Positions 1 to 64,000 of a stretch of 64,000 bases of DNA are shown piece after piece. This DNA comes from Gavia stellata (Eukaryota; Chordata; Aves; Gaviiformes; Gaviidae). Position 1 is the first letter of the stretch, and each line of letters opens with the position of its first letter. The stretch spans positions 1,464,155 to 1,528,154 of the forward strand of contig NC_082596.1 of assembly GCF_030936135.1 (NCBI RefSeq), written 5' to 3'. The position numbers and the translations under genes were made by a program. Under the pieces are notes generated by a model. It ran no database searches, was not told the origin of the DNA, and worked only from the letters and a program-made list of their open reading frames with translations.

Positions 1-905
1 ATTGGAGATATGGGTTTGATGGAGCTTCATCGATGACACAGACGGTGGGATTGAGTGCACCCTCAGCAAGTCGGCAGATGACACCGAGCTGTGTGGTGCA
101 GTTGATGCTCCTGAGGGAAGGGATGCGATCCAGAGGGACCCTCACAGGCTGGAGGAGTGGGCCCATGCGAACCTCATGAAGTTCAACAAGGTCAAGTGCA
201 AGGTCCTGCACCCGGGTTGGGGCAATCCCCAACGTCAGTACAGGCTGAGGGATGGATGGATTGAGAGCAGCCCTAAGGAGAAGGACTTGGAAGTATTGGT
301 GGGTAAAAAATGGGACATGAGCCGGCAATGTGCGCTCGCAGCCCGGAAATCCAACCGTCTCCTGGGCTGCATCCAGAGCAGCGTGGCCAGCAGGTCGAGG
401 GAGGGGATTCTGCCCCTCTGCTCCGCTCTGCTGAGACCCCCCGGAGCACTGCGTCCAGCTCTGGGGTCCCCAGCACAAGGCAGACACGGACCGGGTGGAG
501 CGGGACCAGAGGAGGGAGATGAAGACGATGAGGGGGCTGGAACAGCTCTGCTGTGGAGGAAGGCTGAGAGAGTTGGGGTTGTTCAGGCTGGAGAAGAGAA
601 GGCTCCGGGGAGACCTTCTTGTCACCTTTCAATATAGAAAGGGGGCTTCTAAGAAAGATGGAGCAAGTTTTAAACTGAAAGAGGGTAGGCTTAGATTGGA
701 GCTAAGGAAGAAATTTTTATGATGAGGGTGGTGAGACACTGGACCAGGTTGCCCAGAGAGGTTGTGGATGCCCCATCGTTGGAAGTACTCAAGGTCAGGT
801 TGGACGGGGCTCTGAGCAACCTGATCTAGTGGGAGATGTCCCTGCCCAAGGCAGGGGGGTTGGACTAGATGATCTTTGAAGTTCTCTTTCATTCAATGGT
901 TCAAT
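1..905 (+). repeat. CR1 LINE fragment, 5' cut by window edge
   Basis: Sense-strand CR1 sequence covering the end of the reverse transcriptase region and the 3' end. Recognisable pieces are the decayed ADDTEL-type region near 75-95, the [16 protein letters not shown] stretch near 357-408, and the GLDDL-type end near 860-880. It ends in ATTCAATG-like tail units near 890-905. Reading frames are broken. It is very similar to the antisense copies at 38.4-39.3 kb and 48.7-49.4 kb, so the three are probably one subfamily. Confidence 0.9.
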
Positions 906-2888
906 GTTCTCACCTCCCCAAACCAAACGGTGCTGTGAGCGCACCCAGGCTGACGTACACAAGAAGCGAAGACCTCCAGCCCCATCTCTTCTGCTGAGCT
1001 TGGCAACGTTTTTGTCAACCAACCAAAGACTCCTTTAATTCACAAACTACTGTGAGCCACATCCCAAGCTCTCAAATGTTTTTGTGGGGTTTTTTTGGTG
1101 CATAAGATTATAAAAATAAATAGAAATGTGGTTTTACATGATTACATTCCATTGGTGGATAGAAATCTGCATTCAAGCACCGCAGCATCAAGCCCCAAAC
1201 ACGTACAATTAGGAAACCAAAGCTAAGGGAGAAGCGTGAAATGAGTGAGCCACCCCGCAGCGTGTTGGCTGTGAACCTGGCAGCGCAGAACAGCAGAAAT
1301 TGAGGTTGGTTGCGTTTGTGGAGGGGAAAAAAGAAGTACGTTTCCCTCTTAATACAAAGCATTTCTCGACACGGGTTCTGCAGTGGAGTTTCATGATCGG
1401 AAAAGACAAACCTCAACTCCGTATTTGACTTTTTGTGTGGTTTTTTTCCTTGCTGCTCCCAAAATTCCCTGGCAGCCTCATTTATTGGCAAGTTAACCCT
1501 ACTAATAAAGTAAAAAAGTCAATTTGGGGAGCAGCCGCAGTGGCTCGAGTGCCAGCCTGGCCCTGCCACGTTAAATGGACTGCAGAGAGGTGGGGAACAC
1601 GATGGAGAAGACCACACTGAGAGGACACAACCCCACGGAGGTCCCCCTTGTGCGGCCCCCCCTGTCCCCATCCCATTGGGATGGCTCCACGTGACTGTTT
1701 ACAGAAGACAACCCCAAAGTGGGAATAAAAATCCATTTAATTTCCATAAACTCTGAAGTTATGAGACAAAGACCCGACACGTAAAACCACCCACCCTGCC
1801 TGCTGACCCCAGGCATGGCAGCACTGACGAGTTGGTTTTTTTTCCTCCTTCTTTCAGTAATTTGGCTAAGCAGGCTAAAATTTAATCCAAATCAGGTCAA
1901 GAGCTGCTAAATTCACATCTGATGCCTCCGGTATTTCAAGGCAGTGCCGGGAGCCCTCCCGTCTCAACTCGTGACGCACGTCACGCCGGCAGCCGTCTCC
2001 CCTGCACCGCGAGACACATCCGCCACCCCCAGCTGCTCCACAAACCTCAGAGGGGGCACCTCAACCCCCAATCCCGGAGCCTTCGGCTTTGCCAGGATGC
2101 TCGGATGATGGTACCTGTTTCAGCAGGTCTCCGTGGTCCGGGTGTTCCCGGGCGTGGGGCTGTCATGGGAATGATGGAGGTGACCCCCTCCAGGGAGCTG
2201 CAGCTTCTTGGATGCCACCCAAGCATCCCTGTCCCAATCCAGTGCATGAAGAAAGTTGTCTTAAACCATCCCCAAACCTCCCCAGTTTAACAGGATTCTG
2301 TTTCAGCAGTGGGAAGGGTGTCACCAGCCTCTTCCAGGGCAGAACGTTTGCCTTACAGCACCGCAGGAGTGGTCCCCGTCCAGCTGGCTATGCCCACCGC
2401 AGCCCCGCTCCGAGATGTGGGGAATTACTTAGCGTAACTTCCCCCATCATCTCGGCTCCTCGCGGCAATGCCAAGCAGGTCCCTCCCTTCCCGCTTCTCC
2501 CCATGGGGTCAGGGCAGCGTGGGGGGCATCCACCCTTTTCTAGTGGTGCCGGTGACCAGGGGGCCACCCCCGCTCAGTCTCATGGGATTTAAAAAATAGC
2601 ACCTCCTAAATATACTTAGGCTGACGAACAACCCTCAAATACGCAACGTACGGAAGGGTTGTTGCATAAAAAACCCCCGTTAGCCCTAAATTGTAACCCC
2701 CCCCTTAGCTGTGGTAACCCAGGGGCGCTTGGGCCTCCGGAGCCCTGGGGACCGCCCGTGATGGAGGGATGAGGGGAGCTGGCACCTCTGCCGCCAGCCC
2801 CCTGGGACAAGCGGGGTGTCCTCAGCCCTGTGTCCCCCCCACCCCAAGCGGGGCGGTTGGTAGCCGAGAGTTCGTGGTTTGCCCTGCC
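906..2888. other. Non-coding stretch downstream of TIGD5
   Basis: No convincing gene. It lies on the 3' side of the minus-strand TIGD5 and probably holds its 3' UTR. A minus-strand AATAAA (TTTATT at 1481-1486) is a possible but unproven poly(A) signal. The short open frames here have no recognisable domains. Confidence 0.5.
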
Positions 2889-5155
<2,267 letters not shown>

Positions 5156-5223
5156 CTCCCTTTGCCTGGTGGAGGCCGAGCGGAGCGTAGCCGCCTGCGG
5201 CCTACCCGGGCCCAGCGCTGCCG
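5156..5223 (+). other. EEF1D: EEF1D 5' UTR exon 1 with candidate 5'TOP start
   Basis: A strong splice donor (CCG|GTGAGTG) ends an exon at 5223. Its inferred start is the pyrimidine run CTCCCTTTGCC at about 5156, which fits a 5' terminal oligopyrimidine tract, typical of translation-factor mRNAs and of growth-dependent (mTOR) control. The transcription start itself cannot be seen. The exon has no ATG in use and would join either the long-isoform exon near 13.9 kb or the short-isoform start exon at 17660. Confidence 0.6.
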
Positions 5224-5269
5224 GTGAGTGCCCCCCCCTCACCGGGCCGCCGGGCGGGCTCCCCGCTCA

Positions 5270-6090
5270 GTGGGGCCCTTCATCCCCCACCGTGGGCCTC
5301 AGTAGTGGGAGTTTTGGGGGGTCTTTAGGGGGTTCACTGCCCCTCTCACAGCCCCTGGGGTGGGAGGTGTGAGGGCCCCTCATGATCTGAGGGGTCCTTT
5401 CCTGCTCAGGGGCCAGGAGGAGGGCTTGGGGGGGCTCTTCGCCATCTGTGGGGCCCTTTTTTCCTCTCACAGTCCCCAGGAAGGAGGTGATGATCCCCCC
5501 CGTGTTATCTGTGGGGCCCCTTCCTGTTCGTAGGCCAGGGGAAGGGGGTTTTGGGGGTACCTCGTTATCGGTGGGGCCCCTTCCCTCACAGTGGCGGGAA
5601 GGGGGGAGTTGCGGGGGATCCTCGTTATATATGGGAGTCTCTTCCCCTGTTACAGTCTTAAAGAAGGGAGGCTGTGGCGTTCCCCCATCGTCTGTCTTGT
5701 CCTTTCCTCTTCGTGGTCTCGGGAATGGGAGTGGGTCCCCCCTGCCTCGGAGTCCTGAGGGAGAAAGCTGATGGTGCCCTTGCTCTTCGGAATTACCTTT
5801 CCCCACACTTAAGTCCCAGGGAATAGTGTGGTGATACACCCCCCATGCCCCCCACAATCTCTTAGGTCCACTTTCTCTTACTGTGTCTGGGAAGGGGGTT
5901 GTGGGAGGCCCTTCCCATTCCCTATGGGGTCTCTTTGCCCTTCACATCCTAGAAAAGGGGGGGGGGGGGGGCCCTCATCGTCTGTGAGATCCCTTTTCCC
6001 TTCTCAGGCCTAGGGAAGGGGGTTTCTAGGGTTCTTCCCTCTCTGTGGGGTCCCTTCTTCCTCGCAGGCTCTAGGTAGGTGGTTGCAAGA
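5270..6090 (+). repeat. Degenerate ~60-bp tandem repeat in EEF1D intron 1
   Basis: About a dozen diverged copies of a roughly 60-70 bp unit. Each has an ATCTGTGGGGTCCC-like part, then a pyrimidine run ending in CTCACAG or similar, then GGAAGGGGGT. Examples lie near 5440-5500, 5500-5560 and 5560-5640. Many units thus resemble a splice acceptor on the plus strand. It includes G runs (about 5955-5970). Confidence 0.7.
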
Positions 6091-9000
6091 GCACCCTATT
6101 ACTGGTGTAAGGCCTGGATGGACCGATGCTGGAGGTATCCCTAAATCTGTGCACCTTTTTGGGGGGGGGCAGGTTCCATCTCTTTTGGGGTGCTGATTGT
6201 GGGGATACCCATGCTACATGGAGCCTCACCCCTTCAAGTCTGGGGGGTCGGGTCAGTGTGGTTTCTGCCCTGGTAGGGAGGGGATTTTAGGGCACCCCCC
6301 ATCCCCCAGCAGCGTTGAGTGCTTCGGGGGTTTGATCATTTCCCCGTTCCTTATTTTGGCAAGGGTTTCTTGTCGAGTTGCCTGCTGTAAAGGGAAACTC
6401 GAGCTGCTGCCCTGTCCTGGCACAGAGCAGCTGGCAGCCCTCTGTAACTGAAGCAGCGGCCTGATCCAGCCTGTGGCCCAGGACCCTTAGCTACCTCTCC
6501 AAACTTAGTGTGGAGCTGGGAGCCCTGTAATGTCAGGCCTCCCCCGTCATCCCGCCCTTGCTCTGTAGGTGCACCTGAGCTCTGCTCATCTCACCTCTCC
6601 CTCTCCATGTCCTGGTGTTCCCAACCCCTCTGTAACCTTGGTGGTGCCTCCGGCAGTCCGTCCTTCTCTTTTGGCTTTTCCTTTTTGTTTGAACGACAGC
6701 TCGCTCGGGAGGTATCTGTTTCAAAACTGTATTTGGGGAATGGGCAGAGCCAGGGAGGAGTGGTTGTGCGGAGGCTGCTAATGTGCTCTCTGGGTGTTTG
6801 TGAAGCATTACAGCAGTAGCTAAAGTTGCTGAGGCTGCTATGGTCTGTCATTCCTCCCCTCCTCCCTTCCCGGTGTTCACAGAAATCAATGCGGATTTGT
6901 TCTTTCATGTCTAAATCATTGATGTTTTGGAATTGATTGTAATCTGATGTTCACGATCCTGTCGTGCTCAGTATGGAGGAGAAAAGAACTTTGCTTGGCC
7001 ATATAGCTGTAATTCTTTCCTCTCCTTTTCTAGGTGTGCCCTCTTTCTCCCTGACCTTGCAGGTATGCCTTTTTTTTCTCTTCACCTAAGCTGTTTTTTT
7101 TCAACTACTTTGCTTTTTCTTGTGAAGGTGACTTCTTTCCTGTCTTCCACTACTGCTGATTTCGCATGTCCTTGATTATCTCTTCATTAGCAATCAGCAG
7201 CATTGTTGCTTGGAGTGAAGAGTTGCTTTTTTAGGTGATCGGGGTTGGGAGTCGTTGTCGTTTCCCTGGCTAAAGGTTAGTGTGGAGCTTTATATTACAG
7301 CAGAGGTGATGAAGGCGGTCCCTGTCCTGACTGTGTGTCCTGCTGCTTTCAGCCGCCGGTTCTGCTGCTCGTGAGTTGGGGGAAGGCCAAATTTCGGGAG
7401 TTAAACCAGCAGAAGAGCAATACTACACAAGCGTTAATATTTTCTTTCGCTTTAGCTGCCTGTATTGACTCAGTGCCAGCGCCAGTGTTGAGGAGGGGGT
7501 GGATTTGCTCTCTTCAGCTGCAAGAGGCCATCAGACCCTCTGGCGTGAAACCAGTCTCAGTTCTTTTAGCTCTGAATCACCAAAAAAGACAAAAGCAGGA
7601 GGCGGGGCAGGGTTGATGCTTGCCTTTCCTTTGCTGTAGCAGGTAGGTACGAGGCAGCTGTGTCTAACTGGTGCCTAAATGCCTAGCTGAAATGGCTCTC
7701 GCTTTTGTGTGGGACTGCAGCAGCAGCAGTTTTGGGAAGAGGAGAAGCATTTCAGTAGGAAGGCGTGGGCAGCGCAGATGTCTCTAGTATGGCATAGCCC
7801 AGGTGCTGGTAGAAAGGCTGTAGGAAGGAACAGACTGGTGCCTGTTCTTCTTGCTCCTGTCTCTGCTCTCTCTCTGACATCAAATGTGCCCTTTCTGGGT
7901 TTTCTGGCATTTATTTTTCTGGCTGCTGCTGGGATGAGTGTTCAGGAGCTTCTGATGGCAAGGCTGGTGTGACTGCAGTAGGACAGGAGCACTAAATACA
8001 TAACCATGTTGGCCTGGTCAAAATCAGCTGTACCAGGGCACGTAAGCAAATACGCAGGTGGAGGATTGGGATAGAATCTCCTGTAGTGAGAACCCGTCAG
8101 TGCTGGGCTGGGGGAAGAGCGACTGGTGTTGGCTTGATTGCTGCTTGGACCTGCAGAAATCAGGACTTGCCTGCCTAACTTTCGGGGCTGCATCCATGGG
8201 GTGTTTTTGGGGTCGAACCACAGCAAGCTGCCCTGTGTCTCTATCATCCCGTGACCCCCGATGCCCATTTTTTGATATCTTCTTTGAAGAGGGGAGTTGA
8301 ACTGTGGCTGTAATCTTGCCCTCTTGGTTATGGCTTGCAGAAAGCAGCTGTCACATCCCTCCAGAAATCAGTGACAGATGAGATTTGCTGCTCTTGCTCA
8401 TCTAAAGATACTTTTTCAAGGCTGTCAGAAATATTTTAAGCCACATCAAACGGTTAAATTATTTCTGGGAGAGCTGCTTTCAAATCGTGGTGCTGCCGGA
8501 CTTGCTGTGCCTTGTTGGGAGCTGACAGGTCAGCCTGGCCCACAGCTGAAATTAAAATCACAGTTTAGTGCCAGTGCAAGGAATTGTGCAGGGCCTGATG
8601 GAATTTAGGTCTCTGGGATGCTGTGACAAACGTATTTATAACCTGATTCCCCCTAAAAAAAACCCCACGTCTATTTTATAGGCCTCTCAATTCAGGAGAA
8701 ATGTAACTTTCTCACGGACAGAAGAGAAAGAGTGGCTTTTATTAAACCAAGAAATGGAGTTGACTTAACTTTCTTTTTTTGGCTACAGCCTTAGGGTAAC
8801 GTATTGTACGCTTTTGTTTTACTGACTTTTTAAAAAGTAGCTAGACTTAGGGGATAATGTAGCCAAATAGCTGAAGTCCAAAGCTTATTTCGGATTTACA
8901 GAACAACAACAGAGACCTTTTCATTGCCTATTTTTAACTTCATGCGTTTCCCTGCAGCGCTGGCAGTACAGCACAGATTTGTTCTGGCTTTTGAAATACC

Positions 9001-12000
9001 CAGGACGTGGTGACAAGACAACACCAAGCCCAAAGCTCTGAAGCAGTAGCTATGATTAAATACTTTCATGTTTTTGTAAGCCCTCTTTACCGGTCTATGG
9101 GAGGCCTAAACATTGACTGGTGATTCTTTGTTACTTGGGAGTATTTGATTATCTGGCATCAACAAATATTAATAATAGCATTTGCCTTTCCAGTGGCTTT
9201 ATGCTTTGTAGAACACCCGATAGATTGTCTGCACTGTCAGTGGAATAGCCAAAATTGTCCTGGGTACGCAGGAGCCAGTCTCTGGAGCGTGCAGTAAGAG
9301 CCCTTACATTTTTCTACCCAACTCACAGATTTGTGTTTCTTAAACACTTTTTGTAAAGTTTGCTGCCTCTGTCTCAAAGCATTAATTTATCTTCGTGCTA
9401 AAAAAATGCTGGTTAAATGAAAAACTGCTTCACTTCTGAAAAATGTTACTAGGCAGTGGATGGATGTGGTCTCAGGAGTGGTTTGAGGGACAGACCTGAG
9501 CATAGCTATGTTCTCGTCGCTGTACTTCGCTTTAAGTGCAGACTGATGGGTCTCCAACTCAGCTCTAGTTTCTGTGCTCCGATTTTTGCCAGTGGAGAGT
9601 GTTCATAAAACAGTAGCATGTTCTTTTAATTGTAAAACTTTCTGTTTGAGGAGGTGAAGTGAGTAGTTGAGAATAACCAGGCGGAAAGCGTTGAAACAGC
9701 CGTGCAGGCTGTGGTTTGGCGTGGTGGTAAGTCTTAGCTGCCTCAGACCAGACTGTGAGCAGCGTGACACATGCAGGCTCTTAAGAAGTCCAGGTCAGTT
9801 TAAATTTCTTCCAGAACCTCTAAAGAGGTGAATTTGTCCCTCCAGACTTTGTCAGATCAGGTGTCCTCCCTTCAGTCAACGTACTGTGATTTAGCAAACT
9901 TGGTTGAAGCTGGATTGTGAACTCGTGTCTTGTCTGGAGTAAATTTGTATGCTGGGAGAACTGGTAGTGCTCTGGTCTGGTATTAATGGTCTGCAGCTCC
10001 CATCTCTCATCAGGCTGTCTGCAGCAGCTCAGGTGATAGTTTGTGTAATTAAAACCCTTGTATGCCTTTTCCCAGGTTCTTCTGGGAAAACTTACGAACA
10101 CAGAGTATAAATAACTTTTTTTTAAATTTTTGCTTGTGTTTGTGAACTTTACTTCATTGAAAATCTTGTCTTTATCATAACTTAAGGTTTGGTCTCTCAT
10201 GGAAAAAAAAATAGGTGCTGCAAGTATCTTGGACTTGTTTTCAGAAAATGGTATTGCCGCTTGTTGTGGTAAATTCCGTTTACGAAGATTTTCCCTGGTA
10301 ATAATCTCCGTGAAAAACAACACGAATTCCTGTGAGACAGATTTGATGGGGACCATTTGTGGTCACGTTGGCTTGGGGGTTTGTGTTGCTTCCTTGCAGA
10401 AATACCTTTGCACATGTAATGTTGAATTGATGACATGAGCAGCTGTGCCTCATCAGGCTTCGTAAGTGTAGCCTCATAGATATGGCTCTTAAATTCTTGA
10501 TTTTTAAATTTAAATTGAATTTTAAAGTCTTAAGGTCCACCGCAGGCGTTCACATGTCATATTGATGCTTTTCCTGAAAAATTAGCAGGCTGAGTATTGG
10601 TGCTAGTGTTTTATTTCTATCTCATTTGTGGAATGTTGTACAGATTGCTAACTTATGGTAGAAATAACCACAATCATGTGAATTAATTATGTGACATTAT
10701 CATTGTTACGTTTTCAGAATTCTTTCAAGTATTTGCTGTTCGTCTTTAGGTACCTGAAACTGGGGGATCTGAACTTCACTTTTGCACCAGCTGACAGTAT
10801 TGCTACGGCAGGTTGGGAGCCTCTCTGGCTGGTTCCCTGTTGTGATGGGTAGATCCTTTTGGATATATGTTTTTTTATTGCTTTTTATTTAAAATTAAAA
10901 GTAACTGAGGGTCTGTGGTGTTGGTTGATGAAGATAATGTAGTCCTGGAGAGTTAACCAGCTGTAAGTTTAATTAAATGTATTATGTATGGGGAGAGTTA
11001 ACTATATGATAATACATCTGGCTGTTGTCATTCTGTGTCCTTGCTGACTAGCTGCTGCATCTCTAGAACTGGAAGCTTTCTCTAACTTTATCTTTTTTCT
11101 TAATGCTATCATAGGAGCTAAAAAAGTAAGTACTCTCTAGCTGTCACGTGGTTTTTGCGCTTTCTGGAAAAATCAGGAATATAGGCACTGATCTGATAAT
11201 TCTTACTAGACAGATTAGTGCGCAGTTTCCTGATTTCCACTGGAAATAAGTGGACCTTTACAGGTTTATTTATTAAATTCACCTGTGTCTCACTTGGATT
11301 CAAGACAGTTCTTTGATTTGAGAGATCCTCAATGATGCACCTCACCCTTGAGATGAGCGACGTGGGGGCTGCAACTCCAGTGCTTGAAGCTGTTTGCTAA
11401 AGGACTTGGGCAAAATCACCTATAATTAAATATAGGAAAACGCAAATTTTAGTCTTGTTTTTGTCAAATGGTCATGCTCTTTCTATATGAAATGTTAATG
11501 GCTGTAATGCAAATTAAATATTTAAAGGTCTGACAGTTTGAGCTGTATTGAGTCACGTCCAGGTTTCTCGTTACACCCACTAGAGATTCTTCTTGAAATA
11601 GTTTAAATCATAACCTCAGAATATTGGGTTAATGAAATATTCTCAGTAAAGGATCTCCTTGAAGGCTTTATTCACTTCTAGACTATGCTTTTTCCTTGAG
11701 ATAACTCAAATGAACGTGAATGTAGAGCCAAGCACAGCACGTCAGGCAAATGCAGAAATCTGATGTTCTGTTTAGGAGTCCTCATCAACCTAAGTAACCT
11801 AAAAATTCAAATGTATTGTCCTACCTATGCAGTTTCAGTTGTGCATTTTGCTTTTCCCACGGATTTTTGTGCTTGGCAGGTTGCTACACTAGGTCCGGCT
11901 GGCCAGTATTTTAGAACGTGCGTGCTGCAAAGCAGTGCCTTTGTGCACAAGACTTTTAATTTGCATCATTTAATCCTTTTCCAGTCTGCCAAATGATTGA

Positions 12001-13864
12001 AATCCAGGTATTGCTGTAGCAGGTGTTGCCTCCTCTTGATGTTACCCTCCAAGAATCCTATTTAAATTGGCATCTCCTGTAAAGATTATTTTTTTAAGGG
12101 GGATGCTGTTTGCTACTTAATATAAAAATATCTTAAATTATTTATCCAGCAACTGAGATGATCAGGAGTATGAGGCTGCCTCAATGATTATTTTTTTTTT
12201 ACAGCAGGAACATATCTTTGTACCTCAAAATAACTTGTGCAGGCTCTTCAGTGGCACTGGCATGCCTTCGGTCTGTGTGACATATGTGATGTCGTTTTTC
12301 ACTGCTTGATGGTAATGCTGTGGAAGCTGTAGTAGCAGAGCTTACCCTGAGGAGTAAATCCAAGCTACTGCTTGCTCGTAGCATCGCTCCTACCTTGCAA
12401 TGTGTTTGCTTCCAGCTGGGGTGTTTTTGATGTGGATGGCAACAAATAGATTAATGTTTATTGAAAGCACTGGTTTGTTTCTAGTTGTCTGTAGTAAGAA
12501 GTGTGTTGCTGCTCTGTAACTGGTGTGAAACGCAAGAGAAGAGTGTAAAGACTTCAAAATAAGTTTCAATTTAGATATTTTTAAATGTTTTTAGCTGTAT
12601 CACAGTGTTTTCAGCAGCTGGTGGAGGAGCAGTTTCACAACTCCAGTAAGAAGAATGATCTACTTTTGCTTTTCCTAGTAATTTTTATAATTGAAATATG
12701 GTATTACATTGCTTTAATATTTTAAAATATATAAATTTAAATTGGAAGTTTAAAAAGGCAAAAGTGTTTACTTGTCATAATAGTTTATTGTTTTTACTGG
12801 TCTGTCAAGCCCCGGACTTGAGGCTTGTAAAATCTTCCAGGAATGGTTGGAACTGCAAGCCATTGACTGAAGTCTGGAGGATATTTCAGCTGTATGTGAA
12901 TTTTATTTGGCAACCTGTCACAGATAAATTTGTATCTATAAAACTCACAGTTGTCGGTAGCTAAAGGGAGAGCTGGCTTCCACGTACGTTGTTTCAGACC
13001 TTTTTTTTAACTCCAGGGATCTGACCATGTAGTCGTGTTTGGCAGAGAGGTAGTTACTTACTCATTAGATATTTGAGCAGTACAGTAAATTCTGTACTTG
13101 GAAAGGTATTTCCTATACCATTTCCAATAATCTACACATACTAGGAGCAGCTTGATTTCTTTCTTCCTGTAGTAAAGTGTGACTAGGGCAGGAAAACGCA
13201 AAGCAGATGCAATATTTTTTCATTTCAGTAGAAGATTTATTTTTATAAGCTAAATTAATCATGAAATCTTCAGCTCATGGTCAATTTTAATTTGCCAGCA
13301 ACTGGGGTTTTAAACCAAAACGGAGTTATAGTTTTTCAGTCAGCTCCCTCTGCCAGCTTTCTAGCAGCAAAACACAAATAGGTGTAAGCAATGACCTCTA
13401 AATACACTCAAGAATTATGGCATCTTTCTTTTTTTTTGCCTGTCTTCCCAAATCAGTGCTTAACTGAGAATACCTAACAAGTAATTAAGGGCTGATCTAC
13501 TAACTGGGAAAAATATCTTCTACATTACCAGGGATTTGATCAAAACCTCATCGTTGTTGGTTTTTTTCCTGCTGGTTTTCTTCAGAAGTGAAATTTGAAG
13601 TGCCTTCAGCCAGTGCCTTTATTTTTAAATAGTAATGTGCAGAATACTTGTCAGAACAGCAGAAGTATTTTAGGAGGAAGCTTATCTTGACTTCGGAAAC
13701 TGGAGGTGTTTAGGTAGTTTAATTTCTTTGAATTGAAATTTGTAACAAAGGAAAAATGGAACGAAATGCTCTTTACCATGAATAATAATGGCATGATAGC
13801 TTTTGACACTCTTGTATTACTTAAGAAATTACTAAAGTCTGATGCATGCCCTTGCTTTATTTAG
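6091..13864 (+). other. EEF1D intron 1, no gene recognised
   Basis: Intronic sequence, AT-richer than the promoter. Only short open frames without domains. No CR1 or RNA gene was recognised. A pyrimidine-rich 29-base segment at 7034-7062, bounded by AG and GT, could be an optional 5' UTR exon but has no coding evidence. Confidence 0.5.
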
Positions 13865-13919
13865 TCTTGCTGCAACTACATTGTTGTGCTTATCTTTTAA
13901 TGCTGCCACTCTTTGGAAG

Positions 13920-15178
13920 ATGAGGACGAGGAAGTCTCCCTGCCCGGTAGAAAAAGTGTGGGTAGACAAGCACAAATATGATGAAGCGGAGAGATTGCAT
14001 TACGAAAGAGAAGCGATGCTAGCTGCTGCGGCCCCGGAGGAGTGCCAGGAGGTAGAGGCTGTAAACGGAGTCTGCAATGATGACTCCGTTGAAAGTGAAT
14101 TCAAGGGAGACCTGAAGAGAGCAAGGAACGGAAAGAAACAAAGGAAACGGAAGCGTTCTCCAAAACCCAAAAACGCAGCCTCCAAGTTAGACTCTGTTCT
14201 GACTGGTTTGTTAGCTGACCGTGTGTGGTTTGACAAGCCTTTCTATGATCATGCTGAGAACGTGTACAGGAAAAAAATGGTGGATTGTCAAAACCAGGAG
14301 GCACCTGAGACTGCGCTAGCTGTTGAGCAGTCCCCTTTAGTGGCCAGGTCACAAGCTGTCCAAGATGTTCCTAAGCCAAGGATGCTTTCAGCAGCCCTGC
14401 CCTGCTCCCATGGTAATCTGTCTGCGTGTCACCACGTTGTTCAGGATGTCTGGGTCAACAAGTTTGACTTCGACAAGGCCGAGGAGGCGTTTATTGAAAA
14501 ATCTCAGTTCTTTGTTCCTCCAAATGTCCTAACCATCCCGTCTGTGTGGTCAAACACTAGCAACGTTGGGTTGAGAACGCCAGATGAGGGCTATGTTACA
14601 GCCCTGCCTACTCCTGCTACGCCAAGCTTAGCTCCAGACGTCATTGCTGATTCTGCTGCTTCCTTCGTTGCCAGTTTGCCTGGCTCTGCACACCAGACGG
14701 TAAATGGTAAGCCACAGATTTCAAGCTTGCAGGCTCTCATGTCAGAGGTGTGGTTAGAGAAACCTCTCTATGATGATGCTGAGAAGAGCTTCTACGAGAA
14801 CATGTTTGATGGTCATCCGTCAGGCAAAGTCAGACAGCAGCAACGCGGCTGCCCTGAAGCATTGAAGAACCACCACGAGGACAGGAAGGACCACAGCGTT
14901 GGAAAGGAAACGGGCATCAAACACGTGGAGATGGCCACCAACTCTCTGCTTCCCAGTGATGTTAAGCAACCTCCGCCTACCTGCTTTTTTCTGCATGAGG
15001 ACAGCGAAACTGTGTGGCTTAATAAGCCGACATATGACAGTGCCGAGTCACGATACTATGCAGCTGAGGCTCTGAAGATGTCAAGAGCAGGAGAGAGTAC
15101 GGGGATGCAGGAATCCGCAGTAGTAAACTCCTCCCAACCAGCTGCTTATGCTTCAAGCGTACCTGCACCAGAAACAAA
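13920..15178 (+). CDS. EEF1D: EEF1D long-isoform exon (eEF1B-delta-L N-terminal region)
   Basis: Codes about 420 residues unique to the long isoform. It starts MRTRKSPC, matching human MRSGKASC. The exon probably begins at 13865 after a TTTATTTAG acceptor; AG directly before the ATG (13918-13919) is the alternative. It carries five diverged copies of the motif VWxxKxxYDxAExxxY (starting near 13956, 14220, 14450, 14750 and 15010), the same motif as in the short-isoform start exon. A basic stretch, GKKQRKRKRSPKPK (about 14130-14171), looks like a nuclear localisation signal. The donor AAA|GTAGGA at 15179 joins the exon at 17660 in phase, reading TKK-MAVDYF, so the long protein reads through the short isoform's start Met. 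In mammals this isoform acts in the nucleus in heat-shock transcription; that role is inferred here. Confidence 0.9.
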
Positions 15179-17659
15179 GTAGGAGAAGTTTATTCTGGGG
15201 TAACACTCACACATGCAAAAACTGCCGGGTCAGGATTGAGCTGAAAGAATTTGCATGTGTAGAAGACGGGTGTCCTTTGTGTCTGCAGGACCCGAGCGTG
15301 CATGCCGCTGTAGGGAGATGCTGCTCCCGAGCCAGGGAGCCTGTTTGTGGCCAGGGTAACTGGGGGAGAGTCCTTCAGGGAACCCCCTTCTCCTGGATCA
15401 ATGCTGGTGGCTAAAGGTAGTATTTGTGCGGTGCCAGAGGTTAACCATTTAAAGTCAGGGCTGGTAAGTGAGCTAAGGTTTGACCCCCTTAAAATGCCAC
15501 AAGGTCCTTCAGAGAAGCGGTTAGCCCCAATTCTGCAGAGCGTATAGGCTGGTTGTTGAGCTCCGTGCAAGACATGACTACATTTGAGCATCACTACCAG
15601 CATCTGGCTTGGAAGATGGCTTGGGGATGACAGTGAAATACAATTTAGGGCATCCGTCTGGCATGAGCATGTGCTGTATTTGCTTCGTTGTGGGAGAAAG
15701 TTGCCTTTCTAATTGGTTAAACCATTTGGTCTGGAAGCCGCTGTTAATTTTGGGACAGGATTACAGCTTGTTTGATGTGCGTGTGTGTTTCTGGGCAGGA
15801 AGAGTGCATTCTCAAATTGAGGGTGACCGTCATACTTGTAACTTGCAATTATAAATCAGTTTACAGACAAGCATTTAAAGGCGGCGTTTTAAGTCCTGGA
15901 TGAGGTGCAGTATGATACTGCGCTTCCGGTGTTAAAAATGTGCTTTTATATACGACTGCCTGAACCCTAAAGTCTGCTGCACAGAGGGCTGTAACGCCCT
16001 GGGAGCCTGTCCGAAGGCCAGTGCTTGGATTTTATTTTGCAGTGACTGAGTTCTTGGAAAAAAGGCTCTTGGAGCATCAGGCCTTATTTCTGACCCTTTT
16101 GATCCTTGAGTTTCTTTGGATTTGTTGGCAAGTTTTAAGATCTCTGTTAAGTGATAGAGGGGGTTACAGACAAGCTTTAGAGCACACATGCCTTTCACCC
16201 TGTCCTATTTGGGATAGTTTTCTCTCTAGTTGGACGGAACTACGTATTTGGTCACGCCTTTCACCCTTCCCCAGGGAAGTCCATGTGTTGTTGTAAAATA
16301 TGTGGCATAAGTTTGTAACTGGGATTGTCTATTAATGATACTGGTTGGCAGCTCAAGAAGGGTCTTGGAGGGTTGAGTGCTGGGAATGGCTTCATTCAGA
16401 GGACCTGTGTGGTATGGTGGCCTCTGGTCTCTTCTGAATGGGTAGATGAGAAGCGTGCTTGTTTTACAGGACTCATCTGTTGGCTCCCATGGAGATGTTT
16501 TACTGGAGAAGCTGCAGGGTTTTTGAGCTGACGAGGAAAGGGTTTGCGGGTTGCCATTAGTTGCTCTCTGCGTTGTGTGGTGGAACCTGCCAACGGTGTG
16601 GTTTCGTTGTGATGCTCTATCCCTGCTCTCACCATCTCCTCAATGGATGTTGGCTCTGTAGCTGTCCCCTGGGTTGAAATAAGGGCACATCTTCTTCTCA
16701 TACTGTTGCAAGGGCTCCATCATTTGCCTTCAAGTTCAGAAATTAACCTTTGGAAGCTGCTGCACTGAAAAAAAATGACTTACACCATTTCACAGCAGTG
16801 TTAGGATGTTTTATGCTGTTCCTCCTTATAGTGACAGGTGTCTGTTCCTTGCAAGTGTTGCATTGCTGATGATTTTAATTTCTAAACAATTGCAGCAGCT
16901 TCCAAAAGGGCACGTGTGCGGTTACCTGCGGTGACCTTGTAAATTGTGTGCATCTCTGGATTCCCGGAGGCTGGTCGGTGTCAGGCGGTACGCTGTGCCG
17001 GGCTGTTCCTTACAGGAGGATTTCACCTAGTGAAGCATGGCATGACCAGGTAGAGGCGTGTACTAGCCTAAGACAGCCAACAGTTGCTGTCAACGCAGTT
17101 GAGTTGTGTTCAAGGAAGACTGAAATGCGTTTAAATTTGTGAGCCGTAGTGTCGGGAGTTGCCTGTCGCACACAGAGTGCTCCCTCGCTGGCACGCTGTA
17201 GTGTGGCACGCGCTGCTTGGAGCTGTGTGTTCTTCAGTCTTTGGTTTCACTGTGGCCAGGCGTCTTAAGAATTAAAAGCATTATTCCCTTTTTGATTCTC
17301 ATACACAAGACATCTTTCTTAGCAGCAGATTCCCACGTGTCTAGAATGATCTAGAAAATCCTGCTCGGAAAGCTTTTTTGTGGAAGAAGGTACAGATCAG
17401 CTGATTTATTCTGTCCCCGCTTGGTGTTCTGTCACTAAATGCAGATCAGGCTGGGCAGATGGGTGGGTGATTAGACTGCCCTGCTTTCTTAATAGGATCC
17501 TGTTTACTTAAAGCTTTCCAACGGAGGGGAAACAGCCAAGCAGAGAGCTGCAGGCACACTCTATGGGGGAAGAAAACGCTCTTCTGACAAGCTCGTTGCA
17601 AGCTGCTAACCGTAAGTACTTCTAGGAATTTACTTTGGGGTTTTTCTTCCTTTCTGCAG
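15179..17659 (+). other. EEF1D intron between long-isoform exon and start exon
   Basis: No recognised gene, RNA or repeat. The short frames here have no domain or homology that I recognise. Confidence 0.5.
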
Positions 17660-17663
17660 AAAA

Positions 17664-20600
17664 ATGGCAGTCGACTACTTTTTGCATGAGAAGATCTGGT
17701 TTGAGAAATACAAGTACGACGATGCTGAGAGAAGATACTATGAGAAGATGAACGGGCCAGTTAGCAGCTCTTCACGCCAGCAGGTAACGCTTGTTCTCAA
17801 TAGGGTTTAGCAGAGCGCTGGAGCTTCATGAGCTAGCACAGAGCAGGGGAAAGGACATGATCCACCTGGACGTGCACCTCTATTATTTCCACTCTGGGTG
17901 CTGCTTTTTCCACATGTGAGTGTCTTCTCTGGAGCTCCTTAAGCCTACCCCCAGTTACGACCCCTTTTGCCTTTTGAAAGACCATCTTCTGTGGCCTGCG
18001 AAGAATTTCTCCCGTACAACCAGTGCACTGAGAGATCACACACCCTTGCAACAACAGGCGAACCAGTTATAGGTTGCAGCAGTTACTCTGAATCTTTTCA
18101 GGCTGCTATGGCAAGGTATGGATGCTATCTGTGATCTAATGGCACAGTTTGAGCCGCAAACCCTGAGAGCTGTGGTTCTCTTGGCTGGGCTGGGCGAAGA
18201 ATTCACCTGTCCCCATTCAGCCAGGGAAGATGCTCTTTTGCTGCAGTTTTGGAGCAGCTAACCTTCCCTTGGCAAGGGATATACTGGGTACATGAAGAGA
18301 GGCACCATGGCTCCAAAAACCGCACAAATTATGTTCCTCTCTTTGTGTACCCCCTGAAATAATCAGTATGCTCCTGCAGAAGACTGCATCCCAGTACTGG
18401 TGAGTTGGGGGGAGCAGGTGGAGGGGAAGCATGCTGCTGCTGCAACACACCTGAGCTGAAGTAGTTCAAGCTTAAATATTAGCCCAAAATTACCACTTGT
18501 TAAAGGTACAGAGCTATTGTAACCTCTTCCTGCCACATAAAGAGCTGTTAACTGCTTATGCATTTGGTTGGTTATGTAGAAAGCTGCTTAGAGTTTGAAA
18601 TGGCTGTCTTGCAAGTGTTTAAGGGGAAGCTTTTTGCTTAAGTAATAGCTGCTTAGGCACACTCTGACAATTTCTGCTGCCCATGCTAGTATAATGGTGG
18701 CATGGCGCCTATAGACACTTGCATAAAAATTAGAAGCTATAGATGAGCGCTTGAAGTAGATGTTAAAAGTGCAAACCTCTGCAGTGCTCTTAGAAGAACA
18801 GTTAGACTATTTCATGCCACGTAAGGAGCTTCCAGTGAAGAAGTTCTGCCTTTGAGAAGTGGTGTGAAGGCTTTGGGGGAGATTCTGCAGCAGTTTATCA
18901 GCCACTTCCCTGCTAAGGGAAAAGAGCCACGCTCCTTAAAACTTTCCTGCGACCTGGAAGTGGTATCCACCTGAATGTGTCCAGGCTGTTGCTCTTCTAT
19001 GGTCTATTTGACATGGGGTTTGGGGCTTGTGGACAGTTTTATGTCTTGGATCTTGCTTGTGGGGTTGCAGTCTGGGAGAGGCAAGGAGTAAATGGGTCAC
19101 AGAAACTGAGTTTGTGCCCTAGGAAGGGAATCTTCAAATCCAGGCTAAGGCATGGCAGCAGGAGCATGCGGGGGGAGAAAAAAAACTTGTGCTGCTGTAC
19201 TTTGGGTCATACCTCTCTGGATAGAAGACTTCAGTTAGGGCTGTCACTTCTTGCCTGACTACAATGACAGGTAATACTACGAAAAAGAGCTGCCCAACGA
19301 TAGATCTCTAAGGAGTACTCCAACTCCTTGAAGTGACTCTAACCCTCTGCCTGGCTGGCAGCTGGCCAAGCTGTTCAGGGGAATAAGAGAGAATTTAAAA
19401 GCTCTCGACTGGATGATCTTCTGGACACGTGGCCTGATGTGACCAGGGATTGCAGTCGGTGCTGCTTGATTTAGAACCAATCCTCCTTGCAGCTAATTTT
19501 GCAATACTTGCTGAATCATTGGAAGGAACCCTCCCCCACTTTTACCCCCCTTTTTTTTTTAATTTCCCTGACCAGTTTCCCATGTTTCATATTTTTTTTT
19601 TAAAAAAATCTTGGTTCTTTCTGCACTGTTTGCAGGAGAACGGAGCCAGCACGATCCTACGCGACATTGCCAGAGCCAGGGAGAATATCCAGAAATCGCT
19701 GGCCGGAGTGAGTACCCAAGCTCTCTCACCAGCTGGCTACCCGCAACCATTTTTAGCTGTGGTGCATCTCACAGAACTCCGCTGTGACAACTTCATAGAT
19801 TGTGTGGCTTCTTTATTTTTAAGTTAGAGGAGAAGACTAAGGTGTGCAGCGCTGTGTACCACCAGCATAGCTCCATCTGATCAAGAGCACCATTACTACT
19901 AGAGTGCATGCTGCTTACCTGCTTGCTAGCCTGCAGTGCTTTTTAAAACTAACTGGATTTGGGTTAAAAGTCTCCAACTATGCATTTCTTTACTTTTTCT
20001 GCTGGTGGAATGCTAGAGTTTGTTCCCACAAGTCTTATCTAACAAGTTACAAGTCACTGTTAAAATAACCTTGCTGGGTAGCGAAGCACTGAGCTGCCAG
20101 CAGGAGTAGGTATGTCTCTCTTGGGGTACACTGAGCTGCCACCTTCTCTTTCCTGTTTTGCTTTCAGTTAGGGTATGTGCAAAAAAATGGTATCTTCCAT
20201 CTGCTGCATCTAGGGAATTCAGCTTGGCTACTAGCTCTAAGTCTCGACCATCCTGTAGAAGTTCAGTCACATCCTTTCTGGAGGTGTTTTTCTGCTGATA
20301 TTTGTAGAGAACACTGTTAAAACTCTTTAATTTTTCAAGAGGAAGCTGAGATCTTGAATTAATAAGTGGACTGGTGAAGAAAATTCACAGAATACAGCCC
20401 ATGTGTCTTCATTTCTTACCTCTGCAGTGGGCCTGCTACATACCTGCACATACCTTCCATCCGAGGGTATCCATCCTTCACCTATGTTGATTTGGCCTCA
20501 TAACTCCCTCTTGGGGTATTTAACACAATCAGTTTCTAGGTCAGTATAATAACAGGGAATCAAGCCTTTCTCAAGAGGAATATTTCAAATTCCTCCTTCC

Positions 20601-23600
20601 TTAACACGAGCAGAAAGGAGCCAGACATTTGGGATGAATGCGAAGGAGTTAGGCTAATTGCTTTCCCCGCGGTGGTCTCACTGTGCCTGTTGAACTTGCC
20701 ACTACAAAAGCAACTTCTACAACCGCTCATGTGAGCGATCCAAGATACTCAGTACTGCACTGGAAATTTGGAAGTGGATGCAGGAAGTGCAGGGAAATTT
20801 GATGAAAGGATGGTGGGAAAGGATTAAATTTGCTTTGGTTAGGTTCAGTGGTCCTGAATACAGCATGGGAAGCGATGGAAAGTTGAGACATCTTAGTAAT
20901 ATTAAACCGGAACATGTTGAGGAGGAAAATACTTGGAAGTTTTCTAATGCTAAGTTTCTTACTGCAGCATCAGTATTTCAGCCAACAGATCTTCCTGAAC
21001 TGCCTCATTTAAGTTCAGATCTGAAATAACATGTTTGGGCTTTCAGTAGAGACTGTCAGCCCGTCTCAAAGACTTTTAGTTTGGACTTTGGTAAGGCAAA
21101 TTATGTGGGGAAATGAGCCCCCAAACCCCAAACAGGGTTGGAGAACGTTTTGCAGAGTGTTAAATGACTTCGGAAGGACCTTTTCAAACTGGGCAAGGTC
21201 CAGCATCAGCTGCTTCCTCCAAGACCTGCTCCTTTAGGGGCAGAGGCTGGATGTGGTGAGGAGGGGCAGGAAACCTAAATACAAATCACCTGACAGTGCT
21301 GCTGGTCTACCCTGAAGGCATATTCTCATCTTGCTGAGTGGTCTGTGGTTTGCCAAAGATGAGGAGATGCCCTGGCCTGTGACTCCTGTTAGAGAGCTTC
21401 TTTACGTGAGAAGCGTGGAAGTTTGAAGCGTCCAGATCCTGTCATGGGGAAGACTGGGAGAACTGGCAAAGCACCAGACCAAAGCCAGAACAGAAATTTG
21501 AGAATATAAAGTCCTTTGCACTCCTGCGGTACTTGTTGGAGTTAGTGCTGAATATAAAAAAATTCATCTGCTGGATTTTTTTTGTTCCTGTGAAGAAAGC
21601 TTGGTGGGCTTTTGAGGATTTAAGGTCAGGACTGAGCCATAGGGCCTTAAAACTGGAATCTGGGGTGTTGTAAAAAGTGAACTGAGACTATACAGTGAAG
21701 GCTTGAAGGAAAAGCATTGTGTTACTGCATGACTGTTAGGGAAAGCATTGTGCACCCTAATCTGCATTGCTGTCAGGGGCATGCTCTAGTAATTTAACCT
21801 ATAGCTGCCATTCTGCTCTCAAAGTATGCAGTTGCTTGAATAAGCAGAGCACATGGCAACGGTGACGTCCTTACTGTTTTGTAATCCCATTTTACTGATC
21901 ATGCCTTACCTTGGCTTATACGATACCTCAGAGAGTTCACCTTTTCAGTTTTATCACACATTGCCACATCTCTGCCTTGGAACCTGAAGCGGTAAACCAC
22001 AGTCGGATCTTCTGTGTTCATGTGTGAGTTAGAAAGACGGAGCTGTTGAGAAACAAGTCGGAAACATCAGCTTTTGTAGCTTGCGTTTCTGAGGGATCAT
22101 CGTTAATCTTGGACAGCCGTGGCATAAAGCAAGCTTGACTTTAGAACATGCTTAAACTTTGTTTTTATGTTTCAGAAAGCCAAATTTATACTATCTGATC
22201 TACAGAATAATAGCGAAGCATGTTTTTATGGTCAGGATTTAGTCTTCCTTTCCACCTGAACATGCAGAGTTATTGTCAGGAGTGTAAAGATGTAGCAAGT
22301 GAAGAGGTGGGTCTTACAAGATGGGAAGATGGAAGATTAGTGCCCTTCTTTTGCTGTCAAATTCAGCCAAGGCGGTTTTCAGAGCTGCTTCAGCTGGATA
22401 GTGGTGTTCTGAAATGTGTGAATGAGCATTAGAAGGGTTGAGGCAGTGGCTTGTACCTCCCGAAGGAGGGTACAAAGCTCTGATGCTGGAAACATTTGTT
22501 TGCACATACCTCTCATCCCGCTTTGCATGGTCATCTCTGCTTTAAACAATCTCTCCAGTTGACATCTGCTCCATCGCTAATGCTTTCCTAGATAAAAAGT
22601 TGTTAAACGTGTGCAGTACTGCAGCTGGTGGCATTGAGACCGCAGGTGGTGAGAGATCTTACAGCTGGGGGCCTGAGGCATGGAAAGGATTGACTTGCCA
22701 GCGATCATAAGCAAGTCCAACAGAGCGGGTGACTGAACTCTCGCTTCCTACACCCTCCCGGCGGGCTGTAACGAAAGGGGCGTCACTGGGTAGGTGGCTG
22801 GTGTGGGAGCCTGAAGCTCTGTCATTCCCCTCTCTGTCCAAGCTCCCTCTTACAAAGCCTCTGTATTTGTGCGTTTCCCACATGTGGGTTTCAAACAAGA
22901 AAAGCTCCCAGGAAACCTCTGATCTGGCTAAAGTGTTTGGAGGTCACGTTCAGAAACTCACCTGCGTGCAGGGAACGGTCACACCTTCTGTAGAAAACCA
23001 GCTGGGGTCCATCCTGCTGGTCTTAGGTGTGGGAAAGCCTCTTCTAGTTCTTCAACATCATTTCCCCACAGTTCAGTTTTGTATATCTGACCATGGCTCA
23101 ACTTCCCATGTTACCAGAGCTCAGGTAGACCGACCTGAAGGAAAGGCTGTTGTGTCTCTGTGTGCAGAAAGATTTATTTTTGGGATGAAGCTATGAGTGC
23201 TTTATGAGCTCAGGACTGGAAAACCTACACATCACGTCTATAACCTCGCTTGTAAAATCTGCACGCTGTTCTTTGTAACTCATTAACTCAGGTTAAGGGA
23301 AAAGGGTTGATACATCCAGATGCTTCTTGTAGTGAGGGAAGTGCCAGCTTTCCAGCTGTGTCCGTTGGTTGGGCCTGACGTACCAAGGGAATAGATTTTA
23401 CCTGTAGTTGTCCAAACAGATTTCTTTCAGCTGATATGGAGAAGTCTAACATTTGCCAATTTTTTCTTCTTCATTAATCAGTGTTCTCATCTCTGATTTT
23501 TAAAGTATGTTTTAGAGAGTCAAACTACAGAGAGAGCCAGATGTTGAAAGCCCTTTGAGGCAGAGGCTAGATTCTGTTTTCTACCCTTCATAAGCAAGAA

Positions 23601-26600
23601 GTCCAAGGGTTTTAATTTGCTTGGATGATTAAATTTACATGCAGTCCTTGGTGTGGTTCTGGGGTGGCGGAGTGCTTCTGCTATGCAAAATATTTTGAAT
23701 AGGTTGCAGCGCTGGTCAGTGTATCACTAATATGGGTTCAGCACAAAAACTATGGCTTAAGCTTAGAAAAAGCCAAAGGTTTTAAGAGCTCTGATGATGA
23801 GACAATGTGCAGGAAGTGACTGAAGTGATGCTCTGGAACTCCCCACCTTTGGGATTTTGAATTACTGTCCTTGATAAAATTCAGAAACGCTTGTGTCGAG
23901 CTTCCTCTTGGCATGGTTGAGTCAGAAGAGGAAATAGCACTTGGCTGTGCATAGGAAAAAACACACTGTAGGTAGTCTGTAGCTTAGGTTGGTGACCACA
24001 TCTCTAAAAGCTCGAAGCATCCTCACAGCAGGGGAAAGTCCACAGTCTGATAAAGGCAACTTCCCCACAATTTCTGAACGCGTGCCTTGACCACCTCCCA
24101 GAATTTGGAACTTGGTTCAGCATTGTGCCTCTTATACTGTGCTTTACACAAGTTACAGGTTCCCAAAGGATGGCTGGCCTGGTTTGTGAAGACCTTTCAT
24201 CTCTTATTTGCTTGAGCTTGGGGCAGGCAGCTCTCTCTTGCCAGCAAGAGATGGCTGTGCTCGGGCTCACCCTGCCCTGGGGTTGCCCAGGACTAACAAG
24301 TAATGTCTGAATTCCGCAGGGTGTTGATTTAAGTCATAGAATCGTTTAGGTTGGAAAAGACCTTTAAGATGGTCAAAACCCTGTGCTGTGCCATGTCCGT
24401 GAGCACAGTGAGCCCCTGCTGTGTTGTAAACCTCCCTTTTAAACAGGCGTGAAAAATACAGCCCAGAGGAGCAAGTGAATCCGGGTTTAGGATTAGCTTA
24501 GCATATGTAATACGCCGAATCTGTTCATCCAGGTGCACAACACTGAACTATTCACATGAATTTTGTGGGTGTTAAACCTGTAAGTGCGTCCAGGTTGTTC
24601 ATTAATCTTGCCATTTCTTCAGAGACCTCAGTAGCAACTTGCAGCTGCAAAATCCCAGAGGTCAGACGACTCCCCACAGAGCCACCCAGATATCTGTGCC
24701 GCAGCTCCTCGAGCGCCTGTGCTACCTGTATTACCGCATACTGATGGGCAGGCACGTACTTAAATGCCCCGCTGAGAATTCTGACTCTCCTCTGGGCTTC
24801 ATTATCTATAGTTGCAACCTTAATGTCGTCTCACCTGCAGGCTCAACGTAAGCTGGCAAAGGAAGGGTGAAAAGGGAAGGAATTTGTGCATTGTAGAGCT
24901 CTGCTTTGCGCAGTTCCCTGGGTGCTACACGAAGCTTTACAAACAGCACCTGACAGCAATATACAGCTAGGTTTGTATCCTAGGATTTTAGAGTACTCAA
25001 AAGGTCTGTTGCCGTACAAAGCGTCATATTTCCATGCTCTTCCTTGTTGAGAACGGCTTCGTGCAGAGCAGAGTGTTTCAAAGTCCTCTCACCTTGCTCT
25101 TGCAAGCCATAGCTACACCCTTTTTTAGGAAAATGGCTGTGATCTTTCTCAAACTCTTCCCCTGAATGACACAACCACACAAGGCTGCCAGGTTTATCTT
25201 GAGCTGGAGGCATCCTGCCAAGCTGTAAATGTTTTTTCTGCAGGGAGAAGCAGTGCTGACCTATTCCGTTTGAGACTCCGGGATGGCAGCTGACGAGTGT
25301 CAAGGTAGATGGTACTGCCTCAATTTAGATTTTTCATCTTTGAGGGGTTATTACTAACAGGGAAGAGAAATGTGGAGGCACAACTGGCTTCTGTGGCAAA
25401 TGCTTCCACTAAACCTGAGAGCCAGCATTTAAAAACGGGCTGTTCTGCAGCACCGAATAGGCGTAGCCATCTTGCAGCGTCTTGAACATCCACGGTCGTG
25501 TGCAGGGTAGCCAGTCACCAGGGCAAACGCAGAGCCTGCTGAAATGCTTCAGCGTTTGGCTTGACAACGTGACTAGGGCTTCAAACTGCTAAAATACCTG
25601 TGGGTGCTGGCTGCTTAGCTGAATCAGCAGGCTGCTTTTGGGGAAAAAACCCAGCTGTGTATCTCTTTGCAGGTGACCCAGCTCCTGTGTTTGATCGTGA
25701 GTCAAAACTAGAAGTGCTTTTTCAAGGGGCAGGGATGGATGTGACTATTGCCAGAATTCACTTTTCACTGAATTAACTTAGACCTTGGCCCTGATGGTGT
25801 AACTTGAACAGGAAGAGATCAGGCGATGAGTTCATCTGAGGTTTAATTTTTTGTCTTTGGAGCATAAGGCTAGGGCCAGCCTGGTGTGATGAGCCCATTG
25901 TGGCTAGCAGCCTCTGTTCTGGTGGTGCACGTGAGGATGGAAGTCCACGCAGGGCTCTCATCAAGTTGTTAGTGCCGACCGGTGTTGTGTTGCTTTACTC
26001 CTCTCTAGGAGAGATGCATTAGTGGTAATTGGGGAGTTATTAAGAGTCTTGGTAAATTAGCATGTGTTTCTGCATCTGACAGGTATTAGATTTTATCTAA
26101 TGAGACTGTGGTGCATGCCGCAGTAATGCATGCAACGTGCTGCACCCCTGATTTTACAGATGGGGAGATGACTAAGACCATGCTCTAGACATCTCAATCT
26201 AGTTTTCTGCCACCCAGCTGCGTGACCTTTCTGCAGGCACTGAGATGTTTTAATAAGAAGATGGCAGAGTTCATGGATAAATGTTTCTGTGCAGGTTTTG
26301 TTCGGTGTGTAGTTGGCGTGAGGCTGTATCACGTTGCTTGACAATTTGTTCTGCATGTGGATCTGCTTCCTGCACTTGAACTGCCTTCTTCCAGCATGAG
26401 TGAAATCCTTTTCTATCTTCCGTGTTGAACCAAACATCCCCCAAACCTTTTGCCCTTTGCAGCAGAAGACAGTTCCTCGTAGTAAAGAAGCTCCTTCTGC
26501 CCGTCACAAGAGGCAGTCAGGCCGCTCAACTGTAAGTCACCTGCGCACGGATGGAGCTGGTTGTGTGATTTGAGAGGACGTTGTAGGGCAAGGACAACCC

Positions 26601-29600
26601 TGCCTGGGAGAGATGGACCAAGTTCTCCTTCGTTACGATGAGAGGCATTTGTTCTTCGGCACGTGGTCGTAGCTCACCCTACATCATAGGATCTTCTACC
26701 AGGGCATTTAGGTCTCCCAGCTTGGTGTCCGGGGACTGCAGATCTGCAGTCGCGTTCCTGAGCCTGCATCCCCTGCAAAGGCCATGTCGGAGATTGATTT
26801 CATGGTGCTTTTGACCTCTGGCCCCTGCCCCTTTTTGGGTGGGTGGAGAAGGGTCTCTTTGACCTTTCTGCTACGAGCAGCTCGCGCTGCTCCATCCCAG
26901 GGCCAGGCATCTCCCAGACCTGCTTTCCTGGTGCCACATATTCCTCATCTTAACCCCTGTATTTCCCTCTCTCCATCTCTGCAGTCACTTAAGATCTCAG
27001 AATCATGTCAACTGTAACCGAGAACCACATTATAATTATACGCAGGGTGCACTTGAAAGAGTATAAATTATTTTCTCTGTTGTATTCAGTTATAAATGGC
27101 ACTTAAAGCGTTGAAGGCCTGTTAATTTCTTTCCCTTTGCTGATTTAAATTGATAGATAAGGGCCTCCTTAAAAAAAGAGAAAACTCTTTTTTGCTGTTA
27201 AAACAAATGCTTTTGAAGCTGGATGGGTATAATTGCTCCCTCAGGATGTCTTAAAGTAGGTTTAAGTTATTTTGAGAGGAATTAAAGGGTGGACTGGGGA
27301 AGGTGGGAGTATAGAAATGCCCGGATCTCTTTCCAGCTTTCGCAGTGACTCGCTGTGTGACGTTCAGCAGGTCACTTCTGTGCTCGGTGCCTTGGTTTGT
27401 CTGTAAGAGGAGACCAGCTGCCGCATTTAAGGGGCTTAGTGTGAAACTTTCAAAACTTCTTGTGTGTTTAGTGGCAGTTTGTAATCTGAGACTGTAAAGA
27501 ATGACTTTATCCTTTGCTCATCAGTGCCAGCTGAAATTTCTCAAGATATGTTCCATGCTTCATTCTATAGAGCTAGTATATTCTTTTTATAAAGCCTTTA
27601 GAGAAAATGTCTTTGTTCTTAGATTAGCTCTCAAATTTTTTTCTTCCCTGAAGGCATGACTCTGCTTTGCTTCACTGAACTGCTGAGCTTGGGAGTAAGT
27701 GAACAGATTTGTTTCATCTCCATTTCCCTTGTTGCAGAGTGCAAGCACAACCTCTTCTGGGCCTGCGGGTGACCAAAACGAACTCCTTTCCAGAATTTCT
27801 CACCTGGAGGTAGAAAACCAAAACCTTCGCAGTGGTAAGTGGGAAAATCTTCTGGCATGAAAGCAAAACTGGATGGGGTTCTGCTTCTGTGGGGTGTATC
27901 CCTTACTGACTTTGTCACCAGGTGAGAACATGCCGGTGTCTTGGTCAGAGCTTTGCAGGCTTCCCTCTGACTGGGGCAACCGGTGGTTTTTAAAGCCCAC
28001 TTTGAGCAGAAGCAAATTTGTCCTGACTTGAGAGCTGATGCAGACCCTAGAAGATAAAGTTCTTATTTTTTTTTTTTCCCCCCTCTTTTTCCCCCCTCTT
28101 GTCTTGCAGTTGTTGCAGACCTTCAGATGGCCATCTTCAAGTTGGAAAGCCGCCTGAATGCTCTGGAAAAGTCATCTACCTCCCACCAGCCCTCACCGGT
28201 TCCTCCAACCCAGGTGAGCCTTGGCAAAGTGTTGTTCTTGAATGCTTCACTGTCACAAAGTGCCAGGTCGTTTCCAAGGTCTCGTGGCTGTCTGAAGATG
28301 GAGAGATGCTCATAGTTAGGATGAGTTTGTTGCAGGTTTTCCAGCAGTTTTGGCAGCTGCCTTATCATCTTTCCAAAACGTATGTGTAGAGAGGAGTGTT
28401 CTGCCCTGAGACCAGCAAAGCAGCTGCGTTAGCGATGTCAGCTAGGGAGAGCCGGTGCAGATCTGTGGAAGTTTGGCGTTTATATATACTTGATTAGCAT
28501 TTAGCCCATGGTGCTGTGAGTTTCTTAGCACACACCAGCTAAAATGCCACTTCGTTACAATAGATAAGCAGAATCGATGACACATTTTTAGCCAATGTCT
28601 CCTATAAGAATGTATTTAATTTAAGAGAAAACTGAGGGAGCTGAATGTGTGACACCAGTTTGATTGATTCTTGTTGTAGGTTGGAAGACATGCTAGCAGT
28701 GGTACTGGTGGTCTCTGCAGTAAGCCTCCAGAATGCGTAGGCTCCTCCGCATGCTAGGGGAAGGCGCTCGGTTGCATTCCCAACTGCTGTCCCACTCAGA
28801 CTCTCATGGTCTAGATATCCCAAGCCCTTAGGAGGAGGATCAGCTCTTGGCTGCATGGTGGTTTTTGCTCTATAAGTACGGCCATGCCGCACGGTTTCAA
28901 AGGTCCATCTGGTCGAATGTCCTTATTTTGATGGCCGATAGCTGATTCTTCACACAAATCACATGGTGTGGGCCATGTTCATCGTCTTGAGCAATGTAGA
29001 CTTCTGTTCCTGAGTTTCTCCTGAGTGCTGCTGTGATTCAACTTCAGGTTAATCTTCTCCCCTTTTTCCTTAATGCAAACTTGAACGCACGTCACCCCAA
29101 TGAAGAAAGTGGAACCATTCAGTGTTCCCTCCAAGAAAGTGGAGCTCCCTTCTGCTTCACCGGCAAAAAAAGTTGAGCCAGCTGCTGCAGAGGAAGACGA
29201 CGATGATGACATTGACCTTTTTGGTAGCGACGATGAAGAGGAAGACCAAGAGGCTGCCAAAGTCCGGGAGGAGAGACTGCGTCAGTACGCGGAGAAGAAG
29301 GCCAAGAAACCGGGTCTTATTGCCAAGTCTTCTATCCTTCTGGATGTGAAGCCAGTGAGTAACTGAAGTGGGGGAGCTCCCAAGTGAGGCTGTACGTCTT
29401 GTGCTGCAGGAGGCTGTAAATCGTCTCGCTTGCACGTCTGAGTGGACTGGTGAAGATAAGACCTGCAGATTTCCAAACAAGGGGTAGGAGCGAGGTGGGA
29501 TAGTGCAGCTGGGATCCGTGGCCTTTGTGCTGCTGCCCTGCTCCTTGCACCGTGGCAAATGCAGGCTGAGGTTCCCCTGACCAGGACTAACCCTTTTCTT

Positions 29601-31057
29601 TAGAGAAAAGACAGATAATCAATGCCCTAAAGATAGGAATAAACCTGTCTTTGTCAAGTTGTCATGGTAGAACAAAAACTCGGGACTGGCTAGTGCTCTG
29701 AGAGATGCCCTTGGTAAAAGTCCCTTTGAAGTGAGCACTCCAAAGTGGTTGTGTTGCTCCAGAAAGAATCCCCTTTGCATCTGCAGCACCTATAGGTAGA
29801 ATCAAACCCACACGCTACGCAGCATCGCTGCAAAGTCAGATTTAACTTGGCTAACCCATCAGCTAATTCCGCTGAAAATTATAGCCGAGAAAAGGGGCAG
29901 TTTGGATCGGCCAAAAGGTACCGAGAGGTGTAGCGTTGAATTTTAAGTCACTGGATACCTCTTGGGGTTAATGGTGACTAACACTAACGTTGATACTTTA
30001 CGCTTTTGCAGTGGGATGACGAGACCGACATGGCGAAGATGGAGGAGTGCGTCCGGTCCATCCACATGGATGGGCTGGTGTGGGGAGCCTCCAAGCTGGT
30101 CCCAGTAGGCTATGGCATTAAGAAGCTCCAAATCCAGTGTGTAGTGGAGGATGACAAAGTCGGGACAGACATCCTGGAGGAGGAGATCACCAAGTTTGAA
30201 GATTACGTAAGTCTTTCAGCGAGCTGTGTAATGCTGAGTGATGCCTGACCTGCGGGGTCATTTTTAACTAAGGTTTGTTTGCAGAGTTTGGCAAACTTGG
30301 ATTATTTTAGAAGAAAACTGCATGGAATTGATGGTGTCTGCCTGCTGAGACACTTGTATAGTATATTTAAATATATTTTTAAGGCTGGCTGATGCAGATA
30401 TTTTGAGGAGCTGCTTTGCAGGCTGTTACTTTGGGGAACCCCTGCTTTTACACCTAGCCTGGGCAGCACCAGGGTAGACACACAAATGTTTCACCTCGGT
30501 GGCTGAGGCTGGAGGAGATGTCTCCATTCCCTATCCTTCTTCCTTCCGTGGAAACGATAGCAGGAGCTCCAGCCCTGTGCGAGGTGATTAAGTAGGCTCA
30601 GTAGAGCTCCTAGTCTGGCTGTTAGGAGAGCGGCATGCCAGATACCTGTTTTTATTAATCTTTGCCTACTTTTTTGCCTATATTTAGGGTGATTCAGGAA
30701 CTTAAGCTCTTTAATCTTGATGTTGCTAGAAAGTTTTAATATGTATGTTCTTCATAGGCTGGACTGTCTAAAGATTCATGCAGGAACTAGCCCAGTGCAG
30801 TGTCCTGTTGTAACTGATGTTGCAAGGAATATTAAATAAGTCCTTAAAGGTACTCTTACACAGCCGGGGAGCTGGCCTAAGGGACCTGGGCCATGCTTGA
30901 TCTGTTTGAGCATTGCTAGTGCACGCTGTGAAGAAATCCCCAGTGTGAGTGCTTTCTTCATTGTGAAGGTCTGAAAACACCTCGGTGACCTTTAGCTGCT
31001 GCTTTTCTTCCCTTTCAGGTGCAGAGCGTTGACATTGCTGCTTTCAACAAGATCTAG
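17664..31057 (+). CDS. EEF1D: EEF1D, elongation factor 1-delta (short isoform)
   Basis: Guanine-nucleotide exchange subunit of the eEF1B complex, which reloads eEF1A with GTP in the cytosol. Coding exons: 17664-17783 (exon from 17660), 19636-19707, 26463-26531, 27738-27834, 28110-28213, 29106-29354 (possibly from 29088), 30012-30206, 31019-31057. About 314-320 aa with all exons; about 297 without the 23-codon exon if the exon begins at 29088 (human about 281). N-terminal eEF1G-binding motif [20 protein letters not shown]; central leucine-zipper region [17 protein letters not shown]; acidic [19 protein letters not shown] with a typical CK2-type serine; C-terminal GEF domain from LLDVKPWDDETDM through [12 protein letters not shown] to FNKI. 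Phases agree across every junction. The one oddity is the acceptor of the 29.1 kb exon, described separately. Confidence 0.97.
19708..26462 (+). other. Large EEF1D intron
   Basis: 6.8 kb intron between the coding exons ending at 19707 and starting at 26463. Apart from one short CR1 piece near 24.3 kb, nothing was recognised on either strand. Confidence 0.55.
24333..24420 (-). repeat. Short CR1 LINE 3'-end fragment
   Basis: The antisense CR1 terminal signature CATAGAATCGTTTAGGTTGG, followed by AAAAGACCTTTAAGATGGTC, matches the last bases of other CR1 copies in the window. Heavily truncated; sequence beyond about 24390 is too diverged to call. Confidence 0.75.
26463..26531 (+). CDS. EEF1D: EEF1D 23-codon in-frame exon, probably alternatively spliced
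   Basis: Flanked by a good acceptor (TTGCCCTTTGCAG) and donor (ACT|GTAAGTC). It is 69 bases long with phase 0 at both ends, so it can be included or skipped without changing frame. It encodes a basic Ser/Arg-rich segment ([20 protein letters not shown]) between the N-terminal motif region and the leucine zipper. The human protein sequence I recall passes directly from QKSLAG to SSGPGASSG here, which suggests skipping in common mammalian forms. Confidence 0.7.
29088..29354 (+). CDS. EEF1D: EEF1D acidic exon with unusual 5' boundary
   Basis: Encodes KKVEP to LLDVKP, including the acidic CK2-type region. The frame and protein similarity extend upstream to 29088 (HVTPMK, human HVSPMR). The bases just before 29088 are ACG, not AG, and the only usable in-frame AG is at 29104-29105, which would drop those six residues. 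The true start is therefore 29088 (non-canonical or sequence variant) or 29106. Confidence 0.8.
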
Positions 31058-31090
31058 AAGCAAAACTGTATCCCTTCTGAAACTGTAACT

Positions 31091-31096
31091 AATAAA
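31091..31096 (+). terminator. EEF1D: EEF1D poly(A) signal
   Basis: AATAAA 34 bases after the EEF1D stop codon, which would give a very short 3' UTR, as is usual for this gene class. Confidence 0.85.
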
Positions 31097-31689
31097 GATC
31101 AAGATTGGGAGTGCAGATTGGATGATGTTTTTCTCTGCCAAGTGGAACTTCTCCAGAGTGACTTGTTGTGAGGCTTGGGGCTATTTCCCTTCCGTGTTCC
31201 CTTCGTAAAAGGAAGGGTCTTGAGACAGGGGTGACCTACGTTTCTGGGTTAGAATGAAGGTCTGAGCGGCATCCTGAGTAGCCTGTGCTAAGGGTGTTTA
31301 CGCTCACCCTTCCCAAGGTAAAGGCCCTGGTCAGGCTCTACAAAAAAAAAACAAAACAAAACCCCAGGATAAATCACCAGGAAGCATTCAGGAATTGCTG
31401 GTTTGGGGCTGAATTTCCTCCCTCCTTTCCCCGTGCTGCTCTTGATGTCCACTTCCAACTGATCCCTTGGTTCGTTAGGAACCAGGGCCATGCTGAGCGT
31501 GGCCTGTGGAAAGGGGAGGCGGTGTTTCTAACTGTAGGCACACGCGGTGTGTCGCAGTGCCGGAGTCCAAGGTCTGGCCTCAAATCGCTGCAGTGCCAAT
31601 GCTGAGCAACTGGGAAGTGCCATGGAGTTGCGCTGCAAGCCCTGGATGAAGCCGCAGCCAAGTGAGGATAACTCCAGTGCCAGCTTTCC

Positions 31690-34480
31690 TGGCTGTGTGC
31701 AGTGCCCTGTGGCCGATGTCCCCCCTGTGCAGGTGCACAGGGAGCCTGGTGTTTGCTGCGGGTATGTCTGGGGTCTGGCTGCTCTGTGTCCGGTGTGTGC
31801 TGGGGGACACGCGGTGCCTGGCGTGCCCCTGGGCGCTGGTGTTGGCGTGCACAGTGCCGGGGTCGATGCACGTGGTGCCTGCTGTTCACCATACCCCTTG
31901 CCTGGTTTTGGTGTGGCCAGTGTTTTGTCACGCCTGGTGTGTGGCATGTGTCCTCTGCTTGGTGTTGGGATACCTGGCATGCATGGGTGCCCGGTGCTGG
32001 GTGTGTGCGCCACGTCCCCCGTGCCAGTGTGCCTGGGGCCCCACGTGCACGGTGTGCTGCATGCTGCCATCCCCAGAGCCCTGCCTGCCTGGTGCTGGGT
32101 GTGCCCAGTGTGCCCTGTGGTGCCATTCCTGGTGTCCCACGTGCCTGCTGCTGAGGGCGTCCTGGGTGCTGGCACTGCTGGGGCCATGCGTGCCTGCTGC
32201 TGGCCATGCAGTGTCCCATAAGCCTGGTCCCATGTCCTGCCATCCCTGGTGCCCTGTGTCCCTTGTACCACCCTTCCCCATGCCCAGTGCACCACATGCT
32301 CAGTGTCCTGTGTGCCCCTCTCCCTGCTATGGCCCATGTCCCCTGTGTCCAGTGTGCTGCCCTCCCCCCTGTGCCATGTGTCCCTTAAGCCACCAGTGTC
32401 CCATATGCCTGTTGCCCCATGGGCCCTGTGTCCCATGTGCCTGGTGCTGGGGATGCTAGGTGTCCTGTGTGTCTAGCGTCCTGTGTGCCTGGTGCTGCCT
32501 GTTGTCCCATGTGCCCAGTGTCCTGGGTACCCGGTGTCCCACGTGCCTGGTGCTGGGGGTGCCTGGTGTCATGGGTGCTGGCACAGCTGGGGCCCATGCG
32601 TGCCTAGTGCGGGAGGTGCAGTGTCCCTTATGCCTGCTCCTGTGTGCTGCCATCCCTGGTGTCCTGTGTGCTGTGTGTTGCCATCTGTGGGGCCATAGGT
32701 GTCCTCTGTGCTGCCATCCCTCCTGTCCTGTGTCGCCCTATATGTTGCCATCCCTGTGTCCCCTTGGGTGCTGCCATCCCTGTATGCCCTGTGTGCTGCC
32801 GTCCCTGGTGCCCTGTGTCCCCTTGCATGATGCCATACCTGGTGCCCTGTGTGCTGCCACCCGCTGTGTGCCTGTGTCCCCTGTATGCTGTCATCCCCTG
32901 TGTCCCCTGTGTGCTGCCATCCCTGGTGTCCAGTGTCCCCTTGTGTGCTGCCATCCCTGGTGTCCAGTGTCCCCTTGTGTGCTGCCATCCCCGGTGTCCA
33001 GTGTCCCCTGTATGCTGCCATCTCTGTGTCTGTCCCCTTGTGTGCTGCCATCCCCGGTGCCCTGTGTCCCCCTGTGTACTGCCATCCCTGTGTGCCACCA
33101 TTCCCTGTGTGCCCTGTGTCCCTCTGTGTGCTGCCATCCCCTATGTGCCCCGTGTCCCCTGTATGCTGCCATCCCTGTGTCTGTCCCCTGTGTGCTGCCA
33201 TCCCCTGTGTGCCCTGTGTCCCCTGTATGCTGCCATCCCTGTGTGCCCTGTGTCCCCTGTGTGCTGCCATCCTTGTGTCTGTCCCCTTGTGTGCTGCCAT
33301 CCCCGGTGCCCTGTGTCCCCCTGTATGCTGCCATCCCTGTGTGCCCTGTGTCCCCTGCTGTGCTGCCATCCCTGTGTGCCACCATCCCCTGTGTGCCCTG
33401 TGTCCCTCTGTGTGCTGCCATCCCCTATGTGCCCCGTGTCCCCTGTGTGCTGCCATCCCTGTGTGCCCTGTGTCCCCTTGTGTGCTGCCATTCCCTGTGT
33501 GCCCTGTGTCCCCTGTATGCTGCCATCGCTGTGTCTGTCCCTTTGTGTGGTGCCATCCCTGTGTGCCCTGTGTCCCCCTGTGTACTGCCATCCCCGGTGC
33601 CCTGTGTCCCCTTGTGTGCTGCCATCCCTGTGTGCCCTGTGTCCCCCTGTGTACTGCCATCCCTGTGTGCCCTGTGTCCCCTTGTGTGCTGCCATCCCTG
33701 TGTGCCCTGTGTCCCCTGTATGCTGCCATCGCTGTGTCTCTCCCCTTGTGTGCTGCCATCCCCTGTGTGCCCTGTGTCCCCTGTGTACTGCCATCCTTGT
33801 GTCTGTCCCCTTGTGTGCTGCCATCCCTGTGTGCCCTGTGTCCCCTGTATGCTGCCATCGCTGTGTCTCTCCCCTTGTGTGCTGCCATCCCCGGTGCCCT
33901 GTGTCCCCCTGTGTACTGCCATCCCTGTGTGCCACCATTCCCTGTGTGCCCTGTGTCCCTCTGTGTGCTGCCATCCCCTATGTGCCCCGTGTCCCCTGTA
34001 TGCTGCCATCCCTGTGTCTGTCCCCTGTGTGCTGCCGTCCCCTGTGTGCTGCCATCCCCTGTGTCCCCTTGTGTGCTGCCATCCCCTGTGTCCCCTGTGT
34101 GCTGCCATCCCCGGTGCCCTGTGTCCCCCTGTGTACTGCCATCCCTGTGTGCCCTGTGTCCCCCTGTGTACTGCCATCCCTGTGTGCCCTGTGTCCCCTG
34201 TGTACTGCCATCCTTGTGTCTGTCCCCTTGTGTGCTGCCATCCCCGGTGCCCTGTGTCCCCCTGTGTACTGCCATCCCTGTGTGCCCTGTGTCCCCTGTG
34301 TGCTGCCATCCCCTGTGTCCCCTGTGTGCTGCCATCCCTGTGTGCCGCCATTCCCTGTGTGCCCTGTGTCCCTCTGTGTGCCGCCATCCCCTGTGTCCCC
34401 TTGTGTGCTGCCCTCCCTGTGCGCCCTGTGTCCTGCCGTCCCTCTGTCCCCTGGCTGCTGCCACTCCTGCTGTCCTACCT
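31690..34480 (+). repeat. C-rich minisatellite between EEF1D and NAPRT
   Basis: Long tandem array. The core (about 32640-34440) is built of 30-36 bp units such as TGTGTGCTGCCATCCC plus TGTGTGCCCTGTGTCCCC, with higher-order mixtures (TGTGTCTGTCCCC, CCCCGGTGCCC). The part before 32640 is a more diverged array with CATGTGCCTGGTGCTGG-like units. The units rarely form stops, so long reading frames run on both strands; they translate to low-complexity Cys/Pro or Gly/His/Thr repeats with no domain and are not treated as genes. The array ends less than 80 bases before the NAPRT ATG. Confidence 0.9.
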
Positions 34481-34552
34481 CCCCTGCGTGCCGCCCCCCC
34501 CCCCCCCCGTCCCCCCCGCTCCCAGCCTGCCCCGCGGCGGCGCGGCCGGGCC

Positions 34553-37500
34553 ATGGCGCCGCTGAGCGACCTCTACCAGCTCACCATGGCCTACGGGCAC
34601 TGGCGGGCGGGGCGGCACCGCGCCCCCGCCGCCGCCGAGCTCTTCTTCCGCCGCGGGCCCTTCCGCGGGGGCTTCGCGCTGAGCGCCGGTCTGGCCGAGG
34701 GGCTGCGCTGCCTCCGCGCCTTCCGCTTCTCCGCCGCCGGTGCGTGGGGACCGGGGGGGGGGGACAGGGACAGGGGGGCTTACGGTGGGGGTGAGGGACA
34801 GCCTTCGGGGGGGGACTTGGGGGACATGTGGGGGGACAGAGGCAGCCTTCAGGGGAACCCCCCAGCGGGACCTGCAGGGGACAGGGACAGCTCACAGGGG
34901 GACTGAAAGGGGACAGGGGGATCCCTCGGGGGGACCTGGTGGGGACAGGGACATCCCTCAGAGGGACCTGGTGGGGACAGGGACATCCCTCAGAGGGACC
35001 TGAGGGACAGGGACATCCCTCAGGGGGACCTGGTGGGGACAGGGACATCCCTCAGGGGACCCTGGTGGGGACAGGGACATCCCTCAGAGGGACCTGGTGG
35101 GGACGGGGACATCCCTTAGGGGACCCTGGTGGGGACGGGGACATCTCTCAGAGTGACCTGGTGGGGACAGGGACATCCCTCAGGGGAACCTGGTGGGTAC
35201 AGGGACATCCCTCAGAGGGACCTGGTGGGGACAGGGACATCCCTCAGGGGACCCTGGTGGGGACAGGGACATCCCTCAGAGGGACCTGGTGGGGACGGGG
35301 ACATCCCTTAGGGGACCCTGGTGGGGACGGGGACATCCCTCAGAGTGACCTGGTGGGGACAGGAACATCCCTCAGGGGAACCTGGTGGGTACAGGGGGAT
35401 CTCTCAGAGGGACCTGATGGGGACAGGGACATCCCTCAGGGGGACCTGGGGGACAGGGGGATCCCCCAGGGACCCTGGTGGGGACAGGGACATCCCTCAG
35501 AGTGACCTGGTGGGGACAGAGGGATCCCTCAGGGGACTCTGGTAGGGACAGGGACATCCCTCCAAGGGACCTGGGGCAGCACAGAGACAGCCCACAGAAG
35601 GACCTGAGGGACAGGGGGACCCTTCAGCGAGAACTGGTGGGTTGGTGGGGACAGGGACATCCCTTAGGGTGAGAGTGGGACACCTTGGGGGGGACAGGGA
35701 CATCCCTCAGAGGGACCAGGAGACCCCTCAGGGGGACCTGGTAGGGACAGGGACATTTTTCAAGGGGATCTGGAGGGACAGGGAAGGCTAAAGAGCGACA
35801 TCCCCCAGAGGGACCTGGAGGACAGGGGGACTCTTCAGAGGGACCTGGGGGGCAACAAGGGACAGCACTCGGGGAAACTTGGGGGACACTGGGACACCCT
35901 CCAGGAGGACAGTCTCCCATGCACAGTCCCTCGGAAGGGACTTGGGGGGGGCCATGGTGCCCTCCAAGGGCTGGGAACACCCCTGCCCGCGGGCTGTCAC
36001 CTGCCCCTGGCATAGGGGGATTCACTCCCTCCAGCCCCACCCTGTGCCATGGGACCACGGCTCGGGGGACCGCCCGCCCCGGTGCCCGCTGAGCTCTGTC
36101 CCCGCAGATGTCGCCTACCTGCGCTCCGTCCTGCCCAGCACCACGGAGGACGCCTTCTTCGATTACCTGGCCACTCTGGATGCCTCGGAGGTGACAGTGT
36201 CCGCCGTGCCGGAGGGCTCCGTCGTCTTTGCCAGGGTGGGACATGCTCGGTACCCTCCCCTGCTTCAGAGGGGCTTTGGGGCCATCAGCATCCATGTCCC
36301 CAGGGAGAATGGGGATGTCACTGCCCGGCTGTCCCCGCAGGTCCCGTTCCTGCAGGTGAAGGGGCCACTGCTGGTGGTGCAGCTGCTGGAGACCACGTTG
36401 CTGTGCCTGGTCAGCTATGCCAGGTAGGGACGTGTCCTGCTCTGGTCCCCCAGCTGCTGGGGACCATGTCTGTCTCTGCTGTGCCAAACCCTCTGAGTCT
36501 CGTGGTGGTGTGGTCCCTGCTGTGTCCCTGTGCATTGTCTGCGGTAGAGCGGAGAGGGTCCCGGAGCCCCCCCGGCTCTCAGCCCGGCTTGGTGTGACCT
36601 GTCCCTTCCTCTCCCAGCCTGGTGGCCACGAACGCCGCTCGCTTCCGACTCCTTGCTGGCCCAGACATGAAGCTGATGGAGATCGGGCTCCGTCGCGCTC
36701 AAGGGCCGGACGGTGCCCTTTCAGCCTCCAAGTACTCCTACATCGGGGGTGAGTGCTGCCCCGTGGCGCCCCACGGCTCTGCGGCCACGCCGTCACCTGT
36801 GACCCCCCGCCCCGTCCCGCCTCGCAGGCTTTGACTACACCAGTAACGTCCTGGCGGGGAAGCTCTACGGCATCCCAGTGCGCGGCACCATCGCTCACTC
36901 CTTCATCATGTCCTTCACCTCGCTGGAGGAAGTGCAGCCCCGGGTGAGCGTCACCACGGGCAGGGGATGGGGATGGGACGCTCTGCCTGTGGCCACACTC
37001 CTGGTGCCGTGGAGGATGCCACGGGGTGTGCAACAGCCCTGTCCCCCGGGCAGGAGCTGCCACCGCTGGCGGGAGGAGAACCAGTGGATCTCCCAGCCCT
37101 GGCCGAGTCGTGGCTGCGGCGGGTGTGTGAGCTGCTGCAGACCCCCCCTGAGAAGGCGAACCGCGGTGAGCTGGCCGCCTTCGTGTCCTACGCCATCACC
37201 TTCCCGCAGGACTTCCAGGGGCTGCTGGACACATACTGCGTCAGGAGGTGAGGAGGTCGGGTGCCCTCGGGGTAGATTTGACACCATGGCGGAGGGGACA
37301 GACGTGTCCTTCCTTGCTTGGTGGCCTTGAAGCAGGGACGTTTCCACCTGGTAGCGTTCCCGTGCTTTGCTGTTGCCTGACGCAGGGCTTGGACCCGCTG
37401 CTGGACCTGCCCTGGGTCCCTGTCCCACCAGGCAAGGGACGCTAACCCCTTCCTCGCCCATGCCAGGAGCGGCTTGCCGAACTTCTGTGCCGTGGCGCTG

Positions 37501-40499
37501 GCCCTGCACCAACTGGGGTACCGGGCCGTCGGGGTGCGCCTGGACAGCGGGGACCTGGCCCGGCAGTCCAAGGAGATCCGCCAAGTGCTCCGAGCCTGCG
37601 GTGCTCAGTGAGTCCTCCACCAAGTCTGGGTTGGCTGCCACTGGTCCCCGGCTTCCCCACCTCAGACACCCAGCACCTCGTCCTGCCGGGGTGGGAGCCC
37701 TCACTGCTCGGGGGGGTGCTGCGAGCAGAGCCAGGGGTCCCCCCCACCCCAAACCCTGCATCCCTCCCTCCCTCACTCCCCTGCCCCTCACCAGCTTCCA
37801 GGTGCCCTGGTTTGAGACCATCCGCATCGCTGTCAGCAACGACATCAGCGAGCAGAGCCTGGAGGAGTTCAGCCGGGAGGTGAGGCAGCTGCTGTTGGGG
37901 CTGGGACATCACCTTGGCTTTCGCTGGTGCCGCCGAGGTTTGGGGTGCGTGGGGTGGACGTGAGTCACCTGGGTCTTTCTCCTTGAGTGAGAGAAGAGTT
38001 TCTAGGCTGGAAAAACAATGGCATTTGGGTGGGACGGACAGACAGACACCGGGCACCTTCGGGCAGAGCATCCTCTGACCTGCCCCGTGGCTCTGGTTTT
38101 GGCACAGGCTTAAAAAAATAGCAGCAGGGTTGGGCTGTTGACAGCCGCTGTCTTCTCTGCCGCACCAGGGGAGTGAGATCGACATGATTGGTGTTGGGAC
38201 GAACCTGGTGACGTGTCCCCTGCAGCCGTCGCTGGGCTGTGTTTACAAGGTAGGGGTGGCAGCTCTCAGCCCTGCTTGGCTCGTGGGGCGTGGGGCTCCC
38301 CAGCTTCTCGCAGGCTTCGCATGGCTGGGACCGTGCAGCGAAGGGGGCTCCGGCCCTAAGGGACGTTGTTGTGAGGCCAATGTCATCAAATCGTAGAATG
38401 GTTTGGGTGGAAAGGGACCTAGGAAGGTCGTCCAGTCCAACCCCCTGCCATGAGCAGGGACATCTCCAACCAGATCAGGCTGCTCAGAGCCCCGTCCAAC
38501 CTGACCTGGGATGTTTCCAGGGATGGGGCATCTACCACCTCTCTGGGCAACCTGTGCCAGTGTCTCACCACCCTCATCGTAAAACATTTCTTCCTTATAT
38601 CTAGTCTGAAGCTCCCCTCTTTTAGTTTAAAACCATTGTTCCTTGTTTTGTCACTACAAGCCTCAGTAAAAAGTGTCTCTCTCCTGCTTAGAACCCCCTT
38701 TAAGTATTGAAAGGCCACAAGAAGGTCTCCCCAGAGCCGTCTCTTCTCCAGGCTGAACAACCCCAACTCTCTCAGCCTTCCTCCACAGCAGAGCTCTTCC
38801 AGCCCCCTCATTATCTTTGTCTCCCTCCTCTGGCCCCGCTCCACCAGGTCTGTGTCTGCCTTGTGCTGGGGACCCCAGAGCTGGACGCAGTGCTCCGGGG
38901 GGTCTCAGCAGAGCGGAGCAGAGGGGCAGAATCCCCTCCCTTGACCTGCTGGCCACGCTGCTCTGGATGCAGCCCAGGAGACGGTTGGCTTTCTGGGCTG
39001 TGAGCACACATTGCCGGCTCATGTCCCATTTGTCACCCACCAGTATCCCCAAGTCCTTCTCCGCAGGGCTGCTCTCCATCCATCCATCCCTCAGCCTGTA
39101 CTGACATTGGGGATTGCCCCAGCTGAGGTGCAGGACCTTGCCCTTGGCCTTGTTGAACCTCATGAGGTTCTCATGGGCCCACTCCTCAAGCCCATCAAGA
39201 TCCCTCTGGATCACATCCCTTCCCTCAAAGGAATCAACTGCACCACTCAGCTCAGTGTCATCTGCAAACTTGCTGAGGGTGCACTCAGTCCCACCATCTG
39301 TCCCCTCCTTGGAAATAACGGTCATGAGACCTCTGTAACAAGAAGCTTGTGGGCAGGAGCAGGCATGATTTATTCTGCTGCTTTGCATCAGTGGCCTCCG
39401 TAGCATGCGGAGACACACGTAGAGAGCTCAGCATGGTCCCCAGCACCGGCATGAGCTGGTGCATGTGACAAAAATAAGGTGCCCATCTCCATAACCTCCT
39501 TCTCCTGCAGCTGGTGGAGGTCAATGGCTCCCCATGCCTGAAGCTCACAGAAGACGAGGAGAAGATGACAATCCCAGGGACTAAGATGATCTATCGGCTC
39601 TATGATGCTGCTGGTGAGTTGGGCTACCCTTGCTACAGTGCTGCCCCATTGACCTGTGTTCCCCTCCTGCTCCAAACCCTATCCTCAGTGTCCCGTGCAC
39701 CCGCTGGTCCCTAACCTAGCACCCCTCCAGGTCACCCCTTCATGGACCTGATGGCCCTGGAGGAGGAGCCCTCGCCCAGCGCAGGGCAGGAACTGGCGGT
39801 CCGTGTCCTGGGGCGGCTTGGTGAGACCAGCAAGGTCATGCCCACCACCGTGGAGCCTCTCCATCGCACGTACTTCAGAGGTGGCCAGGTTAGGGGTGGC
39901 TCTGCTTTCTGGTGCTGGGGTGTCCCCACTCCACGTTGGGTGAAGGACCAAGCCAGGGTGGTGGTGTCTTGGCAGAAAAGGCAGAATCAAAGGGTTAAAC
40001 CCCAGCGTTTCCTTGCATCTGAGATGTCCCCTATCACAACCCAGGTGCCACCCTGACCATGGTGACCTTGGAGTCCAGCTCGTTGGGGACTGGGGCTGGG
40101 TAGCTGGTGCCCCACACGGACATGGTCATGCATCTCTGTCCTGCAGGTGTGTGAGCCGCTGCCCAGCCTGCCGGAGGTGAGGAGCCATGCGCAGGCATCC
40201 CTCAGCCTCCTCAGCCCCGCTCACCGCCGGCTCCGTGAGCCCCAGCCATACCCGGTATGTCCACCACTTGCCGGGCACCGTCAGTACACACCCGGGAACA
40301 CTGCCCGGCCCCAGCGGTCTGGGTAAAGCCAGCGTGGCCCCACTGCAGAGCCGCAGTGGTGGGTGGGTGGGCGCAGGTCATGGGGCTATAGTCCTCCCAG
40401 GGAGCGCATGCTCACTGTCCCCTCTTGCTCCTGTGTCAGGTGGCTGTGACGGAGAAGCTGCACCACCTACTTGCTGAGCTGCGGCAGGCCAGCCACTGA
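34553..40499 (+). CDS. NAPRT: NAPRT, nicotinate phosphoribosyltransferase
   Basis: Cytosolic enzyme that joins nicotinic acid to PRPP, making nicotinate mononucleotide: first step of the Preiss-Handler route to NAD. Thirteen coding exons: 34553-34739, 36108-36235, 36341-36423, 36618-36748, 36828-36943, 37054-37247, 37467-37607, 37795-37879, 38169-38249, 39511-39613, 39731-39888, 40147-40254, 40440-40499. Total 524 aa (human 538), phases consistent throughout. Motifs: N-terminal [47 protein letters not shown] with the conserved active-site His near residue 200, RSGLPNF and [13 protein letters not shown] of the phosphoribosyl-binding core, and [22 protein letters not shown]. The ATG at 34553 opens directly on the conserved N terminus, although the frame is open for about 1.7 kb upstream through the minisatellite. 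No sign of damage. Confidence 0.97.
34840..35850 (+). repeat. G-rich ~33-bp minisatellite in NAPRT intron 1
   Basis: About 25-30 units of GGGACCTGGTGGGGACAGGG followed by ACATCCCTCAGA, with variants ACCCTGGTGGGGACGGGGAC and TCCCTTAGGGG. The GGGG runs on the plus (transcribed, sense) strand are candidates for G-quadruplex or R-loop formation. The array lies just after exon 1, within about 100 bases of its donor. Confidence 0.9.
38390..39335 (-). repeat. CR1 LINE copy in a NAPRT intron
   Basis: Antisense to NAPRT and wholly inside the intron between exons ending at 38249 and starting at 39511. It keeps about 0.95 kb of the CR1 3' part, including a recognisable reverse transcriptase [11 protein letters not shown] motif (minus strand, about 39240-39275) and the usual 3' end near 38390-38460. 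Damaged, with frame breaks. Close in sequence to the copies at 1-905 and 48.7-49.4 kb. Confidence 0.93.
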
Positions 40500-40774
40500 G
40501 GGGGTCCCCACTTGCCCCCCGTGGTTTGCCAACCCATGCAAGGCACAGCCCTTGCCTGGGGCCGGCTCTTCCTCTGTGCTCTTCTGAAGACCAGGTGACT
40601 AATTGGGAATTAATGGTTCTAATGACATTGCTGCTGCTTGGTGCTAATCTGAGGACCCTGCAGGAACTGGAAGAGCACCCTGAGGTCCCAGTAGCAAAGC
40701 TGGGCACAGAGGGATGGGGTAGGCAGAGCTGGGAGCCAGCTGCTCCTGCATCCTCTGGAAGTGACGGTCCTTCC

Positions 40775-40930
40775 CTGCCCACCTGGGTGGCCCTGCCAGC
40801 CCTGCACCTTCTGCCATGGCAATGCTGCCAACCTCGGTGGCCCTGCCAAACCCTGTGCCTTCTGCTGGGGCAGCGCTGCCTGCCTCGGTGGCCCTGCCAA
40901 CCCTGCACCTTCTGTGGTGGCAACCCATGC
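40775..40930 (+). repeat. Three-copy ~50-bp tandem repeat in NAPRT 3' UTR
   Basis: Units of the form GGTGGCCCTGCCAACCCTGC then ACCTTCTG and a variable GGCAATGCTGCC part, starting near 40787, 40838 and 40887. It lies after the NAPRT stop and before its poly(A) signals. Confidence 0.75.
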
Positions 40931-41238
40931 TGAAGCTCCTCCGTGGCACTAGAGACCAAGTCTTGAGTGCACAAGAAGGGGTCCTACCAGGGGAAGGGCC
41001 AGCCTGTCCCCCAACCCACGTCCTAGGGGACATCCGTGGCACATGCACTTTGCGCTTCCTATTCCAGGCTTGCCACATTTTATCTCTTTCCATTTTGTAT
41101 GCGTTCCCTGGGGTGTGGAGGCTGGCTCCAGGTTGAGACCAGCTCCAGGTTGATGCCAGCACTCTCTAACCTGATGTTCATAGAGAAGGTGTAGCACTAA
41201 TCCCTGCGAGATTAACTTCATCCTAAGCAAAAAAACAA

Positions 41239-41244
41239 AATAAA
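41239..41244 (+). terminator. NAPRT: NAPRT candidate poly(A) signal
   Basis: AATAAA about 740 bases after the NAPRT stop. A second AATAAA lies at 41367-41372. Either could end the transcript before the convergent CYLD-like gene. Confidence 0.6.
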
Positions 41245-41670
41245 GGCCTTTACCCACCACGGCTATGGCTACAGTGTATGGCTGCCCTTGTCTTTCAAAA
41301 CGCTCGTTGCCTTCACTTTGAACACCAAATTCAATGACCTTCACTTCACTTCATGGTTTATGACTGAATAAAGTTGGAATTAAAAGCGTGCTGACCCCTG
41401 AGAGCATTGGGGTGGCCCCAGCAGATGCCTCAGCCCCATTTTGTGGCATCCTAGGACCCTAGTTCCAGTGAAAACCCACCTGTAGCTGCACAGCCTGAAT
41501 CTTCTCTGAGACATGCATGTTTTCCCTAATCCTGCCCAAATTTTTAACAGGGAGAGAGTAAATCCTTTCCCCTGAGCTTGTGAAATGTACAGATCCAGAA
41601 CTGAGCCACCCATCAGAAAGGTGCAGTGAGGGAGGGCAAGAGGGAAATCCCCAGCAAGATGCACCTGTGT

Positions 41671-42012
41671 ATCACAGAATCACTAAGGCTGGAAAAGACC
41701 TGTAAGATCATCAAGTCCAACCATCAACCAAAAAAACACCACCATGCCCATTAAACCATGTCCCACAATGCCCCGTCCACACGTTCCTTGAACACCTCCA
41801 GTGATGGTGACTCCACCACTTCCCTGGCCAGCCTGTTCCAGTGTCTCACCACGCTCCCAGTAAAGAAATTTTTCCTAATATCTAGTCTGAACCTCCCCTG
41901 GTGCAACTTGAGGCCATTTCCACTTGTCACTTGCAAGAAGAGGCCAACACCCACCTCTCCGCAACCTCCTTTCAGGTAACTGTAGAGAGTGATGAGGTCT
42001 CCCCTCAGGAAC
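41671..42012 (-). repeat. CR1 LINE 3' fragment
   Basis: Antisense CR1: ATCACAGAATCACTAAGGCT at the 3' end, then the conserved [12 protein letters not shown] and NRLAREVVE region. Different subfamily from the 38.4 kb copy and close to the one at 58.9 kb. It lies between NAPRT and the CYLD-like gene. Confidence 0.9.
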
Positions 42013-42569
42013 AGCTGTGGTTTAGACCTTGTTTAGCTCTTTGCAACACATGTTAATGGGGAAAAAAGAAAATTAAAAGAGCTTAACGAACAAGGCCTAA
42101 TGGTCTCTTGTTTCTAAAAAAAACCCCAAGAGCCTCTTGCAATGCTCCAGCTGTGGGCACTGTTATCACACTTACTTAGCATTTTACAAGAGGAAAAAAC
42201 TCCAGAAAAAAAACCAGTTTGCTATTAAAACAGATTTTTTAGAGCAGAAGCACCAGAGATATAAGACCCCCAGCGTACTTGAGTAGAGATTGTCCTGTGT
42301 TCTTAGGAGAGAAGGAATGAAGAACAACTTTAAGTAGACAAAGAAAGTGAGACGGCAGCATCCTCCAGCCCCTCAGCCCTCTCCATGGCCACAGAGGATC
42401 GGCCAGAGGTCAGTGAGCCAGTTCACAAGCGGGAGCAGGGTAAACCCATCCTCAGGACAATCCGTTGCCAGCTCTGCCACCATCTCTCCTACTCCTAGAC
42501 AGACTCTTCAACCGCTAGGTGCTTTGGCTTTGCCATTTTGAGTATCTATCTACAAGGATGAGGATTTTG

Positions 42570-43022
42570 AGGATCTCCGGGTATCTCCACCACCTCTCTG
42601 GGCAATCTGTGCCAGGACTTACCCTCACGGTGAAGAGATGTTTCCCCATGTTCAGAGGGAACCTCCTCTGTTTCAGTTTGTCCCCCATGGGCTCTGGTGC
42701 TGGCACTGGGCACCACGGAGAAGAACCTGGCACTGTCCTTTTTGCAGCCTCCCTTCAGGTGTCGATAAGGTTTCCCCTGAGCCTTCTCTTCTCCAGGCTG
42801 AACAGTCCCAGCTCTCTCAGCGTTTACTCATAGGATAGATGCTCCAGGCCCTTCGTCATCTGCGTGGCCCTTCATTGGCCTCTCTTCATCTCTCTTGTAC
42901 TGGGGAAGCTCAAAACTGGATCCAGTACTCCAGCTGTAGCCTTAGGATCCCCTCCCTTGACCTCCTGGCAACACTTTGAATGCAGCCCAGGACATTGTTC
43001 GCCTTCTTTACCACGGGGACAC
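42570..43022 (-). repeat. CR1 LINE fragment, more diverged
   Basis: Antisense CR1 with [10 protein letters not shown]-like, [13 protein letters not shown]-like and CIQSVARR-like remnants. It lacks the terminal 3' tail and is visibly older than neighbouring copies. Confidence 0.8.
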
Positions 43023-44170
43023 AAGCCAACAGGACCGATACAAAGCCACAGGCTCCATATTACAGTTGCTGCACGCTGCATGAAAGAGGAAAAAAACAGA
43101 GCAGGAAGGAGATGGCAGCTCCACATCTGGGGCTCCTGGATGCATCCCTCAAGGTTTTGGTGCCCTGTCAGTGCAGTCCAGAATCTGGACAACCCAGTTC
43201 ATAGCACTGACTCCCGTACCAGCTTCCCTCAGCCAGGACAGCATGCGCTTAATGGCAGAGAACCCCCAGTTTGCAAATTTATTTAACTTAGGAATAGGAG
43301 TTCCCCCCCGACAGACCCTAATCTTTGCCGCAGTCACGGCAGAAAATTCAAAAGCACTCCTTTTTTCCATTTTTGCCCTTGGAATTCTGTGGTACAGATC
43401 TCAGACTTTGCAAAAAAGAGGAATTGTAATGAGCTGACATGCTGTTCCTCTGTTCCATCTTTCTTCCAGTTCTGTTCTTACAAATATATGTATTTTTAAA
43501 GCGTAGTTGCAGTTCAAGACATCCAATTAATCTCATGGCTGAAAACAAGGGATGGTGGGTAAAAGTGCCAGAGTATTAGTGCTGGATAAGGGAAGTGCAG
43601 ACAATTTAGGGACCCAGCTTTAGGTGTGGGGTCACATCCCAGACCTCAAGAGAAACCCTCGTCCTGACCCCTCTCTTAACCACTGCGGTGCAGCTCACAC
43701 CTCCTGGTTTTCTCACTCCACAAGTCCACGTGAGGATGTCTTGCGTCTTTATTTTCTTCTGCTCTTTGCAAACCTGAGGATAATGGCTCATGTTTTGATT
43801 AGATGCTGGTCCTCAGCTTTGGAGGGAAGGGAGAAAAGGATGTTGGGGCAGAGCTGTAGAGTGCCTGGGGAGGAAGGAAAGTGGAAAGGGAAGGTAGGAA
43901 ACAAGAATGAATTTGAGTGTAAATAATTCAAGAGTCCAGGTCTGCCAGAAGTACAAACTATCACTTGATAAGGCCAGGTACAGGATTTAACAAACCCAGA
44001 CAGGCTGACGTGGATAGCTTGATACCAGACACTGGAAGAGGTAAGAAGAAGCAGAAGTGCAAGCTCGGCGCACCCAGACTTGGCTGCTTTCACCGATGAC
44101 AAGCCGCAGGGTTGATCCAAGCTCACGTTTCCGACACCTCGCTGCTCTGCAGCACCAGCCCAAGGCAGTG
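43023..44170 (-). other. 3' UTR and flank of the CYLD-like gene
   Basis: No gene seen. It contains the probable 3' UTR of the minus-strand CYLD-like gene and a short unassigned stretch next to the CR1. Confidence 0.55.
43748..43753 (-). terminator. Candidate poly(A) signal of the CYLD-like gene
   Basis: TTTATT on the plus strand reads AATAAA on the minus strand, about 420 bases after the stop codon. Confidence 0.5.
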
Positions 44171-47100
44171 TCATTTGTAAAGTGCCATCTTCTTGCTCTG
44201 GTACATGTACATGTAGGCATCGCAGAAGAGGCGCTTGGCCACTCCATCCATGTCCCGAGGTTGCTCCAGGGCCAGCACAGCCAGTGGCAAGTCCAGGTAT
44301 TTGGCAACTTCAGGGCACAGCGTTACCGTGGGAATGTTGAAGCCGTTTTCATCACCTAACCCAGAAAGAAGGAGAAAAGTCCAAACCAGGTCCCAAGGGA
44401 TGAGTACCTACGGCTCAAGCAAGTACCATCACACTCAACAGTAACGTAGTGCCTTAACTGAGAGAGGTGGAAGCCAACAACAAAGTGGGGAAGGGCAGGA
44501 GAACGGTCCTTGCCCACAGGGCGGCCAGTCCCAGCTAGCTCGACAAGTCCCTTATTTGAACACAGCCAGAGGATGAAAGCACTGGGAGGAACTCACACCT
44601 GCTTGGCCTGGCCATACTCTTCTCTGGGGTCTACTTAAATGGTCACTGTTGGAAGCCGGGTCCAGAGAGAGCCTAAATCATGTAGGGGGCTTCAGAGGAA
44701 AAGGCAGACTGACCAGCGCCTACGCAATGAGCGTTGCAAACCCTCACAGTGCCCACCGCGCAGCGCCCGGCTGCGATCAAAGCTTCGAGCCCACCACCAT
44801 GTCCTCACCATGCCTGTCAGCCATGCTGTCGAAGAACATCCAGTGTTCGTTCTCGGGGCCGTATTTCACAAAGGAGACGTAATGACTGGTCTCGATGCAG
44901 AGCACTGCGAAGAGCTCCATCTTCTCGCGAGGGATCTGCTGGCTGCCCCGGGGGCTCCGGCTGTGAAACTCTTCTGGGACGTGCAGCCTAGTTGGCTTGT
45001 GCGTTTTGCGTCGGTAGTGGGAGTGAACCTGAGGAGAGACAACGGGGTGGCACTGCTGAGTGGGCAGAACTGAACCCAGCCTGCCAGAAAGAGGAGGGTG
45101 CAGGGGTCAGACGCCCAGTTTATCCCCACTGATCTGACTCCCATGGTCCCTGCGTGCCAGGGAAAGGCATTGCGTCAACAGGCTGGCAGCAAAAAGGTGA
45201 GACGGGAGCTTGCCGCCCTCCAAGAAAGGCCAGAAAGCTGTAGGAATGCTCCTCGTGAGACAGTGAGAGGGGCCCAGCACACCCTCTGTGCATGATCGGT
45301 GCTTATTTAGGCTCTGTGGAAGCAGAGGGTTCAATAATACGTGGCACCTAAGGCAGCTCAAGCAGCTGACACAGGCGGTGGGACTGATGCTCAGGAAGCG
45401 TCCCCTCTGTGCCCCAACCTGAACGGCTGCAGGGACAGCAGGGGAACCGCGGGTATTTTGGGGGGTTCAATCTGCTGTCAGCCAGCAAGGCAGATTTCGT
45501 GAGCAGCCAAAGAAAATGAATACCTGTCTGGAGCAGGAGCTGCAGAACTGCTTGAGGCCCATAGCTGCGAATACCTTGTCCTTGAAACACTCCGAACACT
45601 CCAGGGTGGCGACGTCGCCGCACACACAGCACTCCCTGGGACCTGCAGGGGCAACAGGGGTGAGAGGATGTGTCTTCTCTGGATCTCACCTGAAATCCAA
45701 CTTGTCTTGCCAAAACTGGTGTTCAGGGAAGAAGAATCACACCATGATCCCACCTTACATCTGCTCACAACCCAAAGAGGCGAGACCTGCCACCTGGTTG
45801 CTCACAGTCCCAGCCCAAACAACTTACTGTCAAGCAGCAGATCTGTTATATCCAGCTCCAAGGAAGGAATGATTTTGCTGAACATTTTATATTCCTTCCC
45901 AAAACGCGGCATTTGGATAATGAAGCAAGATGGGATCTGGGAAAAGAAAAGGCAAACGAGTCACCCTGCCAGAAGAGACAAGCCCCAGAGACTCTTCTCT
46001 CCATATTGCTGCTGGGAGTAAAGACTTTCTGCTCGGGTTATTCACAAGACAAGATGGCAAAGCATATCCCTCTTCCCAGGTCACGCTCAGATTCCCCAAG
46101 ACCTTTCTCAGGTTGTGGCCACGTATCCTGCTGCTTCGCAGTGTTGGATATAAGACATACTAGACCCACCGCACACTGGCAGGCAGAGGTACGTTGGAGG
46201 AAGCAAGAAAGAGGCAGCAGATAGTAGCGTAGGCGGAAGGTAGCTGGGCTCACCTCCACTAGCTTCAGATTGGAGGACAGGAAGGAGTGTTCCACTAACT
46301 GCTGCACGTCGGGAACCACCAGATCCTCCTGTTTGTCCATAAATATCTGGTAACAGTAACAGTCCTGCTCCTTCTGGCCTCCTGACCTGCAAGGAGTGGT
46401 CACGGGGCTTGTTTACGTAGTGCCACAAACATCTGAGCTCCCAGAGGACATACCAGTTTTGTCCTGCAAGAGCTTCTGCGCCCAAGGCACCAAGGGCTGC
46501 TTGGTGCAACGCTGACACGAAGCACTTTTTCCACCCAGAAATACTAAATATATGTCGTGAGAGGAGGATGCAACTACCATCTCCAGTCTCATTATCCCTC
46601 CATAGCATCACATCCTGCTCCTACGAGCAAAACTCAATTTCCCCTCGTCGATGTAAATATTAAAAGACACTTCAATATTTTTTAAATCAACTGCACTACG
46701 GCACAATCAGCAAACTCCTTCTCAGATGAAAGATCTATTTATAACTGCGCATACAAAAGCCAGAGAGCACAACTTGCTGCATTCAAAAGGTGAGTTGTGT
46801 GCAGAAGATCTCCCACAACCCCTAGATCCCTGAGCCAGCAGAGAAAGGATTTCCTTCAGATGATCCTCTGCAGGGGAGCTGCAGTACAGAGCCGGCTTTG
46901 TGCTCAGCCTTTCCGAGTACTCCACGATCTATGGCTTGACTGACGTCTCAACAAAGGAGCACAGAAACCGAACAATCCCCTTCTATGCTCCCAAACAGCA
47001 CAGTTATTTTTGGCTTCCTTCAGCCTCTCATCCTCTTTGTAGAGTCCTGAAAAACTGGGACTGCATCCATGGACTGCCTGTTTGAGAGGCTGCAGGACCT

Positions 47101-50100
47101 GAGCCAGCCTGACAGTCTGGACATCCCAAACGCATCCAAAGGCTGTCAAATAGTGCTGGCTCTGCAATGAAGTTGGACACTACATTTCTCAAACTACCGC
47201 TGGCTCTCCCTAAGGATGAGACTAGGTTTTTTATCATCATTTTTGAAGGTGGCACCTCCAGGGAGAGTTTAGAAGTGTCTTTCCCTGGACGCGGCACCTG
47301 GGACAAGATTACACCAAGCAAGATCACACGGACAGCAGAGAGCAGCTGCACAGAACTCACTGTGTCTCCAAAGCCTCGATGAAAAGGTGTTAAGCAACAC
47401 CCAGTAATCGTGAGGGGGATAACTAACGAGCCTGGCCTGGGTAAATTGTATCGCTTAGATATGGAAACTTACTGCAGTTTCAGGAGTGGCTCTATTCCCA
47501 GGATCTGATGCATGATGAGATTGAGGAACTCCTCAGGATCTGGAAGGTCAGAGAAAAGTGTGGGTCACACCACACCAGGAACGCTGCCTTGCCCCACTGC
47601 ATCCAGAAGGCAAAAGCTGCCACAAAAACATGAGCCAGCATTTTGTGAACCTGGGATCTCCTCTTTTATTCTAGGTAAGGGGATGGTTGGGCTAAAGCTG
47701 AGAGCATTTGGTTAATGCATAAATCCTAGGGTGAGCATGAAAAAAAACAAACCAGCCCTCAGATACTGCACTCTCACAAGCCGGGCTATCACAGCAACAC
47801 TGTCTCAGAGACCTTAACGGATAGTTGCTGCTAACATCAAAAGTATAAACTCAAAGAGAAATCAGGGACAGCTATGGAAATTCAAGAAACTGAACAGTTA
47901 AACTATCCTGGGCTAAAATAAATATACAATAGTAAAAAGCAGAAGTGTTGTTCACTGAAAAGATACCTGCTGTTTCTGGAAGAATCAATGCCATTTGTTT
48001 AGTATCCAGGTACTTAGAGGTTTTTGCTGTGATATTTGGCATTGGTGTAATCTGTTTCCTTGTAAACTACATGGGGCCTTGCTGTGCATGGACGGGAACG
48101 TGGCGATTGCAACCACAGATTGGTGGGTTTCAGCTGTAGGCGTTTTCGGTCTTATTTTAACCAGACTAATGTCTTTGAGGAACCTCAAATAACATATCAG
48201 AACTCCAAGACAAGTTGATCTTGGCAGAATGATAAATCAAGCTGGATTCTAGCAGGGACATCAGGGATGGACTTATCAGGGTATAACTCAAAGTATAAAG
48301 GAAACTTCCCTTGTTTAAATTCTGTTCACACAGATCTTCCTCTCCCCTCCTGGCAACAGCTGCCACCAGCAATTTCTATCTTTCCATCAGACTTCAGGAC
48401 AAATTTCAGTTGAAAAGCCTGTAGTGTTTTAAAAGCTGAAAGTATTTTACATGTGCATTTTTACATAAATGAACAGCACAGCAGGCATATTAATGCACGT
48501 GCCTGGGAGAAGCATACAATTAAGTTGTCAGCCTGGTGCCTGGGTGAGGCGGCACACAGCGAAGCAGCCCAGAGAAGGCCCCAGAGAGCACATTACCTTT
48601 CTCAGCGTTGGTAAAGCTTGAACACTGTCCCTTTTCAGTTAGCTGCTCCCTAAGGTGCATCACACTCCTAGCCCTGACGAAGCCAGTCCTAGAAACAAGA
48701 AGCAGCTGCAGATGATCTCTCCAATGTATTAAATCAGTGAATGGTTTGGGTTGGAAAGGGACTTTTAAAGGTCATCTAGTCCAACCCCCCTGCCATGGGC
48801 AGGGACATCTCCCACTAGATCAGGTTGCTCAGAGCCCCATCCAACCTGACCTTGAACAATTCCAAGGATGGGGCATCCACAACTTCTCTGGGCAACCTGG
48901 ACCAGTGTTTCACCACTCTCATCATAGTTTCTTCCTTAGCTCCAACCTAAACCAACCCCCTTTCAGTTTAAAACCCTTGCCCCTTGTCCTGTCACCACAG
49001 GACCTGGTAAAAAGTCTCTCTCCATCTTTCTTAGAAGCCCCCTTTATATATTGAAAGGTGACAAGAAGGTCTCCCCAGAGCCTTCTCTTCTCCAGGCTGA
49101 ACAACCCCAACTCTCTCAGCCTTCCTCCACAGCAGAGCTGTTCCAGCCCCCTCATCATCTTCGTGTCCCTCCTCTGGCCCCGCTCCACCAGGTCCGTGTC
49201 TGCCTTGTGCTGGGGACCCCAGAGCTGGACGCAGTGCTCCGGGCGGTCTCACCAGAGTGGAGTAGAAGGGCAGAATCCCCTCCCTCGACCCGCTGGCCAC
49301 ACTGCTCTGGATGCAGCCCAGGAGACGCTTGGCTTTGTGGGCTGCGAGCGCACATTGGCGGCTCATGTCCAACTTTTCATCCCCAAGGCCTTCTCTGCAG
49401 GGCTGCTCTCAATCAAATCTCTGCATCACAGAACGCCCCAGGGTTGTACTTCTGCAGCTAGTGCCCGGACACTGGTCTTCAAGAAAAATGCTAATGTCTT
49501 ATGTTCAGTCAGCTCTCCATGCCTGTCTTCCACACCTCTCTAGGGAGGAAGAGGAAAGAACCTGGTATCTTTGACAGAAAGTCCAGAGAATTTAGCTTTC
49601 ATGCCATGGTCCTCCCTCATCCAGCCTGGCACTGCGTACTGCCTTTGGGACTAACTGCTGATGAAAGCAATGCCATTGCTTCCCCAGCCCCAGGGTTCCT
49701 CCACAGAGGTGGTCTCAACCACGGGAATCCCCCTTTCATCCTTTCACTGCAAACTACAACTCACAAGGCTTCCTTCTGAGCAGGAGAGACTCATGCACAT
49801 GCAGTAGGAGCTGTGACGGTGTTACAGCCTGGGGAAAGGAACAACTGGAAGAGGAACCCGATATGAAGACCTCTGGATGTGCCTGGCAGGAGAAACCCTC
49901 CAGGTAACCCCCTTCCCTCAGTGACAAGTACCATCTGGCAGGGCAGCAGAGAAGGTATGAAGGCAGAGGGATGACTTCCAAGATTCCCACATACTATACT
50001 CACTTTCGGAGGGGATTAACAATCTCATCCCGCAGAATGTTCTGGACGTTCCGGTCACACAGTGGGAAGGGCTTGAAGAGCATGGAGTCCAGCACGGACG

Positions 50101-53100
50101 TACAGGAGAAAAGGCTGTGAAAAGGGAGTGCTGTGTAACTATGATGGGTTTGCAGCAGTAGTTAGAACCAAACCGTTGTGCCTAGTGACAGTCGGTGGCT
50201 TTTATTTTCAACAGTCCATGCATGCAATTATAGAAAGGTGAGTGACTGTGCATCTCTGCAGTGAGATAAACCGTATCTGGTTTAATGAACACCGGTAGTA
50301 AGCAAGGAAACAGCTCACAGAGAATGAAATCTCATACTTTGCAGTCAAAACTGCTCACGACGGGGGCACCACTGAGTCTTTTCCTCTCCAAACAGTGCTG
50401 CACAGTGAAGCTGTGACCTCCTGGGTGGTTTCTTTGAAATGTTTCCAGCCATTACCTTGAGTGATAGAGTTGGTACGGCCCAAGTCCAGAGAACTACGAT
50501 CTCTCACCGCCCTGTGTGACAGACACATGGGTACCTTAGGTACTCACGAGGGGTATTTCAGGGCCTGAGAAGCTACCAGATTAGAAAGGAGATCAAAAAG
50601 CAGCAAGCCTCGAGGCTGCGTCTCCACAGTTATATTCTGCTCTATACCAGGTAGGTTTCCAGCCACCTTGGAAGTGCAGGGAGGTGCTGCAGTTTAGGGC
50701 TCTGCCCAATTAAAAAAGCACTCATTTAACGAAACGGCACCACCCAAGCAGGTCCTTACCTGAAGAGAGCTGCATCCATATAGCAGGAATTACAGTGGCC
50801 TTGGATCCCCTTCATCCGCCCTCGCAGGACACGCACCGCTGCCTCGTTCCTGAGGGGAGGAAAACTGTCTGGAGCCTGTGGAAGAACTTCTTGCCCTCCT
50901 GCAAAAGAAGGAACAGAAGCAACTCCCTTTAGCTTCCCACCTCGTCTGGGTCAGCTCTGCCCTTCCCGACACCCCACAGCTCTGCTCAGAGGTTGACACA
51001 CTGATCTTCCGCGGTGCTCCTGCTGGGACTCAACCGTGCCGGGATGAAGACTTGCCTCTTTAGTAATTCATCTACTGGAAATGGAGACAAAACCAAACCA
51101 TCTCTTCTTCACCAGAGCCATGCCCTAGCAATCCATACCGCCTCCGCCATCATTATGCCAAGTACAACGAAGACAAAAATAGCTGCAAATGAGCTGGTGC
51201 TGTGTTATATCAAGCTTGGGATCTCTCTGGTGACAGACCTGTTCCCTTGCTACTGGGGTCACAAACAGGCAACTGTGCTTTAATAGCCTCATCCTGCTGG
51301 CCTGTCATCTCCTTAAGCTTCAAAGGTGGCTTTCTCAATCTGGTCTTTTCTCGTTTCTTTAGCATTCTCCCCTTGTAATACAATCCCCTCTCTTCAGCAT
51401 GTCCTGAAGACATTCTTCCTTGTCCCCACTCGCAGTTTTTGGGCAGTCCCTACGGGAATCCTGTCTTCTCGTTTACAGTGATCTCATTTAGAGTTTCTAA
51501 ACGGCTAGTTCACACTGTCTTCTCTGCTCTGGAGGAATTTCTTCCCATCCAAATGAAAATACCGACCCATTCTTCTCCGCATCTTCTTGCGGACGTCTTA
51601 CCGTCACATCAAGCTCTACGTTAAAATTGATTTAATCCTCTCTCCCTTTCCAAGCTCCCTCTTATTTCTCAGCCCCCCGGTGCAACACCGTTATCACCTG
51701 ACATCCTGGCCATGGGCTTGAGTTACCCCCTCCAACTCTCCAGAGCCACGCGCTTGGTCTGTTTGTATAACATTTAAGATACGGTAGCTAGGCCAGGCCC
51801 TATAGCTAAAACACTTGTCCACATTCAAACCTCAGTTACACAAGACCTTTTCTTCTGCCCTGAAAACCGCAGGCGGAAGAGCCTTGCCTTGCTTACAGCA
51901 TTCACAATGCCTTACAAAGACTGTTGCTCTGGACTTGTGGCTCTGCCAGTCTTTTTTGAGTGGTGCCCACTGACAGGACGAGAGGTAACGGGCACAAACT
52001 TGGTCATAGGAAGTTCCATCTAAACATGAGGAGGAACTTCTTTCCTTTGAGGGTGGCAGAGCACTGGAACAGGCTGCCCAGAGAGGCTGTGGAGTCTCTT
52101 TCTCTGGAGATATTCCAAACTCGCCTGGACGCATTCCTGTGCAATCTGCTCTAGGTGACCCTGCTCTGGCGGGGGGGTTGGACTAGATGATCTCCAGAGG
52201 TCCCTTCCAACCCCTCTCATTCTGCGATTCTGTGACTTCTGTCCTCTGTCACCCCACAATATTTCCTGCCAGCTTGCCCTTCTCCAACACATCCACGCCA
52301 CCAAGGCCTCATTTTTAGAGCCACTCACAACAGGTTGCCCCATATTCAATGCCCTGGTCTACATTATCCCTGTATTAAATTACTTACCATCTCTCACACT
52401 TGTGGGACATTCCCTGTAAATACCACCACACCAACCTCAGCATCCTTAAAACTGACATCTTTTGGAACACTCAAAGAAAGTGAAGAATATCAAACCGCTG
52501 ATTAAGACACTTCACACGAGGCTTCTCCACAGTGTGCCTTGTCCCAGCACGGCACCGTCTTCCCTCTCCCCAGAGAACTTACTGTAATCCACGAGGCTCA
52601 GGTCACTGTTGTGCGAACACTGGAAGCGAACGTCAGGCTGGCAGGACTGCAGCTTCACGAAGAGGCCGCGCTTTGGAGCGCAGTGGAAGTAGTATTTGCC
52701 CAGCCATTCACCAGCAGTGACCCCCTTATCTTCATCCTGGGAAAAGAGCATTGAGGAATAACATGAGAGCAGGCTTTTCACGAATTAGGTGTGATTCCCC
52801 CATAGGGCCTTTTAATATCTTAAGAGCTGTGTACAAGTTTGGTCCCGTTTTGTTGGCTGTTTTCATTTATTCTGGTTATGTTTTGAAGCTATTGATGCCG
52901 CTTGTAGGATTCAGGACTATTCCGTCCCCCGTTCCAGTAACATTGCTCTTGAAGGGAGCAAACCGACCCTTGGAATCATGCCACAGGCTCTCCTCCCCAG
53001 CCCAAGGGAGGGCACAATTCTGTGCTTGCCCTCACAGTTCACGCTCTGACACGTCAGAGGCCCAGGTCAAGCTGTGAGATACGCAGCCACGAGCTGAAGG

Positions 53101-55334
53101 TCTTCAAAGAGAAGGGAAGAGCAACTGAGACCTGCCCGTTCTGATATACAATCTCACAGCAGGAAATATTTTGCTTCTTACCAGTTCAACTCCTGCCATT
53201 TTGTGCTTAATTTGGGGCAGGTAGCCCAACCAGCGGATGATTCCTGAAACCTGATTTCCCTTGTCCAAGGTGATCTGGACCATGGAGTTCACCTCCAGGG
53301 ATGAATTCCCACTTTCACACTCCTCACCACCCTCGCTTATCTCTTGTTTCATTTGGTTTGGGTGTCCCAAGTCCATGTCAGACTCGAACGGTGAAAATAA
53401 ACCTAGGGGGCAATACGAGATGTCAGCTGAGGTAGGAAGTCAACACCTAATGACAGACACCTCTGGATCTCACCTAATACCAGGTCTATTTTGAAATTAT
53501 AGACCGCACCAAAGACACAAGGTGTAATTCTCAGGACATATTTCAGTGATACGGCCAAGCTGGTCTAACAGGCTGAGAGGGGACGATCCTACGCCTCGTT
53601 TCCCCACTCAAGGCTGTGCACTCCAGCCTCTTGCTGGCCCTGGAGCTAATCCAGCCCTTCACAGAGCCGTTTCAGACTACTGAAAAGGCAGCGGGGGAGG
53701 CTATTTCCACATTTCTTTTCTGCCTTTAGTGAGATGAATCAACTCAGTGAAGAGTCTAATGACGCCTCCCCTCGGGCTGGCCCAGACAGCTGCACAGTGT
53801 CTTTTGATGGCAACAGAGAGATTCCACTAATTTCTCGTCCTGTCCAATGACTCACACCATCGCTGCTGGCATCTGTGACTTTCCGAGTTTGTCTGGCATC
53901 AGGATGAGGCTCCTGCTCCACCTTCTACAGCTAAATTAAAGACTCTTTAACCAGTGGTGCCTTCTCCCCTAGGAAATACTTCTGCGCTGCAATCACACCC
54001 TCTTTTCTTCTTCCCGATAAATGGGGAGACTCAGCTTTAGTTGCCTAATGCAAAGAATTTTGTCCAGAACTTGAGGCTTTTCTATGGACCTTCTCTGCCT
54101 CCTGATCAATTAAGCTGGGACTAAGCTGAAACTTTTGTTGCACTTTCAGCTCATCAGTACCCTGCGGAGAAGAAATAAATGCTAAATCCCCAGGAACGTA
54201 CATAGAGCAGACACATCTGATGATAACCTACTTTGCAAGCTTTCCTTCACGACAGAGTCCATAGGGATTTCTCTGAAAATGTCAGTTGTTCCTTCTTCTT
54301 CCTGAAAGGAGAGAAAAATCTATCAGCTAAATGCTTTATCAGACATAAGGCATTCCTGGAACACAAACCAATTTTTCGAACAGTCCTGGAAATTTTGCAT
54401 GTAACCTCATGTCCCTTTTGGACATTCCTTCTACTTTTCTTTAAGGCCCCACTGTAATATAGTTTAAAAAAACAAAACAGAACAAGAAAAGGCAGCAAGA
54501 CTGTTCTTACCGGACAAACTTTAACGAACCATTGGGTTCCCTCCCTGTAAACTGCCATCGCTATTCCTTTTGTGAGGACCTCGTCCACGTAGAAGCTAAC
54601 TGCATCTCCCACTTTCACAGGAACCCCCTCCTCTGTGTCCGCTTTTGGCTTCTGTTTCACATAGTCGTTGTCCAACACGGGAGTAAACTGGACTCTGCTA
54701 AATGGTAGGAAGATCCCGCAGTTCCGCTTACACTTGAAATACTCAGTGCCGTGATAAGATCCATCGCTGCGCCCTCTGTTTTCACCCTCACCCTGAAAAA
54801 AGCACCGGAAAGGCATGTTATATACACAGACATAAAGGGAAAATAAGCAACTTACTTTCTTGGCTACTTTACCTGTAACTCCACCCCGAAGAAGAACGGA
54901 GACAACGCAGCCGAAACGTTTTTGTAAATGCTCCCGATGTAGCGGATGATACCAGGGAAATGTTGCCGCTCAACCTCCACCATCACGTTTTGGCCTGGCA
55001 CGGCTCGCAGAGCTGCTTCAAGGCTCAGCCTCTCCAAGAAGTAGTTCAAACGTTCATTGTGGCTGCTGACGGCCAGGAGGAAGACCGCTGACTCCTCACG
55101 CACAGGCTGAAGGATTTCTACGTTTATCGTGACGGTGGAGCTGTCATCCAGCATGACGACTTTCAAGAAGCAAGCTGGGGGCCTGTCGTCGGAGAAGTTG
55201 CGCAGGTAATTTCTCTCGCTGCAGAAGCACATGTTCCCAGCTTGGAAGTACTTGCTGCCATAGGCACAGTCTTCTGTCAGGATGTAATAGCAGTTTCCAT
55301 CCCCTGCTGAAGGCAGGAGGCTGGTCATCGTCAT
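44171..55334 (-). CDS. CYLD-like deubiquitinase (paralogue of CYLD)
   Basis: Ubiquitin C-terminal hydrolase of the CYLD (USP67/C67) family, whose known member trims Lys63 and linear chains in NF-kB signalling. Coding exons, 5' to 3': 55334-54873, 54792-54511, 54301-54232, 53402-53182, 52736-52583, 50898-50760, 50114-50004, 48688-48597, 47539-47473, 46386-46254, 45936-45828, 45642-45524, 45028-44809, 44355-44171. Total 787 aa with consistent phases (human CYLD 956). CAP-Gly 1 at about 110-200 ([15 protein letters not shown]), CAP-Gly 3 at about 300-372 ([28 protein letters not shown]). USP Cys box [16 protein letters not shown] with catalytic Cys435; His box [12 protein letters not shown], His702; FFDSMAD, Asp720. 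B-box zinc region from about 617 ([19 protein letters not shown]). C terminus [17 protein letters not shown] closely matches CYLD. Triad intact. The second CAP-Gly looks reduced and the linker is short. Identity as paralogue, not CYLD itself, is inferred from divergence and location. Confidence 0.92.
48739..49385 (-). repeat. CR1 LINE copy in CYLD-like intron
   Basis: Same strand as the host gene. Typical 3' end (GTGAATGGTTTGGGTTGGAA on the plus strand) followed by the standard CR1 C-terminal region up to [14 protein letters not shown]. Very similar to the copies at 1-905 and 38.4-39.3 kb. Lies between coding exons ending near 48.7 and 50.0 kb. Confidence 0.92.
51961..52240 (+). repeat. CR1 LINE 3' fragment in CYLD-like intron
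   Basis: Sense-strand CR1 end: [20 protein letters not shown]-like start, [20 protein letters not shown], a stop, then GGTTGGACTAGATGATCTCC and the terminal ATTCTGCGATTCTGTGA units. About 0.28 kb, well preserved at the 3' end. Confidence 0.93.
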
Positions 55335-55387
55335 TCCCCTGGGTTGTGAGAAAGGAGAGAGTCACACCAGTGAAGACACATGCACAG

Positions 55388-55680
55388 TATCACCGAAGAA
55401 TTCAGGCTGGAAGAGGTCTCTAGCCCAGCCCTGCGCTCAAAGCAGGTTGCTCAAAGCCTCACCCAGTTGAGTTCTGAGCATCTCCGAAGGCAGAGATCCC
55501 ACAGCCTCCCTGGTCCTTTGTTCCAGCCTTTGATCACCCTCACAGGGGAAAAGAAAAAATTCCATCTAACCAAGGTTTCCCACATTCCTGCTTGTCCCCG
55601 TTCCCTCCTGTCCCCTCCTTGTGCGTCCATGGGACAAGTCTGGCTCCGTCTTCTCTACTAAACCCTCCTGGTAAGAAGTT
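55388..55680 (-). repeat. Diverged CR1-like fragment upstream of the first CYLD-like coding exon
   Basis: Plus-strand ATCACCGAAGAATTCAGGCT then GGAAGAGGTCTCTAGCCCAG resembles an antisense CR1 3' end of an older subfamily, followed by TCCCACAGCCTCCCTGG and a LEKRR-type region. More diverged than the other copies. Confidence 0.65.
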
Positions 55681-57590
55681 GCACAGAGCAGCACCTTATC
55701 GGTCCTGTTCTCTACAACACTGTACAGCCACAACGGCGGCAGTAAATTCCACCTCCTGCTTGCTTTTCATACTTACTTGCAGGAGTTGGGCAAAGCTAAA
55801 TTCCGCCTTTTAAAAATTCTCTAAAAAGGGAGTTCTAGTCCGCAGCTAGAGCTCTTCGATGTTGTGTTAAAGCACGTTAATATTCAAAACATAGGCAAAG
55901 CACAGCACCTACCACTTTACTATGCTGAGGCACTGAGATCACCATCTTTCAAAGCAAATACATTAAAAGGAATTCAAATATCTGGAATCAGAAGTACGTT
56001 TTTGCACAAAAGTTCTAGTTCAAAAGTTCTAGTTCAAATTCTCATGCAATTTACCCCTCCGCATCTCACTTTTGACGACACCACGCACAGCCAGGACCCA
56101 GACATTTCATTACAACCTAAAAAGGGGGTGAATATAGAAACTTCTTCCTGCAGGTGGACAGAAGTGGTTGGCGCAACCTGGCCAATACAGAGAAAATAAG
56201 AGATGCGCCCGTTTCTAAGCCACGGAGGAAATTAAGGAAGAACAAAAATGTCTCCACTATGGGCTACTTGGTAGACGCTTCTTAAAAGTCTGAAGTGGAG
56301 AGAGGAGCAATTGAGCAGATGCAATTAAGGGAAGTAGAAACACACTCAAGGCATTGCGGCAGGAAGCACAAACGCAGCTGCTCACAAGAACGATAAACGG
56401 GTGGGCTGGGAGGAAAACAGGCAGAGCCTGAATAGAAAGGCTGTGCAGAGCTCAGCAAGGAGCAGGGCAGCGTTACTGGGGACTTCACTGGAGATGAATA
56501 TCAAGAGAGCTCATTTTTTAAAGTATTAGGAAAAGATAAATCCCTGCTTGTGTTGGAAAAAAGAAATCACATGATGGCTGATCAGATCCTGGAGCTTTCC
56601 TTTGGGCTCATCGTGGCAGCTTCCTACAGGAGCCATCTCCTTTTCACTCTTATTTTTTAACCTTAGCGGGTGGGAAGATGGCTCGGAGACCTGATCCAAA
56701 TGCTGCTGTGCTGCTTTTGGGCAACGCTCCTTTGCTGCAGCTGAAGGTCTGGTCTCAAAATGGAATAACCTCCCAGAAAACCATGGGTGTCCTCAAGTAG
56801 CATCCACTTGGGTCTGCCAAGGCAGCTAATTTCACGTGTATAGCCAGAGATTCAAGAACCGAACGCGCGGCAGCGAGGCAGGGCCCTGCCACGACGGTGC
56901 AAACCACGCTCGCGTTCTTCCTTCTTTCTACCGAGGGACTCCTGCCAGCAGAACGCCAAATCTGCAGGGAAGCCAGCGCAATTCACTCCGGGATGAGCAC
57001 CTCGAAGTCACGGGGAACTAACGGGGGTACAGGGCGAGCCCCTCTGCTTTGCAATAAGCAAGTTGGGAGGCAACAGCAGGCTGCAGAGGTGGATGAAATC
57101 CCGCGGAGCGCAGCAGTTCCCTTCTTTCCCATCCACGCAACTTGCTGCTGATGTTTTATAACTCTGCCGGGGATGCAAAAGCTTGAAATTCTGTGATTTT
57201 TTAAAGGATAGAATTAAAGAGTAACATTATGTCCCAAACCCCCCTGTTCAATCTTCCATTTTCAGGACCTCGGTTTTATTTTACTTTGTTTTTTTAAAGT
57301 TCTTTCTCCACAAGGATTAGAATAAACCTCACCGTGCTTTACACCCTGCCAAAAGAGGAAAACCAAGAATAAACCGTTTTCCTCAACAAAACCAAGAATA
57401 AACCGCTTTCCTCATCAAAACCAAGAATAAACCATCTCTTTAACAACAGATTATATGCAATTCCCTCCCAGGTTAATAGAAATAAAAGCACATCCAGACC
57501 AATGTGCGATATTTGGGCTTGTGATGATTTAAACGGCGCTGAGACGCGATGGATAATGCTGAGGGGAACCTGGAAAGCGATGGATGATTC
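55681..57590 (-). other. 5' intron of the CYLD-like gene
   Basis: No coding sequence recognised. Contains two tiny tandem repeats: a 16-bp unit AAAAGTTCTAGTTC twice near 56010-56038, and the 33-bp unit listed separately. Confidence 0.5.
57358..57440 (+). repeat. 33-bp unit, about 2.5 copies
   Basis: AAAACCAAGAATAAACCG followed by TTTTCCTCAAC, repeated near 57358, 57390 and 57421 with few differences. Confidence 0.8.
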
Positions 57591-57599
57591 AAATTAAAG

Positions 57600-58085
57600 C
57601 GAAATTAAAGCAGTAAACTGAGGCCGGGGTGGGGGAAGGCTCTCCAGGGGGGTCTGTCCCTGAGGTACCGGGGCCCGGGCAGGGGCTGAGAGGGCCCCGC
57701 AGGGGACGGGGGACGCCAGGGAGGGGGAAGGCGCCGCTGTGGGACGACGGTTGAGGAGGGGAGGCCGCAGGGGGAGAGGCCGGGGGTGTGGGGGGGGTAA
57801 TCCCGGCGCGGACCCCCCCCCGGCCCCCCGCTCTCACCGTCTCCCGCCGCCGCCCCGGCCCCGCTCTTCCGCCTCAGGAGACGCCACCACAGAGCCGCGG
57901 GCGGCGCAGCCCAGAGCGGCGCCGCCACGCGCCAACGCTTCCGGCCCGCCCCTCTGCCGCCGGCTTGCCAGCCAATAGGAAGAGGCCAGGGGCAAGGCAG
58001 GTAGCCAGTGAAGGGGAAGGGGCGGGTCTCGGGGGGCTGCGCCGCCCCGCCCCCTGCTGGGCGCTAGGGGCGGCGGGAGGCTCGT
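57600..58085 (-). promoter_or_regulatory. CpG-rich promoter and 5' UTR exon of the CYLD-like gene
   Basis: GC-rich, CpG-dense block upstream of the minus-strand gene. A good minus-strand donor (GGAGACG|GTGAGAG) ends a probable non-coding exon at 57838. A CCAAT box lies on the plus strand at about 57971-57975. The exon would splice to the acceptor just before 55338, four bases upstream of the start ATG. The transcription start was not located. Confidence 0.65.
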
Positions 58086-58104
58086 CGCGGGCTGCGGGAC
58101 GTGT

Positions 58105-58920
58105 ACGGAGTCCCCATAGCCCCATGGCCCCATGGCCCCGTGTCCCCATAGCCCCGTGTCCCCATAGCCCTGTGTCCGAATAGCCCTGTGTCCCCGTGTC
58201 CCCATAGCCCCATGGCCCCATGGCCCTGTGTCCCTATAGCCCCGTGTCCCCATAGCCCTGTGTCCCCATGGCCCTGTGTCCCCGCGTCCCAGTGTCCCCG
58301 TGTCCCCATAGCCCCATGTCCCCATGGCCCCGTGTCCCCATAGCCCCATGTCCCCATAGCCCTGTGTCCCCATAGCCCTGTGTCCGAATAGCCCTGTGTC
58401 CCCGTGTCCCCATAGCCCCATGGCCCCATGGCCCTGCGTCCCCATAGCCCTGTGTCCCCATAGCCCCATGTCCCCATGGCCCTGTGTCCCCATAGCCCCG
58501 TGTCCCCATAGCCCTGTGTCCCCATGGCCCTGTGTCCCAGTGTCCCTGTGTCCCCATAGCCCAGTGTCCCCATAGCCCTGTGTCCCCATGGCCCCATGTC
58601 CCCGTGTCCCCATGGCCCCGTGTCCCCATAGCCCTGTGTCCCCATGGCCCCATGTCCCCATGTCACCATGGCCTTGTGTCCCCATAGCCCCGTGTCCCCA
58701 TGGCTCTGTGACCCTGCATCCCCATAGCTGTGCGTCCCCATGGCCCTGAGTCCCCATGGCCCTGTGACCCTGCGTCCCCATAGCTGCATGGCCCCATAGG
58801 TCTGTGTCCCCCATAGCTGTGTCCCCCCATGTCCCCATGGCCCTGTGTCCCATGTCCCCATTGCCCTGTGTCCCCATAGACCCGTGTCCCCATATACCCG
58901 TGTCCCCATGGCCCCCCATT
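58105..58920 (+). repeat. 16-bp minisatellite, left part
   Basis: About 50 units of the type CCCTGTGTCCCCATAG or CCCCATGGCC. It begins at the edge of the CYLD-like CpG region and stops abruptly at a CR1 insertion. Long stop-free frames here are repeat artefacts. Confidence 0.92.
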
Positions 58921-58924
58921 GCCA

Positions 58925-59586
58925 GCAGTGTGCCCAGGTGGCCAAGAAGGCCAACGGCATCCTGGCTTGCATCAGAAATGGTGTGGCCAGCAGGAGCAGG
59001 GAGGTGATCGGGCCCCTGTACTCGGCGCTGGTGAGGCCGCACCTCGAATACTGTGTTCAATTTTGGGCCCCTCACTACAAGAAGGACATTGAGGTGGTGG
59101 AGCGTGTCCAGAGAAGGGCGACGAAGCTGGTGAGGGGTCTGGAACACAAGTCTTATGAGGAGCGGCTGAGCGAGCTGGGGTTGTTTAGCCTGGAGAAGAG
59201 GAGGCTGAGGGGAGACCTTATCGCTCTCTACAACTGCCTGAAAGGGGGTTGCAGAGAGGTGGGTGTTGGTCTCTTCTCCCAAGTGACGAGTGACAGGACA
59301 AGAGGAAATGGCCTCAAGTTATGCCGGGGGAAGTTCAGGCTGGATATTAGGAAAAAGTTCTTTACTGAGAGAGTGGTGAAACACTGGAACAGGCTGCCCA
59401 GGGAGGTGGTGGAGTCACCCTCCCTGGAGGTGTTCAAGGAACGTGTGGATGTGGCATTGTGGGATGTAGCTTGATGGACATGGTGCTGTGTGGTGTTGGG
59501 TGGGTTGTGGCTTGTTATTGTTGTGTGGCGTGGGTTTTGTGGTTGTGGGTTTTTTTTTTTTTTTTTTGTGGGTGGTTTTTTTTTGT

Positions 59587-59623
<37 letters not shown>

Positions 59624-59697
59624 AGGTTGGACTCGATGATCTTACAGGTCTTTTCCAACCGTACTGATTCTGTGATTCTGTGATTCTGTGATTCTGT
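58925..59697 (+). repeat. CR1 LINE copy inside the minisatellite
   Basis: Best-preserved CR1 in the window. An open C-terminal reverse transcriptase frame runs from [20 protein letters not shown] through [16 protein letters not shown] to [17 protein letters not shown] and a stop near 59474. The 3' UTR carries a T run (59550-59567), another T run, and a long C run (about 59588-59623). It then resumes with GGTTGGACTCGATGATCTTA and ends with four ATTCTGTG-type tail units (59666-59697). The flanks on both sides are the same minisatellite. Confidence 0.95.
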
Positions 59698-60370
59698 GTC
59701 CCTGCATCCCCATAGCTGTGTGTCCCCATGACCCTGTGTCTTATGTCCCCATGGCCCTGTGTCCCCCATAGCCCAGTGTCCCCATAACCCCATGTCCCCA
59801 TGGCCCTGTGACCCTGCATCCCCATAGCTGTGTGTCCCCATGGCCCTGTGTCCCGTGTCCCCATTGCCCTGTGTCCCCATAGCCCCATGTCCCCATCACA
59901 CTGTGTCCCCATGGCCCTGTGACCCTGCGTCCCCATAGCTGTGTCGCCCCGTAGGTCTGTGTCCCCACAGCTGTGACCCCCATGGCCCTGTGTCCCATGT
60001 CCCCATTGCCCTGTGTCCCCATAGCCCAGTGTCCCCATAGCCCTATGTCCCCATGGCCCTGACCCTGCGTCCCCATAGCTGTGTCCCTCCATGGTGCTGT
60101 GTCCCGTGTTCCCATTGCCCTGTGTCCCCCATAGCCCAGTGTCCCCATAGCCCTATGTCCCCATGGCCCTGTGACCCTGCGTCCCCATAGCTATGTCCCC
60201 CCACGGCCCTGTGTCCCATGGCCCCATAGCCCTGTCCCCCCAGAGCCCTCTGTCCCAACAGCCCTGTGTCCCCATGATCCTGTGTCCTGCATCCCCACGG
60301 TGCTGTGTCCATTGTCCCTGTGTCCCCACACCCCTGTGCCCTGTGTCCCCCTGGCCCTCTGCCTCGTAGC
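59698..60370 (+). repeat. 16-bp minisatellite, right part
   Basis: Same unit family as the left part (TGTGTCCCCATAGCCC, CATGGCCCTGTGACCC), becoming more degenerate after about 60200. It also contains longer-range duplicates, for example near 59700-59890 and 60060-60190. Confidence 0.9.
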
Positions 60371-61592
60371 CCGTGTCCCCTGGCCTGTGTCCTGTGTCCC
60401 CTCCCCGGGTGGCCCTGCCTGCCACACCACACACATCCACAGCCCCAAAACCACGCACCCCCTGGGTGTCCCCACCACCGCTGGGACACGTCATGGGGAC
60501 AAGGGTGACACACTGAGCTCAGGGATCCAGGACCACTGAGCCACCGCCCTGGGGACATCACCCACCCTGGGGACATTGGCACTGGGGGCAGAGCAGGGGG
60601 GAGGATCAGAGCATGGCAACAGGGTATAAATATTGGCTAAATAGATATATTTTCATACAAAGAATACACAGATCCCCCCGCCGGGACGCCTCGACCCCGG
60701 GGGGACACCCCAAGATGTCCCCAGCCACCGCCCCCGCCGGGCACCACCTCTGTTGGCTTTACTGGCAGGATCTGTCCCGGTCCCCAGGGTTTGGTGCCAA
60801 CGCTGGTGTCACCTCGGGGACATCCCTGTCCCCTCTGGGGCCACCTTGGTGCCCGCGTCTGCGCGGTGCCTGCTTGGGGCACCCCTTCACCGGCCACCCG
60901 GCCCCGCGGGGCACCCCCAGACCTGGTCCCCCACTCCCTCGTGCCCATCCCGGGGGCATGTCCAGACATTTTGGGGTCCCCCCTGTGCCCTAATACTGCG
61001 GCTGGTACAGACCCACCCCCCCGTGCTGTATGTACAGGCTGAATAAAAGAAGAAAATACAGATATTTATAGTGGGGGGGGCAAAATGCCCCCCTACCCCC
61101 CCAAAAAGTGTCCCCCGCATCCCCATCCTGGTGCCTCATTGCCAGTCAGTCCTGTCCCCAGGATGGAGGTGGCCGGTCCTGCCCCATCCAGGGCCGGCTG
61201 AGCACCGGTGCCTCAGTTTCCCCATCGGTTGTGGGGTTCATCACCCCTCCCCACCATGGGGTGGTGGGACACAGAGGACGTGGGGTGAAGAGGAGCTATG
61301 GTGGCCACCCCGTGGGGACAGGGATGCGGCCACCAGCTCCAGGGGACATGGGACGAAACCAGAGGTGCCCGGGATTTATGCTGGAGCATCCCACCTCCTG
61401 CCTCACCCCGATGGAGAAATGTCACAGGCAGAGCTACCCGAAGTCCCCTTTCGTCCCCAAATCTGTCACACCGCTATCGCCCAGCCCCGGGCATGGGGGG
61501 GTCCAGATCCGGCCACCCCACCTCCCTTTGCAGCAGGAGAGGAGGTGGCGGGGGGGGTCCGCAGCGGGCTGGCGGGCTCGTGTCCATCCAGC
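60371..61592 (-). other. 3' UTR and flank of the PLC gamma-like gene
   Basis: No gene recognised. Lies downstream of the minus-strand stop at 61593. GC-rich with G/C runs. The canonical poly(A) hexamer was not found on the minus strand. Confidence 0.45.
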
Positions 61593-63718
61593 TCAGTTGC
61601 GTTTGGTGACCATTTGCCGGTCCCTCTTCTTCTTCTCCATCAACCTGGTGAGGAGCAGGGTGGTGGCCTTAGGGACCCTCCTGAAAGGGACCTCCTGAAG
61701 GCACGGGGAGGGGACACTCACTTGCGGTTGCGGACTTCGGTGAGCTCCATGAGCCGCTCCTGGGCCGCCCGTAACTCATCGAGGCGCTGCTGGTAGCGGG
61801 AGTCACAGCCGTTGGTGCGCTCATAGCTGGAGACTTGGCTGGAGAGCTCGCTGGCGCGGTCCCGTAGCTGCTGGATGGACGAGTAGAGGTTCTCCTCGTC
61901 TTCCTCCTGCTCTGACAAAAGGCTATGAGGCTGGTGGGGTGGACAGCTGGGGAAACTGAGTCACGGGGTTCCCCAAGCTGCCTGGACCACCTGCCTTGGC
62001 GTTGATGATCTCAATGTGGATGAGGAGGGCGGCGAGCTCCAGGTCCTCGGTGTAGCTGTTCTTCAACGGCACCGACCGGTAGCCTGGACACAACACGATG
62101 ACATGAGCTCAGCCCCATGGTAGGGTCTGAGCCCCTCACCATGGCCAGATCCCCAAGGAAATAATGATGATGATGATTGCAGGGGGGTTGGACTAGATGA
62201 CCTTTAAAGGTCCCTTCCAACCCAAACCATTCTATGATTCGATGATGATGATGATGATTGTGTGGATAGAGGGACCATACCTGTTTTGAGGCCCTTGACG
62301 GGGAAGGTGGCTTGTGCCAAGAAGTTGGGGTCACTGAACATGTCCTCCTCATATACCACAAAGCGGAGGAAGGCGAACTCGGGGTTGTTGATGTCGAAGA
62401 CGAACTGCTTGAAGAGCCAGACGGGGTTGAAGCCGTTGTCGGCTGGGGGGGGGCGAGGAGAGAGAGGGGGTGATCAGAGCTGGGCAAGACACATGGACAT
62501 CGCCGTCATGGCACCAGCACGTTAGTGGGAGATGCCTGTCCTCTTCACTCCTCCATGAAACCCAGCCCCATCACTCACATGTCCAAGAGGACCCCAAAGG
62601 GCACAGTTAGGGCTGTCCCAGCGTCCCCACCTGTCCCCGGGGTGGAGAGGATGAGTGGGAATGTTACCCGCATGGACCCTCACCTACGACGTCTGTCTTG
62701 TTCTTGCTGTTGTCGTACTCGGAGCCGCACACCTCCACCTCCACGAAGGGGCACACGATGCTCCTCCCATTCTTGGGTAGGTGCCGGGCACCGAGGATCT
62801 GCAGAAGGAAAGGAGGGTGAGGTCTGGCTATGTCAGACGAGGAAGGACTCTCCAGGGCTTGGCTGTTTTAGAATCATAGAATCATTGAATGGTTTGAGTT
62901 GGAAGGGACTTTTAAAGGGCATTTAGTCCAACCCCCCTGCAATGAGCAGGGACATCTTCAACTAGATCAGGTTGCTCAGAGCCCCATCCAACCTGACCTG
63001 GAATGTTTCCAGGGTTGGGGCATCTGCAACTTCTCAGGGCAACCTGGGTCAGTGTTTCACCACCCTCATCGCAAAAAATTTTGGGTTTTTTGGGCTTGCC
63101 AAAAGCTTCATGGCCATAATTAGCCACATCACACCTTATTTATAACCTTGGACCTGTTTTAGTTTGATTTTAGCCGTATCCACCAAATTATTTTAAAAAT
63201 GTTTGCTGCGTTTGTGCTGTGCTCAAGAGTCAGGTGCCTACAAAACAACCTGTCCCAGCTCTAACACCAAAATTACCCAAGGGTTGGGTAAGGTGCTTCT
63301 GGGCTTATTATCTACTTTACCCTTCACCTTGCTCTCGCTCAGGTTGGGCTCAGCTCTGTGCAATTATGCAGTTCTCCCCTGGGAAAAATGATGTTGCAAG
63401 TGGAAAAAAAAAAAAAACGAAGAGATCATGGGGTAATGATCTCCATGGAGCAAATATGGGGCTGAAACATGTAAAAACCACCCCCAGTTGACCCAAAACA
63501 GAGGATTAAGCAAGCCCCCATCTTGATGGTGACCACCTTAGGGTGGACTTGCCGTCCTCGCCCACTTGCCTGCAGCTGCACCGTGATGGGCTCCACGATC
63601 TTCAGGCTGTTCTTGTCGAAGGGGTCAAACGTCTCGTCCCTCATGATGTCAGGCTGCAAGACGTAGCCGCTGCGGCCGCCGAGCATGAAGAGCGCCTGGT
63701 TCAGCTGCATTGGCTTGT
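61593..63718 (-). CDS. Phospholipase C gamma family, C-terminal part (gene continues off the right edge)
   Basis: Last six coding exons: 63718-63570, 62798-62684, 62442-62281, 62083-61991, 61911-61722, 61644-61593 (252 codons plus stop; phases agree). It begins inside the PLC Y-half ([35 protein letters not shown]). A complete C2 domain follows ([59 protein letters not shown]), then a tail predicted as coiled coil. The enzyme class cleaves PIP2 to IP3 and diacylglycerol at the membrane after tyrosine-kinase signalling. The tail combines [11 protein letters not shown], like PLCG2, with [15 protein letters not shown], like PLCG1, so this may be a third gamma paralogue. The catalytic X box and SH2/SH3 region lie outside the window. 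The intron after 63570 uses a GC donor. Confidence 0.9.
62172..62248 (+). repeat. Very short CR1 3' end flanked by GATGATGAT repeats
   Basis: GGGGGGTTGGACTAGATGAC, then CTTTAAAGGTCCCTTCCAAC and a TTCTATGATTC tail: only about 75 bases of a CR1. On both sides stands the same run ending GATGATGATGATTG. Intronic in the PLC gamma-like gene. Confidence 0.85.
62870..63085 (-). repeat. CR1 LINE 3' fragment in PLC gamma-like intron
   Basis: Plus-strand AGAATCATAGAATCATTGAA, then GGTTTGAGTTGGAAGGGACT and the conserved region up to CACCACCCTCATCGC, is an antisense CR1 3' end of about 0.2 kb. Confidence 0.92.
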
Positions 63719-64000
63719 CTGCGGCCATGGGGACAGAGCAGCTCTGAGCCATGGGGCTCAGGGACCTCCCCAAGGTCATCGGGCAGAACGTCCTGCCCTG
63801 GAAAACTGCCTGTTAATAGCTCCCAACCCTGGTTGGAGAAGGGGGGCAGCTGGGTTTTGCATGAAGCACCCAAGAATTGCATGGAGATGTCCCCATCAGG
63901 ATGAGGACAAAGGTTGGAGACATCATCCAAACCACCTCCAGCAAACAGATCTAGGGCAGAGCCACCGGGGATGAGGATTTTGGGGGTGACCTGGGGGGAT
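63719..64000 (-). other. Partial intron at the right edge
   Basis: Intron of the PLC gamma-like gene upstream of the acceptor at 63719-63720. The exon expected next (ending around VALNFQT in relatives) was not found before the window ends. Confidence 0.6.

Follow-up and report, generated by a model that had tools for sequence, protein, structure and literature searches.

An intact third phospholipase C gamma gene adjoining an intact second CYLD gene in Gavia stellata, probably retained from early vertebrate genome duplications

Phospholipase C gamma (PLC gamma) is conventionally described as a family of two members. A 64,000-nucleotide stretch of the Gavia stellata genome (hereafter the window) carries a CYLD paralogue with a PLC gamma gene lying immediately upstream of it, which raises the question of whether these are the ordinary genes of the bird in a rearranged setting or additional members of both families and, if additional, how old they are. 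We have coined the labels CYLDL for the CYLD paralogue and PLCG3 for the third PLC gamma gene. Our analysis confirms that this genome carries an intact PLCG3 adjoining an intact CYLDL, in addition to PLCG1, PLCG2 and CYLD.

The spliced model of CYLDL runs on the minus strand from a start codon at 55334 to a stop codon ending at 44171 (Table 1). All 13 junctions are GT-AG with matching phases, and the terminal stop is the only one, with no internal stops; the 70-base exon at 54301-54232 was placed by splice signals and phase alone. For the gene model and the domain comparison this model replaced that of the aligner, which contained unlikely small linker exons. Pfam recognizes a UCH peptidase domain and two CAP-Gly stretches. 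Against human CYLD (2vhf) the peptidase reaches 448 bits, and the catalytic triad C601, H871 and D889 is kept in the alignment with human CYLD. Seven of the eight positions that we take to form the B-box zinc site of human CYLD are also kept (six Cys, one His), and the eighth position is not a His in human CYLD either. Of the features expected of the CYLD family, CYLDL has the USP-type peptidase, its Cys/His/Asp triad and the B-box zinc site, but it lacks a full set of three CAP-Gly domains: CAP-Gly 2 has lost half its length, and most of the linker is absent or cannot be aligned. A sequence-only reading of the window had described a complete CYLD paralogue with an intact triad and phase-consistent exons; the triad, the phases and an open frame over 14 exons hold, while completeness does not extend to CAP-Gly 2 and the linker.

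The window holds only the last five exons of PLCG3, from 63718 down to 61718 on the minus strand, which code for the end of the Y domain, the C2 domain and the tail; the last splice junction was placed by eye a few bases off the aligner's choice. Reading 100 kb beyond the window extends the gene to about window coordinate 80,525 (C3:1544679, C3 being the contig that carries the window) and gives a complete model of 1261 amino acids with no N within the gene span, in agreement with the earlier proposal that a PLC gamma gene adjoins CYLDL. The X and Y catalytic domains are present with His335, His380 and the calcium and phosphate ligands. Between them lies the gamma-specific array of a split PH domain, two SH2 domains and one SH3 domain, as recognized by Pfam (two SH2 stretches, SH3_1, a PH half and the PLCG EF-hand models). 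Both SH2 domains retain the phosphotyrosine-binding Arg and the regulatory tyrosine at position 783 is kept, the PLCG1 numbering of such positions being our assumption. Sixteen of the 17 catalytic, SH2, tyrosine and C2 positions inspected are identical to human PLCG1, and the seventeenth was misnumbered.

Table 1. Features of the window, in window coordinates.
Feature	Position	Strand	Basis or content
Single-exon ORF, 685 aa ("TIGD5" of the sequence-only reading)	2892..4946	-	DDE_1, HTH_Tnp_Tc5, CENP-B_N
EEF1D C-terminal exons	30012..31054	+	Matched by an EEF1D probe
NAPRT exons	36023..36949	+	Nicotinate phosphoribosyltransferase families
CYLDL	44171..55334	-	14 coding exons, 787 aa; spliced model, reading, Pfam CAP_GLY and UCH
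CYLDL exons 1-7	55334-54873, 54792-54511, 54301-54232, 53402-53182, 52736-52583, 50898-50760, 50114-50004	-	
CYLDL exons 8-14	48688-48597, 47539-47473, 46386-46254, 45936-45828, 45642-45524, 45028-44809, 44355-44171	-	
CYLDL exons for CAP-Gly 1 and shortened CAP-Gly 2	54511..55334	-	Pfam, spliced model
CYLDL exons for CAP-Gly 3	52583..53402	-	Pfam, spliced model
CYLDL exons for ubiquitin-specific peptidase domain with zinc B-box insert	44171..50898	-	448 bits to human CYLD 2vhf; triad aligned
PLCG3 last five exons	63718-63570, 62798-62684, 62442-62281, 62083-about 61991, about 61911-61718	-	

The neighbours had been read as the TIGD5-EEF1D-NAPRT cluster of human 8q24.3. The EEF1D C-terminus and pieces of NAPRT were recovered, one NAPRT piece lying above the Pfam cut-off and no NCBIfam match reaching the cut-offs of that library. 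At the place of TIGD5 there is an ORF derived from a Tc5/CENP-B-type transposase, for which the name TIGD5 comes only from that reading.

The gene names rest on similarity, and before the genome was searched nothing spoke against the view that the two genes are simply the ordinary CYLD and PLCG2 (or PLCG1) in a rearranged position. The search refutes that view, to which we now give practically no credence. CYLD lies at C15:7175032-7195310, PLCG2 also on contig C15 and PLCG1 on contig C20, so that the window does not hold the only CYLD and PLCG2 loci; had it done so, the sequence-only reading would have been refuted by its own criterion. These ordinary genes are 82-88% identical to the human proteins (CYLD 839/953, PLCG1 852/976, PLCG2 608/742). 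Against the same human sequences CYLDL is identical at only 341 of 837 residues (CYLD) and PLCG3 at 903 of 1272 (PLCG1). The CYLDL count, like the peptidase letters in the CYLD tree below, comes from the aligner's model, and the counts for PLCG1 and PLCG3 include unreliable exons, namely the first, short exons of both aligner models and the last small exon of PLCG3. Four further PLC loci with next-best or gamma-like Y cores were compared with solved structures and proved to be one PLC epsilon locus (C9) and three of PLC beta, of which C17 carries one and C23 the other two. The remaining loci either have lower scores than the genes on C15 and C20 or show weak alignment to gamma models (30 of 33 matches covered).

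CYLD and CYLDL have in common CAP-Gly 1 and 3, the peptidase with its B-box insert and the phases of their last eight exons, which measure 123, 92, 67, 133, 109, 119, 217 and 182 bases in CYLD and 111, 92, 67, 133, 109, 119, 220 and 182 bases in CYLDL. Because these sizes and phases run in parallel, a retrocopy origin of CYLDL was rejected. CYLD is the longer protein (956 versus 787 amino acids), and the linker stretch that we take to be responsible for TRAF2 binding and phosphorylation is largely absent from CYLDL. The peptidase of CYLDL matches that of the genome's own CYLD at 212 of 370 residues; over the 301 peptidase columns used for the tree the two are 62% identical, as compared with 97% for bird versus human CYLD.

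PLCG3 has the domain order of PLCG1 (PH, EF hands, X, a split PH around two SH2 and one SH3, Y, C2), a closely similar exon pattern and the tyrosines at positions 771, 775 and 783, whereas PLCG2, of the same family, has Ile at position 771. Its tail combines a PLCG2-like 'LYSS..QLR' stretch with a PLCG1-like 'RYQQ' stretch. Over 710 aligned columns PLCG3 is identical to rat PLCG1 at 552, to bird PLCG1 at 555 and to the genome's own PLCG2 at 390, while rat and bird PLCG1 agree at 646. PLCG1 differs consistently from PLCG2 at 196 columns, and at 21 of these PLCG3 sides with PLCG2; where both PLCG1 and both PLCG2 sequences agree, PLCG3 concurs at 327 of 340. Sequence comparison thus places PLCG3 closer to PLCG1 than to PLCG2. 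Chance similarity is excluded for both genes by the 552 of 710 matches to rat PLCG1 and the 448-bit peptidase score.

The age of the two genes was addressed with unrooted trees of four or five sequences each, built only on columns common to all sequences (710 for PLCG, 301 for CYLD). PLCG3, at a locus separate from PLCG1, joins outside the rat and bird PLCG1 pair. Nesting it with bird PLCG1, inside the amniote clade, is rejected by AU (p = 4.7e-6), KH and ELW but not by SH (p = 0.17), and nesting it with bird PLCG2 is rejected more strongly still (AU p = 8e-39). The best CYLD tree likewise puts CYLDL outside human and bird CYLD; it favours an old split of CYLDL without reaching significance, the alternatives, in which CYLDL arose in the bird lineage or in amniotes, having AU p = 0.085 and 0.086. 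The possibility, raised beforehand, that the genes nest within bird clades is rejected by AU for PLCG3 and, for CYLDL, disfavoured without significance.

The chromosomal setting was assessed with four families (MAF, NHR2, ZHX and TOP1), chosen because they sit on human 8q, 16q and 20q, and all four gave the pattern looked for. All three Maf_N matches in the genome are near a PLCG gene (C20:12309294 at 0.31 Mb, C3:1745031 at 0.22 Mb and C15:17248265 at 1.2 Mb). The six NHR2 matches represent three genes, with C3, C15 and C20 carrying one apiece. Three of seven ZHX matches exceed the cut-off, two on C3 and one on C20, with about 15 kb separating the C20 match from PLCG1 exons. For the TOP1 type, C3 and C20 each carry five exon matches, and the C20 set and the PLCG1 exons that were read are about 47 kb apart. 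Contigs C3, C15 and C20 therefore show a genome-duplication paralogon pattern that fits human 8q/16q/20q, and PLCG3 presumably takes the place predicted for such a gene next to MAFA and TOP1MT in the region of human 8q24.3. CYLD and PLCG2, which we take to be together on human 16q, share C15 just as CYLDL and PLCG3 are together on C3. On a contig of 105 Mb such as C3, however, a shared location counts as weak evidence where distances are not short, and since CYLD and PLCG2 are 11 Mb apart, a side-by-side ancestry of that pair is not shown. The proposal that the locus is the 8q-type copy of a CYLD-PLCG2 block stands as regards old paralogues and a paralogon, but as PLCG3 is closer to PLCG1, to call the locus a copy of that block is one possible wording among others.

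Taken together, PLCG3 and CYLDL are very probably ohnologues that arose in the genome duplications of early vertebrates and were retained on the chromosome corresponding to human 8q24.3. The most serious competitor, which we nevertheless consider unlikely, holds that PLCG3 is a true ohnologue while CYLDL stems from an independent duplication of CYLD, older or younger, and came to lie beside it by chance. The 11 Mb between CYLD and PLCG2 would fit this, as would the lack of a CYLD match on C20 among the 16 matches listed. Teleost fish are also relevant here. Their CYLD-related gene, cyldl or cyld-like (PMC4372039, PMC9095985), is described as a neighbour of Kank4, Adcyap1r1b and Dmrt2b (PMC9095985) or of pik3r3b, adcyap1r1 and mast2 (PMC4372039). 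The former setting is unlike the 8q24.3 setting of CYLDL and would also suit chance adjacency, although the fish gene may be another paralogue or one that has moved. Against chance, the pairing of the two families on both C15 and C3 is what a common paralogon predicts.

Less probable again is that a segmental duplication took place later, in reptiles or birds, and that the copies then evolved fast. Such a duplication would account for the long CYLDL branch and the non-significant position of CYLDL, and the SH test taken by itself allows it for PLCG3. It is opposed by the short PLCG3 branch (0.09 versus 0.16 + 0.05 on the PLCG1 side), by the AU rejection of nesting in bird PLCG1 and by the proximity of the locus to the C3 Maf_N gene, which mirrors that of PLCG1 and PLCG2 to theirs. 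Very improbable, finally, is that one or both genes are decaying and non-functional. The losses in CAP-Gly 2 and the linker of CYLDL could be taken as signs of decay, but frames are open across all exons of both genes, which led us to reject a pseudogene reading, the catalytic residues are kept, and PLCG3 conforms to nearly all columns invariant in PLCG1 and PLCG2.

Literature searches with PLCG3-type names and for MAFA/MAFB/PLCG1/TOP1 synteny returned nothing on point, those for ohnologs with PLCG1/PLCG2 and for the phospholipase C family with genome duplication found nothing, and searching PMC12954441 and PMC3238295 for PLCG and CYLD found neither. A chicken gene called PLCG1L is named among lineage-specific genes in a breast-muscle transcriptome study, the listing giving no sequence, place or origin (PMC10591418). 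PLCG1L may represent PLCG3 in chicken; as the name is in use, an annotation of PLCG3 may already exist, and if the two are the same, the label "lineage-specific" would be wrong.

Judging by its kept residues, PLCG3 is most likely a receptor-coupled PLC gamma, in which the SH2 domains would dock on phosphotyrosine, phosphorylation at the Tyr783 position would release the enzyme from its block by the C-terminal SH2 domain, and PIP2 would be cut in the X/Y barrel into IP3 and diacylglycerol. CYLDL is most likely an active CYLD-type deubiquitinase that would trim Lys63- or Met1-linked chains, with docking that is probably altered by the loss of half of CAP-Gly 2 and of much of the linker. We lean towards a history in which early vertebrates had at least three PLC gamma and two CYLD genes, all of which birds and perhaps other non-mammals use, while mammals lost the linked pair together. 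A third complete PLC gamma isozyme with intact regulatory residues would matter for all work that uses birds to study PLC gamma signalling, such as that on the chick embryo and on DT40 B cells, and the locus offers a clean test case for reconstructing ancestral vertebrate chromosomes. If the joint loss is true, it would be a natural experiment on the dosage of receptor and ubiquitin signalling, and receptor and NF-kappaB signalling in birds would draw on two additional, linked components that mammals have lost.

CYLDL, a CYLD-like gene, and PLCG3, a third PLC gamma gene, form a pair on contig C3 of Gavia stellata that is additional to the ordinary CYLD, PLCG1 and PLCG2 loci. In the genome searched (1.32 Gb in 1185 contigs) the PI-PLC-Y profile gave 33 matches, 30 of which were retrieved, and the gamma-type loci among those retrieved were PLCG3 and one gene each on contigs C20 and C15; four other loci with similar Y cores were rejected as gamma type, being PLC epsilon and beta. 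By comparison with the human proteins we identify the gene on C20 as PLCG1 (852 of 976 residues identical) and that on C15 as PLCG2 (608 of 742, from the X domain onward); a second CYLD, also on C15, agrees with human CYLD at 839 of 953 residues. This second CYLD took six of the 16 matches to the CYLDL peptidase, CYLDL itself took eight, and two weak ones lay elsewhere. Because the ordinary genes sit on C15 and C20, we reject CYLDL and PLCG3 as ordinary CYLD, PLCG1 or PLCG2, and the sequence-only reading was right to treat the pair as extra to CYLD and PLCG2 and to place a PLC gamma gene alongside the CYLD paralogue.

Features of the window and of related loci (positions without a contig name are window coordinates; the window spans C3:1464155-1528154)
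Feature	Position	Strand	Remarks
CYLDL	55334 to 44171	minus	final model: 14 coding exons, 787 residues
PLCG3, last five exons	63718 to 61718	minus, upstream of CYLDL	code for PLC gamma end; rest of gene beyond window
Domesticated Tc5/CENP-B-type transposase ORF (TIGD5 of the sequence-only reading)	2892-4946	minus	intact 685-aa frame, Pfam
Minisatellites on both sides of CYLDL	32838-34406, 34859-35641, 58110-58915, 59700-60401		large; periods 16 to >100 bases
Second CYLD, peptidase matches	C15:7175032-7181669		6 matches
TOP1 matches	C3:2015386-2020243		five
TOP1 matches	C20:12058133-12064874		five
TOP1-exon-like stretch	C15:19498659-19498772		~38 residues, then stop

In the 100 kb read beyond the window, PLCG3 reaches roughly position 80,525 (window coordinates), and its span contains no N. 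The model codes for 1261 residues, Pfam recovers the domains of PLC gamma in their proper order, and 903 of 1272 aligned residues are identical to human PLCG1. The intron after exon 63718-63570 has the one GC donor among the junctions of the gene (GC-AG, CAG|GCAAGT, at 63570); the final junction is placed to within a few bases. At 16 of 17 positions examined PLCG3 equals human PLCG1, positions that we number as His335, Asn336, Glu365, Asp367, His380, Glu414, Lys462, Lys464, Arg586, Arg694, Arg696, Tyr771, Tyr775, Tyr783, Tyr1003 and Asp1165; the seventeenth, taken as Tyr1253, is Arg in human too by the same numbering and is uninformative.

The spliced CYLDL model has GT-AG junctions throughout with fitting phases, two CAP-Gly domains and a UCH peptidase by Pfam, a catalytic triad kept in residue alignment, and all six B-box cysteines examined. 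It had been called a complete paralogue, which holds for exons, junctions and triad, while the second CAP-Gly is truncated by half and the linker is largely absent. Exon structure argues that both genes are DNA-level copies, because the last eight exons of CYLDL match CYLD in length and phase and most exons of PLCG3 are as long as their PLCG1 counterparts. The minisatellites flanking CYLDL produce long spurious open frames, and some window ORFs are presumably CR1-like.

Maximum likelihood on five PLC gamma sequences (710 columns common to all) placed PLCG3 outside rat plus bird PLCG1, with 646 identities between rat and bird PLCG1, 555 between PLCG3 and bird PLCG1, and 390 between PLCG3 and bird PLCG2. 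Both PLCG1 agree, both PLCG2 agree and the two types differ in 196 columns; of these, PLCG3 sides with PLCG1 in 133 and with PLCG2 in 21, and in 42 it carries a residue found in neither. Nesting with bird PLCG2 is rejected (AU p 8e-39); nesting with bird PLCG1 is rejected by the AU test (p 4.7e-6) and left open by the conservative SH test (p 0.17). Over 301 columns of human, zebrafish and bird CYLD with CYLDL, identity is 0.967 for human-bird, 0.87 for human-zebrafish and 0.60-0.62 for any of them against CYLDL. The best tree, with CYLDL outside human plus bird, is suggestive only, since the alternatives have AU p 0.085 and 0.086.

Human PLCG1 adjoins ZHX3 and TOP1 near MAFB, PLCG2 lies near MAF, and 8q24 carries MAFA, TOP1MT and ZHX1/2. 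Maf_N, NHR2, ZHX and TOP1 were chosen in advance as expected families and all four fitted at the level of the gene family. Genome-wide, Maf_N gave three matches, at 0.31 Mb from PLCG1, 0.22 Mb from PLCG3 and 1.2 Mb from PLCG2, with no NRL gene seen in this search; birds are not known to carry NRL. The six NHR2 matches belong to three genes, of which C3, C15 and C20 carry one apiece. Three of seven ZHX matches exceeded the cut-off (two on C3, one on C20 about 15 kb from PLCG1 exons), and four below it (C37, C44, C7, C3) were excluded. TOP1 gave 12 matches, the two outside the main clusters being a weak one on C15 and one below cut-off on C8. The genome repeats the human MAF/ZHX/TOP1/PLCG scheme with the third PLCG slot occupied, and from the distribution of these families over C3, C15 and C20 the CYLDL/PLCG3 locus is best read as the 8q-type slot of a genome-duplication paralogon. 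The TOP1-exon-like stretch lies about 1.1 Mb from PLCG2 and is 64% identical to the C20 gene over 28 residues and 57% identical to the C3 gene; a third TOP1 copy or a retrocopy may have left it behind.

According to two papers, fish cyldl adjoins Kank4, Adcyap1r1b and Dmrt2b (PMC9095985) and fish cyld-like shares its region with pik3r3b, adcyap1r1 and mast2 (PMC4372039), neighbours that differ from the setting of CYLDL.

Because the examined working and hold-off residues of PLCG1 are kept, the natural expectation from sequence is that PLCG3 would act as a receptor- or immune-receptor-driven PIP2 hydrolase. CYLDL should cut ubiquitin chains through its kept peptidase and zinc insert, and its placement and regulation are predicted to differ from those of CYLD, since CAP-Gly 2 is cut to half and a large part of the linker is gone; the CYLD linker holds TRAF2-binding and phosphorylation sites. 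Our search of the open-licence literature found no paper discussing a third PLC gamma. PLCG1L is one of the genes that a transcriptome study of chicken labels "chicken lineage-specific" (PMC10591418); if PLCG1L is PLCG3, then PLCG3 would be transcribed in chicken muscle and would not be lineage-specific.
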